64,000 bases of DNA from positions 682,001-746,000 of the forward strand of contig NZ_CP069526.1 of NCBI RefSeq assembly GCF_016889705.1, in the 5' to 3' direction. Shown here one piece after another: positions 1-64,000 of this stretch. The translations under genes were made by a program, and so were the position numbers. The stretch's first letter is position 1; each line of letters starts with the position of its first letter. The DNA is from Amycolatopsis sp. FDAARGOS 1241. GTDB taxonomy: Bacteria; Actinomycetota; Actinomycetes; Mycobacteriales; Pseudonocardiaceae. The notes beneath the pieces are model-generated. The model saw only the letters and a list, made by a program, of their open reading frames with translations. It was not told the DNA's origin and ran no database searches.

Positions 1-1
1 G

Positions 2-232
2 GTCTGGAGCACCGTGCTCGGGGTGCCGGTGGGCCTCGACGACGACTTCTTCGAGCTGGGCGGCAACTCCCTGTTCGCGGTGCGGATCAACGCGGCGCTC
101 GACGAGCGCGGGCTGCCGTCGGTGCGGCTGCGCGAGCTGTACCGGCGGCCGACCATCCGCGCCGTGGTGGCGGGGATGGCCGGCGCGCCGGGGCAGCCGG
201 CCGCCGGGGTCAGCGGTTCGAGGCCTGCCTGA
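2..232 (+). CDS. Peptide synthetase C-terminal carrier (PCP) domain, partial
   Basis: The gene enters from the left edge, and the reading frame is open from base 2. What remains is one thiolation domain: a DDDFFELGGNSL core in which the Ser of GGNS is the expected phosphopantetheine attachment site, followed by the helix with LRELYRRPT typical of carrier domains. The protein ends about 35 residues after this domain with a Pro/Ala/Gly-rich tail. No thioesterase or reductase follows, so release would need a separate enzyme or a downstream module protein. The stop overlaps the end of the convergent peptidase gene by 23 bases. The product of the assembly line cannot be inferred from this fragment. 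Confidence 0.85.
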   Translation, partial: VWSTVLGVPVGLDDDFFELGGNSLFAVRINAALDERGLPSVRLRELYRRPTIRAVVAGMAGAPGQPAAGVSGSRPA

Positions 233-1691
233 CGAACTCGCCGAGGTCCTTCGACTGCTGGATTCGCGTCGGCTCGTGGACGTACATCATGTGGCCCGCC
301 GGGTAGTACGCGGTTTCGATGTTCTCGCGCAGTTCGTCCGGGATCTTCAGGTGCGCGAGGACGTGTTCGGCCGCGAAGTAGGCCGTGGCGCCGTCGTAGT
401 GGCCGAAGGCGACGTGGACCCGCAGGTGCGGGTTGGCGCGCAGCGCGGCGCTCACGGAGTCCACAACGGACACGAATCGGCCCTCGAAATCCTTGTAGGA
501 CCACGCCTTGAAGACGTCGCCGGAGAGGATTTCGTACGGCAGGTCGTTCTGGTAACCGAGCTCGGCGCGGATGTAGTGGTTGAAGCCGGCCGAGTACGCG
601 CCGATGATGCGCGACACCGACGGGTCGTCGCTCATGTGCTCGCGGCCGCCGTCGACCTCCCAGGTGGTGAAGCGGCCGTCCATGCGGCCGACGGTCAGTC
701 CGCGGTCGCGCAGGAGCTCGGTGAAGAAGCGCACGTGCTCGATGCGCAGGTTCACCCGGTCCACGTAGGACTCCGACAGCCCGGTCAGCGAAGCCAGCGT
801 CGCCACGGTCTCGGCGCGGTCCTCAGTGGACAGCCGCGCGCCGCGGGCCAGCGCCCACGGGAGCTCCTTCGCGGCGAAGTCCTCGGCGTCGGCGAGGACG
901 TCGTCGAGGGGGCGCTCGCCGTGGAAGCCGTGGTAGTGCGCGATGGCCGCGTAGGTGGGCACGTAGAGCGAGTACGGCAGGTCGTTGCCCTCGTGGAAGC
1001 GCAGCGTGCCCATGTCGAGCACCGACGAGATGAGCAGCAGGCCGTTGAGGTAGAGGCCGTAGCGGTCCTGCAGGTGCCCGGCCAGCGCGGCCGCGCGCAG
1101 CGTGCCGTACGACTCGCCCGCGAGGAACTTCGGTGAGAGCCAGCGCTCGTTGCGCGAGACCCACAGCCGGATGATCTCGGCGACGGACTCGATGTCGCCC
1201 TTGAACCCCGTGTAGTCCTGCGACTCGCCGCCCTCGGCCACGCGCGAGTAGCCCGTGGCCACCGGGTCGATGAACACCAGATCGCTGTGCACGAGGAGGG
1301 ATTCGGGGTTGTCCTCGAGCCCGTACGGGGGCGCGACCAGGTCGTCGACGTCGCCGGACAGCACGCGCCGCGGGCCCAGCAGGCCCATGTGCAGCCAGAT
1401 GCTCGACGAGCCGGGGCCGCCGTTGAAGGCGAACGTCACCGGGCGCGAACCCGGGTCGGCCTCGTCGAGGGTGTACGAGGTGAGGAAGACCTCCGCCTTG
1501 GGCTTGTAGCCCTCCGACTTCCCGTCCTTCACCACCTCCTGGCGCAGCACGACGCGCCCGGCTTGCGCGGTGTACGCCAGTTTGCGGCGTTTGACGGTGA
1601 GCGTGTGGTGGGTGGTGACGAGGTCGTCGACGGGCTCCGGCGCTTTGCTCTCGGCGGCGTCGGTCTTCTTCTCTTCGGTGGTGTCGGGCAT
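210..1691 (-). CDS. Serine carboxypeptidase-like peptidase, family S10
   Basis: This is a 493-residue protein read from an ATG at 1691; longer upstream frames run antisense into the endonuclease V gene and are unlikely. It has the S10 oxyanion-hole motif FNGGPGSSS (about residues 89-97), the nucleophile motif GESYG with Ser194, and the C-terminal histidine region PAGHMMYVHEP. The first 30 residues are charged (TEEKKTD) and no signal peptide or membrane segment is visible, so it is probably cytoplasmic, unlike most eukaryotic S10 enzymes. Bacterial members cleave C-terminal residues from peptides. The peptide substrate is unknown, and any link to the neighbouring synthetase is only positional. 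Confidence 0.88.
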   Translation of the reverse strand: MPDTTEEKKTDAAESKAPEPVDDLVTTHHTLTVKRRKLAYTAQAGRVVLRQEVVKDGKSEGYKPKAEVFLTSYTLDEADPGSRPVTFAFNGGPGSSSIWLHMGLLGPRRVLSGDVDDLVAPPYGLEDNPESLLVHSDLVFIDPVATGYSRVAEGGESQDYTGFKGDIESVAEIIRLWVSRNERWLSPKFLAGESYGTLRAAALAGHLQDRYGLYLNGLLLISSVLDMGTLRFHEGNDLPYSLYVPTYAAIAHYHGFHGERPLDDVLADAEDFAAKELPWALARGARLSTEDRAETVATLASLTGLSESYVDRVNLRIEHVRFFTELLRDRGLTVGRMDGRFTTWEVDGGREHMSDDPSVSRIIGAYSAGFNHYIRAELGYQNDLPYEILSGDVFKAWSYKDFEGRFVSVVDSVSAALRANPHLRVHVAFGHYDGATAYFAAEHVLAHLKIPDELRENIETAYYPAGHMMYVHEPTRIQQSKDLGEFVRQASNR

Positions 1692-1742
1692 GGCCCCCAA
1701 CCTAGCCAACCCGGTGCACGGCAGCTGTGGAAAGCTGGCGGA

Positions 1743-2408
1743 ATGCGCTGGTCCGGCACGGTTCCCGAGGGCTCGGAGCTCACTGAGGTCCAGGACCGCC
1801 TCCGCGGCGAGGTGGACCTCACCGACGCCTGCCCGCACCCCGCGACCGTCACCGGCCTCGACGTCGCCTACGACCCCGCCGGCCCGCGCATCGCCGCCGC
1901 GGCGGTCACGCTCGCCCTCGACGACCTGCGCGTGATCGAGGAGCGCGTGGTCACGGGCGAGGTCACCTTCCCGTACGAACCGGGGCTGTTCGCGTTCCGG
2001 GAGCTGCCGCCGCTGCTCGACGCGGTCGGGGCGCTCGCGCACCCGCCGGAGGTGTTCGCCTGCGACGGCCACGGCCTCGCCCACCCGCGCCGCTTCGGGC
2101 TCGCGTGCCACCTCGGCGTGCTCACGGCGACACCGGCGTTCGGCGTCGGCAAGGCCCGGCTCGTCGGCGCGCACGCCGAGCCGGGCCCGGAGCGCGGCGA
2201 CACCGCGCCGTTGCTCGACGGCGACGAGCAGGTCGGCGCGGTCCTGCGGACGCAGCGCGGCGTGAAGCCCGTCTACGTGTCCGCGGGGCACCTGATCAGC
2301 CTCGGCCACGCCTGCCGGCTCACGCTCGCGCTGGCCTCGCGCTACCGGCTGCCGGAAACAACGCGCGCGGCGGACCACCTGTGCCGCGCGGCGCTGGCGG
2401 GGTGCTGA
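1743..2408 (+). CDS. nfi: Endonuclease V
   Basis: Endonuclease V nicks DNA one base 3' of deaminated bases, mainly hypoxanthine. The 221-residue protein shows the family motifs: VTGLDVAY with the first metal-binding Asp near residue 40, FPYEPGLFAFRELP near residue 80, and CDGHGLAHPRRFGLACHLG with the second catalytic Asp. The C-terminal YVSAGHLISL segment is also characteristic. Its stop codon shares one base with the start of the uracil-DNA glycosylase gene, so the two are translationally coupled and form a small repair operon for deaminated bases. It is divergent from the peptidase gene, with about 50 bp between starts for both promoters. Confidence 0.93.
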   Translation: MRWSGTVPEGSELTEVQDRLRGEVDLTDACPHPATVTGLDVAYDPAGPRIAAAAVTLALDDLRVIEERVVTGEVTFPYEPGLFAFRELPPLLDAVGALAHPPEVFACDGHGLAHPRRFGLACHLGVLTATPAFGVGKARLVGAHAEPGPERGDTAPLLDGDEQVGAVLRTQRGVKPVYVSAGHLISLGHACRLTLALASRYRLPETTRAADHLCRAALAGC

Positions 2409-3094
2409 TGCGCAGCCTCGCCGAGCTGGACGCCGCCGTCGTCGGGTGCCGGGCGTGTCCGCGGCTGGTGGCGTGGCGCGAGGAGGTGGCGGTGACCAAG
2501 CGCGCCGCCTACGCGAACGACGACTACTGGGCCAAGCCCGTGCCCGGGTTCGGCGCGGAGGACGCCCGGCTGGCCGTCGTCGGGCTCGCGCCGTCGGCGC
2601 ACGGCGGGAACCGCACCGGGCGGATGTTCACCGGTGATCCGTCGGGTGACTTCCTGTTCCGGGTGCTGCACGAGGTCGGCCTCGCGTCGCAGCCGACGTC
2701 GACCGGGATCGGTGACGGACTCGAGCTGCGCGGCACCCGGCTCGTTTCGCCGGTGCGCTGCGCGCCGCCGGAGAACAAGCCGACGCCGCTCGAGCGGGAC
2801 ACGTGCCGCCACTGGCTCGCCGACGAACTGCGGCTGCTGGCGCCGACGCTGAGGGCCGTCGTCGTGCTCGGCGCGTTCGGCTGGCAAGCTCTCCTCCCGG
2901 TGCTCGCCGACGCCGGCTGGCCCGTGCCGGCACCGCGGCCGGCGTTCGCCCACGGGGCGGACATCGCGCTCGGCGACCTGCGGCTCTTCGGCTGTTACCA
3001 CGTCTCGCCCCGCAATGTCCAGACCGGCCGGGTGACTCACGCGATGGTGTCTGACGTGTTCGCCGCCGCGGCTTCGGCGGCGAACCTCTTCTGA
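2408..3094 (+). CDS. Type-5 uracil-DNA glycosylase (UdgB-like, 4Fe-4S)
   Basis: This 228-residue protein removes uracil, and in family 5 also hypoxanthine and other damaged bases, from DNA. The N-terminal GCRACPRL supplies two cysteines (14 and 17), and Cys118 and Cys133 complete the expected 4Fe-4S set. Motif A is GLAPSAHGGNRTGRMFTGD; the Ala in place of a catalytic Asp/Glu is a known property of family 5. Motif B is near CYHVSPRNVQTGR. The ATG at 2408 overlaps the endonuclease V stop (TGATG). The pairing of a hypoxanthine nickase with a broad glycosylase suggests joint repair of deaminated purines and cytosine. Confidence 0.92.
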   Translation: MRSLAELDAAVVGCRACPRLVAWREEVAVTKRAAYANDDYWAKPVPGFGAEDARLAVVGLAPSAHGGNRTGRMFTGDPSGDFLFRVLHEVGLASQPTSTGIGDGLELRGTRLVSPVRCAPPENKPTPLERDTCRHWLADELRLLAPTLRAVVVLGAFGWQALLPVLADAGWPVPAPRPAFAHGADIALGDLRLFGCYHVSPRNVQTGRVTHAMVSDVFAAAASAANLF

Positions 3095-3178
3095 ATCGTT
3101 ACCGCCTGCATGGCGACGCTGGTCACAGCGGGGCGGGGTACCCGAGCGATTCCGCTTCGCGAGTGCGACTATGGAGTC

Positions 3179-4504
3179 ATGGCTGCTAAGTCGGAACCGA
3201 CTCGGATCCTCATCCTCGGTGGTGGTTACGTCGGCCTGTACACGGCGTACGGGCTCCAGAAGATGCTGCGCGCCAACGAGGCCTCCGTGACCGTCGTTGA
3301 CCCTCAGCCGCACATGACCTACGCGCCCTTCCTGCCCGAGGCGGCGGCCGGCGCGATCGAACCCCGCCACGTGGTGGTGCCCCTGCGCCGCGTGCTCAAG
3401 CGCTGCCACGTGCTCACGGCGCGCGTCACCAAGATCGAGAACGAGCGCAAGGCCGTCACGGTCGAAGCGGCCGACGGCCACATCGAGACGCTGAACTACG
3501 ACGTGCTCGTGGTCGCGCTCGGCGCCGTCGCGCGCATCCTCCCGATCCCCGGCCTGGCGGAGGAGGGCATCGCCTTCAAGACGATCGGCGAGGCCATCTA
3601 CCTGCGCAACCACATCATGACCAAGCTCGACGAGGCAGCCAGCACGCTCGACCCCGAGCTGCGCAAGAAGCTGCTGACCTTCACGGTCGTCGGCGGCGGC
3701 TTCGCCGGCATCGAGGCCCTGGCCGAGCTCGAGGACATGACCCGGTTCGCGGTGGAGAACTACTACCCGAACATCAAGCCGGCCGACATCCGGTGGGTGC
3801 TCGTCGAGGCGGCCGGGCGCATCCTGCCCGAGGTCCGCGAGACCCTCGGCGTGTACACCGTGCAGCAGCTGGAGAAGCGCGGCATCGAGGTCTACCTGTC
3901 GACCGCGGCCAAGTCGTTCGAGAACGGCCACGTGGTGCTCTCGGACGGCACCGAGTTCGACACCGAGACGCTCATCTGGACGGCCGGCGTGAAGGCCAAC
4001 CCGGTGCTCGCCGACTCCGACCTGCCGCTCGACAAGCGCGGCCGCGTCGAGGCCACCGCCGCGATGCAGGTCGTCGGCCACCCCGACGTGTGGACCGCCG
4101 GCGACAACGCCGCGATCCCCGACCTGTCGCGCACCGAGCAGGATCCGACGGCGACGTGCCCGCCCAACGCGCAGCACGCCGTGCGCCAGGCGACCCTGCT
4201 GGCCAAGAACATCATCAAGGTCCTGCGCGGCGGCCAGCCCAAGGACTACTACCACAAGAACCTGGGTGCGGTCGCCAGCCTCGGCCTGCACAAGGGTGTC
4301 GCCGACGCGCTGAACCTGAAGATCAAGGGCTTCCCGGCCTGGCTCTTCCACCGCGCGTACCACCTCAAGGCGATGCCCACGTGGAACCGCAAGATCCGCA
4401 TCCTCTTCGACTGGATGCTCGGCGGCCTGTTCCGTCGTGAGGTGATCTCGCTGGGCCAGATCAACAACCCGAAGGAAGAGTTCGCCCGCGTTTCGAAGGG
4501 CTGA
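3179..4504 (+). CDS. ndh: Type II NADH dehydrogenase
   Basis: NDH-2 passes electrons from NADH to menaquinone without pumping protons. The 441-residue sequence begins with an FAD-binding Rossmann motif (GGGYVGLYTAYG, residues 14-25) and has a second NADH-binding motif (VVGGGFAGIEALAE, near residue 175), the WTAGVKANP segment and the FAD-contact motif VWTAGDNA. The C-terminal region, rich in Trp and basic residues, is a membrane-anchoring amphipathic part in the family. The chosen ATG at 3179 is in frame with a longer reading from 3110 but gives the standard N-terminus. A strong terminator follows ten bases after the stop. Confidence 0.94.
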   Translation: MAAKSEPTRILILGGGYVGLYTAYGLQKMLRANEASVTVVDPQPHMTYAPFLPEAAAGAIEPRHVVVPLRRVLKRCHVLTARVTKIENERKAVTVEAADGHIETLNYDVLVVALGAVARILPIPGLAEEGIAFKTIGEAIYLRNHIMTKLDEAASTLDPELRKKLLTFTVVGGGFAGIEALAELEDMTRFAVENYYPNIKPADIRWVLVEAAGRILPEVRETLGVYTVQQLEKRGIEVYLSTAAKSFENGHVVLSDGTEFDTETLIWTAGVKANPVLADSDLPLDKRGRVEATAAMQVVGHPDVWTAGDNAAIPDLSRTEQDPTATCPPNAQHAVRQATLLAKNIIKVLRGGQPKDYYHKNLGAVASLGLHKGVADALNLKIKGFPAWLFHRAYHLKAMPTWNRKIRILFDWMLGGLFRREVISLGQINNPKEEFARVSKG

Positions 4505-4514
4505 GTTCTCGCGG

Positions 4515-4550
4515 AAAGGAGCCGGACCGCTGGTGGTCCGGCTCCTTTTT
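4515..4550 (+). terminator. Rho-independent terminator after ndh
   Basis: A 14-bp perfect stem (4515-4528 with 4535-4548) encloses a six-base loop and is followed by T residues. It lies 10 bases past the NDH-2 stop and just beyond the 3' end of the convergent multicopper oxidase gene. It may work in both directions because the left arm begins with AAA. Confidence 0.9.
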
Positions 4551-4570
4551 CGTTCATGGGCCCAGCTTGT

Positions 4571-6243
4571 TCACGGGACCAGGCGGTAGCGGGCCATCAT
4601 GCAGTCGTCCTCGTGGTCGAGGATGTGGCAGTGCCAGACGTAATCCCGCAGGTCCATGCCGAACTCGGCGTCGGGGTCGAAACCGAGTTCGCCGGCCGTC
4701 GGGAAGCGCAGGAGGAAACGCGTGACGGTGTTCTGGGGGCGGTTCACGGTGTCCTTCGGGCCTGACTCCCACGGCGCGGGCGGCTGGGGCGCGCCGAGCA
4801 GGAAACCGTCGGGTGGTGGCGCCCACTCCGTGCCCATGGCCGGCCGCGGGTGCGCGAGCGAGTAGCTCGTCGGGTCGAAGGCCTGGCGGTTGACCAGGTG
4901 CAGGTTCACCAGGTGCAGGTGCACGGGGTGGTCCTCGACGGTCAGGTTCACGACCTCCCACAGCTCCGTCGTGCCCTGGCGCGGCATCGCGATCGGGTCA
5001 TCGTCGAAGCACAGTTTGTTGAGCGACATGCCGGCCGGCGGCCAGCGCGGGAGCTCGAGGTCCTGGGTGAGCGTGACGACGCGGCGGCGGTCGGGCGCGC
5101 CGGGTTTCGGCGTGAGGCGCAGGCGCGTCGGCCGGGCTTTCGCGTGCCCTTTCGCGCCGGTGCCCGTGAAGCGGGCGACGTCGGGCAGCGGCTGCGCGTC
5201 CGTGACGAGTGCGATGAGGTCGGCTTCGCGCTGGTCGTTGTTCAGGTCGACGTGCTCGCCCCGGCTCAGGTCCGAGAAGCCGACGACGAGGTCGGTGCGT
5301 TCGCCGGGCGTGAGGCGGATTTCCGTGGTGACGACGGGGCCGTCGAGGAGGCCGGCGTCGTTGCCGATCACGTGGCAGGGGCGGCGGTCGCGGAAGAACA
5401 GGTGGTACGCGCGGAAGTTCGACGCGTTGAGCACCCGGAACCGGTATTGCCCGCGCGCGACTTCGAAGTACGGCGAAACCTTGCCGTTCACCGTCAGCCG
5501 GTCGCCGATCTGGCCGCCGTCCCAGTGACCCTGCCGCACGAGGGTGAGCGTCCGGTAGTTCAGCGAGCCGTCGGGGTGGAAGCGGCGGTCGGCCAGGATC
5601 AGCGGGACTTCGAACTCGCCGCTCGGCAGCTGCCGCGCGTTGGTGCGGTCGCCGGTGTCCTCGTGGTCGCGCAGGAGGTAGAGGCCGGCGAGTCCCGCGT
5701 GGACGTTCAGCCGGGTCAAGCCCATGCCGTGGTCGTGGTACCAGAGGCCGGCGGCGGGCTGGCGGTTCTCGTGGCGGTAGGTGCGGCGTTCGCCGGGGAA
5801 GAAGACGTCCATGGGGTGGCCGTCCTGCTCGGGTGGCGTGACGGCGGCCGTGGAGGTGGACGGACGTGTGCGGCCGGGTGCGGCTTTCTTCCGACGCGCC
5901 GTCGAGGGTGGGGTCGACGTCGGCGGCGAAGAGGTGCTTGCCGAGGTTGTTGGTGAAGGTGAGGTGGGTGGTGTTGCTCGCGCGTGCCTCGATGGCGGGG
6001 CCGAGGTATTCGGCGCCGCCGTAGGACCAGGTGGGCGCCGGGGCGAGGTCGCGGTGGAAGCGGTGCGTGGTTTCGGCCAGGGCGATCGTGTGGTCGCCGG
6101 TGATGATCTGCGGTCTCGGCAGCTCGTCGACGTAGGGCCGCAGCTCGGGGCTGGGAAACGTGCGCGGGTCGAGCTCGGCTCGTGCCGGCGGCCGCGGCTG
6201 CTGCCGCCGCCAGTGCTCGTCGCCGGGAGATGCCTTCGGCCAT
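4571..6243 (-). pseudogene. Multicopper oxidase (CotA/bilirubin oxidase-like), frame disrupted twice
   Basis: Read from the ATG at 6243, the product starts with a Tat signal (SRRRAL followed by an Ala-rich stretch). The reading then moves between frames twice: near 6175-6186, just after the signal peptide, and near 5840-5852, just after the first copper motif HLHG. Each break looks like one extra base. The rest is intact. WYHDHGMG gives the second copper motif, HPVHLHLVN the third, and WHCHILDHEDDCMM the fourth with the Cys, His and Met ligands of type-1 copper. The protein would be an exported laccase-like oxidase. It is divergent from a TetR gene that is also frame-broken, and a palindromic operator lies between them. 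Sequencing error is an alternative to decay. Confidence 0.85.
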
Positions 6244-6263
6244 CGGGGCCTTCCTCTTCAACC

Positions 6264-6287
6264 GATAGTCCACTATCAGTTGATAGT
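6264..6287. promoter_or_regulatory. Likely TetR operator with three alternating half-sites
   Basis: In the 51-bp gap between the divergent oxidase and TetR genes lie two perfect palindromes that share an arm: GATAGT-CC-ACTATC (6264-6277) and ACTATCA-GT-TGATAGT (6272-6287). The three half-sites alternate in orientation. This fits autoregulation by the adjacent TetR protein and joint control of the oxidase. Confidence 0.7.
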
Positions 6288-6294
6288 GCAGGCC

Positions 6295-6904
6295 ATGCCC
6301 CTTCGCGCCGACGCAAGCTCGCAACGCCCAGCGCATCATCGACGCGGCCCACCAGGTCTTCACCGACGGCGGAGTCACGGTGCCGATGGACGAGATCGCC
6401 GCCGCGGCCGACGTCGGGGTCGGGGTCGCCACGCTGTACCGGCGCTTCCCGCACAGGCAGGACCTGATGCGGGCGGTGCTGGAGGCGCGGTTCGAGGAGG
6501 TCATCACGCCGGTCCTGGCGCGGGTGGCCGCCGTCGACGACCCTCGCGAAGCCGTGTACCTCGCTTTGGAGTCCGTGGTTTCCCTGGCCTCGTCCGAACG
6601 TCCCACCCTGGCCGCGGCGAACAACGTGGGCGCGCTGACGATGGACCTGGCCTGGCGGTACTTCTCCCCGGTGGCCACCCTGGTGTCCCGCGGCCAGTCC
6701 ACGGGCGCCTTCCGCCCCGACCTCGTCCCCGACGACGTGCCCCGCCTGGTCCTGATGCTGCTGGGCACTCTGCCCTCGTTCCCCACCTCGGCGCCCCAGG
6801 GCTGGCGGCGCTACCTGGACCTGCTGATGGACGCACTGTCGCCGGAGGGTGCTTCGCCGCTCGCCCCGGTGTCTCCCGTGGCTGAGCACACGCCGCGCCG
6901 CTGA
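6295..6904 (+). pseudogene. TetR-family regulator, frameshift near the N-terminus
   Basis: An ATG at 6295 opens with MPLRADA, a common start for actinobacterial TetR regulators. The continuation, NAQRIIDAAHQVFTDGG followed by the helix-turn-helix VGVATLYRRFPHRQDLM, is in another frame. One base seems to be inserted around 6316-6323. No start codon exists in the downstream frame before the GTG at 6380, which lies inside the first DNA-binding helix. The C-terminal ligand domain is intact and about 200 residues would be normal. The neighbouring oxidase gene carries two similar single-base breaks, so this 500-bp stretch may hold sequencing errors. The likely role is repression of the oxidase through the operator just upstream. 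Confidence 0.8.
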
Positions 6905-6905
6905 C
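6873..6905 (+). repeat. Short repeat copy 1
   Basis: The bases 6878-6899 match 7799-7820 at 21 of 22 positions, and the similarity extends a few bases on either side, including CTGAC downstream. Here it covers the 3' end of the TetR gene (VAEHTPR). The second copy sits immediately before the tRNA promoter. Confidence 0.6.
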
Positions 6906-6908
6906 GCC

Positions 6909-7568
6909 TCACGGACGCGGCAGCCAGGCGCTCAGTTCGGCGATCGCGTCGAGCGTGTCCCCACCCAGCTGCCCCTCCACTGTCTCGGCCTCGGCGATCG
7001 CCACGATCGTCCGCTCCCGGTGGGAGCCGTAGTTTTACCCAGTGAAGGAGACGCCGGCCAACCCGAGCGCCGCCGCGCCGAGCGGCTTCACGTCGCCGGC
7101 CCCTTGCCGGCTCTCCACGCGCTCGAACGCTTCGGTCTGCGCACGCGTCCTGAACCCGACCCACACCACCGACACGACGACGGCGTTGCCGTGACCGTCC
7201 CCGAGCGGGAAGACGATCCGCTTCATCGAGGTACAGGGTGTCTTCAGCAGGAACTCGCGCACCCGATCGGTGGCGGTCGCCGCGCACTGGGCCTGTTTGA
7301 TCTCGTCGCGGACTTCGCGTTTCAGCTGTTTGAGCGCCAGCCGCGACCAGGTTTCGTCCTTGCGGCCGCGCTGCGCGGACTTCTTCTCCTCCGCTTCGCG
7401 CACGCTCAGGTCGCGACCGGGCAGCCCGTCGCCGACGTCGCCCGCGGTGTTGCCGGCGAGCCCTTCCGTCGTGGTTCCGGCGCCACCGGCCAGCCCGGCT
7501 CCGCCGGCGCCCATGACGATGACCGGGGCCAACGCGATGACCAACTTGCTCGCACCACCTCCCTGCAT
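6909..7568 (-). pseudogene. Unrecognised exported protein with an in-frame stop
   Basis: From an ATG at 7568 the frame encodes a hydrophobic N-terminal segment (LVIALAPVIVMGAGGAGLAGG), a lysine/arginine-rich helix (residues about 58-90) and a C-terminal domain of about 80 residues. A TAA at 7035-7037 interrupts it after VSFTG. The same frame then continues coherently for 41 more codons (NYGSHRERTIVAIAEAE and onward) to a TGA at 6909. Third-position GC stays high after the TAA. The N-terminus may be a signal peptide or anchor. I do not recognise the family. The stop may be a true nonsense mutation, a sequencing error, or the end of a shorter functional protein. Confidence 0.55.
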
Positions 7569-7792
7569 CTTGTCGTCACCGATCGGAAGTTTGATTTTTG
7601 TTGATCGTTCTGACCACGCAGCTACCGCCCTCCCCGCCAGAGCCCTTGATGCAACGCCTCCAGTTCGATCACGTCGACGCTTTCGATCACGACCACCTGA
7701 TCAGCCGCGTCCGCCTGGCCCAACCGATTCGACTTCCCTCGGGATGGGTGTCGTCATGTCGACTCATCAGGTGGACGATGTCCCCCAGGGCA

Positions 7793-7827
7793 CTCCCTGT
7801 GGCGGAGCACACGCCGCGCCTCTGACA
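7793..7827 (+). repeat. Short repeat copy 2, next to the tRNA promoter
   Basis: This is the second copy of the 22-base repeat seen at 6878-6899. Its downstream CTGAC forms part of the -35 element of the tRNA gene. The 230 bp between 7569 and 7798 show no gene I can recognise. Confidence 0.5.
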
Positions 7828-7850
7828 CGGCAGGCGGGCAACGCTAAGGT
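7822..7850 (+). promoter_or_regulatory. Promoter of the tRNA gene
   Basis: CTGACA (7822-7827) and TAAGGT (7845-7850) are separated by exactly 17 bases, and the tRNA begins seven bases after the -10. This is a good housekeeping sigma-factor promoter for the tRNA gene. Confidence 0.6.
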
Positions 7851-7856
7851 GTCTGC

Positions 7857-7930
7857 GCCCCCGTAGCCCAACTGGCAGAGGCAGTCGACTTAAAATCGAC
7901 CCAGTGCGGGTTCGAACCCCGTCGGGGGCA
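7857..7930 (+). tRNA. tRNA with anticodon UAA, short variable loop
   Basis: A complete 74-nt cloverleaf is visible. The acceptor stem is GCCCCCG with CGGGGGC and discriminator A. There is a D-arm with a GG pair, an anticodon stem GTCGA/TCGAC enclosing the loop CTTAAAA, a variable loop of about five bases, and a T-arm with GGTTCGAACC. CCA is not encoded. The anticodon at loop positions 3-5 is TAA, which reads the leucine codon UUA. Leucine tRNAs normally have a long class-II variable arm, which this one lacks. The aminoacylation identity is therefore uncertain, although leucine is the formal assignment. Confidence 0.88.
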
Positions 7931-8588
7931 CTGCCGGCCAGGCCTGAGCGGTGTGGAGGGGTGCGGGTGAGATCAACTTCCCCACTTGGTGCCCCATTTG
8001 GCCGCCTGACACCCGCACAGTGACACCATTCGACGATGTGCGCTGCACGTCCTTGTCCGGACTGCGGAAATTGCGCCGCGCGTCGAACTTGATTCGCTCG
8101 ATTCACCCGCATCTGGACCATGCCGTCGGGCCCACAGCCACTGCGGTTTGTTCCGCTGAGTGCCGATCCGGATCGGTGCGGGGCACCGAGTGATCCCTGC
8201 CGAGCTGTCGTCACAAGGCCGGCCGTCCGGCTGCCGTGACACGTACCCGCGACGAGCGTGCGCTGTCGTGGGCGACGGGTGTTTCCTGCAGGCGCGTGAT
8301 GGCGACCGTGCCGGGAACGGCGCCCGCCTTCACGGCGCGCGGATTGCGGCCGCCTTGGCCGCGCCGAGGGCTTCGGCGCGGTCGGGGCCGGTGGGGATGA
8401 GCGTTTCGTGGTCGCCGCTGACGAGGGCGATAGCGGCGCCCGCGGTGGCGACCGCGCCCGAACCCGTTTCCTGAGCGCGACCCCGGTCGAAGGGCGTCGG
8501 CCGCGCGGAGAGCGCGCCGGTCAGCCGGAATCGAGTCGGCGCGTTCGCCGGCTCGATCCGTGCTGACCGGTTTGCCGGTGCCGCGTCG
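7931..8588. other. Gene-poor stretch after the tRNA, possible integrase-tail remnant
   Basis: No complete gene is seen in these 658 bases. On the minus strand, 43 bases past the tRNA, a frame ends at 7973 with GCQAAKWGTKWGS. This looks like the Trp/Gly/Thr-rich tails of actinobacterial tyrosine integrases, whose 3' ends typically lie this close to a tRNA attachment site. No integrase catalytic motif (R..HxxR..Y) is present upstream. Around 8341-8475 the minus strand reads a coding-like fragment (AGAAIALVSGDHETLIPTG) without a start, again suggesting gene debris. Confidence 0.35.
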
Positions 8589-8999
8589 TCAGACCGTCAG
8601 GAGCTTCGACTTCGCCTGCTGGTACTCCTCTTCGGTGAGGTCGCCGCTCTTCCGCAGGCTGGCCAGCCGCTCCAGTTCGCCGACGTGGTCGCGTCCGTTC
8701 CCCGACGGTGGGGGCGACTGCGCGGCGTCGCGCACGTACGCGCGGAACTGCTCGTCCTGGCGCTGCGCGCGGGCCAGCTCGCGCTCGCCCATGCTGTGGC
8801 CGCGGGCGATGAGGTACACGAAAACGCCGAGGAACGGCAGGATGCAGACGAGGATCGTCCAGCCCGCCTTGCCCCAGCCGCTGAGGTCGTCGTCGCGGAA
8901 GATGTCGGCGATCACGCGGAACAGCAGGATGAACCACAAGATCCACAGGAAGAACCACACGAAGGTCAGGAAGAGGTCGAGCAAGGGGTAGTTCGACAC
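8589..8999 (-). CDS. Membrane protein with PLDc_N-like and SHOCT domains
   Basis: This 136-residue protein starts at GTG 8999. Two hydrophobic helices (about residues 5-27 and 42-65) flank a short acidic loop, matching the cardiolipin synthase N-terminal (PLDc_N) two-helix module. A charged linker leads to a C-terminal SHOCT motif (LERLASLRKSGDLTEEEY, about residues 108-125). SHOCT domains are short modules found at the ends of many bacterial proteins and are thought to aid oligomerisation. The protein is a predicted small inner-membrane protein of unknown physiological role and is common in actinobacteria. It stands alone, with no operon partner on the same strand. Confidence 0.8.
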   Translation of the reverse strand: MSNYPLLDLFLTFVWFFLWILWFILLFRVIADIFRDDDLSGWGKAGWTILVCILPFLGVFVYLIARGHSMGERELARAQRQDEQFRAYVRDAAQSPPPSGNGRDHVGELERLASLRKSGDLTEEEYQQAKSKLLTV

Positions 9000-9322
9000 C
9001 GGATGCCTCCGATCGCCGGTCTGGACACGGCGGCGCGGGTGGTGCCGCCGCCCGAACGTTCGCCCGATTGCCATCCCGGCACACCACCTGGAAAGCGTGA
9101 GGTGTGCCCGCCGGCGCCGCTGCCCGGGTCCGTCGCGCACCCGCCGCCCCGGCGTCGGGCCTGCCGACGGCCAGGGCCGGTACGAGATGGGCACGGCCGG
9201 CGGTGGTTGCGCACGGCTGTCTCACCTCCAGCGGATGAGGAGCGCGCAGTTCGTGGCGCTCACGCTCCTCTCGTGGGGTGCCTCGCGTTCTCGCGACCAT
9301 CCGGGGCAAGGGGGGTGAGCCT

Positions 9323-9751
9323 GTGGTCAAGCCACCGAAGACGGCCGGTTCGCGCCGTCCTGTGCACGCCGGCGATCTGCGGATCGAGGCGTGGGCGGAC
9401 ACGCGGGAAGCCTGCATCGCGGAGGCGGTCGACGCGCTCGTGGGCAGTTTCCTCGGTCCCACGCGCCCGGCGCCGTCCTCGCGGTCGTCCTTCCGGGTCA
9501 CCGGCCGCACCGACGCGGAGCTCCTGCAGGCAGTGCTGGGGCGGGTCATCGCCGAGGTGCTCGAGCGACAGGTGGTGCCGGTGGCGACCGTGGTCTCGAC
9601 GACCGCGGAAGGCCTGGAGGTCTTGTGCCGCACCGTGTCCGCCGCCGCCATCCTGCCTGTCGGTGCGATCCCCAAGGCCGTCTCCGGCGCGCGACCGCTG
9701 TGCCACCGGTTCGCCAGCGGCTGGTTCTGCTCCGCGCGCATCGACGTCTGA
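9323..9751 (+). CDS. Archease-like protein
   Basis: Archease acts as a cofactor of RtcB-type RNA ligases. The 142-residue reading from GTG 9323 has the archease pattern: an N-terminal HAGDLRIEAWADTREACIAEA resembling the conserved HTADxxIEAWG...A motif with its metal-binding Asp, a central beta-rich part, and a C-terminal segment ending in a W/F-S-ARIDV strand. A purine-rich site (AGGGGGG) precedes the GTG. An in-frame upstream start at 9278 would add 15 residues. No rtcB gene lies nearby, and the degenerate sequence makes the assignment less certain than for canonical members. Confidence 0.65.
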   Translation: MVKPPKTAGSRRPVHAGDLRIEAWADTREACIAEAVDALVGSFLGPTRPAPSSRSSFRVTGRTDAELLQAVLGRVIAEVLERQVVPVATVVSTTAEGLEVLCRTVSAAAILPVGAIPKAVSGARPLCHRFASGWFCSARIDV

Positions 9752-9902
9752 GGGACTTCGGGGCGCGGGGCTGTTCCCGCGAGTCCTGGGAGCAGCAGGA
9801 CCAGGTACGCCCGCCCGCCGGCGATTACCGTGACAACAGGGCCGAAACACCCGCCCGCGCCGCCAACAGGCGGATCACCACCACGGAATGGGAACACCGC
9901 GC

Positions 9903-10678
9903 ATGAGCAAGCTCGCACTGGTCACCGGCGCCACTTCCGGAATCGGCGCGGCGTTCGCCGAACGCCTCGCCGCGGACGGCCACGACCTGGTGGTCGTCGG
10001 CCGGCGGCGGGACCGGCTGGAGCAGTTCGCCGCCGCCCACACCGCGACCTTGGTCCGCGCCGTGGCCGCCGACCTCTCGACCGACGACGGCATCGACACC
10101 GTCGCGCGGATCTGCGCCGAAGAGCCGCTGGACCTGCTGGTGAACAATGCGGGCGTCGCCCACTACATGCCGCTCGCCGAGCTGCCCGCCGACAAGGCCC
10201 GGGAACTGGTCAAGGTCAAGGTCCTCGCACCCACGCTGCTCGCCCGCGCCGCGGTCGCGGGTATGCAGGAGCGCGGCCGCGGAGCCATCGTCAACGTGGC
10301 CGGCATGATCGCCTTCAGCGGACCCGCGCCGCACTCGCAGCTGCCCCGCCGTGCGTGTACGCCGGTTCGCTCGCCCACCTGGTCGCGATGTCCCAGACCC
10401 TCAGCGCCGAACTCGAAGGCACCGGCGTGCAGGTCCAGGTCGTGTGCCCGGGGGTGGTCGCGACCGAGTTCCACGAGCGCCAAGGACTGGACCTGAGCGC
10501 GATCCCGCGGATGAGCGCCGCCGACGTCGTCACCGCGGCCCTGCGCGGCCTGGAACTCGGTGAGGTCGTCTGCGCTCCCGGTGTCGAAGACCCGTGCCTC
10601 CTCGCCGCCGTTTTCCAGGCCGACCTGGCCGCTTTCGCGGGCCAGAGCACGGAACTCGCGAGCCGTTACCGCAGCTGA
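9903..10678 (+). pseudogene. Short-chain dehydrogenase, frameshifted, catalytic residues altered
   Basis: From the ATG at 9903 the frame gives a classical SDR start: the NAD(P) motif TGATSGIG, the VVGRR coenzyme-specificity segment and NNAG. The frame breaks near 10350, where one base seems to be missing, and continues at VYAGSLAHLVAMSQTLSAEL to the stop at 10678. The active-site region is also unusual. The Ser normally found after VNV is replaced (VNVAGMIAF), and the YxxxK motif reads YAGSL, lacking the Lys. Even with the frame repaired, the protein may not be an active oxidoreductase. No substrate can be proposed. Confidence 0.75.
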
Positions 10679-10793
10679 TCCGCGTCGACGCGGTCGCGGC
10701 AGGGCTCCGCACCGATGGCTCGTCCGCCCCGGATCACCCCCTCCCGCGGTGCGATCGGTCCGATCGCGCCCGTCAGTGCTGCCACCCGAAATC

Positions 10794-10816
10794 GTGACAG
10801 TGTCCGTGACAGTGTC
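10794..10816. repeat. Tandem 11-bp repeat GTGACAGTGTC
   Basis: Two copies of GTGACAGTGTC with a one-base spacer lie in the 207-bp gap between the SDR and the DUF5134 remnant. Each copy contains the half-palindrome TGACA. Such tandem sites resemble regulator-binding sites, but no regulator is adjacent. Confidence 0.4.
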
Positions 10817-10885
10817 TCAGTGCTGGATCCGGCACCGGCGACAACGAAGCCCGGCCGTGTCCTCGGCCCGGCTCGGATGGATTGG

Positions 10886-11470
10886 TCAGAACGGCGCCAC
10901 GAGAGCGCACCCCATCCCCCGGCTCATGCCCGTCCGGCACAGCCCGCGCGTGGCGTCCAGGCGCCACAAGGGAACCGAGCGCGCCGCCTCGTACAGGAAC
11001 CACGCGGCGGCGGCGGAGCAGACGGGCGTCCACCAGCCGCGGGTCGGGGCGGGCATCGTGAGCCACGGGCCGTGGTCACCGGACATGGGCAGGGCCGTGA
11101 GCAGGAACAGCATGGTCGCGGCGGAAGCCGTGTGCTGGAGGCGGCGGGAAGTCGCCGACCACCCCAGCGCCACCAGCAGCACGGCCTCCCAGCCGGCCGC
11201 CGGCACGGGGCCGCCGACGGGGGGGGGGGGGGGGGGAGGTCATGGCGATCATCGCCAGGCACAGCAGGAGTTCGACACCGTCGTCGGCCCGTGAGCCGGG
11301 GACGAAGCGGGAGAGGCGGCGCAGCGGGGCCAAGCGAGAGCGGCGAACGCGGCGGACGGCAGCCAGGACACCCGCACCCGGAACGCCGAACGGACGAACA
11401 CCGCGTAGACCGAGTGCGCGCGCGATTCGTGACAGGGATCCCAGTCCGGGCCACCGCCCGGTCCCGGTAA
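10886..11470 (-). pseudogene. DUF5134-like multi-pass membrane protein, broken by a homopolymer
   Basis: Two separate frames on the minus strand read as parts of one membrane protein. The upstream part has VYAVFVRSAF and, in another frame, VELLLCLAMIAMT. The downstream part (AAGWEAVLLVALGWSATS, a hydrophobic helix, then WWTPVCSAAAAWFLYEAAR) ends at 10886. They are separated by an 18-G run (C on the coding strand) at 11219-11236. Order and spacing of helices resemble the DUF5134 family of actinobacterial membrane proteins of unknown function, but the match is from memory. No convincing start codon is visible. A further frame change seems to exist near 11320-11340. Confidence 0.5.
11219..11236 (+). 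repeat. 18-base poly-G tract
   Basis: An uninterrupted run of 18 G (C on the minus coding strand) lies inside the DUF5134-like reading frame, between two hydrophobic segments. No other homopolymer of this length occurs in the window. Confidence 0.95.
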
Positions 11471-11570
11471 GACAGCCGCCCGCCGGAGGCCATCTGGCGT
11501 TCGCCGTAGCTCAAGGGGGCCTGCATAGCGTCGGGGCGATCATCCCGGAAGAACCTTGATGAGGTGGAGA

Positions 11571-13481
11571 ATGCCTGAAAACCTTGGGCCGAACCGGCGG
11601 TCGTTCCTGCGCAACGCGGGGCTCGCGGGCGTCGGAGCGACGGCTCTGGGAGCACTGGGCGGCTTGGCGCCGGCCGAAGCGCAGGAGAACGCCAGACCCT
11701 CGGGCCGCTGGAACCCCGACACCGAGAGCAAGCAGTTCACGCTCGCCGTGATGCCGGACACGCAGTACCTGTACTGGGGCAGCCAGAACAGCCTCAACCC
11801 GCAGCCGCAGGAAGCGTCGTTCCGCTACGTCATCGAGAACAGCGGCACGCCGAACAACAACATCGTGTTCATGGCCCACCTCGGTGACCTCACGCAGGAC
11901 GCCGACGCGACGTCGTTCCAGGCCGTCGACAAGGCGTTCAAGGTCGTCGACAACGCGAACGTCGCCTACAGCGTGCTCGCCGGCAACCACGACGTGTCCG
12001 GCGACGACACCCGCGGCACCACGCCGTACCTGCAGACCATGGGCCCGCAGCGGTTCAAGCGCCAGAAGTCCTTCCTGGGCTCCGACGCGAGCGGCTACAA
12101 CACCGCGCACGTCTTCCGGGCGGCGGGCCGCGAGTGGCTGCTGCTCGCCATGGACTGGCGCACCTCGGCCGCCGGCTTCGCGTGGGCGAACCAGATCATC
12201 AAGGCCCACCAGAACCTGCCGGTGATCCTGACCTGCCACGAGATCGTCGCGCCCACCTACGGCGACGAGGTCTACCCGTACGAGTCCGGCAACCCGGAGG
12301 ACAACGCCGAGCTCAGCGGCTACGGGCAGACCGTGTGGGACACGCTGATCAAGGACAACGACCAGATCTTCCTGACGCTCAACGGCCACTACTGGCCTTC
12401 GGGCCGCATGACCAAGAAGAACTCGGCGGGCAACGACGTCCACCTGCACATCACGAACTACCAGAACCGCTACATGAGCGGTGGCGGCATGCTGCGCCTC
12501 TACCACTTCGACCTCGAGCGCAACACCATCGACGTCGAGACGATCTCGCCGTGGATCCTCGAGAAGGACCCCGCGGAGCGCAACCGCCTGGAGGCGCTCG
12601 AAGCGCGCCTGACGACGTCGGTCGACCGCTTCGCGATGCCGTTCGACTTCGAGCAGCGCTTCGCCGGCTTCATCCCGGTACCCGTCCGCCCCGCCCGGCC
12701 CGCGAGCAGGGTGCTCGTGCCCGGCACCTTCGCGTACTGGCGCTTCGACAACGGCGGTGCCAACGGCAGCGCGTTCACCGCCGGCCAGCAGGTGCGCGAC
12801 CTGTCCGGGCACGGCAACGACCTGACCCTGCTCAGCGTCCCCGGCACGGCGGCCGGCGCGCTCACCTGGTCCGACGACCACCACCCCGACCAGCCGGGCC
12901 ACGCCAGCCTGCGGTTCGTCGGCGGCAAGAACCCGCTGCACGGCTCGTACCTCACCACCGGCTCGCGCGCGCCGCTGAACACCGAGACCTTCAAGAACGG
13001 CTACACCATCGAGACGTTCGTGAAGATCCCGCGCGACTGGGACGGCGGCAACAACGGCAACATGCCGGTGCTGGTCCGCCGCGGCGCGGCCGGCGACGCG
13101 GGCAAGCACGGCAAGAACACCGACCCGAAGGAGCCGGTGGCCCAGCTCATGACCACGAACAACGGTCGTGAGCTGCAGTTCAACTGCTACCCGCTGAGCC
13201 AGACCTACCCGACCACCAACTGGAGCCACGGCATGCCCGAGGACCAATGGTGGCACCTCGCGGTGGTCAACGACGGGCACCACACCAAGGCGTACATCGA
13301 GAGCGCCTTGGTCGCAGACAACCCGTCGACCGACTCGGTCGGCATCGCCTCGCTCGGCCTCACCTGGCTGCTCGGCGGCCACGAGTACGGTGGCGCGATC
13401 GACAACGTGTTCCACGGCTGGATCGGTGACGTCCGCATCGTCAACCGCGCGCTGCGGCTCGACGAGTTCCTGACGAACTGA
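11571..13481 (+). CDS. Secreted calcineurin-like phosphoesterase with C-terminal LamG domain
   Basis: This 636-residue protein is exported by Tat, with NRRSFLRNAGLAG then a hydrophobic stretch and APAEAQ as the likely cleavage region. The first half is a metallophosphoesterase with the metal-binding motifs MPDTQ, GDLTQD, GNHD, a CHE histidine and NGHYW in order (about residues 60-275). The second half, from about residue 385, is a concanavalin-like LamG domain with Trp/Tyr-rich strands and a final DVRIVNRAL motif. LamG modules bind glycans or extracellular matter. The ATG at 11571 follows GAGGTGGAGA; in-frame alternatives lie at 11559 and 11556. A phosphomonoesterase or phosphodiesterase acting outside the cell is likely. 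Confidence 0.88.
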   Translation: MPENLGPNRRSFLRNAGLAGVGATALGALGGLAPAEAQENARPSGRWNPDTESKQFTLAVMPDTQYLYWGSQNSLNPQPQEASFRYVIENSGTPNNNIVFMAHLGDLTQDADATSFQAVDKAFKVVDNANVAYSVLAGNHDVSGDDTRGTTPYLQTMGPQRFKRQKSFLGSDASGYNTAHVFRAAGREWLLLAMDWRTSAAGFAWANQIIKAHQNLPVILTCHEIVAPTYGDEVYPYESGNPEDNAELSGYGQTVWDTLIKDNDQIFLTLNGHYWPSGRMTKKNSAGNDVHLHITNYQNRYMSGGGMLRLYHFDLERNTIDVETISPWILEKDPAERNRLEALEARLTTSVDRFAMPFDFEQRFAGFIPVPVRPARPASRVLVPGTFAYWRFDNGGANGSAFTAGQQVRDLSGHGNDLTLLSVPGTAAGALTWSDDHHPDQPGHASLRFVGGKNPLHGSYLTTGSRAPLNTETFKNGYTIETFVKIPRDWDGGNNGNMPVLVRRGAAGDAGKHGKNTDPKEPVAQLMTTNNGRELQFNCYPLSQTYPTTNWSHGMPEDQWWHLAVVNDGHHTKAYIESALVADNPSTDSVGIASLGLTWLLGGHEYGGAIDNVFHGWIGDVRIVNRALRLDEFLTN

Positions 13482-13486
13482 TCCCG

Positions 13487-13518
13487 CGGCCGGGCGGGTT
13501 TCCGGATCCGCCCGGCCG
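13487..13518. terminator. Bidirectional terminator between convergent genes
   Basis: An 11-bp GC stem (13487-13497 with 13508-13518) around a ten-base loop lies between the stop codons of the phosphoesterase and trpF genes. It has no T-run, as is common in actinobacteria. Confidence 0.7.
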
Positions 13519-14112
13519 TCAACTCCTTGCTGCGGCGAGGAAAGCGCGGATCAGACCCTGGTCCTTGACGCCGCGCGAGGACTCCACCCCGCTGGACACG
13601 TCGACGCCCCACGGCTTCACGGCGGCGACGGCTTCGGCCACGTTGGCCGGGGAAAGCCCGCCGGCCAGCAGCCACTCACCGTCCGGAGTGGACAGTGCCG
13701 ACCAGTTCCACGTCTCGCCGGAACCGGCCTGCGGCGAGTCGAGCAGCAGCAGGTCTTCGCCGTACTCGCCGACTGCGGGGCTCGCGCCGTCCTCGAGCGA
13801 GATCGCGCGGATCAGCTTCACGGGCAGGTCTTCGAGCGCAGCGAAGTCCTCTTGCGTGTACCCGGAACCGTGCAGCTGCACCGCGCGGATCCCGGTTTGG
13901 GCGACGGCGGCGCGGACGGCCTCGACGGGCACGCCCTTGAAGACGCCCACGGTGAGCACCTCGTCGGGCACTCCCGCCGCCAGCTCCGCCGCTTCCGCCC
14001 GGCCGACGTCGCGGGGGCTCTTGCACAGCACGAACCCGACCGCGTCGGCTCCCGCCTCGACCGCGCACGTCACGTCGGCCGCCGTCCGCAGGCCGCAGAT
14101 CTTCACGAACAC
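13519..14112 (-). CDS. trpF: Phosphoribosylanthranilate isomerase
   Basis: TrpF converts N-(5'-phosphoribosyl)anthranilate to its carboxyphenylamino-deoxyribulose isomer in tryptophan synthesis. The 197-residue protein starts at GTG 14112 with FVKICGLRTAADV, which holds the catalytic Cys of KICGL. VGVFKG and AVQLHG follow the standard order, and LLLDS contains the catalytic Asp. The C-terminal phosphate-binding loop includes LAGGLSPANV and GVDVSSGVE. It stands alone here rather than in a trp operon. Because the catabolic region next door also deals with anthranilate-type compounds, its position is notable but not evidence of shared function. Confidence 0.95.
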   Translation of the reverse strand: MFVKICGLRTAADVTCAVEAGADAVGFVLCKSPRDVGRAEAAELAAGVPDEVLTVGVFKGVPVEAVRAAVAQTGIRAVQLHGSGYTQEDFAALEDLPVKLIRAISLEDGASPAVGEYGEDLLLLDSPQAGSGETWNWSALSTPDGEWLLAGGLSPANVAEAVAAVKPWGVDVSSGVESSRGVKDQGLIRAFLAAARS

Positions 14113-14270
14113 GCGTCCACCGTAGTCGGCCGGCTGTTTCCCGGCGGCACGCGCACGCAGCCGCACGCCCGGACGGGTCACCGCGGGTGGTACGGCTGGA
14201 CAAGCCCCCGCCGGAGTGCTGTCCTGGGGCGGCGCACCGAGGACCGTGCCGACGACAACCGGGAGGCGGC

Positions 14271-15233
14271 ATGACAGCAGCGCAGGTCGCGGCCGGGCTG
14301 TCCGGCGTCTCGCGGCACGTGCTGGCGGCCAGCGGCGACCCCGACGAGGTGCGCGACGCCTGCACCGAGGCCCTGCGCCCGCACCGGCTGGTGCTGCAGC
14401 GCCAGGCGCGCCTCGCCACCCGCCTGGAACACCTGCCGGCCGGCCCGATCTCGCTCAACCGGCTGCGCTACGGCGCCGAGGTGACGGTCGCGCCCGCCGT
14501 GCCCGAAGAGGACAACTTCCTCGTGATCTTCCCCGTCGCCGGCTCCGCGCGCTTCACCTACGGCCGTGACATCGCCGACGTCTCGCCCGGCCACCCGGCG
14601 ATCGTCGGGCCCTACCGCGAGTTCCGCTTCGACATCGACAGCGCGTTCGACCAGCTGATCCTGCGCATGGACCGGCGCTGGGTCGAGTCGGCGGCCCGGC
14701 GCATCCGCGGCGCGGCCGGTCCCGTCGACCTCTCGCTCTCGCTGCCGGAACCCCCGCCGTTCCTCTACCGGCTGCTGGACAGCGTCGTCAGCCTGCCGAC
14801 GCTCGGGCCCGGCGGGCGGCCCGAGGTCGGGCAGCAGCTCGGTGAGCTGGTGATCGAATCGTTCCTGCTGGCCCAGCTGCCGAGTGAACCCGAGCCGGCG
14901 CGCGTGCCGTCCGTGCAGGTCCGGCGCGCCATGGAGTACCTGCTCGCCCACCTCGCCGAGCCCATCGCCATGACCGACGTCGCGGCCCACTGCGGCGCCA
15001 GCCTGCGCAGCGTCCAGGCCGGCTTCCGCCGCGACCTCGACGTCACGCCCGGTCAGTGGCTGCGCGAGCAGCGCCTCGACCGCGCCCACCGGCTGCTGAG
15101 CGCCGGCGAACCCGGGCAGACGACCGTCACGGAAGTTGCGGCCGAATGCGGCTTCTTCCACCTGGGCGAGTTCGCGGCGCACTTCAGGGCGCGGTTCGGC
15201 GTCACGCCGTCGTCGGTGCTCGGCGCGCGGTGA
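14271..15233 (+). CDS. AraC-family transcriptional regulator
   Basis: The 320-residue protein has an N-terminal AraC_binding_2-type domain (about residues 20-190; PVAGSARFTYG and PYREFRFDID) and a C-terminal double helix-turn-helix (AMTDVAAHCGASLRSVQAGFRR and VTEVAAECGFFHLGEFAAHF). Regulators of this type (FeaR/XylS-like) often activate aromatic catabolic genes in response to the substrate. It starts the catabolic region: the gene is preceded by a GGGAGG site and lies 109 bp before the alpha/beta hydrolase gene on the same strand. It is therefore a good candidate activator of the block up to 19.1 kb. Confidence 0.9.
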   Translation: MTAAQVAAGLSGVSRHVLAASGDPDEVRDACTEALRPHRLVLQRQARLATRLEHLPAGPISLNRLRYGAEVTVAPAVPEEDNFLVIFPVAGSARFTYGRDIADVSPGHPAIVGPYREFRFDIDSAFDQLILRMDRRWVESAARRIRGAAGPVDLSLSLPEPPPFLYRLLDSVVSLPTLGPGGRPEVGQQLGELVIESFLLAQLPSEPEPARVPSVQVRRAMEYLLAHLAEPIAMTDVAAHCGASLRSVQAGFRRDLDVTPGQWLREQRLDRAHRLLSAGEPGQTTVTEVAAECGFFHLGEFAAHFRARFGVTPSSVLGAR

Positions 15234-15342
15234 GGGGCCTGCGCGAATCCGATGACCGGGGCTCGCTTCGGCGATAGCCGCTGCCCTGTGCGGACAGCAG
15301 CATGTCCGTACGCAACTCAGCGGTGAGGAACGGAGCGGGCCG

Positions 15343-16065
15343 ATGCGATTCGTACTGGTGCACGGAGCCTGGCACTTCGGAGAACTGTGGGACCCCGTCC
15401 GCAAGCACCTGGAGGAGGCCGGGCACGAGGTGCACACGCCGACGGCCGGCGGCCTCGGCCCGGACGACGACAAGCACGTCGACCTGCGGGCCTGCGCGGC
15501 GCCGATCGTGGACTACCTCCGGGAACACGACCTGACCGACGTGGTGCTCGTCGGGCACAGCTGGGGCGGGTACCTGATTTCGCGGGTGGCCATCGAGGTG
15601 CCCGAGCGGATCCGGCGGCTCGTGTACTTCGCCGCGTTCGTGCCCGGGCACGGGCGGGCGCTGGTGGACGAGATCCCGCCGCACCTCGTGGCGGCGCTGA
15701 AGGCGAGCTTCGAGGAGCGCGGCGACGGCGGCGTGGTGCTGCCCTTCCCCGTGTGGCGCGACGCGTTCTTCGGCGACGGCTCGGCCGAGGAAGCCCAGCG
15801 GATCTACGACGAGCTGCGCCCGCAGCCGTGGAGCGCGTTCACCGACCCGGCTGACATGACGGGCTGGGAGAAGGTGCCGCAGGCGTTCAGCTACCTCGCA
15901 CCATACGAGGACAACGACATCACGCAGGGCGAGTGGGGGCGGCACCCGCGCCTGTCCAACCGGCTGGTGATGTTCCGCCTCGTCGGCATGGAAGGCAGCC
16001 ACGAGGTGCTGCTCACCAACCCCGAGCTCACCGCGCGCAAGTTCGTCGAAGCGGGCCGGGACTGA
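15343..16065 (+). CDS. Alpha/beta hydrolase (esterase-like)
   Basis: A 240-residue alpha/beta hydrolase. The oxyanion-hole HGAW lies at residues 7-10 and the nucleophile elbow GHSWGG centres on Ser73. A His near residue 224 (GMEGSHEVLLTNP) completes the triad pattern. This subfamily resembles plant-like methyl esterases and salicylate-ester hydrolases seen in actinobacterial clusters. It precedes DUF2848, HpaB, cupin and flavin reductase genes, so it probably hydrolyses an ester or lactone linked to that aromatic pathway. The gene begins 40 bp past a GC-rich gap with GGAACGGAGC as ribosome binding site. Confidence 0.88.
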   Translation: MRFVLVHGAWHFGELWDPVRKHLEEAGHEVHTPTAGGLGPDDDKHVDLRACAAPIVDYLREHDLTDVVLVGHSWGGYLISRVAIEVPERIRRLVYFAAFVPGHGRALVDEIPPHLVAALKASFEERGDGGVVLPFPVWRDAFFGDGSAEEAQRIYDELRPQPWSAFTDPADMTGWEKVPQAFSYLAPYEDNDITQGEWGRHPRLSNRLVMFRLVGMEGSHEVLLTNPELTARKFVEAGRD

Positions 16066-16123
16066 CCACGAACCGGTGCCCGGGCGGTTGTCGTGGCCGT
16101 CCGGGCCGCTGCAAAGGAGCACT

Positions 16124-16777
16124 GTGTCCCTTTTCCTGACCGTGGCGGACACGGGGGCGCGCCTGGAGATCGCGCCGAGCCGGATCGTCGTCGCGGGCTA
16201 CACCGCCAAGGACGAAGCCGCGGTGGAGCACCACATCGCCGAACTCGCGGCGATCGGCGTGCCGCGCCCGGCGACCGTGCCGGCCTACTACGTGCTCGAC
16301 GCGGACCTGCTGACGACCGCGCCGGTGATCGAGGTGAGCTCGGCGGCGACGTCCGGTGAAGTCGAGCCCGTGGTGATTCGCCACGACGGCCGCTACTACC
16401 TCGGCGTCGGCTCGGACCACACCGACCGCGACCTCGAGCGCACGGACATCGAGCTGTCCAAGGCCGCGTGCCCGAAACCGCTCGGTGAACAGGTCGTCGA
16501 GCTTTCCACTGTGGACTGGAACGACCTGGCCGCCGAGTCCCGTGTGGACGAGAAGCTGTACCAGCAGGGCAGCGTCGAGAGTTTGCGCCACCCCACCGAC
16601 ACGCTGAGCCGGATGCCCGGCGGTGTCGACGACGGTGGTGACCTCGTGCTCTACTGCGGGACGCTGGCGCTGCTCGGGGGCGAGTTCGGGTACGGCACCC
16701 GGTGGCGCCTCGACCTGCGGTTGCCCGGCGGACCGACACTGTCCCACGTGTACGAAACCCAGCTGAGGAGGGCCTGA
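16124..16777 (+). CDS. DUF2848 protein
   Basis: This 217-residue protein starts at GTG 16124, eight bases after AAAGGAG. Its DUF2848 features include VVAGYTAKDEAAVEHHIAEL near the N-terminus, ISVSSAATSGEVEP-type strands in the middle and a C-terminal sheet ending in HVYETQL. The family shares a fold with fumarylacetoacetate-hydrolase-like proteins and often sits beside aromatic or amide degradation genes. Its reaction is not established. The stop overlaps the ATG of the HpaB gene by one base, so it is tightly coupled to that monooxygenase and probably acts on its product. Confidence 0.8.
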   Translation: MSLFLTVADTGARLEIAPSRIVVAGYTAKDEAAVEHHIAELAAIGVPRPATVPAYYVLDADLLTTAPVIEVSSAATSGEVEPVVIRHDGRYYLGVGSDHTDRDLERTDIELSKAACPKPLGEQVVELSTVDWNDLAAESRVDEKLYQQGSVESLRHPTDTLSRMPGGVDDGGDLVLYCGTLALLGGEFGYGTRWRLDLRLPGGPTLSHVYETQLRRA

Positions 16778-18213
16778 TGCGCACCGGCTCCGAGTACCTG
16801 GCCGCGATCGACGACGGCCGCCGCGTTTATCTCGACGGCAAACGCGTCGACGGCGTCGCGCGGCACCCCGGGTTCGCGCCGATCGCGAAGACCGTCGGGG
16901 AGTTGTTCGACCTCGCGGCGGATCCGGAGGCCGGCATCGCCCGGCCCGGTCCCGCCGGCTCGGCGGTCAACCGGCTGTTCACGGCGCCGCGCAGCCGCGA
17001 GGAGCTGACCGCCTTCCGCGAGGCCGCCACCACATGGGCGCGCCACACCCACGGCTGGGTCGGCCGCAGCCCGGACCACGTCGGGGCGTTCCTGGCGGCG
17101 TTCGCGGCGCACCCGGAGGTGTTCGGCGACCGGGCGGCGAACGTGACGGCGTACCAGAAGCGGGTCGTCGACGAGGACCTGTACGTGTCGTACGCGATCA
17201 TCCCGCCGCAGGTCTCCCGCGCCACGACCGCGAGCGCGTGGGACGGCGACCTCGTGCAGGTCGGCGTCGCCGAGGAGCGCGCCGACGGCATCGTCGTGCG
17301 CGGCGCCCAGATGCTCGCCACGGGCGGCGCGGTCGCCGACGAGATCTTCGTGTCGTGCATCAAACCGCTCACGCCGGAGGACACCGACTTCGCACTCAGC
17401 TTCGCGCTGCCCGTGGACACCGAGGGCCTGAAGCTCTACTGCCGCCGGCCGTACGCGCCGGCCGCGACCAGCCACTACGACTACCCGCTCACCACGCGCT
17501 TCGACGAGACCGACGCATTGGTGGTGTTCGAGGACGTGTTCGTGCCGTGGGAGCGCGTGTTCGTCTACCGCGACGTCGCGGGCGTGCGGCGGCAGTTCTT
17601 CGAGACGGGCGCCCACGTGCTGGGCAACTGGCAGGCGCAGATCCGGTTCTCGGTGAAGCTGCAGTTCCTGGCGGGGCTGGCGCGCAAGGTCGCGGCGGTC
17701 AACGGTGTCGACAAGTTCCCGGGGGTCGTGGAGAAGCTGGGGGAGCTGGCGAGTCTCGTGTCGCTGGTGGAATCGGCGGTGCTGGCCGCGGAGTACACGG
17801 CCGCGCCGGACGACGCGGGGTTCTGGCGGCCCGGCAGCCGCGCGCTGTACGGCGCGATGGGCATGCAGTCGGAGCTGTACCCGCGCGTGCTGGGAATTCT
17901 GCGTGACCTGGTCGGCGGTGGTGTTCTGCAGGTGCCGTCCAGCGTCGAGGACATGACGAGCCCGGAGACGCGCGCGGACATCGACCGCTACATCTACAGC
18001 CCCAGCGCGCCGGCGGCCGAGCGCGTGAAGCTGTTCAAACTGGCGTGGGACGCGGTCGGCAGTGAATTCGCCGGTCGCCACCACCAATACGAGCTGTTCT
18101 ACGCGGGTGCGCCCTTCGTGGTGAAGGGCTACGCGTTCCGCAACTACGGCTTCGACGGCCCGCTGTCCGAAGTGGACCGTTTCCTGGCCGGCTACTCGGA
18201 GGAGAGCCAGTGA
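16777..18213 (+). CDS. HpaB-type FADH2-dependent aromatic monooxygenase
   Basis: The 478-residue protein belongs to the 4-hydroxyphenylacetate 3-hydroxylase/chlorophenol monooxygenase family, two-component enzymes that use FADH2 from a partner reductase to hydroxylate phenols. Visible family marks are MRTGSEYLAAIDDGRRVYLDG at the start, the central flavin-binding DLYVSYAIIPPQ and GAQMLATGGAVADEIFV segments, the FEDVFVPWERVF motif, and HHQYELFYAG near the C-terminus. Length agrees with the T. thermophilus type. It overlaps DUF2848 upstream and the cupin downstream (GTGA), and a flavin reductase closes the operon. The substrate could be a phenolic acid; para- or ortho-hydroxylation to a catechol or hydroxyquinol is plausible. 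Confidence 0.92.
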   Translation: MRTGSEYLAAIDDGRRVYLDGKRVDGVARHPGFAPIAKTVGELFDLAADPEAGIARPGPAGSAVNRLFTAPRSREELTAFREAATTWARHTHGWVGRSPDHVGAFLAAFAAHPEVFGDRAANVTAYQKRVVDEDLYVSYAIIPPQVSRATTASAWDGDLVQVGVAEERADGIVVRGAQMLATGGAVADEIFVSCIKPLTPEDTDFALSFALPVDTEGLKLYCRRPYAPAATSHYDYPLTTRFDETDALVVFEDVFVPWERVFVYRDVAGVRRQFFETGAHVLGNWQAQIRFSVKLQFLAGLARKVAAVNGVDKFPGVVEKLGELASLVSLVESAVLAAEYTAAPDDAGFWRPGSRALYGAMGMQSELYPRVLGILRDLVGGGVLQVPSSVEDMTSPETRADIDRYIYSPSAPAAERVKLFKLAWDAVGSEFAGRHHQYELFYAGAPFVVKGYAFRNYGFDGPLSEVDRFLAGYSEESQ

Positions 18214-18548
18214 GCAAGCCCGAGCACGAGTTCTTCCCCGTCACCGACGTCGAGTTCACCGTCTGCAAGGGCGACGACCCGAAGATCACCGAGCGCGTCC
18301 TCGCCGACGACGACGGGGTGGCCACGCGCATCCTGCGCTACGAACCGGGTGCCGACTCGACCCCGATGGGCGTGCAGGCGCACGACTTCTGGGAAGAGGT
18401 CTACATCCTGGAGGGTTCGTTCACCGACCTGACCCTGGGTGAGACCTTCACGAAGGGCATGTACGCGTGCCGTCCGCCGGGCATGCCGCACGGGCCTTGG
18501 CGCACCGACGAAGGTGTGCTCACCTTCGAGGTCCGCTACCGCGCATGA
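18210..18548 (+). CDS. Small cupin protein
   Basis: A 112-residue single-domain cupin starts at GTG 18210, overlapping the monooxygenase stop. Motif 1 region HDFWEEVYILEGSFTD and motif 2 region PPGMPHGPW provide His and Glu candidates for metal binding (the Glu pair in FWEEVY, and the His in MPHGPW). Such ChrR-like/anti-sigma-type cupins can be enzymes or small-molecule binders. Sandwiched with four-base overlaps between a monooxygenase and its reductase, it is more likely a pathway enzyme (decarboxylase or isomerase) than a regulator. No specific reaction can be assigned. Confidence 0.82.
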   Translation: MSKPEHEFFPVTDVEFTVCKGDDPKITERVLADDDGVATRILRYEPGADSTPMGVQAHDFWEEVYILEGSFTDLTLGETFTKGMYACRPPGMPHGPWRTDEGVLTFEVRYRA

Positions 18549-19084
18549 CCGGCATGCCGCCCGACTGCACGCCGGGCCCCGGCCCCGTCGACGCGGTGGT
18601 GATGCGGACCGCCATGGGTCGCTTCGCCACCGGCGTCGCCGTGGTCACCACCGCAACCGGCGACGTCCCGCACGGGATGACGGTGAACTCGCTGACCTCG
18701 GTGTCGCTGTCGCCGCCGCTGGTGCTCGTGTGCCTGACGACGGGCGCGCGCACCACCGAGGCCGTGGTCTCGGCGGGCCGCTTCGCGGTGAACGTGCTGT
18801 CCACGCGCCAGGAACAACTCGCCCTGCGCTTCGCTCGCCGCGGCGAGGACCACTTCTCGGGCCTGCCGGTGAAAACGGGCTCGCACGACGTGCCGGTCAT
18901 CCCGGACGCCCTGGTGCACCTCGAGTGTGCGGTCCACCGCGCCCTGCCCGCCGGCGACCACGAGGTCGTGATCGGCGAGGTCCTCAAGGTCTGCGCCCGC
19001 GACGGCGAACCACTGGGCTTCCTGGGCGGACGCTTCAGCGACGTGGTGGACCGCGGTCACGAGCCGGTGCCGTGGTTCTTCTAG
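18545..19084 (+). CDS. Flavin reductase of the two-component monooxygenase
   Basis: This 179-residue protein is of the HpaC/flavin-reductase-like FMN-binding split-barrel family. It has FATGVAVVTT, then GMTVNSLTSVSLSPPLVLVCL and GRFAVNVLS, in the standard order, and a C-terminal GRFSDV segment before GHEPVPWFF. It reduces FAD or FMN with NAD(P)H and hands it to the HpaB-type oxygenase encoded just upstream. The ATG at 18545 overlaps the cupin stop (ATGA). It is the last gene of the five-gene operon. The following 231 bases to the convergent ligase gene contain nothing I recognise. Confidence 0.92.
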   Translation: MTGMPPDCTPGPGPVDAVVMRTAMGRFATGVAVVTTATGDVPHGMTVNSLTSVSLSPPLVLVCLTTGARTTEAVVSAGRFAVNVLSTRQEQLALRFARRGEDHFSGLPVKTGSHDVPVIPDALVHLECAVHRALPAGDHEVVIGEVLKVCARDGEPLGFLGGRFSDVVDRGHEPVPWFF

Positions 19085-19315
19085 CACGGCTTGACCTGCT
19101 GGGAGAGCACGGCGACCGGTCGGTGTGCCGCGGCGATGGACGTGGGCGGGTAGCCCGGCGCCGGGTTCGTGCGAGCGGTACCGAGCCGGTGCGCCGGGAC
19201 GCTCGGCCGAGGTTGCCGACCGCCCGCACGGGTGCCCGTCAGAACCAGCGCCGCGTTGCCGAGGCACAACGGCGGTCGAAGCCGTTGCCGGGGTGGCGCG
19301 CCGGTGCGGGGCCGG

Positions 19316-20926
19316 TCACGAGCCGGTGGTCTGCCAGCCGGTCTTGAGCTGCTGGGCGAGCAGGTCTTTGCGGACCTTGCCGAAGGCGTTGCGCGGTAGG
19401 TCGGTCACCAGTTCCAGCCGGCTGGGCCAGTACCACTCGGTCATGCCGATCCCCGCGAGGAAGTCACGCAACTCGGCCAGCGTCGGCGGTGTCGGGCCGG
19501 GCACGACGACGGCCGCGGCGAGTTCGCCGGCCGAGGGGTCCGGGTAGCCGACGAGGGCGACGTCCGTGATGGCCGGGTGGTCGAGGAGCGCGGATTCCAC
19601 GTCGGCGGCCGGGATCATGAGGACGCCGCCGATGCGGTCCGCGTCGCGGCCCAGGAGGCGGATGCCGCCGCGGCCATCGGGGATCGCGAGGTCACCGGTG
19701 TCGTACCAGCCGTGGTCGTGGTCGGCGAGGACGTGGAGCGAGCCGGTGTCGCGGCCGACGGTGGCGACGCAGACCGTGGCGCCGCGGACGTACAGGCGCG
19801 CGGGCTTCTCGGCGGTGATCTCCGGCAGGTCCGTGCGCAGGCCGAGTTCGCTGCCGCGCGAGATGCGCCCCACGCTGTGCAGCGCCCAGTCCGGTGGGTC
19901 GTCCGCGCGCATGAGCGTGCCGCCGGCCTCCGTCATGCCCCAGCACGTGCGCAGCGGCAGGCCGAGCACCCGCGCGACGTCCGCGATGAGCGGGGCCGGC
20001 GTCGCCGTGCCGAGGGTCGTCACCAACCGCAGGGCGCCGCGGCGGAGGTGGGGCATCAGCTCCGTCAGGAACACCGGTGCGGTCAGCAGCTGCGTCACGC
20101 CCGTTTCCGCCAGCAGGTCCGCGACGGCTGCCGGGTCCCAGCGGTCGCTGACGACGCCGCAGCCGCCCGTGAGCAGCGGCCGCATGAGGCAGAAGAAGAT
20201 GCCGCCGGTGTGCGTCAGCGAATGCGGTGTGGAGAACACGCCGGGCTCGTCGTCGGTGACGTGCGCGGCGGCGGTCGCGTATTCGGTGTTGAGCGTGTGC
20301 AACGCGGCCTTCGGCTCGCCCGTGGTCCCGGACGTGAACAGCGCCAGGCTGACCTGGTCCGGATTCACCCTCGCCTCGGACAACGGAATCGGCTGCGCTC
20401 GCTCGAAAACGGCGAAATCGGGCGACCCCAGCACGATCCAGTGCCGCAGCCGCGGCAGCCGCGGCGCCAGTTCGGCCAGCGAGGCACCGTCGGCCGTCAC
20501 GCACACCGAAGCACCCACCCGCGTGAGCACCCGCTCCAGCTCACGCGACCGGATCGTCGGCATGATCGGCGCCACGACCGCCCCGACGGCGAAACACGCC
20601 AGCAGCAACACGTTGACCTGCCACACGTTGGGCAACTGCAGCGCCACGACCTGGCCCGGCCCCACGCCGAGCTCCTTCAACGCCCCGGCGTAGACCGAGA
20701 CCAGTCGCGCGTATTCGCGGTACGTCAACCGCGTCGTCTCCCCGGTGTCGACGCACCGGGCGACGAGCGCGAGCGCGTCCGGCGTCTCGTCCCGCCACCG
20801 GGCCAGGTCGTCGAGCGGCGAACCGTCGCGCCAGACGTCTTCCGCGCGGAACCGCGCCGCCGAGGCCGCCGGCGGCCGGAGGCTGAACACCGTCAGCCCC
20901 GGCCCCGGGGTGAACACGTCGGTCAC
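19316..20926 (-). CDS. AMP-forming acyl/aryl-CoA ligase
   Basis: A 536-residue member of the ANL superfamily activates a carboxylic acid to its CoA thioester through an acyl-adenylate. The phosphate loop is TSGTTGEPKA (about residues 206-215), GMTEAGGTLM forms the acyl-binding hinge, YDTGD binds the ribose, and the catalytic Lys sits in NAFGKVRK near the C-terminus. It resembles cyclohexanecarboxylate-CoA ligase-like proteins (AliA type). The start is GTG at 20926, which overlaps the stop of a 35-codon reading frame (GTGA), suggesting coupling. It is convergent to the flavin reductase operon and probably activates an aromatic or alicyclic acid. Confidence 0.9.
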   Translation of the reverse strand: MTDVFTPGPGLTVFSLRPPAASAARFRAEDVWRDGSPLDDLARWRDETPDALALVARCVDTGETTRLTYREYARLVSVYAGALKELGVGPGQVVALQLPNVWQVNVLLLACFAVGAVVAPIMPTIRSRELERVLTRVGASVCVTADGASLAELAPRLPRLRHWIVLGSPDFAVFERAQPIPLSEARVNPDQVSLALFTSGTTGEPKAALHTLNTEYATAAAHVTDDEPGVFSTPHSLTHTGGIFFCLMRPLLTGGCGVVSDRWDPAAVADLLAETGVTQLLTAPVFLTELMPHLRRGALRLVTTLGTATPAPLIADVARVLGLPLRTCWGMTEAGGTLMRADDPPDWALHSVGRISRGSELGLRTDLPEITAEKPARLYVRGATVCVATVGRDTGSLHVLADHDHGWYDTGDLAIPDGRGGIRLLGRDADRIGGVLMIPAADVESALLDHPAITDVALVGYPDPSAGELAAAVVVPGPTPPTLAELRDFLAGIGMTEWYWPSRLELVTDLPRNAFGKVRKDLLAQQLKTGWQTTGS

Positions 20927-21030
20927 GCGGCGCCGGCCCGGTCGATCAGCCGCGCCGGCTCAGCCGCCCGCGACAGGCGCGGCGAATGGCTCACGGGCAG
21001 GCGGCGGACGTCCTTCGTGCGGGTGGCCAT
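20923..21030 (-). CDS. 35-residue open frame coupled to the CoA ligase
   Basis: From ATG 21030 the frame runs to a TGA that overlaps the ligase GTG by four bases. The predicted peptide is basic and Ser/Arg-rich (RTKDVRRLPVSHSPRLSR) with no membrane segment. GGAG lies 14 bases before the ATG. It may be a leader frame that delivers ribosomes to the ligase start, or an eroded fragment of a former gene. I do not recognise it. Confidence 0.35.
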   Translation of the reverse strand: MATRTKDVRRLPVSHSPRLSRAAEPARLIDRAGAA

Positions 21031-21221
21031 TTTCTCTTGCAGCTCCACGGAAAGCGAATTGTCCGGTGCGGTGACGACTTGGCTCTGAGCACAGTTTGCC
21101 ACGCCGCGCGGGAAACGTGATCCACCGGCCAACCAGGCGCTGACCGGGCCGCCCGGACAGGACGAGATCGTCGCGCGCGAGGTCACCCTGCTCGAGTGGC
21201 GCAGAGTGTTCCGGCGGCCGG

Positions 21222-22805
21222 CTACTCGAGCGTGAGCCGCACGTCGTGGTGGCCCGACAGGCCGGCCGGGAGCTTCGGCGGCGCCGGTCGCCCGTCCACA
21301 GTGCACGCCGACACGCGAGTGCCCGAGCCGTGCAGTGTCACGTCGAGCGTGGTGTCCCGATAGGACAGACCGCGCAGCGTCGCCGTGCCCCAGCCGGCCG
21401 GCAGGCACGGGGCGAACTGCAGGCCGTCCGGGGTGAAGGTGAGCCCGAACAGGCCGGCGTAGAGCATGCGGAGGTAACCGGTCGCGGACCACGCCTGGTC
21501 GGGCTGCGACGTGAACTGCTCGAGGTTGCCCGAGCCGCCGGTCTGCCAGCCGCCTTGTACAGCACCGGTTTTGCTGTCGTAGATCTCGTAGAAGTTGCCG
21601 TTCGTGGCGGTGACGAGCGATGCGAGGTCGGTGACGGCGCGGCCGAACAGGTCCGCGCGGCGGGCGTGCGCGGTGGCGTGGCCGAAGAACGAGTGCACCA
21701 TCGGCCACACGACCACGTTGTGCCGCCCGGGTTTCTCGTCGCTGAACCGCGCGAAGTGGGGGTAGCTGTTCACGATTCCGTGTGGCTCCCAGTGCGCGGT
21801 CCGCAGCAGCGACGCGATCCGCGTGTCGTCGGCCACGCCGAGCAGGATCGCGAACGCCAGCCCCGCGCCTTCCTGCGATGCGTCGAGCTGCCCGGCGAGC
21901 GGACCGGTGCCGTGGACGAAGTAGCCGTACGTGCCGGCGTCCGCGCGCCAGAAGTGCGCGTTGATCGCGGTGCGCAGCTTCGCGGCGTCGGCTTCGTGCG
22001 CGCGGCCATCCTTGTGCAGTGCACGGGCCAGGTTCGCGAGGGCCAGGAAAGCGCCGTGGTAGAGGCAGTTCGTGGACAGGCACAGCAGTTCGGCCGACTG
22101 CGGGTAGTCCAGCACGAACGACGAATGGATGCCCGGCTCCCACGGCGGCGCGGGGTACCCGGCGATACCGTCGTTCATGAAGCTGGGGCCCTTGAACAGA
22201 CCGCGGGTGGTGTCGAAGCTCTTCGCCTTGCGCTGCGCGAGCGTCGCGACTCCGATTTCGTAGGCGGTGGCGAGGAAATCCGCATCTGCGGTGACGGTGT
22301 AGTGGTGCCACGCGCCGAGCACCCACACGATCTGGTCCCACCACTGGTTGTCCTGCTGGACGATCGGCCCCTCGTCCACAACGGACAGCAGCGTGTTCCG
22401 GCCGACCGCCGGACCCAGCAGGCTCACGGCGTTCCACGCGTTCACGGCGGCGTCGCGCGTCCAGCGCTGCGGCGCGGGATAACCGCCACCGGCACGGACG
22501 AACGTGCCCGGCGGGTAGGTCAGCAGGCCGGCCTTGTCGTAGGTCGGCGGGTCGGCGTAGGCGGTGTTGATGCCGACGACGTCGGTGAGCGCGTCTTCGT
22601 ACCGGGCGCCGACGAGGTTCTGGGTCCGTTCGTCGGAGAACTCGAGCGTGGGCAGCGTGTACACGGTGCGCGGCGCCGGGCCGGGTGGCGCCGCCGCCGC
22701 GGCGGGCGGTGCCGCGGCGAGCCCCGCGGCCCCCGCCGCTCCGGCCCCGGCCAGGGCGAGGAACCCCCGCCGGCCGACTTTCCCTTCCCCCGTGCGCTCG
22801 GACAT
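21222..22805 (-). CDS. Secreted (alpha/alpha)6-barrel glycosidase
   Basis: The 527-residue protein starts at ATG 22805 after GGAG. A Tat signal (GRRGFLALAGAGAAGAAGLA) is followed by Ala/Pro-rich sequence. The body shows the pattern of six-hairpin glycosidases of the MGH1/amylo-1,6-glucosidase-like type: RWTRDAAVNAWNAVSLLG with a conserved RD, DNQWWDQIVW, FKGPSFMNDGIAGYP, NAHFWRAD, WPMVHSFFGHA and QAWSATGYLRMLYAGLFGL, with a small C-terminal beta domain. The Asp of MNDG and a Glu or Asp further on are candidate catalytic acids. The sugar substrate is unknown. It is transcribed alone, 291 bp before the ligase-linked frame, and shows no direct tie to aromatic catabolism. Confidence 0.82.
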   Translation of the reverse strand: MSERTGEGKVGRRGFLALAGAGAAGAAGLAAAPPAAAAAPPGPAPRTVYTLPTLEFSDERTQNLVGARYEDALTDVVGINTAYADPPTYDKAGLLTYPPGTFVRAGGGYPAPQRWTRDAAVNAWNAVSLLGPAVGRNTLLSVVDEGPIVQQDNQWWDQIVWVLGAWHHYTVTADADFLATAYEIGVATLAQRKAKSFDTTRGLFKGPSFMNDGIAGYPAPPWEPGIHSSFVLDYPQSAELLCLSTNCLYHGAFLALANLARALHKDGRAHEADAAKLRTAINAHFWRADAGTYGYFVHGTGPLAGQLDASQEGAGLAFAILLGVADDTRIASLLRTAHWEPHGIVNSYPHFARFSDEKPGRHNVVVWPMVHSFFGHATAHARRADLFGRAVTDLASLVTATNGNFYEIYDSKTGAVQGGWQTGGSGNLEQFTSQPDQAWSATGYLRMLYAGLFGLTFTPDGLQFAPCLPAGWGTATLRGLSYRDTTLDVTLHGSGTRVSACTVDGRPAPPKLPAGLSGHHDVRLTLE

Positions 22806-23099
22806 GCAGGCTCCGTTCCCCGATGCTGACATCGTTGTCGGCTGCTGTGCCGACGATGCTAGGGACGAAGATCGGGCTCGGACAACGGCGCGGGAGGTTC
22901 CTGTCCCGGGGCCTGTCCCGCGATTACGCCGATCGCGTGCACCTCGGGCGAGGCGTCGGAAACATTCGAAGACCGCGGTCAACGGATCTCGAGGCGAACC
23001 GGTTCACCCTGGTCAGCCCCGGTGCCGGAGCGGGCAGACGTGCGGTCCGAAGGGGCAAACAGATTGATTGGAGACCCTATACCCAACACAGTGGAGGCC

Positions 23100-23741
23100 A
23101 TGAGCGAAGCCCTGACTGACGTCGTGGCGGTCGTCGAGACCCGCCTGACCCACGACCTGCACCGCCGCGCCACCACGCTGCTGGCCGAAGGCGCCGCCGA
23201 CCCGGCGGTGCCGCTGCCGGCGCTGGCCGAGCTGCGCGATTTCCTCGTGCAGAACCTGCACCACCACCACGAGTCCGAGGACGACGAGCTGTGGCCGCTG
23301 ATCACCGCCGTCGCCCCGGACGCGGGCAAGGGCCTCGTTGACCTCGGCGACGAGCACGACGAACTCGACCGCAAGCTCGACGCCCTGGCCGCCGTGCCGC
23401 TCGAGAGCGACGCCGGCCGCCCCGCGCTGCGCGACGCGGCCGTCGCCGTCCGCGACCTCATCCACCAGCACCTGGAGCACGAGGAGCCGGTGCTGTTCCC
23501 GGCCCTGCGCGAGCACCTGCCCGCTGAGAAGTGGGCGAAGTTCTCGCAGCACGTGATCGCGACGGCCCCGCCGATCGCGCCGCACCTCATGGTCGGCTTC
23601 TTCGACCAGGTCGGCACTCCCGAGGAGGTCGACGTCGTGCTGTCCGGGCTGCCCGAGCCGGTGCGCCCGCTGCTGCCCGCGCTGCGGCAGCAGGGCAAGC
23701 AGGCCCTGCAGGTCCTCGCCGGCGCCGGCGCGCCCGCCTGA
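23100..23741 (+). CDS. Hemerythrin-like domain protein
   Basis: This 213-residue protein contains a hemerythrin HHE cation-binding four-helix bundle (about residues 15-145). The metal ligands are seen as HxxxH/E pairs: HDLHRR, the HHHHESEDDELWP cluster, GDEHDELD and HQHLEHEEPVLFP. These would bind a di-iron centre able to sense or bind oxygen or nitric oxide. The rest is alpha-helical. The ATG at 23100 follows GGAGG. It is divergent from the glycosidase, separated by 294 bp with no other gene. The role may be oxygen or redox sensing; no partner gene is adjacent. Confidence 0.88.
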   Translation: MSEALTDVVAVVETRLTHDLHRRATTLLAEGAADPAVPLPALAELRDFLVQNLHHHHESEDDELWPLITAVAPDAGKGLVDLGDEHDELDRKLDALAAVPLESDAGRPALRDAAVAVRDLIHQHLEHEEPVLFPALREHLPAEKWAKFSQHVIATAPPIAPHLMVGFFDQVGTPEEVDVVLSGLPEPVRPLLPALRQQGKQALQVLAGAGAPA

Positions 23742-23829
23742 GCCCGCTGAACGCACTGAGCAGGCCCGGTCCGCACGGCGCGAACCGGCCCGCACTGCAT
23801 CAGCGAAACCGTCCGTCGGGCAGGTTCCT

Positions 23830-24693
23830 GTACGTCGGGGGAACTTCTGGGCACCGTACCTGCGCCGGATGCGCCTCCTGCTCGTGTTCGGCCTGGTGAA
23901 CCTGACGGTGCTGCACGCACCGGACGTGCTCACCGTGTACGCGCTCAACGGCGCCGTGCTCGCCCTGTTCTTCCGGGCCCCGCAACGGGTTCTGCTCGCC
24001 GTCGGCCTCGTCGTGGGCCTCGGCGCCGACCTCGCCACCACCGGCGTTGCCCTCGCGGACCACTACGCCGGCACGGGAATCGGCCAGGTTTAGTGGGTGG
24101 CGACGGGCGCCGCGGTCCAGTCGTTCGGCCACACCGTGCTCGGGTGCTGGGCGTTGCGTGCCGGTCTGCTGACGGCCGAGCGGCACGTGCCGGCGATCCG
24201 GAAGCTCTTCGCGGTCACCGGGATCGCGACGATCGCGCTGTGGGCGTGGACCTTGTCGCTGTCACCGGCTGACGAGAACCTGGCGCGTGCTGGAGGAAAC
24301 CTCGCGGTCGTCGCGGCCGTTGCGTACCTCACCGGGCGGATGCTCCTGCTGCGCTCGGCCCTGTTGCGCGCCGATTTGCTGCCGCTGCAGCGCTACGGCC
24401 GCATGGCGCTCACCAGCTACCTCCCCCACGCGATCCTCGGCCTCGCTGTGGTGGGCGCGCTTCGGTGTGGACGATCCCGGCGGCGCTGCTCCTGCTGTTG
24501 TACGTGCCGATCTGGGTGGTGGCTCTCGCGCTTCACCTACGGTCCGTTCGAATGGCTGTGGCGCGCGGGGATCGATCGGCTCGATCCGCTGCCGGGCGGT
24601 CGGCATGGGTTTCGTAGTGGTGTCCACGGAAAGTCCCCTCGTGTGCGCTGTGGTGGGGGAGAGTCAACCGCTGTCCTGAGTGGCCGGGCATAA
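23830..24693 (+). pseudogene. DUF418 membrane protein remnant
   Basis: The region reads as the second half of a DUF418-type membrane protein but is heavily damaged. It starts without a start codon at NFWAPYLRRMRLLLVFGL, the N-terminal third being missing. An in-frame TAG at 24091 interrupts it after GIGQV, yet the same frame goes on (FGHTVLGCWALRAGLL). The hallmark RYGRMALTSYL appears near 24390. Near 24465 the frame shifts (GVWTIPAALLLLLYVPIWVV is in another frame) and near 24525 it returns to FTYGPFEWLWRAG. DUF418 proteins are multi-pass proteins of unknown function. This is the only clear pseudogene inside the catabolic region. Confidence 0.8.
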
Positions 24694-24801
24694 TCGTGAG
24701 GATGATCCGGGGTTGCCCGAACGCGCTACCCGGCCCGATCATTGCGGTGATTGGCACGGGAACGGCTGGTCCCCCGCGGAGAACTGCTCTACCGTCACCG
24801 C

Positions 24802-25728
24802 GTGGAGCCCTACCCCTATCGCACCTTCACCACCTGCGGGCTGCGCGAAGCGCGCCGGTTCGCGTTGTGGGAGCAGCACAACGAGGAGACGCTGGTGCGG
24901 CTGGCCTGCCGGACGCTCACGCAAGGGTCGTTCGAGGGCTGGGAGACGTCGCTTCTCGTCGGCGAGTTCAAGATCGCGAACATCACCGCGACGGCGCACG
25001 TCGTGGAGCGCGACCGGCGACTGATCCGGCGCAACGAGAGCGGCCGGGTGGCGCTGTACTTCACGCTGTTCGGGGAAGCGTTCTTCTACCACGACAAAGG
25101 GATCCGGCTGCAGCAGCCGGGCACGCTGCTGGTGTGCGACCTCGACCACCCGTTCCTGCGCGGGTTCGCCCAGGGCCTGCGCGAGTACGTGCTGATGGTG
25201 CCCAAGCCCACGTTCGAGGAGCTGACCGCCAGCGCGGCGCCGCTGACCCCGACGACTCGCCGGTTCTCCCTCACCGACACCACCGGCAGCCCGGCCGCGG
25301 ACCTGGCGCGCCTGTTGCGTGACCTGCTGGCCGCGCCGCCGCTCGCCGGCCCCGGCACGGAGGCGCGGATCCGCGCGCTGCTGACCGAGCTGGCCGAGGG
25401 GGAGCGCCACCCGCTGGCCGCGCAGCACCGCCGCCGCGTGCTGGCCCACATCGACGCCCACCTCGGCGACCGCGGGCTCACGACGTCGTCGGTCGCGTCC
25501 GCGGTGGGACTCAGCAACCGCCAGCTCACCCGCGTGTTCAGCCAGGGCGGCGTGGGCCGGGTGATCCGGGAACGGCGGCTGCGCTCGGCCTACGAGCGGC
25601 TCACCACGGATCCGGCCGCGCCGATCTCGCGCGTCGCGCACGCGTGCGGGTTCGCCTCCCACGCCCACTTCACCCGCGCGTTTCGCGAGCACTACGGCGT
25701 GCCACCCTCGGCGATCCGCTCCGCTTGA
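24802..25728 (+). CDS. AraC-family regulator next to the ring-cleavage dioxygenase
   Basis: The 308-residue protein has an AraC_binding_2 domain (about residues 5-180; [19 protein letters not shown] and [13 protein letters not shown]) and a C-terminal AraC DNA-binding domain ([21 protein letters not shown] and [20 protein letters not shown]). It is 97 bp upstream of the hydroxyquinol dioxygenase gene on the same strand, so it very likely activates that gene in response to an aromatic effector. The GTG at 24802 is chosen to match family N-termini; an upstream TTG at 24751 is possible. The ribosome-binding site is weak. Confidence 0.88.
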
Positions 25729-25825
25729 CCGCGTCGGCCGTCTCCTTGCCCGGCCCGGCCGCCCCACCGGCGCGCGTCTTGCGCCGCCGCGATGCTGGCG
25801 TCCGGCACCCGAGAGAGGACACCAG

Positions 25826-26707
25826 ATGAGTGGAGCGGTTTCGCCCGGCCAGACCGAGGTCGAAGAAGGCCTGGTCGAGGAGGTCGTGGCGTCGTTCGCG
25901 GACGCGCCGAGCGCGCGGCTGCGCGAGGTGATGACCTCGGTCGTGCGCCACCTGCACGCGATCGTGCGGGAGACGCGGCTGACCGAGCAGGAGTGGAACA
26001 CGGCGATCGAGTTCCTGACGCAGACGGGCCACATCACCGACGACCGCCGCCAGGAGTTCATCATGCTCTCCGACGTGCTGGGCGTTTCGATGCAGACCGT
26101 CGCCGTGAGCAACCAGCTCTTCGGGAACGCGACCGAGGCGACCGTGTTCGGGCCCTTCTACCACGAGGGCTCGCCGGAAGTCCCCAACGGCGGCGACATC
26201 GCGGCCGGCGCGCACGGGCAGCCGTGCTGGGTCGAGGGCACGGTCACCGACCCCGAAGGGAAGCCGCTCCCGGGCGCGCGGCTCGAGGTGTGGGAGAACG
26301 ACGAGGACGGCTACTACGACGTGCAGTACACCGACGGCCGCGTCGCCGGTCGCGCCCACGTCTTCGCCGACGAGAACGGGAACTACCGGTTCTGGGCCCT
26401 CACGCCGACGCGCTACCCGCTACCCACCGACGGTCCCGTCGGCCGCTTGCTCGAAGCCGCCGGCCGCTCGCCGTGGCGGGCCGCGCACCTGCACTTCATG
26501 GTCACCCACGAGGGCCACCGGCGGCTCGTCACACACATCTTCGTGCAGGGCGACGACCTGTCCGACGTCGTGTTCGCCGTGCGGGAGTCGCTGGTGCTGC
26601 CGTTCGGGCAGCAGCCCGCGGGCGCGCCGACGCCCGACGGGCGCGACCTCGGCGACGCCACATGGAGCCGCGTGCGGTTCGACGTGGTGCTGGCCCCCGA
26701 GAAGTAG
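25826..26707 (+). CDS. Hydroxyquinol 1,2-dioxygenase-type intradiol dioxygenase
   Basis: A 293-residue intradiol dioxygenase with the N-terminal helical dimerisation domain (about residues 25-105) and the catalytic beta domain. The Fe(III) ligands are visible as the Tyr of DGYYDVQY, the second Tyr in [13 protein letters not shown], and the two His of [26 protein letters not shown] and [15 protein letters not shown] are close to hydroxyquinol 1,2-dioxygenases rather than catechol enzymes. The reaction would give maleylacetate from 1,2,4-trihydroxybenzene. A maleylacetate-reductase-like gene lies at 45.8-46.9 kb and a candidate hydroxylase at 16.8 kb. A catechol or chlorocatechol substrate cannot be excluded from sequence alone. 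Confidence 0.9.
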
Positions 26708-26795
26708 GGCTGTCCGGCACCGGAGGGGCACGGCGCCTTCCTGAACCTCCCCGTCGTCGTGGTGATCGGGTGTTCGACCAGTCGGCCGACCTGCC

Positions 26796-27440
26796 ATGGT
26801 CGTGGGCATGCGATTGCACTCAGTGAACCGGAAAACGGTGTGGCGAGTGGCGTCGACGGCCGTCCTGGGGCTGACGTTCGCGGCCGGGACCGCCGGGGCG
26901 GCCACGTCCGCCCCAGTGGCGCGATCCTCGGCCACGCAGGCGCCGGACATTCCCGTGCCGCCACCTGGTTCGGTGTACGCGTCGTGGACCCACACGCACG
27001 ACGAGCTGGCGGCTCTGGCCCCGAAGCCGCGTCCGTCCGATGTGTCCTCACCGCGGGCCATCGTCACCGCGCTGCACGAGTCGCTGAACGGCCCGCGGGG
27101 AAAGTGGAACAGCGATCGGCTGCGCTCACTCGTCGTGCCGAACGCGGTGTTCATGTCACTGGGGCAACCGGACGCCGGTGCGACGACGATCAGCAACAAT
27201 TCGCTCCCCGACTTCCTGAAGGCCGTCCAGGACGTGCACGACCAGTCCGGGTGGTACGAGTACGTCACCAAGATCATCGACGTGTCGACGGTGGCCAAGA
27301 AGGGCGGCGCGCTCGGGATCGTGCACTACGCCGGCATCGCTTCGACCACGCCTGGCGGAAAGCCCGTGGAACAGGGTGAATCCCAAGCTTCCCTGATGTT
27401 CGACGGCGTTCGCTGGTGGGTCGTCAGCGACAACTGGTGA
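26796..27440 (+). CDS. Secreted NTF2/SnoaL-like protein
   Basis: This 214-residue protein has a signal peptide (basic MRLHSVNRKTVWR, a hydrophobic core and a TAGAATSAP cleavage region). The mature part has an NTF2-like cone fold pattern: an N-terminal helix PRAIVTALHESLNG, then strands with VVPNAVFMS and a C-terminal QASLMFDGVRWWVVSDNW. Fold members are enzymes, transport factors or structural proteins; no active-site signature is evident. Translation could start at ATG 26796 or the in-frame ATG 26808. Its place after the ring-cleavage gene may be coincidental, because an 88-bp gap separates them. Confidence 0.72.
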   Translation: MVVGMRLHSVNRKTVWRVASTAVLGLTFAAGTAGAATSAPVARSSATQAPDIPVPPPGSVYASWTHTHDELAALAPKPRPSDVSSPRAIVTALHESLNGPRGKWNSDRLRSLVVPNAVFMSLGQPDAGATTISNNSLPDFLKAVQDVHDQSGWYEYVTKIIDVSTVAKKGGALGIVHYAGIASTTPGGKPVEQGESQASLMFDGVRWWVVSDNW

Positions 27441-27487
27441 GGTAACCGCCGCGACCCGGCGATCGTGGCAACGCCGGCGGTCTGAGC

Positions 27488-28105
27488 TCAGATCCCGACG
27501 CGGCGGCGGTAGTAGTCGTGGGCGAGTTCGCGGATCTCGGCCACGACCCGCTCGTCGCCGCGGGGGTCGAGGCTGAACGCGAAGTCCCACAGCGCGCCGA
27601 CCATCTCGATGGCGATCCGGCACGTCATCGCGTCGACCGGCGCGCCCTTGAACTCCGTCGCCTTCTGCCGCCACAGCTCGGTGAGCGTTTCGCGGTAGTG
27701 GGCGTGGATGAGGACCACGTTGTCCGATGCGCGCCGGTCGAACCACAGCTCGCGCAGGCCCGGCCACTTCGCGAAGTGCTTGCGGTACGAGGTGATGTTG
27801 GCGTCGAGCAGGTCGTGGAACGACTCGTGGTGCTTGGCGTGCACACGTTCGACGGCCGCGATCAGGTTCTCCATGTACTGCGCGGCGACGGCGGCGATCA
27901 CGGAGTCGACGTCGGGGAAGTAGTGGTAGATCGTGGCCGCCGACGTGCCCGCGCCGTCGGCGATCGCGCGCAGCGTCACCTCGGGGCTGTGCGGACCGTG
28001 TTCGTCGATGAGCTTCGTGGCCGCTTCGACGATCTTCGCGCGGCGCGCGCGACCGCGTTCCTGAGGGGGCAGCAGTTGCTGCCACGGCTGCTGCCCGGCG
28101 CTCAC
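27488..28105 (-). CDS. TetR-family repressor
   Basis: A 205-residue TetR protein starts at GTG 28105. The N-terminal helix-turn-helix is TLRAIADGAGTSAATIYHYFPDVDSV (residues about 44-69). The C-terminal ligand domain is helical, with FHDLLDANITSYRKHFAKW and YRETLTELWRQK. It is divergent from a nitroreductase gene. The gap between them holds a near-consensus promoter overlapped by a 15-bp palindrome at the expected transcription start. It is the likely repressor of the nitroreductase-transporter pair and perhaps of itself. Confidence 0.9.
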   Translation of the reverse strand: MSAGQQPWQQLLPPQERGRARRAKIVEAATKLIDEHGPHSPEVTLRAIADGAGTSAATIYHYFPDVDSVIAAVAAQYMENLIAAVERVHAKHHESFHDLLDANITSYRKHFAKWPGLRELWFDRRASDNVVLIHAHYRETLTELWRQKATEFKGAPVDAMTCRIAIEMVGALWDFAFSLDPRGDERVVAEIRELAHDYYRRRVGI

Positions 28106-28131
28106 GCGGTGAGTTTACACAGCTGGAGTGC

Positions 28132-28178
28132 TTGACACGGGCGTCTTCCGTGCCCAATATTCAAACTCGATTCGAGTT
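28132..28178 (+). promoter_or_regulatory. Nitroreductase promoter with TetR operator
   Basis: TTGACA (28132-28137) and CAATAT (28155-28160) are spaced by exactly 17 bases, unusually close to consensus for this genome. The perfect palindrome AACTCGA-T-TCGAGTT (28164-28178) covers the expected start point. Binding by the divergent TetR protein would block initiation. Confidence 0.75.
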
Positions 28179-28201
28179 CGACTATGAGGGTTCGGTGAAC
28201 A

Positions 28202-28873
28202 GTGGACGTCTACGAAGCGCTCTACACCACGCGGGTCATGCGGCGCATGAAACCCGATCCGATCTCGATGGAGAGCCAGTGCCGCATCCTCGACGCCGCG
28301 ATCCGCGCGCCCAACGGCGGCAACACGCAGCCGTGGCGGTTCGTGGTCGTCGACGACCCGGGGCTGAAGGCCAAGCTCGCGGACGTCTACGCGCGCTGCC
28401 GCGAGCGCGAGTACGCCGACATCGTGGCGGGCCGGCTCGGTGTGGTGAAGTACCACGACCGCGACGAATGGTGGGAAACCATGCGTTCGCAGATCAAGCG
28501 CTCCGGCGACTACTTCGGGGAGCACTTCGCGGAAACGCCGTTGCTGGTCTTCCTGTTCACCGCCGAAGCGCACTACGGCGCCAACGTGTTCCCGGCGGTG
28601 TGGAGCGCGATGCTCGCCGCGCGCGCCGAGGGCATCGGCGGGGTGCTGAGCACGTTGCTGCGCTTCGAAGAGTCCACGGTGTGCGAACTGCTGGGCGTGC
28701 CGGTGGACGAGGGCTGGAGCCTCGGCGCGATGCTGGCGTTCGGCTACCCGCTCGGCCGCTGGGGGATTGCGGCGAAGCGGCGCCCGGTGCACGAGGTGGC
28801 GCGGCGCAACGGGTGGGACGGCGCGTTCGGCGCCGAAGTCCCAGAACCGTTGTGGAGTCCCGACTTTTCGTAG
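28202..28873 (+). CDS. Nitroreductase-family FMN oxidoreductase
   Basis: This 223-residue protein has the nitroreductase fold: TTRVMRRMKPDP at the N-terminus with the FMN-phosphate-binding Arg residues, APNGGNTQPWRFVVV, and the C-terminal GYPLGRW before a basic tail. Family members reduce nitro groups, quinones or activated double bonds using NAD(P)H. It is regulated by the divergent TetR gene and lies 35 bp before an aromatic-acid-type transporter, so it may act on an imported aromatic compound. A nitro-aromatic substrate would fit a route to 3-hydroxyanthranilate but is not shown by sequence. Confidence 0.88.
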   Translation: MDVYEALYTTRVMRRMKPDPISMESQCRILDAAIRAPNGGNTQPWRFVVVDDPGLKAKLADVYARCREREYADIVAGRLGVVKYHDRDEWWETMRSQIKRSGDYFGEHFAETPLLVFLFTAEAHYGANVFPAVWSAMLAARAEGIGGVLSTLLRFEESTVCELLGVPVDEGWSLGAMLAFGYPLGRWGIAAKRRPVHEVARRNGWDGAFGAEVPEPLWSPDFS

Positions 28874-28908
28874 GGTTCGCGGGGGGCTTGGTCTTTCGGA
28901 GGCAAGCT

Positions 28909-30135
28909 GTGCGGTTCAGAGCTCTGGTCCTGTCCTTCCTCGCGGTTCTCGTCGACGGGTTCGACACGGCCGCGCTGTCGTTTTCCCTCCCGTCGCTGGC
29001 GCACGAGTGGCACGCGACCGCCGCGGCGTTCACGCTCGCGATCGTGGCCACGAACGCCGGCACGGTCGTCGGGTACCTCGCGGCCGGCCGGCTGTGCGCC
29101 CGCTTCGGCCGGCGGTGCGTGCTGCTGACGGGCGTCGGCCTGTTCGCGGCCGGCACGGTGCTGACGGCCGTGGTGCTGCCGTCGCACTCCCTGGCGCTGC
29201 TGGCGGTGATGCGCCTGGTGTCGGGCCTCGGCCTCGGCGCGGTGCTGCCCGCGGCGGTGTCGTTCGCGGTCGAGCACTTCTCACCGGCGTACCGCTCGCG
29301 GGTTTCCGTCGCGGTCACGCTGGGCCTCGCGGCGGGCGCCACCCTGGGCGGTTTCTTCGGCGGCAAGCTGATCACCGTCCTCGGCCCGACGGGCGTCTTC
29401 TGGCTCGCCGGCGCGGCGACGGTGGTCGTGTTCGCGGCGATGCTCGTGGGGTTGCCCCCTGCGGTCACCGTCGCCGTTTCCCCGCGCGGGGCTTCGGTGC
29501 TGCGGCTGTTCGGCTCCGAGTTGCGCACGAACACCGGCTTGCTGTGGGCGTATTCGTTCCTCGTGTTCGCCTCGTCGTACACCCTCATCTCGTGGGCGCC
29601 GACCCTGCTGACGAGCTACGGGTTCACCCGCACGCAAGCCCCGCTGGGCCTCGCGTTCGTCAGCCTGGGCGGCATCATCGGTGGCCTGGTGCTCATCCCC
29701 GTCGCGGCCCGGATCGGCATCATGCGCGCCCTCGTCGTGCTGCCCGCCCTGGGCGTGGTCTTCATGCTCGTCGCCGGCGCGGCACACCTGTCCGGCGTGC
29801 TGCTCCTGCTCGTCCTGACGGTCGCTGGGGTCGGCATCATCGCGGGCCACATCGGCCAGACCGCCCTCGCCGTCGCCCTCTACGACGCCGGCGCCCGCAC
29901 CACCGGCGTCGGCTGGTCCGCCGCACTGGGCCGCCTCGGCTCCGTCGCCGGCCCGGCGGGCGCCGGGTTGCTCCTGGCCCTGACCGTGCCGTCCGGGACC
30001 ATCCTGCTCATCGCGACGATTCCGGCGCTGGTGGCGATCGGGTGTGCCCTCGCGCTGTGGCGCCGCGACCGGGCTGCCCGGATTACCACGAGCCCTGCTG
30101 CGGGGGTGGTGGTGGGAGACACCCCGCCGGCGTGA
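28909..30135 (+). CDS. MFS transporter, aromatic acid:H+ symporter type
   Basis: The 408-residue protein has about 12 hydrophobic segments. It starts at GTG 28909, six bases after GGAGG. SFLAVLVDGFDTAALSFSLPSL in TM1 matches the AAHS subfamily signature (DGxD), and the loop-2 motif AAGRLCARFGRR is the standard MFS motif. The subfamily imports benzoate, 4-hydroxybenzoate, 3-phenylpropionates and similar acids. It follows the nitroreductase on the same strand and is likely co-transcribed. The Asp in TM1 is the residue needed for proton-linked transport in this family. Confidence 0.88.
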   Translation: MRFRALVLSFLAVLVDGFDTAALSFSLPSLAHEWHATAAAFTLAIVATNAGTVVGYLAAGRLCARFGRRCVLLTGVGLFAAGTVLTAVVLPSHSLALLAVMRLVSGLGLGAVLPAAVSFAVEHFSPAYRSRVSVAVTLGLAAGATLGGFFGGKLITVLGPTGVFWLAGAATVVVFAAMLVGLPPAVTVAVSPRGASVLRLFGSELRTNTGLLWAYSFLVFASSYTLISWAPTLLTSYGFTRTQAPLGLAFVSLGGIIGGLVLIPVAARIGIMRALVVLPALGVVFMLVAGAAHLSGVLLLLVLTVAGVGIIAGHIGQTALAVALYDAGARTTGVGWSAALGRLGSVAGPAGAGLLLALTVPSGTILLIATIPALVAIGCALALWRRDRAARITTSPAAGVVVGDTPPA

Positions 30136-30146
30136 CCGCGGCCCGC

Positions 30147-30172
30147 GCTCGGGGCGGTGGAGCGCCCCGAGC
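30147..30172. terminator. Bidirectional terminator between convergent genes
   Basis: A 10-bp perfect stem (30147-30156 with 30163-30172) with a six-base loop lies 12 bases after the transporter stop and 27 bases before the stop of the opposite kinase gene. It has no T-run. Confidence 0.75.
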
Positions 30173-30198
30173 CGGAGACCGCCCTGAGCTGAAGACGA

Positions 30199-30777
30199 TC
30201 AGCCGGCTCGCCCGGTCGGATCACGGCACGCGGCGTCGAGCAGCGCCACCGTGCCGGCCGGCGACACGTCCGGCCCCCGCACCACCTCGCCCGGCACGCG
30301 AAGACGGTCGTCGGGCACGTACCAGCCCAGCATGTCCGCCGGCGAGAACTCGGCGGACTGCGGGCGCGTCGCGTGGCGGCGCACCGTGTCGGGGAACGGG
30401 ATGTCGAAGAAGCAGACCAGCGAAGGTCCGCGGTGGTCGGCCACGAGACGGCGCAGCGTCGGGCCGTAGCGGCGTTCGTGGAGGATGCCTTCGAGGATCA
30501 CCTGGCAGCCGGCCGCGAGAGTGTGGCGGCACATCACATCGAGGAGTCCGGGCGTGACTCCGCCGGGGACACCGTGTTCCCAGAGGATCTCGCGGCGGAT
30601 CACGTCCTGTTCGATCAGCGCCGTGCCCCGGCCCGAGCGTCTGCTCAGGGCGCGCGCGGCCGTGGTCTTGCCGGCGCCCGACGGGCCGCGCAGGACGAGC
30701 AGGCGAGGGTCCCCCGCAGCGCCCACCGTATGCCAGTCCGGGTATGGCCGGGGCGCGGATCGGCATTGGACGGGCAT
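30199..30777 (-). CDS. AAA-type small kinase
   Basis: This 192-residue P-loop protein has Walker A GPSGAGKTT near residue 28, a DVIRREIL segment typical of zeta-toxin-like or gluconate-kinase-like small kinases, and CFFDIPFPDTVRRHATR as a lid region with Arg residues. It resembles actinobacterial AAA-family kinases annotated as uridine-kinase-like or zeta-toxin-like. No antitoxin is adjacent. The acceptor substrate is unknown. ATG 30777 is chosen, since the frame further upstream enters the divergent flavin reductase region. Confidence 0.78.
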   Translation of the reverse strand: MPVQCRSAPRPYPDWHTVGAAGDPRLLVLRGPSGAGKTTAARALSRRSGRGTALIEQDVIRREILWEHGVPGGVTPGLLDVMCRHTLAAGCQVILEGILHERRYGPTLRRLVADHRGPSLVCFFDIPFPDTVRRHATRPQSAEFSPADMLGWYVPDDRLRVPGEVVRGPDVSPAGTVALLDAACRDPTGRAG

Positions 30778-30845
30778 GGCGGGGGACGCGACGATGGACG
30801 GACATCGCCGCTGGTAGAGGGTGGCGCGAGTCGAGGAGGACGGCC

Positions 30846-31385
30846 GTGGGGACACCACGCAGCACGTACGCGCCCACTGATCCGCACGCGCTCCGGTTCC
30901 GCAAGGCGCTGCGCCACTTCCCCAGCGGGGTGTCCGTGGTGACGGTCGTCGACGAGGACGGTGGGGTGCACGGGATGACCGCGAGCTCGTTCGCGTCCGT
31001 GTCGCTCGATCCGCCGCTGTGCGCGGTGAGCGTGAACAAACCCGGCCGCATGCACCAGCTGCTGCACGGCACCGACGGCCACTACGGCCTCAGCATCCTC
31101 GGCCAGGATCAGGGCACCGTCGCCGACTTCTACGCGCGCCAGCCGTGGAGCGTGGCGCTCGACGTGGACATGGACTGGCAGCACGGGTGCCCGACGGTCG
31201 CCGGCGCGCTCGCGTGGTTCGTGTGCCGCAAGTGGGCCGCCTACGACGGTGGTGACCACACGATCTTCGTCGGCGAATCCCTCGACTACGGGTCGACGCC
31301 GCGGGAGGACCTGCTGCCCCTGGTCTGGCACAAGTCGCAGTACCACGACCTCGGCGACGAACTCGCCCGGCCGGGCCGGAGCTAA
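30846..31385 (+). CDS. Flavin reductase-like FMN-binding protein
   Basis: The 179-residue protein starts at GTG 30846 after GAGGAGG. It is a split-barrel flavoprotein with FRKALRHFPSGVSVVTVVD, GMTASSFASVSLDPPLCAVSV and HYGLSILGQDQ, plus a C-terminal DHTIFVGESLDYG and LVWHKSQYH. Family members are reductase partners of two-component monooxygenases; 2-nitrobenzoate nitroreductase (NbaA) is also of this broad fold. It lies beside the LysR gene and the 3-hydroxyanthranilate operon, and shares a four-base overlap with the convergent LysR stop. It could supply FMNH2 to an oxygenase or act directly on a nitro-aromatic. Confidence 0.87.
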   Translation: MGTPRSTYAPTDPHALRFRKALRHFPSGVSVVTVVDEDGGVHGMTASSFASVSLDPPLCAVSVNKPGRMHQLLHGTDGHYGLSILGQDQGTVADFYARQPWSVALDVDMDWQHGCPTVAGALAWFVCRKWAAYDGGDHTIFVGESLDYGSTPREDLLPLVWHKSQYHDLGDELARPGRS

Positions 31386-32329
31386 CCGGGGCGAAGCCGC
31401 CGGTTCACCTCGCCGGCCTCGGCCACGAGCTTGTCAATGAGCGCGCTCGCGGACGGGGTCGGCGTGCGCGCCGCCGGCAGCGTCAGGCCGACGCTGTGGC
31501 CGATCGGCTCGAGCGACAGCGGCAGCCGGACGATGCCCGGGTCTTCTTCGGTGATCAGGCGCGGCAGAGCGGCCACCACGTCGGTGTCACGCAGCAGTTG
31601 GCGCACCGTCAGGAACGACGTCGCCTCGACGCGGTTCGCGGGCAGCCGCACGTCGTTGTCGTGGAACAGTTCCTCGAGCTCACGCCGCAGCGCCGTCTCC
31701 GGCCCGGGCAGGATCCACGGGTAGCCGGCCACTGTCGGGAGGTCCACGGTCTCCGCGCCGGCCAGCGGGTGGTCCGCGCGCACGACCAGGACCACCGACT
31801 CGTCGTAGAGCTTCCGCCGCAGGAACCCTTCGTCGGAGATCTGCGTGAGCCGGCCGACGATCAGGTCGAGCCGGCCCGCGGCGAGCTCCACGAGCAGCGA
31901 CTCCGGTGTGCCGTCGCGCACGGCCACGGTCAGGTTCGGGCGTTCGCCCTTCAGCGCGGCGATCGCCCGCGGCAGCAGCACGTTCGACCCGAACAGGTGG
32001 GTGCCGACGACCACCGTGCCGCGCTCGGCGCCCGCCAGCTCCACGACGTGCCGGGCCGCCTGGCGGGCTTGTGCCAGGATCGCCCGCGCGTGTTCGGTGA
32101 ACGCCTCGCCGTACACGGTCGGCGTCAGTCCCCGTGGGCCGCGCTCGAACAACTCGACCTCGAGGATCTCCTCCAGCTCACGCAGGCCGCGCGTGGCCAC
32201 CGGCTGCGTCACGTGCAGTTCGGCGGCGGCGCCGACGATGGTGCCGCGGCGCGAGATCGCGTCGAGCAGCACGAGGTGGCGGAACTTCATCCGGCCGTCG
32301 AGTAGCCGCGGGAGCTCGTGGGGTGCCAT
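31382..32329 (-). CDS. LysR-family regulator of the 3-hydroxyanthranilate operon
   Basis: A 315-residue LysR protein begins at ATG 32329; a GTG three bases earlier is possible. The N-terminal winged helix-turn-helix covers MKFRHLVLLDAISRRGTIVGAAAELHVTQPVATRGLRELE-type sequence (residues about 15-55). The effector domain begins near residue 95 with GTVVVGTHLFGSN. It belongs to the GbpR/PcaQ-like group with aromatic-acid effectors. The gene is divergent from the aldehyde dehydrogenase that starts the meta-cleavage operon, the usual arrangement for LysR control of both genes. Confidence 0.9.
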   Translation of the reverse strand: MAPHELPRLLDGRMKFRHLVLLDAISRRGTIVGAAAELHVTQPVATRGLRELEEILEVELFERGPRGLTPTVYGEAFTEHARAILAQARQAARHVVELAGAERGTVVVGTHLFGSNVLLPRAIAALKGERPNLTVAVRDGTPESLLVELAAGRLDLIVGRLTQISDEGFLRRKLYDESVVLVVRADHPLAGAETVDLPTVAGYPWILPGPETALRRELEELFHDNDVRLPANRVEATSFLTVRQLLRDTDVVAALPRLITEEDPGIVRLPLSLEPIGHSVGLTLPAARTPTPSASALIDKLVAEAGEVNRRLRPG

Positions 32330-32456
32330 CACTCAGCCTCCTGTCCCCGCACTATAGCCATTTGCGCATATCAACTTAAACCTTTGGCATTTGTCAGGCA
32401 TAGCTGGAGGTGGCGACCATGAGCACAGAGCGAATCGAGGGAGCGGGAAGGCGGAC
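32330..32456. promoter_or_regulatory. Divergent LysR/operon control region
   Basis: This 127-bp gap holds an AT-rich patch (32343-32400) unlike the surrounding sequence. It includes ATAGCCATTTGCGCATAT, an imperfect dyad with ATA/TAT ends and T-N11-A spacing, and AACCTTTGGCAT. These are candidate LysR-binding sites. The promoters cannot be fixed exactly by eye. Confidence 0.45.
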
Positions 32457-32460
32457 ATGA
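32419..32460 (+). CDS. 13-codon leader frame of the meta-cleavage operon
   Basis: A strong ribosome-binding site (GGAGG at 32406-32410) precedes an ATG at 32419. The frame encodes MSTERIEGAGRRT, and its TGA overlaps the ATG of the aldehyde dehydrogenase (ATGA). The dehydrogenase itself has only a weaker GGGAAGG site inside the leader. Translational coupling through this leader is likely. No attenuator hairpin or repeated rare codons are seen. Confidence 0.5.
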   Translation: MSTERIEGAGRRT

Positions 32461-33911
32461 CGGTGCTCAAGAGCTTCGCAGGCGGTCGGTTCACCGACAG
32501 CGGGGGCGACCTGTTCGACAAGGTCAGCCCCGTCGACGGGACGCTGGTCACCCGAGTGGAGGAAGCCGACCAGGGGGTGGTCGACCGCGCGGTGCGCGCC
32601 GCCCGCGCGGCGCTGGACGGCGCGTGGGGCCGGACCTCGGCCGCCGAGCGCGTGGTGGTGCTGCGCCGGATCGCCGACCGCATCGACGAGCGCTTCGACG
32701 ACCTGCTCGCCGCCGAGGTCGCCGACACCGGCAAGCCGCTCGACCTGGCCCGCCGGCTCGACGTGTCGCGCGCCGCCGCGAACTTCCGCGCCGCGGCCGA
32801 CACGATCGCCGCGGCCGGGCTCGACTCGTTCCTCACCGAAACCCCGGCCGGGCGCGCGCTGAACTACGCTCTGCGCAAGCCGCTCGGCGTGGTCGCGGTG
32901 ATCGTGCCGTGGAACCTGCCGCTGCTGCTGCTCACGTGGAAGGTCGCGCCGGCGCTGGCCGCGGGCAACGCCGTGGTGGTCAAGCCATCGGAGGAAACGC
33001 CCTCGAGCGCGACGCTGCTGGCCGAGATCATCACCGAAGCCGGCACGCCCGACGGCGCGTACAACGTGGTCCACGGCTTCGGCCCCGGCTCGGCCGGCGA
33101 GTTCCTCACGACGCACCCGGGCGTCGACGGCGTCACCTTCACCGGCGAATCACGCACCGGTTCGGCGATCATGCGGGCCGTCGCGCCGCGAGTGCTGCCC
33201 GTGTCGTTCGAGCTCGGCGGCAAGAACGCGGCCGTGGTGTTCGACGACGCCGACCTCGCCAAGACCGTCGACGGCCTCGCCCGTTCGACGTTCACCAACA
33301 CCGGCCAGATCTGCCTGTGCACCGAGCGGATCTACGTGCAGCGCGGCGTGTTCGACGAGGTCGCCGCCGGGCTCGCCGAGCGCGCCGACGCCCTGCGCTT
33401 CGGCCGCCCCGACGACCCCGAGACCACCACGGGCCCGCTGATCTCGCGCCGGCACCGGCAGAAAGTGCTGTCGTACTACGAACTCGCCGAGCAGGAGGGC
33501 GCGAAACTCCTCGCCGGCGGCGGGGTCCCGGACCTCGGCGAAGAGTTCCAAGGCGGTGCGTGGGTGCGCCCGGCGCTGTGGACGGGCCTCGACAACTCCC
33601 ACCGCACGCTGCGGGAGGAGATCTTCGGGCCGGTCGCGGCGCTCATGCCGTTCGACACCGAGGACGAGGCGATCCGGCTGGCCAACGACACCGACTACGG
33701 TCTCGCCGGCGCCGTGTGGACCACGAACCTCGACCGCGGCCACCGCGTCGCGGGCGCGCTGCGCGTGGGCATGTCGTGGGTCAACACGTGGTACCTGCGA
33801 GATCTGCGCTCACCCTTCGGCGGCAACGGGCTTTCCGGCATCGGCCGTGAGGGTGGAGTGCACTCGCTGCACTTCTACACGCAGCCGACGAACGTGTGCG
33901 TGGCCCTGTGA
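32457..33911 (+). CDS. 2-Aminomuconate/2-hydroxymuconate 6-semialdehyde dehydrogenase
   Basis: The 484-residue NAD-dependent aldehyde dehydrogenase has VIVPWNLPLLLLTWKVAPALAAGN-type sequence for coenzyme binding, FELGGKNAAVVF with the general-base Glu, and NTGQICLC with the nucleophilic Cys. The downstream genes for 3HAO, ACMSD and 2-aminomuconate deaminase show that the natural substrate is probably 2-aminomuconate 6-semialdehyde, giving 2-aminomuconate. The motif set is shared with 2-hydroxymuconic semialdehyde dehydrogenase (DmpC/XylG), so dual use is possible. It is the first main gene of the operon, and its stop overlaps the hydratase GTG. Confidence 0.9.
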   Translation: MTVLKSFAGGRFTDSGGDLFDKVSPVDGTLVTRVEEADQGVVDRAVRAARAALDGAWGRTSAAERVVVLRRIADRIDERFDDLLAAEVADTGKPLDLARRLDVSRAAANFRAAADTIAAAGLDSFLTETPAGRALNYALRKPLGVVAVIVPWNLPLLLLTWKVAPALAAGNAVVVKPSEETPSSATLLAEIITEAGTPDGAYNVVHGFGPGSAGEFLTTHPGVDGVTFTGESRTGSAIMRAVAPRVLPVSFELGGKNAAVVFDDADLAKTVDGLARSTFTNTGQICLCTERIYVQRGVFDEVAAGLAERADALRFGRPDDPETTTGPLISRRHRQKVLSYYELAEQEGAKLLAGGGVPDLGEEFQGGAWVRPALWTGLDNSHRTLREEIFGPVAALMPFDTEDEAIRLANDTDYGLAGAVWTTNLDRGHRVAGALRVGMSWVNTWYLRDLRSPFGGNGLSGIGREGGVHSLHFYTQPTNVCVAL

Positions 33912-34723
33912 ACGCCCGGGTCGACGCGGCCATCGACACCGCGATCGCGCGCCTGCACCGGGCCGAGCGTGACCGCACGCCCGTGCAGCCGGTGCGCGAC
34001 GTCCTCGGCGAGGACGACCTCGACGCCGCCTACGAGGTGCAGCGCCGGATCATCGAGACCAAGGTCGCGAGCGGGCGCCGGATCGTCGGCCGCAAGATCG
34101 GCCTGACCTCGGTTGCCGTGCAGCGCCAGCTCGGCGTCGACCGGCCCGATTTCGGGGTACTGCTCGACGACATGGTGTACGGCGACCGCGCCGACGTGCC
34201 GCTGGAGCGCTTCTTGCAGCCACGCGTCGAGGGCGAGGTCGCGTTCGTCCTCGGTGCCGACCTGCCCGGGAGCGCGACCGTGGTCGACGTCCTGCGCGCC
34301 ACGGACTTCGTGCTGCCGGCCCTGGAGATCGTCGATTCGCGCGTGGCCGGCTGGGACATCCGCATCACGGACACGGTCGCGGACAACGCCTCCAGTGGCG
34401 CGCTCGTGCTCGGCACCCGGCCGCGCAAGCTGTCCGAAGCAGACCTCGCCGGGCTGGGGCTGGTGCTTGAACACGGCGGTGAGCCCGTGTCGACGGGGGT
34501 TGGCGCCGCCTGCCTCGGCTCGCCCGCGGTCGCGGTCGCGTGGCTCGCCGGGGAGGTCGCGCGCCGCGGGGCGCCGCTGCGGGCCGGGGAAGTGGTCCTG
34601 GCCGGTACGTGGGGGCCGATGGTGCCGGTCACGGGGCCCGGGGGCTACCTCGCGCGGTTCGAAGACATCGGAGAGGTCCGGGTGAACTTCACCGGCGGAC
34701 CGGACGGAGGGAAGCGCGCATGA
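33908..34723 (+). CDS. 2-Oxopent-4-enoate hydratase
   Basis: The 271-residue protein belongs to the MhpD/fumarylacetoacetate-hydrolase-like hydratase family. It adds water to 2-hydroxypenta-2,4-dienoate to form 4-hydroxy-2-oxovalerate. [23 protein letters not shown], the metal-binding [10 protein letters not shown] (Glu-x-Glu pattern) and [21 protein letters not shown] match the family. GTG 33908 overlaps the dehydrogenase stop and the gene's own stop overlaps the next ATG. A paralogue with decarboxylase-type sequence is encoded at 36674, which supports distinct hydratase and decarboxylase roles. Confidence 0.9.
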
Positions 34724-35655
34724 GCACCCCGGTGGCGATCATCGGGTCGGGCAACATCGGCACCGATCTGATGTTCAAGGTCAAACGGCTCTCGAGCGAG
34801 CTCGAAGTCGTCGCCATGGTCGGCATCGACCCGGCCTCCGACGGGCTCGCGCGGGCGCGCCGGCTCGGGGTCGCGACGTCGCACGAAGGCGTCGGCGGGC
34901 TCGTCGGGCTGCCCGGGTTCGCGGACATCCGCCTGGTTTTCGACGCGACGTCGGCCGGCGCGCACCGCCACAACAACGAAGTCCTGAGCGCCTGCGGCAA
35001 GCAGCTCGTGGACCTCACGCCGGCGGCGATCGGGCCGTACGTGGTGCCGACCGTGAACCTCGAAGAGCACCTCGGCGCGCCGAACGTCAACATGGTCACC
35101 TGCGGCGGTCAGGCCACCACGCCGATCGTCGCCGCGGTGTCTTCGGTGACCCCGGTGGCCTACGCGGAGATCGTCGCGACGATCTCGGCGCGCTCGGCCG
35201 GCCCGGGCACCCGGGCGAACATCGACGAGTTCACCGAGACCACCGCGCGGGCGCTCGAGACGGTCGGCGGCGCCGGGCGCGGCAAGGCGATCATCGTGCT
35301 CAACCCCGCCGACCCGCCGATCACCATGCGCGACACGGTGTTCTGCTTGGTGGAGGAGTCCGAAGTGGACGAATCCGCCGTGAGCGCGTCGGTCGAAGAG
35401 ATGGTCGCGCGGGTCCAGGACTACGTGCCGGGCTACCGGCTCAAGCAGCGCGTGCAGTTCGACCGCGTCGACGAGCCGTTCCTGCCTTCGCTCGGGCGCG
35501 CGTTCCGCGGCGTGAAGATCGGGGTGTTCCTGGAGGTCTCCGGCGCCGGTCACTACCTCCCGGAATACGCCGGGAACCTCGACATCATGACCTCCGCCGC
35601 GCTGCGGACCGCCGAACGCCTCGTGCGCGTGCCGACCGAAGGAGCCGTGCGATGA
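34720..35655 (+). CDS. Acetaldehyde dehydrogenase (acylating)
   Basis: This 311-residue enzyme turns acetaldehyde, NAD+ and CoA into acetyl-CoA and normally forms a complex with the aldolase encoded next. The N-terminal Rossmann motif is [12 protein letters not shown] (residues 6-17), the catalytic Cys is in [12 protein letters not shown], and the C-terminal [22 protein letters not shown] segment is diagnostic of the DmpF/MhpF family. The ATG at 34720 overlaps the hydratase stop, and its TGA overlaps the aldolase ATG. Such fixed gene order reflects substrate channelling between the two enzymes. Confidence 0.96.
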
Positions 35656-36677
35656 CCGGCAAGCTCTACGTCCAGGACGTGACCCTGCGGGACGGCATGC
35701 ACGCCATCGGCCACCGCTACTCCGTCGACCAGGTCGCCACGATCGCGGCCGCGCTCGACAAGGCAGGCGTCGCCGCCATCGAGGTCGCCCACGGCGACGG
35801 GCTGGCCGGCTCCAGCGTGAACTACGGCCACGGCGCCGCCACCGATGCCGCGTGGATCGCCGCGGCGGCCGAGGTGGTCCAGCGCGCCAAGCTGACCACG
35901 CTGCTGTTGCCGGGTGTGGGCACGATCGACGACCTGCGGGCCGCGCGGGATCTCGGTGTCTCGAGTGTGCGGATCGCGACGCATTGCACCGAGGCGGACA
36001 TCGCGATCCAGCACATCGGCTGGGCGCGCGAGAACGGCATGGACGTGGCCGGGTTCTTGATGCTGAGTCACCTGAATTCGCCCGCAGGCCTGGCGGCGCA
36101 GGCGAAGATCATGGAACAGGCGGGCGCGCACTGCGTGTACGTCACTGATTCGGGTGGCCGTCTGACGATGCGCGAGGTCGCCGCCCGGATCGATGCCTAC
36201 CGCGAGGTCCTCGCCCCCGGCACGCAGATCGGCATCCACGCGCACGAGAACCTCTCGTTGTCCGTGGCCAACAGTGTCACCGCCGTCGAGCACGGCGCGT
36301 ACCGGGTCGACGCGTCGCTCGCCGGGCAGGGTGCGGGTGCGGGGAACACGCCGATCGAGGCGTTCATCGCCGTCGCCGATCTGCTCGCGTGGGACCACGG
36401 CTGCGACCTGTTCGCGTTGCAGGACGCGGCCGAAGACCTCGTCCGTCCACTTCAGACCCGACCGGTGCGCGTGGACCGAGAAACGCTGACCCTCGGCTAC
36501 GCCGGGGTCTACTCCAGCTTCCTGCTGCACGCCGAACGCGCCGCGGCCCGCTACGGGCTCGACGTGCGGGCGATCCTGCTGGAAGCCGGGCTGCGCGGGC
36601 TCGTCGGCGGCCAGGAGGACATGCTCGTCGACGTCGCGCTCGACCTGGTGGCGGCTCGCGAGGCGGCGCCGGCATGA
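35652..36677 (+). CDS. 4-Hydroxy-2-oxovalerate aldolase
   Basis: The 341-residue aldolase of the HMGL-like TIM-barrel family splits 4-hydroxy-2-oxovalerate into pyruvate and acetaldehyde. The [13 protein letters not shown] motif carries the metal-binding Asp and catalytic Arg/His. [16 protein letters not shown] provides the two metal-binding His, and [14 protein letters not shown] is conserved. The C-terminal helical domain that contacts the acylating dehydrogenase is present. The gene is coupled on both sides by ATGA overlaps. Confidence 0.96.
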
Positions 36678-37432
36678 TCGAGGACTTCGCCACGCGGCTC
36701 GACGAAGCCGCCACCACCCGCACGCCGTGCGCTCAGCTGTCGGCCGGCCACGACCTGTCGCTCGACGACGCCTACGCGGTGCAGCGTGAACTCGCCGGCC
36801 GCCGGCTGGCCCGCGGCGAACGCGAGTACGGCGTGAAGCTGGGGTTCACCAGCAAGACCAAGGCCGCGCAGATGGGCGTCTCCGACGTGATCATCGGCAG
36901 GCTCACCTCCGGCATGGTGCTCGCAGACGGCGACGAGCTGGACCTCGGTGGGTTCCTCCACCCGCGGTGTGAGCCCGAGGTCGCGTTCCGGCTGGGCGAG
37001 GACACCGGCCACGGACCGGTGGTCGAGGCCGTCGCACCCGCGGTCGAGGTGATCGACTCGCGCTACCGCGACTTCAAGTTCTCCCTCGCCGACGTCGTCG
37101 CCGACAACACCTCGGCCGCTGCCGTGGTGCTCGGGCCGTGGCGGTCACCCGCCGCTGGGCTCGACAACCGCGGCGTGCTGCTCGAGGTGGACGGTCGCCT
37201 CGCCTGCGCGGGCTCCACCGCGGCGATCCTCGGCGATCCGCTGCGCGCGATCCCCGCTGCCGTCCGCCTGGCTCGGCGGTACGGGATCCCGCTGCCCGCG
37301 GGGACCGTACTGCTGGCCGGCGCCGCGACCCCCGCCGTCGCACTGCGGGCCGGCACGCACGTGAGCGCCACCGTGTCCGGCCTCGGCCGGGCGCGTTTCT
37401 CGGTGACACCCGGCCAAGGAGGACAGCGATGA
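36674..37432 (+). CDS. 4-Oxalocrotonate (2-oxohex-3-enedioate) decarboxylase
   Basis: A 252-residue paralogue of the hydratase. [16 protein letters not shown], the [10 protein letters not shown] metal motif and [24 protein letters not shown] follow the pattern of DmpH/XylI-type decarboxylases, which have the R-Y-x-x-F variant rather than the hydratase's R-V-x-x-W. It would convert 2-oxohex-3-enedioate, formed by deamination of 2-aminomuconate, into 2-oxopent-4-enoate. In other meta operons the decarboxylase and hydratase form a complex. The ATG overlaps the aldolase stop and the TGA overlaps the RidA-type ATG. Confidence 0.88.
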
Positions 37433-37851
37433 GCCGAGCCAAGACCGTCGAAGGGAAAGCGACGCCGCGCGGCCGTTTCCCGCACGTGAAGCGCGCCGGG
37501 GACTTCGTGTTCGTCTCCGGCACCAGCAGCCGCCGGCCCGACAACACGTTCGCCGGCGCCGAGGCCGACGAGTTCGGCACGACGACACTGGACATCCGCG
37601 CGCAGACCGCCGCCGTGCTCGAGAACATCACCGACATCCTCGCCGCAGTCGGCGCGAGCCTCGCCGACGTTGTGCAGGTCACCAGCTACCTCGTGAACAT
37701 GAACGACTTCGGCGGCTACAACGAGGTCTACGGCCGCTATTTCGACGAAACCGGCCCGGCGCGCACGACCGTCGCCGTGCACCAGCTGCCGCACCCGCAC
37801 CTGCTCATCGAGATCCAGGCCGTCGCCTACGCGCCGAGTGAAGGGAACTGA
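37429..37851 (+). CDS. 2-Aminomuconate deaminase (RidA family)
   Basis: This 140-residue RidA/YjgF-like protein has [27 protein letters not shown] at the N-terminus and the family Arg/Glu end motif near [23 protein letters not shown], where Arg binds the carboxylate. AmnD/NbaF enzymes of this family hydrolyse 2-aminomuconate to 4-oxalocrotonate and ammonia. The gene context, between decarboxylase and 3HAO genes, fixes the role better than the fold does. It is coupled to the decarboxylase by ATGA and separated from 3HAO by five bases. Confidence 0.9.
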
Positions 37852-37856
37852 TCACC

Positions 37857-38387
37857 GTGACCGACATCAACCCCGTCTTCTCGTTCTCGAAGTGGGTCGA
37901 ACAACACGAGCACCTGCTCAAGCCGCCGGTGAACAACAAGCAGATGTGGGAGCGCACGGGCGATTTCATCGTCCAGGTCGTCGGCGGGCCCAACCAGCGC
38001 ACCGATTTCCACGTGGATCCCTACGAGGAGTGGTTCTACCAGGTCAAGGGCAACATGCACGTCAACGTCATGACCGACGAGGGGCAGCAGACCGTCCACC
38101 TCCGCGAGGGCGACATGTGGCTGCTGCCGGGCAACGTGCCGCATTCGCCGCAGCGACCCGAGGCCGGCTCGATCGGCATCGTGATCGAGCGCATCCGCGA
38201 AGAGGGCACGCGCGAGAAGTTCCAGTGGTACTGCCTCAACTGCGAGTCGCTGGTGCACGAGGTCGAACTGCAGGTGCGCGACATCGTGAGCGATCTGCCA
38301 CCGGTCTTCGAACAGTTCTACGCGGACGAGTCGGTGCGCAAGTGCGCGAACTGCGGCACGGTCCACCCGGGGAAGTCCGCCCGATGA
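37857..38387 (+). CDS. 3-Hydroxyanthranilate 3,4-dioxygenase
   Basis: The 176-residue cupin dioxygenase opens the ring of 3-hydroxyanthranilate to 2-amino-3-carboxymuconate 6-semialdehyde. RTDFHVDPYEEWFYQVKGNM holds the catalytic Fe ligands (His and Glu), and LLPGNVPHSPQRP supplies the third ligand and the substrate-binding Arg region. The C-terminal rubredoxin-like iron site, present in bacterial enzymes, is intact as YCLNC and KCANCG. Translation starts at GTG 37857. Its stop overlaps the ACMSD ATG, so the two successive steps are made together. Confidence 0.96.
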   Translation: MTDINPVFSFSKWVEQHEHLLKPPVNNKQMWERTGDFIVQVVGGPNQRTDFHVDPYEEWFYQVKGNMHVNVMTDEGQQTVHLREGDMWLLPGNVPHSPQRPEAGSIGIVIERIREEGTREKFQWYCLNCESLVHEVELQVRDIVSDLPPVFEQFYADESVRKCANCGTVHPGKSAR

Positions 38388-39382
38388 CCCCGATCATCGA
38401 CGTCCACACCCACTACGTCCCCCAAGGCTGGCCGCAGCTGTCCGGAGACGGCACGGCGCCGTGGCTGCGCGTGGAGAACGAGCGCGAGGCCACGATCATG
38501 GTCGGTTCGCGCGAGTTCCGCCGCATCCTCGCCAACTGCTGGGACGCGGACTTCCGGCTGCGCGAGATGGGCGAGGACGGGGTCGACGTGCAGGTCGTGT
38601 CGCCGACTCCGGTGTTCTTCTCCTACGACCGCACCCCCGCCGAGGGGGTGCGGATCGCGAAGGTCTTCAACGACCTGGCACTGGAGATCTGCGCACCGGC
38701 GGGCGGCCGGCTCGTGCCGTTCTGCCAGGTGCCGCTGCAGGACCCGGACCTGGCGTGCGAGGAGCTGGACCGCTGCCTGGCCGCGGGACACCGCGGGGTC
38801 GAGATCGGCAACCACGTGGGCGACCGCGACCTCGACGACGCCGGCATCGTCACGTTCCTGCAGCACTGCGCCGCGCGCGGGGTGCCGGTGTTCGTGCACC
38901 CGTGGGACATGCCGACCTCGCCGCGCCTGGACCGCTGGATGGCGCAGTGGCTCACCGGCATGCCCGCCGAAACGCACCTGTCCGTGCTGGCGCTGATCCT
39001 CGGCGGCGTGTTCGACCGGGTGCCGGAATCGCTCAAGATTTGCTTCGCACACGGCGGTGGCTCCTTCGCGTTCTGGCTCGGCCGCCTCGAAAACGCCTGG
39101 CACGAGCGGCACGACGTGATCGGCGGCTCGGCGAAACCGCCGTCGAGCTATGTCGGGCGCTTCGCCGTGGACACCGTGGTGTTCGAGCCGTCGGCCTTGC
39201 GGCTGCTCGTGGACGTGCTCGGGGTCGAGAACGTCCTGCTCGGCAGTGACTACCCGTACCCGCTCGGGGAACGGCCGGTCGGGCAGGTCGTGCACAAGGC
39301 GCAGTTCCTGAGCGACAGCGACCGCGCGCTGCTGCTCGGCGGCAACGCGGCGAAGTTCCTTTCGCTGGAGGACGTGGGATGA
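38384..39382 (+). CDS. 2-Amino-3-carboxymuconate-6-semialdehyde decarboxylase (ACMSD)
   Basis: The 332-residue amidohydrolase-superfamily enzyme removes CO2 from the unstable 3HAO product, preventing its cyclisation to quinolinate. Zn ligands are visible as DVHTHYVP (HxH), VHPWDM (His), FAHGGGSF (His) and LLGSDYPYP (Asp). NVLLGSDYP and AKFLSL end the barrel as in NbaD. Start and stop overlap the genes on either side by four bases. Its presence shows that the operon is catabolic and does not serve NAD synthesis. Confidence 0.96.
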   Translation: MTPIIDVHTHYVPQGWPQLSGDGTAPWLRVENEREATIMVGSREFRRILANCWDADFRLREMGEDGVDVQVVSPTPVFFSYDRTPAEGVRIAKVFNDLALEICAPAGGRLVPFCQVPLQDPDLACEELDRCLAAGHRGVEIGNHVGDRDLDDAGIVTFLQHCAARGVPVFVHPWDMPTSPRLDRWMAQWLTGMPAETHLSVLALILGGVFDRVPESLKICFAHGGGSFAFWLGRLENAWHERHDVIGGSAKPPSSYVGRFAVDTVVFEPSALRLLVDVLGVENVLLGSDYPYPLGERPVGQVVHKAQFLSDSDRALLLGGNAAKFLSLEDVG

Positions 39383-40179
39383 GCGCGTACAACTCCTACC
39401 TCAAGGCGGACGTGCTGCACTCGCTGCAGGAACCGGTCACCGACACCGAGGGCGAGCGGTCGTTCCTCGTGGTGTGCCAGGTGCAGGAGCTGTACTTCTG
39501 CCTGATCGCCACCGAGCTGCGCTTCGCCGCGCAGCACCTGCGGGCCGGGGAGACCCCGGGTGCCGCGGCGGCGCTGCGGCGGGCGGCGGACCACTTCGTC
39601 GGCCTCAACGCGTCGTGGAAGTCGCTGGAGTGGATGACGGTCGGCGACTTCCTGCCGATCAAGGCCGGGCTCGGGTCGACGCACGGCAAGTCGTCGTCGC
39701 TGCAGTCGTGGAAGTACCGGGAGCTGGTGTTCCTGCTCGGCATCCGGCCGCCCGAGCTCGCCGAGCCCGTGTCGTCGATGCCCGACGAACACTCCTCGCT
39801 GCTGACCACGCTGCGGGAACCGAGCGTCTACGACGAGATCCTGGCGTTGCTGGGCCGGCGTGGACTGTCCATCCCGGACTCCGTGCGCGACCGCGACCCG
39901 ACGGCGCAGCACGAACCGCACCCCGACGTGGCGCGCGCCTGGACGACCGTGTTCTACGGCGGTGATCCCGGGCTCGTCGACCTGCGGTTCTGCGGCGAAG
40001 CCCTGATGCACGTGGCGGAGGGTTACGCCGAGTACAAGCACCTGCACCTCGTCGCCACGCGCCGGTCCTTCGGCCACCGCCCGGGCTACTACGGCACGAG
40101 CGGGCTCGGCTGGCTCGCCGAAACCGTCACCGAGGTGCCGTTCCCGGAGCTGTGGTCGATGACGCCCGAACACCCCTGA
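39379..40179 (+). CDS. Divergent tryptophan-2,3-dioxygenase-fold heme protein
   Basis: A 266-residue member of the TDO superfamily, shorter than usual TDO (about 280-300). Family marks are YNSYLKADVLHSLQEP, LGSTHGKSSSLQSWKYRELVFLLG (the Arg that binds the substrate carboxylate in TDO), EYKHLHLVATRRSFGHRPG (proximal heme His region), GTSGLGWL and FPELW. Where TDO has HQ(T)xEL with the active-site His, this protein reads VCQVQELYF, so that His appears replaced. The kynurenine enzymes that would link tryptophan to 3-hydroxyanthranilate (formamidase, 3-monooxygenase, kynureninase) are not in this window. The substrate may not be tryptophan. Confidence 0.85.
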   Translation: MSAYNSYLKADVLHSLQEPVTDTEGERSFLVVCQVQELYFCLIATELRFAAQHLRAGETPGAAAALRRAADHFVGLNASWKSLEWMTVGDFLPIKAGLGSTHGKSSSLQSWKYRELVFLLGIRPPELAEPVSSMPDEHSSLLTTLREPSVYDEILALLGRRGLSIPDSVRDRDPTAQHEPHPDVARAWTTVFYGGDPGLVDLRFCGEALMHVAEGYAEYKHLHLVATRRSFGHRPGYYGTSGLGWLAETVTEVPFPELWSMTPEHP

Positions 40180-40193
40180 AGTGGAGAAAAGCC

Positions 40194-40778
40194 TTGTCGG
40201 ACCTGACGATCCTGGCGCTGTCCGGAAGCCTGCGCAAGGACTCCCTCAACACCCGGCTGCTCTCGTCGGTGGCGCGGATCGCGCCGCCCGAGCTGACCTT
40301 CGACGTGTTCGGTGAGCTGGCGGAGATCCCGCTGTTCAACGAGGACGCCGAGCACCCGTCCCCGCCCGCCGTCGCCGACCTGCGGCGCCGGATCCGCGCG
40401 GCCGACGGCGTGCTCATCGCCACCCCCGAGTACAACGCCGCCATGCCCGGCGTGCTGAAGAACGCGCTGGATTGGCTTTCTCGCCCCGCGGCCGAGGGGC
40501 CGGCGCTGACGCGCAAACCCGTCGCGATCATCGGCGCTTCGCAGGGCCCGCTGGGCACGATCCGCGCGCAGCTGAACCTGCGGCAGGTGCTGCACAAGAT
40601 GAACGCCACCGTGGTGGGCCAGCCCGAGTTCGTGCTCCCCCACGCGCACCAGGCCCTCGGTGAGGGTGAGCTGCCGGCGGGTTCCCCGTCGCTGCCGATT
40701 CTCACCGGCGTGCTGCAGGGCCTGGTCGAACTGATCGAACACGACCGCGCGGTCGCCTCGGTGCTCGCCGCGCGCTAG
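40194..40778 (+). CDS. NAD(P)H-dependent FMN reductase
   Basis: The 194-residue flavodoxin-fold protein shows GSLRKDSLNTRLL for FMN phosphate binding and TPEYNAAMPGVLKNALDWLSRP, the signature of the SsuE/chromate-reductase family. It starts at TTG 40194, eight bases after GGAG. Members reduce FMN, quinones or azo/nitro compounds. In this operon it may reduce the heme or flavin of a partner oxygenase or protect against quinones. It is the only enzyme of the operon not part of the known lower pathway besides the TDO-like protein. Confidence 0.9.
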   Translation: MSDLTILALSGSLRKDSLNTRLLSSVARIAPPELTFDVFGELAEIPLFNEDAEHPSPPAVADLRRRIRAADGVLIATPEYNAAMPGVLKNALDWLSRPAAEGPALTRKPVAIIGASQGPLGTIRAQLNLRQVLHKMNATVVGQPEFVLPHAHQALGEGELPAGSPSLPILTGVLQGLVELIEHDRAVASVLAAR

Positions 40779-40817
40779 CTCGCCCTTCCCTCCCCATCGA
40801 ACAACGGAGTTCGCCCC

Positions 40818-42119
40818 ATGAGTCAATTGTCCCCACCTGCCCGGCAGATGAGAAAGAACGTGCTCGTCAGCGTCGCGGGCTCGGCCATCGAGTGGTACGA
40901 CTTCTTCATCTACGCGTCGGCTTCGGCGCTCGTGCTGAACAAGCTCTTCTTCCCGTCCGTGAACTCCGTCGCAGGGACGCTGCTGGCGTTCAGCACGTTC
41001 GCGGTCGGCTTCCTGATCCGGCCCGTGGGGGCGGCCGTGTTCGGGCACTTCGGCGACAAGTTCGGCCGCAAACCGACGTTGGTCACCGCCATGATGATCA
41101 TGGGTGTGGCGACCACCGCGATCGGCCTGCTGCCGTCGTACGCCACGCTCGGCGTCGCCGCGCCGATCCTGCTCGTGGTGCTGCGACTGATCCAGGGCCT
41201 GGCGCTCGGCGGCCAGTGGGGTGGCGCGGTACTGCTCGTGACCGAGAGCGCGCCCGACGGAAAACGCGGGTTCTACGGCAGCTTCGCGCAGCTCGGCGTA
41301 CCGATCGCGCTGGTCTTCTCCAACGTGCTGTTCCTCGTGCTGTCCGCCGCGGTGTCGCCGGCTGCGTTCCTCTCGTGGGGCTGGCGGATCCCGTTCCTGT
41401 TCAGCATCGTGCTGATCGGCATCGGGCTCTACGCGCAGTCGCGGGCCTCGGAAACCCGCTCGGCCGCCCGGGCGCCGCGGCGGGCGCCGCTGCTGGAACT
41501 CCTGCGCTCGCACCCGAAGGAGATCCTGCTCTCCGCCGGCGCTACGGTGATCAACGGTGGCGCGTACTACCTGCTCACCGTGTACATCCTGGCCTACGCC
41601 ACGCAGGCGCTGCACGTGTCGCGCGGCGTAATCCTCACGGGCGTGCTGATCTCCGCCGTCGCGTCCGGGCTGGCGATCCCCGCGGCCGCCGCGTTGTCCG
41701 ACCGCATCGGGCGCCGGCGGGTGTTCCTCACGGGCGCGCTGCTGCTGGCGGTGTGGGGTTTCCCGATGTTCTGGCTCGTCAACACGGGTTCCGCCGTGCT
41801 GATCGCGGCGGCGCTGGTGGTCGCGCAGATCATCTTCAGCCTCACCTACGGCCCGTGCCCGGCGCTGTTCTCCGAGATGTTCGGCGCGGACGTCCGCTAC
41901 TCCGGGGTGTCCGTGGGATACCAGATCGGCGCGGTCGCCGGAGGTGCGCTGGCGCCGATCATCGCGACGTCGCTGTATGCGTCTTTCCACACGGCCAACG
42001 CGATCGCGCTGTACCTCGCGCTGATGGCCGCGGTGTCGTTCGGTTCGGTGTTCCTGGTGACGGAGTCAGTCCGGCGCAAGAGGACGGTCGCGGAACCCGT
42101 GCCGGTCGAGGTCGACTGA
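40818..42119 (+). CDS. MFS transporter, metabolite:H+ symporter (MHS) type
   Basis: A 433-residue transporter of about 12 membrane segments. AIEWYDFFIYASASALV in TM1 and FGDKFGRKPTL in the loop after TM2 are typical of the MHS/ShiA/ProP-like family, which takes up organic acids such as shikimate, ketoglutarate or aromatic acids. It ends the operon 39 bp after the FMN reductase with its own GGAGTTCG ribosome-binding site. A strong hairpin follows directly at its stop. It probably imports the operon's substrate. Confidence 0.9.
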   Translation: MSQLSPPARQMRKNVLVSVAGSAIEWYDFFIYASASALVLNKLFFPSVNSVAGTLLAFSTFAVGFLIRPVGAAVFGHFGDKFGRKPTLVTAMMIMGVATTAIGLLPSYATLGVAAPILLVVLRLIQGLALGGQWGGAVLLVTESAPDGKRGFYGSFAQLGVPIALVFSNVLFLVLSAAVSPAAFLSWGWRIPFLFSIVLIGIGLYAQSRASETRSAARAPRRAPLLELLRSHPKEILLSAGATVINGGAYYLLTVYILAYATQALHVSRGVILTGVLISAVASGLAIPAAAALSDRIGRRRVFLTGALLLAVWGFPMFWLVNTGSAVLIAAALVVAQIIFSLTYGPCPALFSEMFGADVRYSGVSVGYQIGAVAGGALAPIIATSLYASFHTANAIALYLALMAAVSFGSVFLVTESVRRKRTVAEPVPVEVD

Positions 42120-42163
42120 TGGTTCCGGCGGGCGGCGCGTCGCCCGCCGCCCGCCGGAACCAT
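42119..42163. terminator. Strong bidirectional hairpin terminator
   Basis: An 18-bp perfect stem (42119-42136 with 42146-42163) with a nine-base loop starts at the last base of the transporter stop. It separates the plus-strand operon from the convergent minus-strand operon that ends at 42178. Confidence 0.85.
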
Positions 42164-42177
42164 CGCGTCGAGTCGCG

Positions 42178-43302
42178 TCAGGACAGCAGGACGAGAGCGC
42201 TGCCTTCCGCCGTCTTTTCCCCGAGCTGGTTGCAGGCCGACAACGCGATCAGCACCTCGCCGTTCTCGCGCACCTCGGTCACCGTCCCGCCACACCACAC
42301 GGTGTCGCCGAAGATGTCCGGGCGGCGCAAGCGAACGGTCAGCGCGCGCAGTGTCCCCGCGTCACCCATCCAGTTCAGCACCGGGTGCGCCATCCAGCCG
42401 CACTTCTGGGGGCCGTTGTTGTACGCGCCCGGCATGCCGATCTCCTTGGCCACCTCGGGATCCTGGTGACCGAGGCTCGGCAGCACCCGCTCGCTGAAGT
42501 ACGTGGGGTCGTAGTTGTTCGGCAGCCGTTCCGGCGACTCGACGGCCCACGTGCGGTACAGCCACGAGATCTCACCCGCCTTGTAGCCGGGGGAGCCGAT
42601 GCAGCCCGCGTAGTACGCCGTCATCGTGATCTGGTCGATCGGGCCCTTCACGACTTCGGGGATCACGTCGCCGGCGCGCACGTCGGCCGGGTCGCGCGGC
42701 GTGGCGCCCCGGCGTGCTTCGGTCGTCGCCCAGCGGCGGATCTCCTCCAGCTCGTCGTCGCGGTAGGTGTGGCGCTCGCGGGCCTGGTACGACAGGCCGC
42801 CCGACGCGGCGGCGCGCGGCACGCGGAACGTGCCGGCCAGCGCTTCGGCCACCAGCGCGCCGTCACGCTCGCGCCGGTACTCCGTGTGCACGCGCTGGAT
42901 CGCGAACCGGTCGGCGTGGCGGCCACTGTGGACGGTCACCTTGCCCAGCCGCGCCTTAGGCACGATCCGGTCACCGCGGTGGATCGTCTCGTGGAACACC
43001 CACTCCGTGCCCGAGTAGATCGGCTGCACGCCGGCGAAACCGAGGCCGACCGCGCCGTCGTAGCTGGAATACAGGAACGTCGGCGGGGCGATCACGCCGC
43101 CGTACGGGCTCGCCGCCGCGTACTCCTCGTCGTGGTAGAGCGGGTTGTAGTCGCCGAGGCCCCACGCGTAGTGGCGGATCGTGTCGAGAGTCGCCTCGTT
43201 GTTCCACGGTTCCACGCGGATTTCCTGGCCTTCGAGCGCTGCCGCCTCCGACAGCATCTCGTCGGTGATCTCCGTGCTGAACTCAAGACGCGTGGTGGCC
43301 AT
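42178..43302 (-). CDS. MaoC/FAS1-like dehydratase, double hotdog
   Basis: The 374-residue protein consists of two hotdog-like halves. The first, with WGLGDYNPLYHDEEYAAASPYGGVIAPPTFLYS (residues about 48-80), carries the hydratase-2-like Asp/His motif. The second, with QITMTAYYAGC and MPGAYNNGPQKCGWMAHPVLNWMGD, is shaped like a second MaoC domain. Family members hydrate or dehydrate acyl-CoAs. It overlaps the upstream AhpD-like gene by 20 bases and sits downstream of an acyl-CoA ligase, so it probably acts on a CoA-bound ring-cleavage product. The exact substrate is unknown. Confidence 0.85.
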   Translation of the reverse strand: MATTRLEFSTEITDEMLSEAAALEGQEIRVEPWNNEATLDTIRHYAWGLGDYNPLYHDEEYAAASPYGGVIAPPTFLYSSYDGAVGLGFAGVQPIYSGTEWVFHETIHRGDRIVPKARLGKVTVHSGRHADRFAIQRVHTEYRRERDGALVAEALAGTFRVPRAAASGGLSYQARERHTYRDDELEEIRRWATTEARRGATPRDPADVRAGDVIPEVVKGPIDQITMTAYYAGCIGSPGYKAGEISWLYRTWAVESPERLPNNYDPTYFSERVLPSLGHQDPEVAKEIGMPGAYNNGPQKCGWMAHPVLNWMGDAGTLRALTVRLRRPDIFGDTVWCGGTVTEVRENGEVLIALSACNQLGEKTAEGSALVLLS

Positions 43303-43684
43303 TGGTGCTCGTCCCCTCTTCCTTGAAGTCGTTCTCCCAGGCCGCCCACAGCTTGTAGCCGACCTTGCCCCAGCCCGAAACGCCGAGCACGAGGAACGCG
43401 ATCTGCAGCGACTCGCGCAGCTGCTCGGCCGTGAGCCCGGCCCGCTTGGCGGCCCGCAGGTGGTTGATCGCGCCGCCGGCGTTGCTCACCGCGAGGTCGA
43501 ACATGACCAGCAGCAGCTCCTTCATCGCGAGCGGGAGCCCGTCGACGTGCTGGGTGTAGATGCGCTCGCGGATGTCCGTGTAGTCGTTGGCGAACCCCTC
43601 GTCCATCGCGAACATCGTGGAGATCGCGGGCGGGATGTTGCCCAGGGACTGCTGGTAGTGCTCGAGCCGGTTGCTCGTGGTCAT
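43283..43684 (-). CDS. Carboxymuconolactone decarboxylase-like (AhpD fold) protein lacking Cys
   Basis: This 133-residue helical protein resembles the CMD/AhpD family (NRLEHYQQSLGNIPPAI, LPLAMKELLLVMFDLAVSNAGGAINHLRAAKRAGLTAEQLRE). AhpD enzymes have an E-x-C-x-x-C-x-x-x-H centre, and this protein has no Cys there (SNAGGAINH), though the His is kept. It is thus closer to gamma-CMD-type decarboxylases or a non-redox homologue. ATG 43684 follows GGGAACGG. It overlaps the MaoC-like gene and follows the CoA ligase, so a decarboxylation in the same pathway is plausible. Confidence 0.8.
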   Translation of the reverse strand: MTTSNRLEHYQQSLGNIPPAISTMFAMDEGFANDYTDIRERIYTQHVDGLPLAMKELLLVMFDLAVSNAGGAINHLRAAKRAGLTAEQLRESLQIAFLVLGVSGWGKVGYKLWAAWENDFKEEGTSTNGHHAS

Positions 43685-43703
43685 GCCGTTCCCTTCCGTT
43701 GTG

Positions 43704-45752
43704 TCACTTCCGGCCGATGGCATCGATCGCCCGCACCCCGTGTGGCAGCACGACCACGGGGTTGAGCTCGACGAACGACACCGGTTGCTCGGCGAGCGCC
43801 GTGAACAGCGCGGTGATCGTGGTGTTCAGCGCGGCCACGTCCCGCGCGGGCTGACCGCGGTAGCCCGACATCAGCACGCCGAGCCGCGACTCCCGCAGGA
43901 CGGCGAGCCGCTGCGCTTCGCTCCAGCCGTGCCAGAGCACGACCTGGTCGTCGAGCAGTTCGGCGGCGATCCCGCCGGGCCGGATCACCGCCGACAGCCC
44001 GTACTCGGGGTCGCGCAGCACGGCCACGAGCACCTCCCGCCCGGCACCGGCGCCCTGCTGCACCACGACTTCGTCCCCGTGCTCGGCGCAGACGGACGCG
44101 ACCCGCTCGTACGCGTCCGCGAGCTGTTCTTCGCCGCGGACGACGGCGACCGCGCCGAGCTCGGACCGGTGCGCGATCGTCCGACCCGCGGCCTTGATCG
44201 CCACGGGGTAACCCCACCGGCGCGCCGCCCCCGCCGCGGCTTGCCGGTCAGGCGTGGAAACCCAAGGCGCCCAGGGGAAATCCGTCGGCAGCAGTGCCGC
44301 GATGTCCGGCAGTCCGAGGTACCCCGTCAGGTCTTCGGGCGCACGCAGCGCCGGCTCGACAGCGTCCGGTGAGCCCGCCAGCAGGCCGAGCGCCCGCACC
44401 GCGCGTTCCGGCGTCGGCACCACGGCCACGCGCGCGGCGGCGAGCCGCACGACGAGGTCTTCCGGGATCGGATCGTCCTCGCTGAGGTGGCTCAGGACCA
44501 CCGGACTCGCGCCGGCGGGCCGCGCCGTCAGCACGTCGGCCAGCACGTCGCGGTCGTGGGCGAGACTGCTCTCCACCGCCACGACGACGTCGGACTCCGG
44601 CGCTTCGGACAACGTCGCCACGGTGCGCCCGAAGGTCTCGGTCTCGCCGAGGAAGGGCACGTCCATCGGGTTGTGCAGCTCCACCCGATCGGCCAGCACC
44701 GCCCGCAGCCGCCCGAGTGTCGGTGCTTCCCACGCGGGCAGTGACAGCGCGGGCGCCTGCTGCACGTGGTCCGCCAGCACCACGGCTCCGGCGCCCGAGA
44801 CCGACGCGGCCGCCAGCCGCGGCCGCGGGGGCAGCGGCCCGACGATCTGCGCGGTGACGAGGCAGTCGGCCAGCTCCGCGATGCCCGGTACCCGCACGAA
44901 CCCGGCTCGGCGCAGCACGGCGTGCGAGATGTCACCCGACCCGACCACGCGGCCGGTGTGCCCGCCCGCGGCGAGCTGGCCGAGGTCGCTGTCGGCGATC
45001 TTGACCACGAACACGCGCTTGCCCGTGCGGGCGATGGTGTCCGTGACTTCCGGCAGCCACTCGAGGTCGGTGATCGCCTCCAGGAACAGCCCGACGGTCT
45101 GCACGTCGTCGCGCGGCAGCAGCCCGGCCAGCAGTTCGAGCGCGCCCACGTCGAACTCGTCACCCGTGCTGAACCAGTGTGCGATGCCGCCGCCGCGGCG
45201 CAGGATCGACATCAGCAGCCCGTTGCCGCTGGCGCCGCTCTGCGTGATCAGCGCGACCGCACCCGTCCGCACCGGTCCGCGGCCCAGCACGCTCGAAAAG
45301 TTCAGGTGCGTGCCCGAGGCCACGCTCATGGTGCCCACGCAGTTCGGGCCGATCACGCGCAGCCGGCGATCGGGCGAGGCCAGGAACCGGTTCAGTTCCT
45401 GACGCGGCGCGCTGTCCGGGCGTTCGAAGCCGCTGCCGATCACGACGGCGACGCGCACGCCGCGGCTGTCTAGGTCGTGCAGGGCGCTCGGCACCTGGTC
45501 GGCGGGCAGGTTGACGATCGCCGCCTCGGCCGCGTCGACGGGCACGTCGAGCACGTTCGGCACGGCCGGGTAGCCGGCGACGACGGAGTGACGGGGATTG
45601 ACGACCCAGACGTCGCCTGCGTACCCGTACTTGCCGAGGTAGGCCAGCGGCCGGCCGGCGGGCTTGGCCGGGTCGGCCGAGGCGCCGACCACGACCACAC
45701 TGCGCGGCGCGGTGACGAGGTCGACGAGGCGGCGCTGCGCGAGCTCCGCCAT
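43704..45752 (-). CDS. ADP-forming acyl-CoA synthetase (single-chain)
   Basis: The 682-residue protein combines a CoA-binding Rossmann domain (VVVVGASADPAKPAGRPLAYL, about residues 20-40), two succinyl-CoA-ligase-like domains (LRVIGPNCVGTMS and ITQSGASGNGLL), and a C-terminal ATP-grasp domain (YPVAIKAAGRTIAHRSELGAVAVV and FVELNPVVVLP). This layout matches the NDP-forming acyl-CoA synthetases related to feruloyl-CoA or pimeloyl-CoA ligases. The phosphorylated His usually found at the SGASG domain's partner loop could not be placed. It shares one base with the stop of the upstream dehydrogenase gene (TGATG). It likely activates an aromatic or dicarboxylic acid. Confidence 0.88.
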   Translation of the reverse strand: MAELAQRRLVDLVTAPRSVVVVGASADPAKPAGRPLAYLGKYGYAGDVWVVNPRHSVVAGYPAVPNVLDVPVDAAEAAIVNLPADQVPSALHDLDSRGVRVAVVIGSGFERPDSAPRQELNRFLASPDRRLRVIGPNCVGTMSVASGTHLNFSSVLGRGPVRTGAVALITQSGASGNGLLMSILRRGGGIAHWFSTGDEFDVGALELLAGLLPRDDVQTVGLFLEAITDLEWLPEVTDTIARTGKRVFVVKIADSDLGQLAAGGHTGRVVGSGDISHAVLRRAGFVRVPGIAELADCLVTAQIVGPLPPRPRLAAASVSGAGAVVLADHVQQAPALSLPAWEAPTLGRLRAVLADRVELHNPMDVPFLGETETFGRTVATLSEAPESDVVVAVESSLAHDRDVLADVLTARPAGASPVVLSHLSEDDPIPEDLVVRLAAARVAVVPTPERAVRALGLLAGSPDAVEPALRAPEDLTGYLGLPDIAALLPTDFPWAPWVSTPDRQAAAGAARRWGYPVAIKAAGRTIAHRSELGAVAVVRGEEQLADAYERVASVCAEHGDEVVVQQGAGAGREVLVAVLRDPEYGLSAVIRPGGIAAELLDDQVVLWHGWSEAQRLAVLRESRLGVLMSGYRGQPARDVAALNTTITALFTALAEQPVSFVELNPVVVLPHGVRAIDAIGRK

Positions 45753-46933
45753 CACGCGGCCCCGGTCACGGCACCGGCCCACGCGCGCCGCAGCACGCCC
45801 AGCACCGCGCCGGCGTCGGGAACCCGCTTGGGGTTGAAGAACAACCCGCGGTCCTGCATGACCTCGTCGGCCACGCGCTCCAGGTCGCCTTCCGCCAGCC
45901 CGGTGTCAGCCAGCGTCCGCGGGACGCCGGCCCGTTGCTGCACGAGCGCGGCCAGCACGGCGGCGCCGCCGGTCGTGCCGAGGCCCTTTCCCAGCGCGCG
46001 GGCCAGGATCGCCTGCTTCGCTTCGGTGTGGTCGTGGTTGTACTCCAGGACGTAGGGCAGCATCACGGAGTTCGCCACCCCGTGCGGCACGCCGTACGCG
46101 GCGCCGAGGACGTGGCACACGGCGTGGTGCAGGCCGACCCGCGCGTTGCTGATCACCAGGCCGCCGATGGCCGCGGCCGTCAGCGCGTCCTCGAGCAGGC
46201 CGACCGCCAACGGCCCGGTCGCACTGCCGATGCGCGGCAGCGTTTCGGCGAACCGCCGTGCGCCCTCGGCCGCGAGCGCGTCTGTGAACGGCGACGCCGA
46301 TTTCGAGTACAGCGCTTCGGCGCAGTGCGCGAGCCCGTTCATGCCGGTGGTCAGCAGCAGCTCGGCGGGGACGTCGGTGAGCAGTTCGGGGTCGTAGACC
46401 ACGACGCGCGACGCGACCTTCTGGTCCCAGAAAACGCGTTTGATGCCGCGCGCGTCCGTCGCGCCGCCCCCGGGTGTCACTTCCGCGCCGGACAAGGTGG
46501 TCGGGACCGTGACCACGGGGATCTTCGCCGCGGTGAGCTGCACGTGCCGCAGCTGATCGGGCGGCGTGAAGGTGCTGCACTTCGCCTCGAGCGGGAACCC
46601 CTCCGCCAGCAGGATCGAAAGCGCTTTCGCGGTGTCGCTCACGCTGCCGCCGCCGACGGCGACCAGCGCGTCGGGCGGGTCGTCGCGCAGCTGCCGGGCC
46701 ATCGCCTCGGTGTCGGTGATCGGCGCGTGCGGCGCGATTTTGCCGAACTCGTGGCGCACGTCGAAGCCGCGCAACGCTTCGCGCGTAGCCTGGCCGGCGG
46801 CCGACGCCAGCGAGCGGGGGCTGCCGACGAGGCACACCGAACGGGCCGACAGAGCGGTGAGCTCGTCCGGTACCGTCGCGATCGTGCCGGCCCCCACGGT
46901 GAGCACCTGCCTTGCCTGGTCGTAGCGGAACAC
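45752..46933 (-). CDS. Maleylacetate reductase-like iron-containing dehydrogenase
   Basis: The 393-residue protein is a group III (iron-type) alcohol dehydrogenase. The NAD-binding VAVGGGSVSDTAKAL (near residue 90), VPTTLSGAEVTPGGG, and metal-binding NGLAHCAEALYS, GLHHAVCHVLG and YGVPHGVANSVMLP motifs are present. Short N-terminal domain and GxGT start agree with maleylacetate reductases, which would complete the hydroxyquinol route to 3-oxoadipate. Other iron-dependent alcohol dehydrogenases cannot be excluded. It starts at GTG 46933 after AAAGGAG, five bases after the enolase-superfamily gene. Confidence 0.82.
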   Translation of the reverse strand: MFRYDQARQVLTVGAGTIATVPDELTALSARSVCLVGSPRSLASAAGQATREALRGFDVRHEFGKIAPHAPITDTEAMARQLRDDPPDALVAVGGGSVSDTAKALSILLAEGFPLEAKCSTFTPPDQLRHVQLTAAKIPVVTVPTTLSGAEVTPGGGATDARGIKRVFWDQKVASRVVVYDPELLTDVPAELLLTTGMNGLAHCAEALYSKSASPFTDALAAEGARRFAETLPRIGSATGPLAVGLLEDALTAAAIGGLVISNARVGLHHAVCHVLGAAYGVPHGVANSVMLPYVLEYNHDHTEAKQAILARALGKGLGTTGGAAVLAALVQQRAGVPRTLADTGLAEGDLERVADEVMQDRGLFFNPKRVPDAGAVLGVLRRAWAGAVTGAA

Positions 46934-46938
46934 GCGGG

Positions 46939-48069
46939 TCAGCTCCTTTCCCCGGGCCGGTCGGTCCGGAAACGCGCGAGTGCGTCTTCGTCGATGGCGA
47001 ACCCGAAACCGGGTCCGTCGGGGACCCGCAGGACCCCGTCCCGGATCACAGGCGGGCCGGTGACGAGATCGCCGTCGAGGTTGAGCAGGTAGGCGAGCTC
47101 GGCCGGGTGCGCGGCGGTGACCGGATTGGCGGCCGCGAATGCGGCACTCGTGTACGTGCCGATCGCCGAATCGCCCTGGCTGCCCACGATCGCCTGCGCA
47201 CCCACGGCCGCGCAGAACTCGCGGATGCGTGTCGATGCGCGGATTCCGGTGCGGGCGAGCTTGATGCTGATCATCGTGCAGCGGCGGGCCAGGATCTCGG
47301 TGGCGACTTCGCGCGGCGTCGTGCAGCTCTCGTCGCCGAGCACGGGCACAGCCGACTTGGCGACGACGTCCGCGCGCCCGAGCACGTCCTCGGCCGGGCA
47401 CGGCTCTTCGATCCACGCGAGCCGCGATTCCCTGGTGGCGTCGAGGAACGTCATCGCGTCGGCGGCCGAATAGCCGTGGTTGGCGTCGACGTAGATCAGT
47501 GCGTCCGGGTGCAGCTCGCGCAGCTGCCTGACGAGCCGCACGTCGCGGTCGAGATCGAGCCCGACCTTCACCTTGTAGCTCGTGATGCCGTGCTCCGCGC
47601 GCAGCGCCGCGGTTTCGGCCACGACCTCGTCGATCGAGCCCGCGCCGAGGATGGCCGTCACGCGGGCGTGCGGCGCGTACCCGCCGAGCAGCTCGTGGCA
47701 GGACACGCCGAGGGTTTTGCCGAGCGCGTCGAACATCGCCAGTTCCACCGCGCCGCGGGCGGTGGGGTTGCCGGCGAGGTGGCGCAGCCGATGCGCGAGC
47801 TCCTCGGTTTCGAGCAGGTCGAGCGACTGCGCGGCCGGCGCGATCACCGTGTCGATCACGTGCGCGATCGACACGCCGGTCTCGCCGTAGATCATCGGCC
47901 GCGGGATCGCCTCGGCCAGCCCGACGGCGCCATCGGCCGTGCGGACCCGCACGAGCAGGTGTTCCGCGTGGGTCAGCCGGCCCGTCGCGAACTTGACCTC
48001 GTGCTTGAGCGGGATCCGGAACGGGATGACGTCGATCGAGGAGATCTTGCTGGTTGTCACCTGTCGCAC
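46939..48069 (-). CDS. Enolase-superfamily enzyme (muconate cycloisomerase/mandelate racemase-like)
   Basis: A 376-residue enolase-superfamily protein begins at GTG 48069. The N-terminal capping domain has IPLKHEVKFATGRLTHAEHLLVRV. In the barrel, SYKVKVGL carries the KxK catalytic pair, IYVDANHGYS and WIEEPCP carry the first metal ligands, and GDESCTTPREV the third. The pattern fits the muconate lactonising/dipeptide epimerase subgroup. In aromatic clusters such enzymes cycloisomerise muconates or racemise acids. Located between the iron dehydrogenase and the Liv importer, it likely works in the same pathway. Confidence 0.88.
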   Translation of the reverse strand: MRQVTTSKISSIDVIPFRIPLKHEVKFATGRLTHAEHLLVRVRTADGAVGLAEAIPRPMIYGETGVSIAHVIDTVIAPAAQSLDLLETEELAHRLRHLAGNPTARGAVELAMFDALGKTLGVSCHELLGGYAPHARVTAILGAGSIDEVVAETAALRAEHGITSYKVKVGLDLDRDVRLVRQLRELHPDALIYVDANHGYSAADAMTFLDATRESRLAWIEEPCPAEDVLGRADVVAKSAVPVLGDESCTTPREVATEILARRCTMISIKLARTGIRASTRIREFCAAVGAQAIVGSQGDSAIGTYTSAAFAAANPVTAAHPAELAYLLNLDGDLVTGPPVIRDGVLRVPDGPGFGFAIDEDALARFRTDRPGERS

Positions 48070-48085
48070 ACCTCCAGGGGAGTTT

Positions 48086-48790
48086 TCACAGGAACGCGTT
48101 CTCGATGACCGTGCGGGTCAGCACCGCGCCGGCGGGGCCGCGCTCGACCTCACGGCCGAGGTTGAGCACCAGCACGTCGTCGCACAGTTCGCGCACGACC
48201 GTGAGGCTTTGCTCGGCGATCACCACCGCCGTGTCGGTGGTGCGCGCGAGCCGGGTCAGCGAGTCCACGAGCCCGCTGACCGCGATCGGGGACAGGCCGA
48301 GCGACGGTTCGTCGAGCAGCAGCACCCGCGGCTGCGCCACGACGGCCCGGGCGACGGCCAGTGCTTGCTGCTGTCCACCGGAAAGCCGGCCGGCGGCCCG
48401 GCGGCGAAGGTCGCGCAGCACGGGGAACAGCTCGTACGCGAACTCGATCCGGTCAGCGCGCTCGGCCCGCCCGCGCACCCGCAGGCCGCCCGCGTGCAGG
48501 TGCTCTTCGACGGTCAGGTCGCCGAACAGCTCGCGCGATTCGGGCACGAACGCGAGCCCGCGCCGCGCGCGGTCCCACGCCGGCACGCCGGTGAGGTCCT
48601 CGACGCCGAGCCGGACGGTCCCGGCGTGCGGCGTGACGATGCCGGCCAGCGCCTTCATCAGCGTGCTCTTGCCCGCGCCGTTGGCGCCGACGACACCGAG
48701 GTAACCGCCGGCGGCGACCTCGAACCCGAGGTCGTGCACCACCGGGATCCGCCCGTACCCGGCGTGGATCCCCTCCACCGCAAAGGTCAT
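48086..48790 (-). CDS. Liv-type ABC importer ATPase (LivF-like)
   Basis: A 234-residue ATPase with Walker A GANGAGKST near residue 36, signature LSGGQQQALAVARA and Walker B VLLLDEPSLGLSP. FVPESRELFGDLTVEEHL is characteristic of LivF. It powers uptake by the two permeases encoded upstream. ATG 48790 overlaps the LivG-like stop by four bases. It is the last transporter gene, followed 17 bases later by the enolase-superfamily gene, which is thus part of the same transcript. Confidence 0.92.
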   Translation of the reverse strand: MTFAVEGIHAGYGRIPVVHDLGFEVAAGGYLGVVGANGAGKSTLMKALAGIVTPHAGTVRLGVEDLTGVPAWDRARRGLAFVPESRELFGDLTVEEHLHAGGLRVRGRAERADRIEFAYELFPVLRDLRRRAAGRLSGGQQQALAVARAVVAQPRVLLLDEPSLGLSPIAVSGLVDSLTRLARTTDTAVVIAEQSLTVVRELCDDVLVLNLGREVERGPAGAVLTRTVIENAFL

Positions 48791-49581
48791 CGCAACGCTC
48801 CTTCGGCTCCCGGTCCGATGTAGGCGGCGAGCACGTCCGGGCGGCGCAGCACCTCGTCGGGGCTGCCGTCGGCGAGGATCTCGCCTTCGGCCAGCACCAC
48901 GGTCCGGTCGGCGACGCGCCGGACGAACGCCATGTCGTGCTCCACGAAGATCACGGTCGCGCCCGCGGACCGCACGTAGTCGAGCACGCGGCCGGCCACC
49001 ATCTCCTTGTCCTCCACGGGCATCCCGGCGCTGATCTCGTCGAGCAGCAGCAGTTCCGGCCGGCTCATCAGCGCGCGGCCGAGGTCGACGAGCCGGCGTT
49101 CGGGTGCCGACAGGAGGTCGACGTTCACCGCCGCGCGGTGCTCGATCTTCAGCTGCGCAAGCACTTCGTGCGCCCGTCGGACGAGCTGTTGCTCGGCCGC
49201 CATGAAGCCGCGGCCGCGCAGTACGGCGCCGAGGAACCGGCCGCGCCCGGCGAACGCGCCCGTGCACAGCTGGTCGAGCACCGGCAGCCCGGCGATGAGC
49301 CGCGAGTCCTGGAACGTGCGGCCCACGCCGAGCCCCGCCCGCCGCCACGCGCCGACTCGCGTCAGATCCGCTTCGCCGCGGGTGGTTCGCAGCGTGATCG
49401 CGCCACCGGCCACGGGGACGAGGCCGCTGATCGCGTTGAACAGCGTGGTCTTGCCCGCGCCGTTGGGCCCGACCAGGCCCGTGACGGAGCCGCGGGCGAC
49501 GGCGAAGCTCACCCGGTCGACCGCCACCAGGCCGCCGAAGCGGACCTGCACGGCGTCGAGGTCGAGGATCGAGTCAGCCAC
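48787..49581 (-). CDS. Liv-type ABC importer ATPase (LivG-like)
   Basis: The 264-residue ATPase has Walker A GPNGAGKTT, the Q-loop GRTFQDSRL and Walker B LLLLDEISAGM. The C-loop reads LLSAPERRLVDLGRAL, where the family normally has LSYGQQR or LSGGQ, so the signature is degenerate. VEHDMAFVRRVADR gives the switch His. GTG 49581 is chosen to match family N-termini and overlaps the LivM-like gene by eight bases; GTG 49590 is an alternative. Confidence 0.9.
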   Translation of the reverse strand: MADSILDLDAVQVRFGGLVAVDRVSFAVARGSVTGLVGPNGAGKTTLFNAISGLVPVAGGAITLRTTRGEADLTRVGAWRRAGLGVGRTFQDSRLIAGLPVLDQLCTGAFAGRGRFLGAVLRGRGFMAAEQQLVRRAHEVLAQLKIEHRAAVNVDLLSAPERRLVDLGRALMSRPELLLLDEISAGMPVEDKEMVAGRVLDYVRSAGATVIFVEHDMAFVRRVADRTVVLAEGEILADGSPDEVLRRPDVLAAYIGPGAEGALR

Positions 49582-50611
49582 GGCGACCACCCGTCGAACG
49601 CAGGTTCACCAGTGACCGCAGGCCGCCGGGGCGCAGCACCAGGATCACGAACAGGAGGCCGGCGTTGAGGTAGCTGCCGAAGCTCCCGCTGCTGGGCAGG
49701 AACTGCTGCACCACCACCATGATCAGCACGCCGGTGACCGCGCCCCACACGCTGCCGACGCCGCCGATCACGATCATCGTGAGCAGCAGCAGGGTCAGCT
49801 CCAGCGTAAAGTTCGTCGGCGTGATGAACGTGAGCACCGCGCCGAGCAGCACGCCGCCGAGCCCGCCGAGCAGGCTGCTGAACGCGAACGCGAGCATGCG
49901 CGCCACCGGCACGTTCACGCCCATCGTCGCGGCCGCCTTCTCGTCGGTGCGCACGAGGGCGAACGCGCGGCCGATCTTCGAACGCGTCATGCGCTGCACC
50001 ACGATCAGCGCGACCGCGGCGAAGACCACCGCCAGCAGGTAGGCCTGGTCGCCGCCGAAGTCGACGAGGATCCCGTTGTCACCTTGCGTCGGTGGCCACA
50101 GCTGGATCGCCAGCAGAGCGGCCTGCGAGAACGCGAGCGTGAGCAGCGCCAGGTAGAGGTCGCGCGTGCGGATGATCGCGCAGCCGATGATCGTGCCGGC
50201 GACGGTGGCCGCGGCCGCGCCGACCAGCACTCCGGCGACCGGGCCGAACCGCGGCTGCGAAATCGCGTACCCGTAGGCCCCGAGCGCCATGAACGCGTTC
50301 TGGCAGAAGGCGAACTGCCCGGCCTGGCCGAGCACGACCGTGTAACCGAGCGCGGACACCAGGTACGCGCCGAAGAGCCCGACCACAGTCTGGACGTACG
50401 CGCCGGCGACGCCGGCCCACACGGCGACGACCACGGCGACGAGCACGACGCCGGTCGTCGTCCACAGTGAACCGAAGTAGCGCTTCTCGCCGGCCGGCGA
50501 GGTGACCGTGCCGGGTGTCGAGACACGCACCCGGCCCAGCCACTTCTCCACCGGCAGCGCGGAATCCCGGACGATCGCGCGCACGCGGCGCCCGACGGTG
50601 ACAGTGGTCAT
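49574..50611 (-). CDS. Liv-type ABC importer permease (LivM-like)
   Basis: A 345-residue membrane protein of about 9-10 helices, with a 50-residue cytoplasmic N-terminal extension. GYTVVLGQAGQFAFCQNAFMALGAYGYA and GRAFALVRTDEKAAATMGVNVPVARMLAF are the typical LivM sequence and EAA-like coupling region. It pairs with the LivH-like protein. ATG 50611 overlaps the LivH-like stop by four bases. Confidence 0.92.
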   Translation of the reverse strand: MTTVTVGRRVRAIVRDSALPVEKWLGRVRVSTPGTVTSPAGEKRYFGSLWTTTGVVLVAVVVAVWAGVAGAYVQTVVGLFGAYLVSALGYTVVLGQAGQFAFCQNAFMALGAYGYAISQPRFGPVAGVLVGAAAATVAGTIIGCAIIRTRDLYLALLTLAFSQAALLAIQLWPPTQGDNGILVDFGGDQAYLLAVVFAAVALIVVQRMTRSKIGRAFALVRTDEKAAATMGVNVPVARMLAFAFSSLLGGLGGVLLGAVLTFITPTNFTLELTLLLLTMIVIGGVGSVWGAVTGVLIMVVVQQFLPSSGSFGSYLNAGLLFVILVLRPGGLRSLVNLRSTGGRRG

Positions 50612-51462
50612 GCGCGTGCTCCGAACAGTCCGGTCGGCCGCGTCAGCAGGATCACGAGCATCACTCCCAGCGAAACGAAGGCGCTGTAGCTGGCCCCGAT
50701 CGCCCCCGACACGAGCGCTTGCACGACCCCGATCAGCAGCCCGCCCACGGCGGCGCCCGGCAGGCTGCCGAACCCGCCGAGCACCACGGCGGCGAAGCTG
50801 TCGAAGGTGTACTGCTGCCCGAGATCGGGGGAGAGCAGGTAGGTCGGGAAGATCAGCGCGCCGCTCAGGGCCGCGAGGCCGCCGCCGACGCACCACGCGA
50901 GCGTCGAAACCCGCGCCGGGTTCACGCCTACGACGGTGGCGCCGAGGCGGTTGCTCGCGACCAGCCGCATCCGCAGCCCGGCCGAAGTCCCGCGCAGCAC
51001 CAGCGTGAGCACGGCGATGAGCACGAGGCTCACCACCATGAGCACCACGTCCATCGCCGACCAGCCGAGGCCCGGCACGATCGGCGAGCGGCCCGCGTAC
51101 GGCGGCATCGACTTGGCCTCGGCCCCGAACGACGACAGGAACAGTCCACTCGCGACTTCCGTCACCGCGATGAGCACGATGATCTGCGCGAGCAGGCTCG
51201 CACCGCGCAAGGGGCGCAACGCGATCTGGTCCACGACCGCGCCCGACGCGACGCCGGCGGCGACCGCGCCGAGCATGACGAGCCAGGCGGGGTAGCCGTG
51301 CGTGGCCAGCTCCCAGGCGACGTAGCCGCCGAGGACCATCTGGCTGCCGTTGGCGAAGTTCACCACACCCGTCGCGCGGTAGACGAGCGTGAACCCGAGG
51401 GAGACGAGGGCGAGGGCGAACCCGTTGACGATTCCGGTGCCGAAGGTGGCGGTGGTGACCAT
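50608..51462 (-). CDS. Liv-type ABC importer permease (LivH-like)
   Basis: The 284-residue permease has about eight hydrophobic segments. NGFALALVSLGFTLVYRATGVVNFANGSQMVLGGY is the LivH N-terminal signature region, and GLRMRLVASNRLGATVVGVNPARV is the ATPase-coupling loop. GGFGSLPGAAVGGLLIGVVQAL is a conserved late segment. It follows the binding-protein gene by 23 bases. Confidence 0.93.
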   Translation of the reverse strand: MVTTATFGTGIVNGFALALVSLGFTLVYRATGVVNFANGSQMVLGGYVAWELATHGYPAWLVMLGAVAAGVASGAVVDQIALRPLRGASLLAQIIVLIAVTEVASGLFLSSFGAEAKSMPPYAGRSPIVPGLGWSAMDVVLMVVSLVLIAVLTLVLRGTSAGLRMRLVASNRLGATVVGVNPARVSTLAWCVGGGLAALSGALIFPTYLLSPDLGQQYTFDSFAAVVLGGFGSLPGAAVGGLLIGVVQALVSGAIGASYSAFVSLGVMLVILLTRPTGLFGARA

Positions 51463-51485
51463 CGATCAGTCCTCACAGAGCCGGG

Positions 51486-52679
51486 TCAGTTGGCGGTGAG
51501 CTGGTTCTGCGTGGTGTCGCTGCCGAAGAAGGAGACCTTGCCGCCGGAGATGCCATAGAAGTTGGTGCAGGAGTTGCCCTTGTGCGAGCTCGCGGAGAAC
51601 GCGATGGGGCACGGCAGCTCCGGTGTCTTGAACGGCTTCATCGTCTCCAGGCCGGTGATCAGGCCTTCGGGCGTGGTGTCCTTCGCGTTCTGCAGGCCGG
51701 CGACGAACGCCTTGGCCGCGGCGTAGGCCTGCACGGTCCACACGATCGGCTCGGTGCCCGGGTGCTCGGCCTTCCACGCCTTCATGAAGTCCGCCGTGCA
51801 CGGGTCTCCGACGGGGCACGCCAACGGGGTCAACGCGTAGTAGCGCACCTTCGGGTCCGACTTCGCGAGCTGGTCGAGCGAGGTGTTGGAACCCGCGAAC
51901 GTGACCATCGGCAGGTAAGTCGCCTGGTGGATTTCGGCGTTGATGACCGCGGCCATCGGCGGCGCGGTGATGCCGAGCAGCACGGCGTCGACGCCGGCGT
52001 CCTTGAGGCCCTGCACTTGGCTGGTGGCGTCGGTGGCGTTGGCGGCGATCTTCTCGGTGGCATCGACGTTCAGGCCGTACTTCGCGAGCGCGGCCTTGGC
52101 GCCCGACAGCGCGGCGTCGCCGTACGCGTCGCTCTCCACCATCATGCCGACCTTCTTGGCACCCATGGAGTGCACAAGTTTCGCGATGCCGGTGGCGACG
52201 TCGTTGGAGGAGAACGCCGGTGCGAACGTGTACTTGTTGAGCGGCGTGGTCAGCTGCGGGTTGATGCTGCCCGGCGTGTAGAACGGGGTTTTCGTGCTGC
52301 TCGCGACCTGCATGGTCGACAGCGCGGTGGGCGTGAACGCGGGGCCGTAGAGCACGGAGACCTTGTCCTGCGTGATGTACTTGCGCGCCACCGTGACCGC
52401 GGTCGCCGGGTCGCTCGCGTCGTCGGCGTAGAGCAGTTCGACGGAGTGGCCGTTCACGCCGTTCTTCGCCAGGTCCGCGAAGGCGAGCTTCGCGGAGTCC
52501 TGGTACACGGCGTCGAACGCGGCGTCGGCGCCGGTGAGGCCGAACTGCACGCCGATCTTGAGACCGTCGCCGCTGGACCCGCTCGAGCCGCAGGCGGTGA
52601 GCGTCGCGGCCGCCGTGGCGACGGCCGCGACCAGCGCGAGAGTTCGGGGACGTCGCGCGCGTCCGGGGGAAGTCACCAT
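51486..52679 (-). CDS. Liv-type substrate-binding lipoprotein
   Basis: The 397-residue periplasmic-binding-fold protein is a lipoprotein with a signal peptide and lipobox LTAC before GSSGSSGDG. GLKIGVQFGLTGADAAFDAVYQDSAKLAF and YGPAFTPTALSTMQV are typical of branched-chain amino acid/urea/aromatic acid binding proteins. In such catabolic clusters these bind aromatic acids. Cysteine pairs near the C-terminus (LACPVGDPC, ELPCP, NSCTN) may form disulfides. Start choice is open: ATG 52682, ATG 52679 or GTG 52676, of which the later ones suit GGAGGA spacing best. Confidence 0.9.
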   Translation of the reverse strand: MVTSPGRARRPRTLALVAAVATAAATLTACGSSGSSGDGLKIGVQFGLTGADAAFDAVYQDSAKLAFADLAKNGVNGHSVELLYADDASDPATAVTVARKYITQDKVSVLYGPAFTPTALSTMQVASSTKTPFYTPGSINPQLTTPLNKYTFAPAFSSNDVATGIAKLVHSMGAKKVGMMVESDAYGDAALSGAKAALAKYGLNVDATEKIAANATDATSQVQGLKDAGVDAVLLGITAPPMAAVINAEIHQATYLPMVTFAGSNTSLDQLAKSDPKVRYYALTPLACPVGDPCTADFMKAWKAEHPGTEPIVWTVQAYAAAKAFVAGLQNAKDTTPEGLITGLETMKPFKTPELPCPIAFSASSHKGNSCTNFYGISGGKVSFFGSDTTQNQLTAN

Positions 52680-52999
52680 CATTCCTCCGCGTCATTGGTT
52701 CGGATGATTCGTGGAGACGGACGCCGGCGGCGGGGACCAGATCCGCAGGAGGCGCACTGTGAGTGCAGATTTTTACTGTCACCTCAGTCGGGTGTCAAGG
52801 GTCACTCCGGTGATCTATCCGCTGTTCAGAGCCCTACTCCCTGCGTAAACCGGATGCAACGGTCGTTGTGAAATCGACATCCGGCGCAAAATGATCTTGA
52901 AATTAGCCTGCCATGTTTTACTGGTTGAACTCACGGTAAAACTTGTACAGTGGCTGTCTGACCTTCCGACCCCGACCCCCGCCGGCGCAGGAGCGACAC
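52680..52999. promoter_or_regulatory. Divergent control region of the Liv operon and XRE-cupin regulator
   Basis: This 320-bp gap is markedly AT-richer than its flanks. GTTTTAC (52915-52921) and GTAAAAC (52936-52942) form a perfect inverted repeat with a 14-base spacer just upstream of the regulator gene. A further TTTTTACTG lies at 52773-52781, close to the expected Liv promoter, and shares TTTTACTG with the left arm. These sites are candidates for binding by the XRE-cupin protein. Confidence 0.6.
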
Positions 53000-53605
53000 A
53001 TGGCCTCACCCCCCGAGCAGTCCGACGAGCCGCGCAGCACCTCGGAGGGCGTGCACATCGGCGCGAAACTGCGCGAGTGGCGCCACGACAGCCGCACGAC
53101 GCTGACCGAGGTGTCGGAGGCCGTCGGGTTGTCGGTCGGCTACATCAGCCAGGTCGAGCGCGGTCGGGCCAACCCGTCGCTGGAAGCGTTGAAGCGCTTG
53201 GCGGACGTGCTCGGCCACACCGTCGGGGAGCTGTTCAGCAACGAGGCGCCGCCCGCGAACCCGTTGCGCTACTCGGTTTCCAAGCGGGGAGAGCGCAAAC
53301 GCATCATGTACCCGGGCTCGGGGATCATGAACGAGCTGCTGAGCCCCGATCTTCAGCACCAGATGGAGGTGGTCTGGGTCGAGGCCCCGGTGGGCGCCAC
53401 GAGCGGCGGCCACCCGCACTCCCACGTCGGCGAGGAGTGCGGCATCGTGCTCGCCGGCCAGATGATCTTCTGGGTCGGCGACGACGAGGTCAAACTCGAA
53501 GCGGGCGACGCGATCTACCTCGACTCGACCGTGCCGCACCGCTGGCACGTCGGCGAAGGCGAAGACCTGAAGGCCGTCTGGCTCATCACGCCGCCCACGT
53601 TCTAG
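53000..53605 (+). CDS. XRE-family regulator with cupin effector domain
   Basis: The 201-residue protein has an N-terminal HTH_3 domain (LREWRHDSRTTLTEVSEAVGLSVGYISQVERGRANPSLE-type region, residues about 28-85) and a C-terminal cupin_2 domain (HPHSHVGEECGIVLAGQMIFWVG and AIYLDSTVPHRW). Such regulators sense small molecules through the cupin and usually control nearby catabolic or transport genes. It is divergent from the Liv operon, so it probably represses it and itself through the inverted repeats in between. ATG 53000 follows CAGGAG. Confidence 0.92.
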   Translation: MASPPEQSDEPRSTSEGVHIGAKLREWRHDSRTTLTEVSEAVGLSVGYISQVERGRANPSLEALKRLADVLGHTVGELFSNEAPPANPLRYSVSKRGERKRIMYPGSGIMNELLSPDLQHQMEVVWVEAPVGATSGGHPHSHVGEECGIVLAGQMIFWVGDDEVKLEAGDAIYLDSTVPHRWHVGEGEDLKAVWLITPPTF

Positions 53606-53611
53606 CTGTGT

Positions 53612-53742
53612 TGTCTGCCTCGGCTTCGCCGAGGCGGCGAGATCGCTTGGACCCGGTTTCTTCCTTCCCGATGTGCTCGGCCCGCGGGGCCGAGCACATC
53701 GGGAAGGCCGGAAACCGGCGCGATCTCGCGCTGTGGTTCAGG
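53612..53742 (+). repeat. Structured palindromic repeat, copy A
   Basis: The element starts seven bases after the XRE-cupin stop. It comprises a small hairpin (53618-53624 with 53628-53634), then nested arms: GCGAGATCGC (53637-53646) with GCGATCTCGC (53720-53729), CCGGTTTC (53653-53660) with GAAACCGG (53711-53718), and a 19-bp perfect inner stem (53664-53682 with 53688-53706). It ends with CTGTGGTTCAGG. Two related copies lie at 54480 (inverted) and 56173. The inner stem differs in sequence between copies but keeps pairing. Confidence 0.85.
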
Positions 53743-53754
53743 AGGCGTTGTCAC

Positions 53755-53888
53755 GCACCGGCATGGCTTGGTCCACGGGAATCGGTGTGAGCTCGCGGTG
53801 TGGCTCAGCGGGGGTTGAGACGCACCGGCATGGCTCGGTTCACGGGAATCGGTGTGAGCTCGCGATGTGGTCCAGCGGAGGGCTCAGG
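53755..53888 (+). repeat. Two tandem 67-bp units related to the repeat end
   Basis: GCACCGGCATGGCT begins two direct units 67 bases apart. Each unit ends with GAGCTCGCGGTGTGGCTCAG-like sequence, which is a degenerate version of the 3' end of copy A. The units differ by only a few bases. Confidence 0.75.
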
Positions 53889-53948
53889 CGAGAAGCCGGC
53901 GAGGATCCCGTGGTGCGGTTGAGGCGTTGCCGGTTCAGGTGTCCAGCG

Positions 53949-54240
53949 TTAATGGGCTTTCAGGTCCGTGAACTCCGCCAGGCCGTAGCGGCCGAATTCG
54001 CGGCCGATGCCGGACTGCTGGTAGCCGCCGAAGAGGGCGAAGACGGTGAAGTCGCCGGCGTTCACGTCGACCTGCCCGGTGGGCCACCGCGAGCGCACGG
54101 TCGGGCTCGCCGAAGACGGCGAAGGTGAGGCCGTACTTGCTGTTGTTCGCGATGGTGACGGCTTCGTCCTCGTCGCGGTAGGTCGGCGCCGACAGCACCA
54201 GGCCGAAAGATTCCCCTTGCGCCAGCGCGGAATCCGAGTG
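53949..54240 (-). pseudogene. Aldehyde dehydrogenase C-terminal remnant
   Basis: Only the last hundred residues of an aldehyde dehydrogenase remain, in two frames. One part reads [19 protein letters not shown] then [23 protein letters not shown]; after a shift near 54070-54080 the other reads [43 protein letters not shown] and stops at 53949. The segments match the conserved end of the family. The N-terminal 380 or so residues, including the catalytic Cys, are gone. The remnant is enclosed by inverted copies of the palindromic repeat family. Confidence 0.82.
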
Positions 54241-54374
54241 GAGGTCCCGGCTCTCCGTCCTTGGGCGCCCAGCACCTCTGCCGCCACGCCGACGGGCCCT
54301 CACCCCGCGACCCGCGCCTTCTTCCGGCCCGGCCGAACACACCGCTGACCCACGCCCCGAGGCGGACCCGGCCT

Positions 54375-54479
54375 TGTGCCGTTGAACCGCGCGGCGAGGT
54401 CGGGCGGGTTTCTGGATTCGGCGATGTGCCGCTGAACCACGCCGCGCGGTCGGGCCGGTGTTGACCCGGCATCGCGGCG
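54375..54479 (-). repeat. Tandem partial repeat units, inverted orientation
   Basis: GTTGAACCGCGC, GCTGAACCACGCC and GCTGAACCACACC recur at about 50-base spacing, each followed by a C/G-rich GCGAG or GCGCGGTCGGGC segment. They are inverted, degenerate copies of the end of the palindromic repeat. The third unit runs directly into copy B. Confidence 0.65.
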
Positions 54480-54611
54480 CTGAACCACACCGCGAGATCG
54501 CGCCGGTTTCTGGACTGAGCGAGGCGATCGGCCCCTCGGGCCGATCGCCTCGCGAGGGAAGAAACCGGGTTCAAGCGATCTCGCCGCCCCGGCGGAGCCG
54601 GGGCCGAAGAT
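54480..54611 (-). repeat. Structured palindromic repeat, copy B (inverted)
   Basis: In inverse orientation this copy keeps the outer arms GCGAGATCGC (54492-54501) with GCGATCTCGC (54575-54584), CCGGTTTC (54503-54510) with GAAACCGG (54561-54568), and the end hairpin (CCCCGGC/GCCGGGG, 54587-54603). The inner stem is different in sequence but perfect over 16 bp (54519-54534 with 54538-54553). It lies 33 bases beyond the 3' end of argG. Confidence 0.85.
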
Positions 54612-54643
54612 ACAGCCGGGGCCGACGATACAGCTGAGGCAAA

Positions 54644-56133
<1,490 letters not shown>

Positions 56134-56172
56134 GTGGGGTGTAAATCCGTGACGCAGATCGCCCCGCTGTGG

Positions 56173-56303
56173 TGTCTGCCCCGGCTCCGCCGGGGCGGCG
56201 AAATCGCTTGGACCCGGCTTCTTCCCCGCACGATGTGCTCGGCCCGGGGGACCGAGCACATCGTGCGGAAGAAACCGCCGCGATCTCGCGGTGTGGTTCA
56301 GCG
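56173..56303 (+). repeat. Structured palindromic repeat, copy C
   Basis: This copy has the start hairpin (CCCCGGC/GCCGGGG), GCGAAATCGC (56199-56208) with GCGATCTCGC (56280-56289; one mismatch), a partly matched GGCTTCTTCC/GGAAGAAACC middle arm, and a 17-bp perfect inner stem (56226-56242 with 56252-56268). It ends with GTGTGGTTCAGCG. It lies between the argG promoter and the end of the Nep1-like gene. Confidence 0.85.
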
Positions 56304-56363
56304 GGCTTGGGGCCACCCTGGGTGGAGCGGCTGACACCCGCCGTCAGGAGGGAACCGCCTACG

Positions 56364-57131
56364 TCAAGCGCGCGGGTCGAACGGGATGCCGGATGGCAGT
56401 GAGGCCGCCAGCAGGTCGTTGAACCGGGCGTCGTTGATCTTGATCGTGGCCGCGCCGAAGTCAGCGGACATGAGCTTGTCCCGCAGCGACGTGGAGGGGT
56501 ACCCGTCCCAGCCGACGAGCGGCGGGTAACGCCAGTTGTGGTAGAAGTTCTCCGGCGGTTCGTCGTTGTCGTTGGCCAGGCGGAAGAAGTGCGTGCCCAG
56601 GCCGTCCTTGTGGTAGACGACCTTCGGGTGCGAACCGTCGAAGCGCACCTGCGAGCGCGGGTAGGTGACCTGGCTGCTGTGCTGCGTCGTGGTCACGTAC
56701 TCGACCTGGTTGGACGACTGGTTGATCCACGAGATCACGTGTTCCCAGTCGTGGCGGTGGCCGCCGAGGCCGCTGCCGTCCACGGCCTGGTCCTTCTCGA
56801 AGTAACTGGCGTAGACCACTGCGCACCAGCCGTTGTTGCACTTGGACCGGGAGTAGGTCTGGGAGTTGTCGAGGTCGGACTGGTCGTGGCAATTGCCGTT
56901 CACGGCGCCGGTGGTGTTGAGGCCGGGAGCGAGCGTGCCGTCCGGGCCGATGGCGGGGGTGGCGTAGCAGCCGTCGGTGTCGTAGTCGTACGCGGGCGAG
57001 AACGACTGCTCGTACCCGTTCGCGTTCTGAGGCAGGTTGTGCGGTGGATCGGCGTAAGCCGCGGCCGCCGGGATGACCAGCGCGAGGGCGGTGGCACAGA
57101 CCACTGTGCCGAGCCGTTTCAAAGTTCCCAT
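56364..57131 (-). CDS. Secreted Nep1-like (NPP1) protein
   Basis: The 255-residue protein has a signal peptide (MGTLKRLGTVVCATALALVIPAAAAYADP-type N-terminus, cleaved after AYA). The mature part contains the NLP family hallmark GHRHDWEHVISWI, in which the acidic and His residues bind the divalent cation, preceded by AVVYASYFEKDQ. Two Cys pairs (GNCHD and KCNNGWC) are likely disulfides. NLPs bind plant sphingolipids and can be cytolytic toward dicot cells; many bacterial homologues have unknown roles. The gene stands alone and is followed by repeat copy C. Confidence 0.9.
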   Translation of the reverse strand: MGTLKRLGTVVCATALALVIPAAAAYADPPHNLPQNANGYEQSFSPAYDYDTDGCYATPAIGPDGTLAPGLNTTGAVNGNCHDQSDLDNSQTYSRSKCNNGWCAVVYASYFEKDQAVDGSGLGGHRHDWEHVISWINQSSNQVEYVTTTQHSSQVTYPRSQVRFDGSHPKVVYHKDGLGTHFFRLANDNDEPPENFYHNWRYPPLVGWDGYPSTSLRDKLMSADFGAATIKINDARFNDLLAASLPSGIPFDPRA

Positions 57132-57206
57132 GGGGTCGACTTCCTCGTGGGGACGGGGGCGCTGATCATGCTGGCGCAGAAGATCGTCTCGCAGAAGGCG
57201 CACGAC

Positions 57207-57247
57207 CCGAAAAGCCCGCGACGAAGGTGGGTCGCGGGCCTTTCGGG
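57207..57247 (-). terminator. Terminator of the ABC transporter operon
   Basis: On the minus strand GCCCGCGAC pairs with GTCGCGGGC and is followed by TTTT; an outer CCCGAAA/TTTCGGG pairing extends the stem. It lies 24 bases past the stop of the FtsX-like permease gene. Confidence 0.85.
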
Positions 57248-57270
57248 CCGGTGAACTCAGGGGTGGGGAC

Positions 57271-59562
57271 TCACTCCGCCCGCAGTGACTCCACCCGTGT
57301 CACCTGCCGCAGCAGCGGGATCGTGCACGCCGTCACCACGAGCACCGCCGCGACGGCCGCGCCGGCCATGCCCGCGATCAGGCCGCCGTCGAGCTTCACG
57401 GGGATGTCCGCGGCCCGCAGGATCGGCAGCGTCAGCCCGGTGCCGGCGACAACCGCCAGGGCCACCCCGATCACCACGGGCAGCGCGGTCTGCGCGAACG
57501 AACTGCGCGCGAGCACCCCCAGCGGCACCCCCGAAGCGGACAACGCCGCCAAGGCCCGCCGCCGTTCGGTGATCTGCTCCACCGCCAGCATCAGCAGGCT
57601 CAGCGCCGCCACGGCGAGCACGAACAGGGACGCCGTCAGCAGGATCGCCCGGATCGTCGCCACCGCCCCGACCGGTGCGGCCGACACTTCGTCGGTCCTC
57701 GTCTCGACGCGCCACGTCAGTCCCTTGACCGCGGCGGAAACCCGGTCGGCCAGCGCCGCCGGACTGCCCTGGCCCGTGACGTACACCGTGGGCAGCATGG
57801 TCGGCACCTTGATCCCGGCCACCGCGCCGTCGGTGACGAGGAACGTGCCCGCCAGCCACCGCGCGGCCGCGCTCGCGGGCAAGTGCGTCACCTGCGCCGG
57901 CACTGTCCACCCCGGACCGGATCCCTCGGACGTCCCGGCGGAGAAGTGCACCGAGCCCGTCGGGAGCGCCCGCCCTGGATCGTCCACGGCGTACACTGCA
58001 CCGTCCACACAGGAAGGTAGGTGTGCCCGTAACGCCAGTGCGGCGCACGATCCGATCTCCGCGACCGCCCACTGGTCACCGCGGCCCGACGTCCCGACGA
58101 CACTTGACTGCAGCACGACCCCGGCGTGCTCGACCCCCGGCACGGCGGACACGCGTCGCTGCACCTCGGCGACGGTGGCCGCGTCCGTCGCCACGCTGAC
58201 CTGTGCCGCACCCGCCCACACCGGTGTCGAGTCCAGTTCGGACTTGCTCGCCGCGAGCGTCGAGTTCAACAGCACCTGCAGCAGGATGCTGCCGGCCACC
58301 ACGACGACCAGCCCGGACACGACCCGGCTCGGGGTGCCGCTGTCGAGCTGCAGCCGCCGCACCGCGAGCTGCCACGCCGGCGGCCCGCCGCGCAGCTTGC
58401 CCGCGATGAGCTCGACGAGCCACGGCAGCAGCGTCGTCACGCCGATCAGCAGCAACGCGGACCCCACGGTCAACGCGACCATCAAGCCACCGTTGGTGTT
58501 GCCCGGGTCGGTCGCGTACGCTGCGCCGGTCAGCAGCACGCCGAGGCCGGTGAGCACCCACCGCCACCACATCCGCCGCCGGACGGGTTTGCCCTGGCGC
58601 ACCACGCCGAGCGGTTCCACGATCGTCCGCCGCAGGCCGAACAGCGCCGCGCCGATGGCGAGCGCCGGCACGAGCAGCACCACGAGCACCGCGAGCGGCC
58701 ACGAGGGCACGAAGTCCTCACCGAACACGCGGTAGCCGAACAGGTCCAGCGACCCGAGCATGGGACGGATCAGCACGAACAGCACGACGCCCAGCATCAC
58801 GCCGATCGTCGCGCCCAGCAACGATTCCCCGGCCGCGACCCGGCGGATCTGCCGCGCGTCGACACCGAGCAGCCGCAGCGCCGCGAGCCGCTGGTCGCGT
58901 TGCGCCGCGCCCATGCGCGAAGCCGTGGTCACGAAGATCAGCAACGGCAGCAGCAGCGCGACCACGAGCGGGAGCAGCACGACGAGCACCGACGCCGTCA
59001 CGGCGAACCGCGGCGGCTCCCCGGCGCCGAAGCCGTAGATCGTCTTGGCCTGGTCACTCGCCCGCACGTCGTCGAGCGTCGTGCCGTACCAGGCCGTGAG
59101 CTCTCCGGCGTCGACGAGGCCGGGTTTCGCGATCGTCGCGCTGGGCGTGGCGGGCAGGCGGCTGCGGAACGCCGCGCCGTCCGGGCCGGCCAGGGCACGC
59201 CCGACATCCGGCGACGCCACGAGCTCACCCGGCTTCGGCAGCGCCGTCAGCCCGGGCGGCACCGGTGCGTGGGGCCCGCCGGGCGCGATCGACGTGATCC
59301 GCACGAACTGGGTGCCCGCCTCAGCGCTCCACGTGACGGCGTACAGCGGGTCGACGCCGGGCACCGGCCGTGTGCTCGGAGTGGTCGCCGCCGCGCGGTC
59401 TTCGCGCGCGCTCACCACGGAGTTCACCGACGCGGCGGGCAGCAGCACCGCCACGACGAGCCCGATGCCCACGGCCGTCATCGCGAGCCGCAGCAACGCC
59501 TGTCCCGACATCCGGCCGCCCCCGACGGCCAGCCGGAGTCCGAGCAGCAGGTCGGCGATCAC
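57271..59562 (-). CDS. FtsX/MacB-type ABC transporter permease
   Basis: The 763-residue protein begins at GTG 59562, overlapping the ATPase stop (GTGA). A first membrane helix (residues about 20-42) is followed by an extracellular domain, then a cluster of three helices (LVVLLPLVVALLLPLLIFVTTASRMGAAQRDQRLAALRLLG), further helices, a second extracellular domain with a Cys pair (IGSCAALALRAHLPSC), and a final FtsX unit of three helices (VEQITERRRALAALSASGVP then TALPVVIGVALAVVAG). Such permeases export lipids, peptides or drugs, or act mechanically at the envelope. The substrate is not evident. Confidence 0.88.
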   Translation of the reverse strand: MIADLLLGLRLAVGGGRMSGQALLRLAMTAVGIGLVVAVLLPAASVNSVVSAREDRAAATTPSTRPVPGVDPLYAVTWSAEAGTQFVRITSIAPGGPHAPVPPGLTALPKPGELVASPDVGRALAGPDGAAFRSRLPATPSATIAKPGLVDAGELTAWYGTTLDDVRASDQAKTIYGFGAGEPPRFAVTASVLVVLLPLVVALLLPLLIFVTTASRMGAAQRDQRLAALRLLGVDARQIRRVAAGESLLGATIGVMLGVVLFVLIRPMLGSLDLFGYRVFGEDFVPSWPLAVLVVLLVPALAIGAALFGLRRTIVEPLGVVRQGKPVRRRMWWRWVLTGLGVLLTGAAYATDPGNTNGGLMVALTVGSALLLIGVTTLLPWLVELIAGKLRGGPPAWQLAVRRLQLDSGTPSRVVSGLVVVVAGSILLQVLLNSTLAASKSELDSTPVWAGAAQVSVATDAATVAEVQRRVSAVPGVEHAGVVLQSSVVGTSGRGDQWAVAEIGSCAALALRAHLPSCVDGAVYAVDDPGRALPTGSVHFSAGTSEGSGPGWTVPAQVTHLPASAAARWLAGTFLVTDGAVAGIKVPTMLPTVYVTGQGSPAALADRVSAAVKGLTWRVETRTDEVSAAPVGAVATIRAILLTASLFVLAVAALSLLMLAVEQITERRRALAALSASGVPLGVLARSSFAQTALPVVIGVALAVVAGTGLTLPILRAADIPVKLDGGLIAGMAGAAVAAVLVVTACTIPLLRQVTRVESLRAE

Positions 59563-60239
59563 GACGCGTACTCCTGGTCGGACACACGCCCGTCGCGCAC
59601 GACGATCTCCTGATCCGAATACGCCGCGACGCGCGCTTCGTGCGTCACGAGCACCACCGCCGCGTCGGTCTCCCGCGCGGCTTCGGTGAGCATGCGCATG
59701 ACCTTTTCGCCGTTGAGCGAGTCGAGCGCGCCGGTCGGTTCGTCGGCGAACACGACCTTGGGCCGCGTCACGAGCGCGCGGGCGACGGCGACGCGCTGGC
59801 CCTGGCCGCCCGAGACGTCGCCCGGGCGCTTGGCCGCGACGTCGGCCACCTCCAGCCGCTCGAGCCACTCGCGCGCGGTGGCTTCGGCCTTGCGCCGCGC
59901 GAGTTTCGCCAGCCGCAACGGCAGCGCGACGTTCTCCAGGCACGTCAGCTCCGGCACGAGCTGCCCGAACTGGAACACGAACCCGAACTCCGTGCGCCGC
60001 AACGCACTGCGCTCGCGGTCGGTCATCGCGACGAGGTCGCGGCCGCCGTAGGTGATGGCGCCGGCGTCGGGCCGGACGATGCCCGCGAGGCAGTGCAGCA
60101 GCGTCGATTTGCCGGATCCCGACGGGCCCATGATCGCGAGCACCTCGCCGGGTGCGACGGACACGCCGGCCCCGCGCAGCGCCTGCGTGGGACCGAAGGA
60201 CTTCTCCAGGTCGTTCGCGACGAGCAGCGGTTCCGTCAC
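59559..60239 (-). CDS. ABC transporter ATPase, LolD/MacB type
   Basis: The 226-residue ATPase has Walker A GPSGSGKST, Q-loop VFQFGQLVPELTCLENV, signature VSGGQGQRVAVARAL and Walker B VVFADEPTGALDS. The last is the hallmark of the LolD/MacB/FtsE group that pairs with FtsX-type permeases. It starts at GTG 60239 and overlaps both the PadR stop and the permease start by four bases, so the three genes form one operon. Confidence 0.94.
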   Translation of the reverse strand: MTEPLLVANDLEKSFGPTQALRGAGVSVAPGEVLAIMGPSGSGKSTLLHCLAGIVRPDAGAITYGGRDLVAMTDRERSALRRTEFGFVFQFGQLVPELTCLENVALPLRLAKLARRKAEATAREWLERLEVADVAAKRPGDVSGGQGQRVAVARALVTRPKVVFADEPTGALDSLNGEKVMRMLTEAARETDAAVVLVTHEARVAAYSDQEIVVRDGRVSDQEYAS

Positions 60240-60760
60240 GAGCGCACCTCCGAAGCCAGGTCGTCGAGGCGCGCGGACGTGAGCTCGAGCCAGCGGAGGT
60301 CGGCTTCGAGGTGGAACAGCGCGTGGTCGCAGATCAGCTGCGTCGCGAGGTCGCCGTCGCGCTTGCGGCGGGTCAGCCCGCGCATCTCCTTCAGGTGCGC
60401 CGCGCGCTGCGAGTCGAGCACGGCGGTGGCGCTGCGGCCGGACAGCAGTGCGAGCACGACCTTGGTGTAGAGCGTGTTCTGCAGGTATGGCTCCGGCGCC
60501 TCCGGCGTCGCGAGCCACCGCTCGACGTCCGTGACGCCGGCTTCGGTGATCGTGTAGCGCTTGCGCTCCGGTCCGTCGCCCGCCTCGATGCCCGCGACCT
60601 CGACGAGCCCGTTCTTCAGCAGGCGCGAGAGCGTCGCGTACACCTGCCCGTACGCGAGTGGCTTGTCCTGCCCGAATTGCTCGTCGTACGCGCGTTTGAG
60701 GTCGTACCCGTGCCGCGGCCCGGGCTCGAGCAACGCGAGCAGGGTGGTCCCCACCGACAT
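60236..60760 (-). CDS. PadR-family transcriptional regulator
   Basis: The 174-residue protein has the PadR winged helix at the N-terminus (TTLLALLEPGPRHGYDLKRAYDEQF and AYGQVYATLSRLLKNGLVEV) and a C-terminal helical dimerisation part (VLDSQRAAHLKEMRGLTRRK). PadR regulators often repress ABC exporters encoded next to them until the transported compound appears. ATG 60760 follows AAAGGGG. Two perfect palindromes lie just upstream, which supports autoregulation. Confidence 0.93.
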   Translation of the reverse strand: MSVGTTLLALLEPGPRHGYDLKRAYDEQFGQDKPLAYGQVYATLSRLLKNGLVEVAGIEAGDGPERKRYTITEAGVTDVERWLATPEAPEPYLQNTLYTKVVLALLSGRSATAVLDSQRAAHLKEMRGLTRRKRDGDLATQLICDHALFHLEADLRWLELTSARLDDLASEVRS

Positions 60761-60786
60761 GCCTGTCCCCTTTGGATCCCCTGGGC

Positions 60787-60838
60787 GATCACGTGGTCCG
60801 TGATCACTACACGCCGTGAATATACATCGAGTGTATAT
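60787..60838. promoter_or_regulatory. Two palindromes upstream of padR
   Basis: GATCACG-N5-CGTGATC (60787-60805) and ATATACA-N5-TGTATAT (60820-60838) are both perfect. The second, AT-rich one resembles PadR operators and includes a likely -10 region. They lie 27 and 60 bases upstream of the padR ATG. Confidence 0.7.
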
Positions 60839-61061
60839 GCTCGTGCCGACGGCTTGCCCGGCCACCGTGTGCCGGTGGCCGAACGCTCGAGCGGAGGACA
60901 TCCTGCGTGGTGGGGACCACCGCGGGTGACCTTGTGAGCCCTGTGTATGCTCCCGAATCGCTTGACTGGGTGGATTCTCACCTGATTGGTGGCCGTCGTG
61001 ATCGGGGTGTGTTGTCTCACGCGGCTCAGACTTTCTGGGACGGGCTTGGATGGGAGAACAG

Positions 61062-62255
61062 ATGCAGGTCAGGTCAGGTCTGGTGCGCGGTGGGATCGCG
61101 GCGGCCGCCGCGGGCGCGGCGCTGCTGCTGGCGGCGCAGGGCGCCACGGCGGACACCGGCGCGAAGGCTGAGGACGGTGCGGCCAAGGGGCGGGTCATCA
61201 GCGGCGCCGGCACCAACGGCTGGGGGGTCAACCTCGACAAGGGAAACGACAACCAGCACCCTTACGACACGGTCCTGTTCGGGCTCAAACTCACCGACGG
61301 CTCGATGCTGAAGATGTACTGCGTCCAGCTCGAGAAGAATGTCGACCTCGGCCAGGACATGGTCGAGACGCCGTGGGACAAATACCCGGACCCGGATCCG
61401 AAGGCTCCGTTCCGCCTGAACAACGACAAGATCAACTGGGTCTTGCACCACGGGTTCCCGACTGAGGACCTGAAGAGCCTCGAGTCCGCTCTCGCTGCGA
61501 AGGGCGTGACCCTCCACGATGGACTCACACAGGCCGAAGCCATCGCCGGAACTCAGGCGGCACTCTGGCACTTCAGCGACAACGAGGATCTGGACCGAGA
61601 CAAGCCGGTTCCCTACGGCACCGCGGACAACGGCGCCGACGTCCTCGCGCTCTACGACTACCTGACCGGCAGCGACAACACCGGCATCGGCCAGCAGCCC
61701 AAGCCGACCCTGAGCATCACCCCTTCCTCGGCCAAGGGTGAGGCCGGCACGCGCATCGGCCCGTTCACCATCGCCAGCACCGGCGACATCACGGACCTCA
61801 CGACGCAGCTGCCGGACGGCGTCAAGCTCACCGACGCCGACGGCAAGGCCCTCGCGGAGGGCGACATCAAGGACGGCAGCAAGCTCTACCTCGACGTGCC
61901 GAAGGACGCCAAGGCCGGCACCGCCGAGCTGGCGCTCAAGGCCGTCGGCCACCTCGACACGGGCCGCCTGTTCGTCGGCGAGAACTACGCCGAGCACCCC
62001 GCGCAGTCCCTGATCGTCGCCGAGTCGCAGAAGACCACGGTCGACACGTCGGCTTCGGCGTCGTGGGCGGAGGCCGGCGTCACACCGCCCACCACCCCCG
62101 CCGCGCCCACCAGCCAGGCTCCGGCCGCGGGTGGTTCGCAGCCCCTCGCGAACACCGGCGTGAACGCGGGCCTGCCCATCGGCATCGGCGCCGCGCTCGT
62201 CCTCGCGGGTGGCGCGATGCTGGTCCTGGTCCGGCGTCGCCGTAGCAACGCCTGA
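61062..62255 (+). CDS. Cell-wall-anchored thioester-domain (TQXA) surface protein
   Basis: The 397-residue protein has a signal peptide, then a thioester domain. Cys87 in MYCVQL and Gln165 in GTQAALWHF are the residues that form the internal Cys-Gln thioester in this family, which lets adhesins bind surfaces covalently. A beta-sandwich repeat domain follows (about residues 215-330), then a Pro/Thr/Ala-rich stalk. The end is a sorting signal: LANTG, a hydrophobic helix and RRRRSNA. LAxTG is recognised by class E sortases of high-GC actinobacteria. ATG 61062 follows GGGAG. No sortase gene is in the window. Confidence 0.9.
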   Translation: MQVRSGLVRGGIAAAAAGAALLLAAQGATADTGAKAEDGAAKGRVISGAGTNGWGVNLDKGNDNQHPYDTVLFGLKLTDGSMLKMYCVQLEKNVDLGQDMVETPWDKYPDPDPKAPFRLNNDKINWVLHHGFPTEDLKSLESALAAKGVTLHDGLTQAEAIAGTQAALWHFSDNEDLDRDKPVPYGTADNGADVLALYDYLTGSDNTGIGQQPKPTLSITPSSAKGEAGTRIGPFTIASTGDITDLTTQLPDGVKLTDADGKALAEGDIKDGSKLYLDVPKDAKAGTAELALKAVGHLDTGRLFVGENYAEHPAQSLIVAESQKTTVDTSASASWAEAGVTPPTTPAAPTSQAPAAGGSQPLANTGVNAGLPIGIGAALVLAGGAMLVLVRRRRSNA

Positions 62256-62273
62256 TCTCATCCGAACGCTGAG

Positions 62274-62305
62274 CGGGGCCGGTCCGATGTGGACCGGCCC
62301 CGTTT
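62274..62305 (+). terminator. Terminator after the surface protein gene
   Basis: A 12-bp stem (62274-62285 with 62291-62302) with a five-base loop is followed by TTT, 19 bases past the stop. Confidence 0.85.
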
Positions 62306-62339
62306 CGCGTTTTGGTCTGGGTGTCCGGGCGAACCGGAC

Positions 62340-62567
62340 CTATCCGGCGATCACCCCGGTGATCACCCCGTCTCGTGCGACCAGCCGCACCCGGCGGCTC
62401 AGCCGGATCGGCGCGCGGTCGTGGCCGGTCTGCGGCTGCACGTCGACGGTGTAGCCCTGGTGCTCCAGCTCGATCACGGCGCGGCGCACCGGCCACCCGA
62501 TCACGTCGGTTGGCCGGAACTTCGGATCACGCGCCGGGCCGCCATCGCGGACTCCTTTGTGCCCCAC
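62340..62567 (-). CDS. Small conserved-looking protein, I78-inhibitor-like end
   Basis: A 75-residue frame starts at GTG 62567. FRPTDVIGWPVRRAVIEL then RLSRRVRLVARDGVITGVIAG ends like the small I78-type protease inhibitors (R-V-R-V..DG.I..V..G). The ribosome-binding site AAAGGAG lies inside this frame and is followed at normal spacing by an ATG (62539) in another frame that reads MAARRVI and soon stops. One missing or extra base could join them, so the gene may be frame-damaged. The assignment is tentative. Confidence 0.45.
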   Translation of the reverse strand: MGHKGVRDGGPARDPKFRPTDVIGWPVRRAVIELEHQGYTVDVQPQTGHDRAPIRLSRRVRLVARDGVITGVIAG

Positions 62568-62576
62568 GAAGCCAAA

Positions 62577-63200
62577 CTACAGCCGGTCCGCGTCCACGAT
62601 CGCCTGAGTGAAGTCCGCGGGAGCTTCCTGTGGCACGTTGTGCCCGATCCCGGGGAGGACCCGGCGCTCGTACTTGCCGGTGAACTGCGCGCGGTAGCCC
62701 GAGCCGTCGGCAGCGGCGCCATCGAAGTCCGACGCGATGGTGATGGTGGGGATGCCGATCTCGGGGCTCTGCTGGAGCTTGGCTTCGAGCGGGTCGTACT
62801 GGGGTTCACCTGGGGCGAGGCTCAGGCGCCGGCGGTAGTTGTGGACCACGATGGCCACGTGGTACGGGTTGGTGAACGACTGGGCCGTGCGCTGGAAGGT
62901 CGCGTCGTCGAAGTACCACTTCGGGGAGACGGTCTGCCAGATGAGTTTGGTGAATTCATCGGTCTTCTGCGTGTAGCCGAGCACGCCGCGCTCGGTGGAG
63001 AAGTAGTACTGGTACCACCAGCCCAGTTCCGCGGCCGGTGCGAGCGGTTGCAGCTGCGCCTTCAGGTTCGTGATGAGGTACCCGCTCACGAGCACCACCG
63101 CCTGGCACCGCTCAGGCCACAGCGCAGCGACCGCGCCGGCCGTGCGCGAACCCCAGTCGAAGCCACCGAGCACGGCCTTTCGGATGCGCAGCGCGTCCAT
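62577..63200 (-). pseudogene. Alpha/beta hydrolase (epoxide hydrolase-like) lacking its N-terminus
   Basis: From ATG 63200 the frame gives 207 residues with the nucleophile elbow GGFDWGSRTAG (Asp nucleophile, as in epoxide hydrolases and haloalkane dehalogenases), a lid region with YYFSTERGVLGY, and the final His in LPGIGHNVPQE. The HG oxyanion motif and first four strands, about 85 residues, are missing. In-frame sequence upstream (VAADVIALMDAL) still fits the family back to about 63240, and then homology is lost before an in-frame TAG near 63311. It is a truncated gene, broken in the region before the elbow. Confidence 0.72.
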
Positions 63201-63305
63201 CAGCGCGATGACGTCGGCGGCGACGGCGGGCGTTTCCGCTCCAGCTCCCGTCCGAACAGGACCACGCGCCGGTTCTCCTTTCTGTGCCGGCCTCCCCGGA
63301 CCAGG

Positions 63306-63506
63306 CTACCGGAGCGGCTCGCCGCGAACGGTGATCCACAACCGGTACCACTCCTCGTGCGCCGGCTCCGGTTCGCGTGTCACGACGGCGGCGCACGCCC
63401 GGATCCGTCCGGGCCGCGTGCTCCTAGGACGGGGCGATCCCCCCGAGGTGGCGAGAGCGACCACGGCACAACGGCTTCCGGCGTGGTGTCGTGCTGCTGA
63501 GCGCAA
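63306..63506 (-). other. Coding-like fragment of unknown origin
   Basis: A minus-strand frame ends with EPAHEEWYRLWITVRGEPLR and a TAG at 63306. Third-position GC is high over the last 35 codons, but no convincing start or family is visible. It sits between two broken genes and may itself be a remnant. Confidence 0.3.
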
Positions 63507-63560
63507 AGCCTTGCCCAGCGCCGAATTCGTCCTCGGCGCCGGACAAAGCGGGCAGGGGAC

Positions 63561-64000
63561 TCAGAGCAGCTTCAGCTGTTCCAGGTCCTTCGCGTACTTG
63601 CGGATCAGGGCGGCCGTCACGTGCGGGATGTCCTTGTCCGCGCCCACGCCGGCTTCCTGGACCGCCGAGCGGAACGCCGCGGTCGGCAAACCGGCGCCGT
63701 TGACGGGCTCGGCGGGCTGGGCGTAAGCGTGCAGCAGGGGCAGTATCGAGTGCTGCTTCTGCTTCTCCGGCAGGCCGCGGATGGCCGTCTCGAAACGGCT
63801 GAACCACTAGGCGTAGTCGTCGATGCGCTTGATCGCGTAGCCGGCCTCGGTGAGCCAGTCGACGTACGTGTCGAGGGAGATGCCGTCCTCGTGGGGATTA
63901 AGGAGGTTGTAGGTGCGGTAGCTCTCCTTCGCCTGTGTACCCGCCTGTGTGCCGAGCGTGGTGATCGCCTCGGCGGTGAAGTCGGCGGGCAGGCCGTCGT
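63561..64000 (-). pseudogene. car: Carboxylic acid reductase C-terminal end with in-frame stop, partial
   Basis: The gene enters from the right edge. The sequence is the end of the thioester-reductase domain of a carboxylic acid reductase: [39 protein letters not shown], then [30 protein letters not shown] and [15 protein letters not shown] before the TGA at 63561. A TAG at 63807-63809 stands where the family usually has Glu, Asp or Lys (DDY-x-WFxRFE), so the last 82 residues would be lost. CAR reduces carboxylic acids to aldehydes with ATP and NADPH. A single G-to-T change or base-call error explains the stop. Confidence 0.82.

Follow-up and report, generated by a model that had tools for sequence, protein, structure and literature searches.

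The stretch analysed here (the window) comprises 64,000 nt from the soil-type actinobacterium Amycolatopsis sp. FDAARGOS 1241 (GCF_016889705.1, NZ_CP069526.1, positions 682,001 to 746,000, forward strand). A plus-strand operon at 32457-42119 combines eight lower-pathway genes of 3-hydroxyanthranilate (3HAA) degradation with three others, which encode a tryptophan 2,3-dioxygenase (TDO)-fold protein, an FMN reductase and an MFS transporter. The genes of the operon and the two upstream of it are:

30930..31385, +, flavin reductase (PF01613), HpaC/StyB-like; an alternative longer start at 30744 is possible
31382..32332, -, LysR regulator
32457..33911, +, 2-aminomuconate/2-hydroxymuconate semialdehyde dehydrogenase (AMSDH-like); TIGR03216, 761 bits versus a cut-off of 693
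33908..34723, +, 2-oxopent-4-enoate hydratase-like, FAA hydrolase fold; family match below the equivalog cut-off
34720..35655, +, acetaldehyde dehydrogenase (acylating); profile score above the cut-off
35652..36677, +, 4-hydroxy-2-oxovalerate aldolase; profile score above the cut-off
36674..37432, +, 4-oxalocrotonate decarboxylase-like (4-OD); family match below the equivalog cut-off
37429..37851, +, RidA-family protein, candidate 2-aminomuconate deaminase by family and position
37857..38387, +, 3-hydroxyanthranilate 3,4-dioxygenase (3HAO); NF009763, 272 bits versus a cut-off of 220; PF06052
38384..39382, +, ACMSD-like amidohydrolase; PF04909, without an NCBIfam family match
39379..40179, +, K-type TDO-superfamily protein; PF03301, 102 bits; TIGR03036, 197.5 of 390.7 bits
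40194..40778, +, NAD(P)H-dependent FMN reductase (FMN_red); PF03358
40818..42119, +, MFS transporter

At the level of sequence, the gene set for 3HAA meta-cleavage is complete (3HAO, ACMSD, AMSDH, deaminase, 4-OD, hydratase, aldolase and acetaldehyde dehydrogenase), with the hydratase, 4-OD, deaminase and ACMSD assigned by family and position rather than by equivalog. Genes overlap by four bases at 7 of the 10 operon junctions, while the remaining three are spaced by 5, 14 and 39 bases. These results bear out the preliminary description of an eight-gene lower route coupled mostly by four-base overlaps, and also its placing of the TDO-fold and FMN reductase genes in the same operon: both lie on the same strand, the former overlapping the ACMSD-like gene by four bases and the latter following after 14. 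Since G402 and G362, two further genomes of the genus, have an identical gene order, the arrangement is not due to chance. A promoter scan covering the sigma-70-like type alone returned no sites.

Kynureninase and kynurenine 3-monooxygenase (KMO) are both missing at the window locus, which is not a kynurenine operon. Complete actinobacterial kynurenine operons (AsnC, TDO, kynureninase, KMO and lower genes) share its lower genes, and their TDOs are homologous to the window protein (30-46% across the loci tabulated); the window differs in the two missing enzymes, the added FMN reductase and the loss of the Trp clamp from its TDO-fold protein. The earlier claim that the upper kynurenine steps are absent thus holds for the operon but not for the genome, in which a second TDO (C1:1953900; 278 bits on TIGR03036) adjoins a kynureninase-like gene scoring far below its family cut-off, and a kynureninase above its cut-off lies at C1:1263202. 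KMO was undetected in this genome (best match 30% identity, E 5.6e-14, versus E 2.7e-235 in the positive control, G028). We rejected the missing kynurenine genes as an unusual trait in themselves: KMO is lacking in 12 of 23 comparison 3HAO loci, a chosen sample that overstates the order-wide share because genomes of family f15 mostly have a TDO match near 3HAO. The order sample holds 65 genomes with 3HAO, and besides the window's own genome 19 neighbourhoods were read, from 15 of the 16 genomes outside f15 and 4 of the 48 within it. In several KMO-less loci the LysR gene is of the type found in the window and the MFS gene is related to the window's, and within the genus there are further 3HAO operons devoid of both KMO and a TDO-like gene. 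The unusual feature is the TDO-fold protein.

With its TDO fold and proximal His (His223), this protein belongs to the TDO/heme-dependent aromatic oxygenase superfamily, and the conserved ligand suggests that it binds heme. Its score lies below the cut-off of the TDO equivalog (TIGR03036), a weak test alone because the genome's other TDO also falls short. The TDO signature of Arg117 and Thr/Ser254 in a GTGGS-type loop is replaced by Lys95 and Tyr237 in GYYGT, His55 by Cys33, and a loop is longer by four residues; the signature positions follow Xanthomonas numbering. The protein belongs to a clade, the K-type, marked by Lys in place of the carboxylate-binding Arg, by GYYGT or a similar sequence in place of GTGGS, and by four additional residues in a neighbouring loop. 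Among 98 aligned rows, which count the window protein twice (as P0001 and as itself), all 43 with Arg117 combine Ser/Thr254 with a short loop, and those with Lys117 have Tyr, His or Phe at 254 (51/52) and a 12-residue loop (51/52); P0095, in which an FMN reductase carries a TDO-like tail, was left out. Tabulated kynurenine-operon TDOs retain the Arg and G[ST]GG[ST]; the carboxylate Arg and GTGGS loop are also given as TDO features in parts of PMC11904535 and PMC12312684. In a tree that omits a Nocardia fragment, the K-, L- and R-types each fall on one side of a branch (bootstrap 100), K and L group together (100/100), and a well-supported branch sets the window protein apart from the kynurenine-type TDOs. 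The remodelled loops are the least certain part of the AF2 model (mean pLDDT 61 and 58 for blocks 101-110 and 231-240).

These altered Trp-clamping parts suggest that the K-type protein may make 3HAA from a simpler aromatic amine. Alternatively, it may still be a dioxygenase, of altered specificity, acting on tryptophan or a substituted or shortened indole, and a Lys at this position is by itself compatible with a tryptophan-like substrate, since R118K in the TDO relative MarE lowers affinity only about fivefold, according to part of PMC11904535. We nevertheless consider this distinctly unlikely: the protein differs from the tabulated kynurenine-operon TDOs at the carboxylate Arg, in the GTGGS loop and in the loop next to it, no kynureninase or KMO occurs in the five K-type 3HAO loci (window included), and a further TDO-family gene is already present in 9/9 K/L-type genomes searched. 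Formation of 3HAA from tryptophan in an unusual way, as once suggested for this locus, is disfavoured.

The K-type gene is rare, occurring in 3 of 80 genomes of the genus, and a phylum-wide search (396 genomes, E 1e-68) recovered it in the window's genome (G000) only; no relatives of the protein were found in viral contigs. An FMN reductase adjoins the gene in 7/8 K-type loci including the window, the eighth being a broken Nocardia copy (L018) with no FMN reductase match alongside. FMN reductase is likewise found in all eight 3HAO loci with a K-type or DUF4863 gene and in none of the remaining 23 (L138, a cut copy of L143, was left out). 3HAO was present in each of the six intact-K-type genomes searched, unlinked in one (Kibdelosporangium, G348), and G353, with a broken copy only, has none; no KMO-level match appeared in the four such intact genomes searched for it (G000, G348, G349 and G350). 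Pedococcus (L012), G362 (L131, L158) and G402 (L157) have a flavin reductase homologue next to LysR or the TDO-like gene, and in Kibdelosporangium (L010) and Streptomyces (L011) the region up to 10 kb from the K-type gene showed none. Other neighbours are more widespread: MFS homologues occur at K-type loci (L011, L012, L128, L129 and L131) and in several 3HAO operons without a TDO-like gene, LysR homologues also accompany such operons (e.g., L082-L084, 76-77%), and an ACMSD-like homologue lies beside 3HAO in most actinobacterial loci listed.

We tentatively propose that the LysR, flavin reductase, K-type, FMN reductase and MFS genes form an alternative entry module for 3HAA meta-cleavage, in which a heme enzyme would hydroxylate ortho to an aryl amine, most likely converting anthranilate to 3HAA with the reductases as electron source. 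The K-type protein would retain a His-ligated heme and the TDO aromatic pocket but would no longer hold an alpha-amino acid, Lys95 (for Arg117) receiving a ring carboxylate. Its most likely reaction would be an O2-dependent insertion of hydroxyl at anthranilate C3, and the two extra electrons that monooxygenation takes relative to dioxygenation could come from the FMN and flavin reductases, directly or as H2O2. MarE offers a precedent, as part of PMC12312684 describes monooxygenation by this enzyme as favoured with an electron donor; it too has a TDO fold and a rewritten GTGGS loop, but it acts on beta-methyl-tryptophan and keeps His55 and Arg118, neither of which the K-type protein keeps. The reaction itself, anthranilate to 3HAA followed by meta-cleavage, is described in part of PMC4539516 for Geobacillus thermodenitrificans NG80-2, with an FAD-dependent hydroxylase rather than the heme enzyme proposed here. 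Anthranilate could in principle be made in the KMO-less window genome, since TDO and kynureninase are encoded elsewhere, or could enter through the MFS carrier; 3HAA would then be cleaved, decarboxylated and degraded to pyruvate and acetyl-CoA. The preliminary idea of an entry reaction via the TDO-fold and FMN reductase genes is thus supported and sharpened by the separate branch, the changed Trp clamp and the co-travelling FMN reductase, with the activity predicted from sequence, and its suggestion of another aminoaromatic as source fits anthranilate. The residue pattern of the aligned rows, the co-occurrence of intact K-type genes with 3HAO, the further TDO-family genes and the missing KMO-level matches in the K-type genomes searched also speak for the proposal. 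Against it stand the rarity of the K-type gene, the 3HAO operons of the genus that do without it, the K-type loci with no flavin reductase nearby (L010, L011) or no FMN reductase (the broken L018), the low model confidence in the remodelled loops and the generic nature of the FMN reductase's best plasmid matches.

Anthranilate 3-hydroxylation could instead fall to an HpaB-type flavin monooxygenase 14 kb upstream (16777-18213). The Geobacillus hydroxylase is, we presume, of the HpaB type, and the HpaB cluster directly adjoins the 3HAA operon in G402 and G362 (L157, L158). However, orthologues (at least 72%) occur in just 13 of 80 genomes of the genus, the 3HAO-bearing G069, G090 and G097 have only 32-38% relatives, and among solved structures the closest are chlorophenol and 4-hydroxyphenylacetate monooxygenases. 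At 6/6 other loci fetched, HpaB is accompanied by a separate flavin reductase, with 3HAA genes missing from the vicinity; on this and its patchy co-occurrence with 3HAO we rejected it as entry enzyme, a role we consider very improbable.

It is also conceivable that 3HAA simply comes from outside, because other 3HAO operons of the genus lack both KMO and a TDO-like gene. Imported 3HAA would then be the growth substrate, perhaps as in operons without an upper gene, and the TDO-like/FMN reductase pair would act on another compound. The KMO-less comparison loci, several with a like LysR and related MFS, are consistent with such import, but the tight coupling of the pair to the ACMSD-like gene and the retention of both pair and 3HAO in Kibdelosporangium, despite no linkage, make it unlikely.

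The L-type proteins, the sister clade of the K-type, mostly sit in mnp-like (m-nitrophenol) clusters. Leu occupies the Arg117 position in 8/8 loci, and the presumed mnp substrate, 3-nitrophenol, has no carboxylate, which favours the role proposed for Lys95; an MnpA-like nitroreductase shares the locus in 7/8. These clusters (MnpA, C, D, E and F) resemble the window operon in their TDO-fold gene, in a flavodoxin-fold reductase in several loci, and in a product that is an ortho-hydroxylated aryl amine, as proposed for the window: aminohydroquinone and 3HAA alike have OH ortho to NH2. They differ in having Leu for Lys and a VOC-type dioxygenase for ring cleavage, and 3HAO, unlike in the window, was not found in the two mnp-like genomes searched (G351, G352). 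The L-type gene need not be a mutase, since the mnp pathway already has one, MnpB, encoded on another contig in CNP-8 according to part of PMC5604080, the main text of which does not contain the word tryptophan. A full-text literature search found neither a TDO-fold anthranilate hydroxylase nor a TDO gene in mnp clusters; most subscription papers fell outside it, so this is no proof of absence.

The main rival to anthranilate hydroxylation, in our view an unlikely one, has 2-hydroxylaminobenzoate formed by a module reductase and then converted to 3HAA by the K-type protein, which would act as mutase in the place of NbaB (DUF4863). The nba/onb operons (NbaA/B; OnbA-J) of 2-nitrobenzoate catabolism share the window's lower pathway, but their mutase slot holds DUF4863 where the window has the TDO-fold protein, and their flavin reductase is non-orthologous. 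In Cupriavidus pauculus, DUF4863 and an NAD(P)H oxidoreductase directly follow ACMSD, just as the TDO-like and FMN reductase genes do in the window; this order agrees with onbFCAR1EHJIGDBX3 (given in part of PMC5817917), and next to its entry enzyme the cluster likewise encodes a LysR, an MFS and an FMN-reductase-family protein. DUF4863, NAD(P)H oxidoreductase and flavin reductase occur together in 4/5 DUF4863 regions read (one of the four has the first two annotated as a single frame); an Arthrobacter region, the fifth, has DUF4863 and a nitroreductase without 3HAO. The nitroreductase of the L-type loci also fits this reading, although the existing mutase MnpB argues against it. Moreover, two rhizobial DUF4863 clusters are not full nba operons because their stretches contain no ACMSD, and a Bamberger-type rearrangement proceeds without O2 or added electrons; we know of no heme mutase that performs one.

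Nitrobenzoate entry, raised in the preliminary description, is possible by analogy of gene slots, but not via the genes then cited. The flavin reductase at 30930-31385 was rejected as NbaA, and the label NbaA-like is unsupported (best 22% identity, E 4e-5, against the flavin reductases of four DUF4863 clusters), and the nearby nitroreductase (28202-28873) is absent beside all other 3HAO loci fetched (tblastn, E 1e-30). At E 1e-5 the window contains no match to an NbaA-type nitroreductase or DUF4863 mutase, and is thus not an nba/onb locus; two DUF4863-nitroreductase pairs elsewhere in the genome could serve other nitrobenzoates. The FMN reductase was rejected as a specific nba marker, its likeness being at family level and its best plasmid matches generic family members. 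Hydroxylase and mutase cannot be told apart by gene context.

Part of PMC12312684 gives tryptophan, tyrosine and metabolites of the two as substrates of the heme-dependent aromatic oxygenases. The K- and L-types could plausibly, if still provisionally, represent a new catabolic branch of this superfamily, producing ortho-aminophenols (3HAA; aminohydroquinone) from simple aryl amines or hydroxylamines, with the Trp-carboxylate clamp tuned (Lys or Leu) to the presence of a ring carboxyl. If so, this branch for simple aromatic amines would widen the superfamily, fill a gap at the start of the 3HAA pathway of KMO-less bacteria, and assign a function to a so far unexplained gene of mnp-like clusters.

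Eleven genes occupy the plus strand from 32457 to 42119 of the window, which comes from a 9.8-Mb genome (G000). Eight encode enzymes of the lower pathway that degrades 3-hydroxyanthranilate (3HAA): AMSDH, hydratase, acetaldehyde dehydrogenase, aldolase, oxalocrotonate decarboxylase, RidA-type deaminase, 3HAA 3,4-dioxygenase (3HAO), and ACMSD, four of them assigned by family and position without an equivalog model. With all eight present and four-base overlaps at seven of the ten junctions (the remaining three are +5, +14, and +39 bases), the complete, overlapping lower route of the preliminary description is confirmed. Genes nine to eleven encode a TDO-like protein (PF03301; closest named relatives in Amycolatopsis, 86-88%), an FMN reductase, and an MFS transporter. 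A LysR gene diverges from the operon, with a flavin reductase gene (PF01613) on its far side, and a simple promoter scan returned zero sigma-70-like sites. The window also contains the following cluster:

15343-19084: HpaB-type monooxygenase gene clustered with alpha/beta hydrolase, DUF2848, cupin, and flavin reductase genes

This cluster adjoins the 3HAA operon in genomes G402 and G362; no 3HAA genes lie near it in six further genomes from this genus.

The reported absence of the upper kynurenine steps stands for kynurenine 3-monooxygenase (KMO) but not for the genome as a whole. A further TDO lies at C1:1953900, flanked by a PaaX-like regulator and by a kynureninase-like gene scoring far under the kynureninase cut-off, and a kynureninase above its cut-off is found at C1:1263202. 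KMO was not found in G000 using that of another actinobacterial operon as query (best match 30% identity, E 5.6e-14; positive control G028, E 2.7e-235). Since TDO and kynureninase are present while KMO was not found, tryptophan could in principle reach anthranilate, yet not 3HAA by the usual route. PF03301 fragments at C1:1765949-1766439 (L004/L005), one with two internal stop codons, represent a decayed TDO-family gene.

A 3HAA operon without kynurenine genes is not odd in itself. 3HAO is present in 65/348 genomes of the order; besides the window, 19 neighborhoods were examined (15 of 16 others outside family f15 and four of 48 within it), and four added loci (L132 and plasmids L139-L141) brought the comparison set to 23. 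KMO and kynureninase occur together in 11 of these, and 12 show no KMO inside the fetched stretch, although the true share is lower because locus choice favored rare cases. In G069, G090, and G097, three species of this genus, the lower genes are accompanied only by LysR and MFS; the complete lower set was visible in L082 and not in L083 or L084. Elsewhere, a 3HAO operon in G215 (L086 1005-4183) includes a 687-aa kynureninase-like protein and a head gene that looks IDO-type by its motif. In G250 (L087 12013-15908), LLM flavin monooxygenase-like and hydrolase-like genes (labels by eye) lie directly upstream in the 3HAO operon, possibly as another entry module. G402 has a second, partial 3HAO-like match (C1:423545-423886; 54%, E 3.5e-41) besides its full operon.

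The residue at the carboxylate-binding Arg117 of TDO appears to differentiate three groups. In a maximum-likelihood tree of 57 proteins, Lys-types (25, K-type), Leu-types (7, L-type), and Arg-types (25) were each set apart from the rest by a single branch (bootstrap 100), and Lys- and Leu-types were joined at 100/100; these two are apparently sister clades, on a tree rooted by midpoint only and with long branches flagged by the program at the canonical TDOs. A further TDO-family gene was present in 9/9 K/L-type genomes searched, so the K-type gene supplements such a gene rather than replacing it. In the six of these genomes other than G351, G352, and G362, five of the further proteins were tabulated as Arg-type (L006 of G000; L133, L134, L136, L137), and that of G402 shares 92% identity with G000's own TDO. 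The K-type protein itself is probably no longer a tryptophan dioxygenase. Some Arg-type TDOs (including L080, L081, L092, L094, L096, and L099) have Ser or Thr at the distal His55; several sit in complete kynurenine operons, and that of G028 is the sole PF03301 match there.

We read K-type loci in the window, Kibdelosporangium (L010), Streptomyces (L011), Pedococcus (L012), L128, L129, and L131, plus a broken Nocardia copy (L018); gene calls in fetched loci came from a simple codon-score script, which missed at least one gene (the HpaB-cluster flavin reductase of L157, recovered by tblastn). An FMN reductase gene stands beside the K-type gene in all seven loci, six of which also have MFS, and none stands beside the broken Nocardia copy. 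Flavin reductase occurs in 4/6 K-type genomes (G000, G350, G402, G362), with none seen within 10 kb of the K-type gene in L010 and L011. Besides its full operon, G362 has a second locus (L131) with LysR, flavin reductase, K-type, FMN reductase, and MFS genes in that order, which suggests that the five form one unit; its TDO-like and FMN reductase copies (7307-8321) are broken, and the MFS gene after them looks intact. 3HAO was found in 6/6 genomes with an intact K-type gene (in Kibdelosporangium, on a different contig from the K-type/FMN reductase pair) and not in Nocardia G353, with only the broken copy.

Comparison with 2-nitrobenzoate operons further informs the role of this module. In Cupriavidus pauculus, the order is MFS, RidA, 3HAO, flavin reductase, LysR, porin, AMSDH, hydratase, dehydrogenase, aldolase, decarboxylase, ACMSD, DUF4863 (which we take to be PF16155), and NAD(P)H oxidoreductase. 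Porin excepted, this matches onbFCAR1EHJIGDBX3 of Cupriavidus ST-14, with A as nitroreductase and B as mutase (PMC5817917); DUF4863 thus takes the mutase position, and PF16155 is named as homologous to the 2-nitrobenzoate-pathway mutase in another study (PMC6449761). Where C. pauculus has DUF4863 and the oxidoreductase after ACMSD, the window has the TDO-like and FMN reductase genes, a placement that might suit a putative mutase, though we consider this role unlikely for the K-type protein. Polaromonas JS666, Sinorhizobium mexicanum, and Rhizobium bangladeshense have DUF4863, such an oxidoreductase, and flavin reductase together (ACMSD was not seen in the fetched stretches of the latter two); in Arthrobacter, DUF4863 is accompanied by nitroreductase only. 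FMN reductases of the window's family occur in 8/8 3HAO loci with a K-type or DUF4863 gene and 0/23 without, related loci whose counts carry no probability, and this pattern ties the enzyme to the entry step rather than to 3HAA as such. The window's FMN reductase is not especially close to the nba ones (39-42%, versus 43-49% for generic family members), and the flavin reductase once called NbaA-like is not orthologous to nba flavin reductases (22% at best). G000 also carries two DUF4863 and nitroreductase pairs (L155 9367-10621, L156 8132-9459), presumably resembling pnbAB (4-nitrobenzoate); another nitroreductase near the L155 pair shares 61% identity with window 28202-28873.

Typing identified Leu-type genes in eight loci (L013, L014, L015, L130, L142, L144, L145, L146), with an MnpA-like nitroreductase in seven and an amidase-family gene in all eight. 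One stretch of L142 contains wrbA, ring-cleavage dioxygenase, nitroreductase, LysR, Fe-alcohol dehydrogenase, amidase, TDO-like, and GST genes; except for wrbA and the TDO-like gene, its content equals that of the m-nitrophenol (mnp) cluster in Cupriavidus CNP-8, so it may be called mnp-like by gene content. In the accessible portion of the CNP-8 description, no TDO-like gene is named in the cluster and the mutase MnpB is encoded on another contig (PMC5604080). In G402, an actinobacterial Leu-type gene (L130 7241-11474) is followed by amidase and a ring-cleavage dioxygenase with 43% identity to that of L142.

The presumed product in both clades is an amine with an ortho hydroxyl (3HAA; aminohydroquinone in mnp), which, together with the Lys/Leu pattern, favors an arylamine ortho-hydroxylase. 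Lys occurs with a ring carboxyl and Leu without one, a pattern that fits a shared binding mode using the former carboxylate clamp, where Lys95 would act. TDO chemistry proceeds without outside electrons, while monooxygenation requires them, as argued for the TDO relative MarE (PMC12312684); this requirement would account for the reductases in the module, from which the electrons may be supplied. We therefore propose, tentatively, that the K-type protein is a putative arylamine ortho-hydroxylase that may convert anthranilate to 3HAA.
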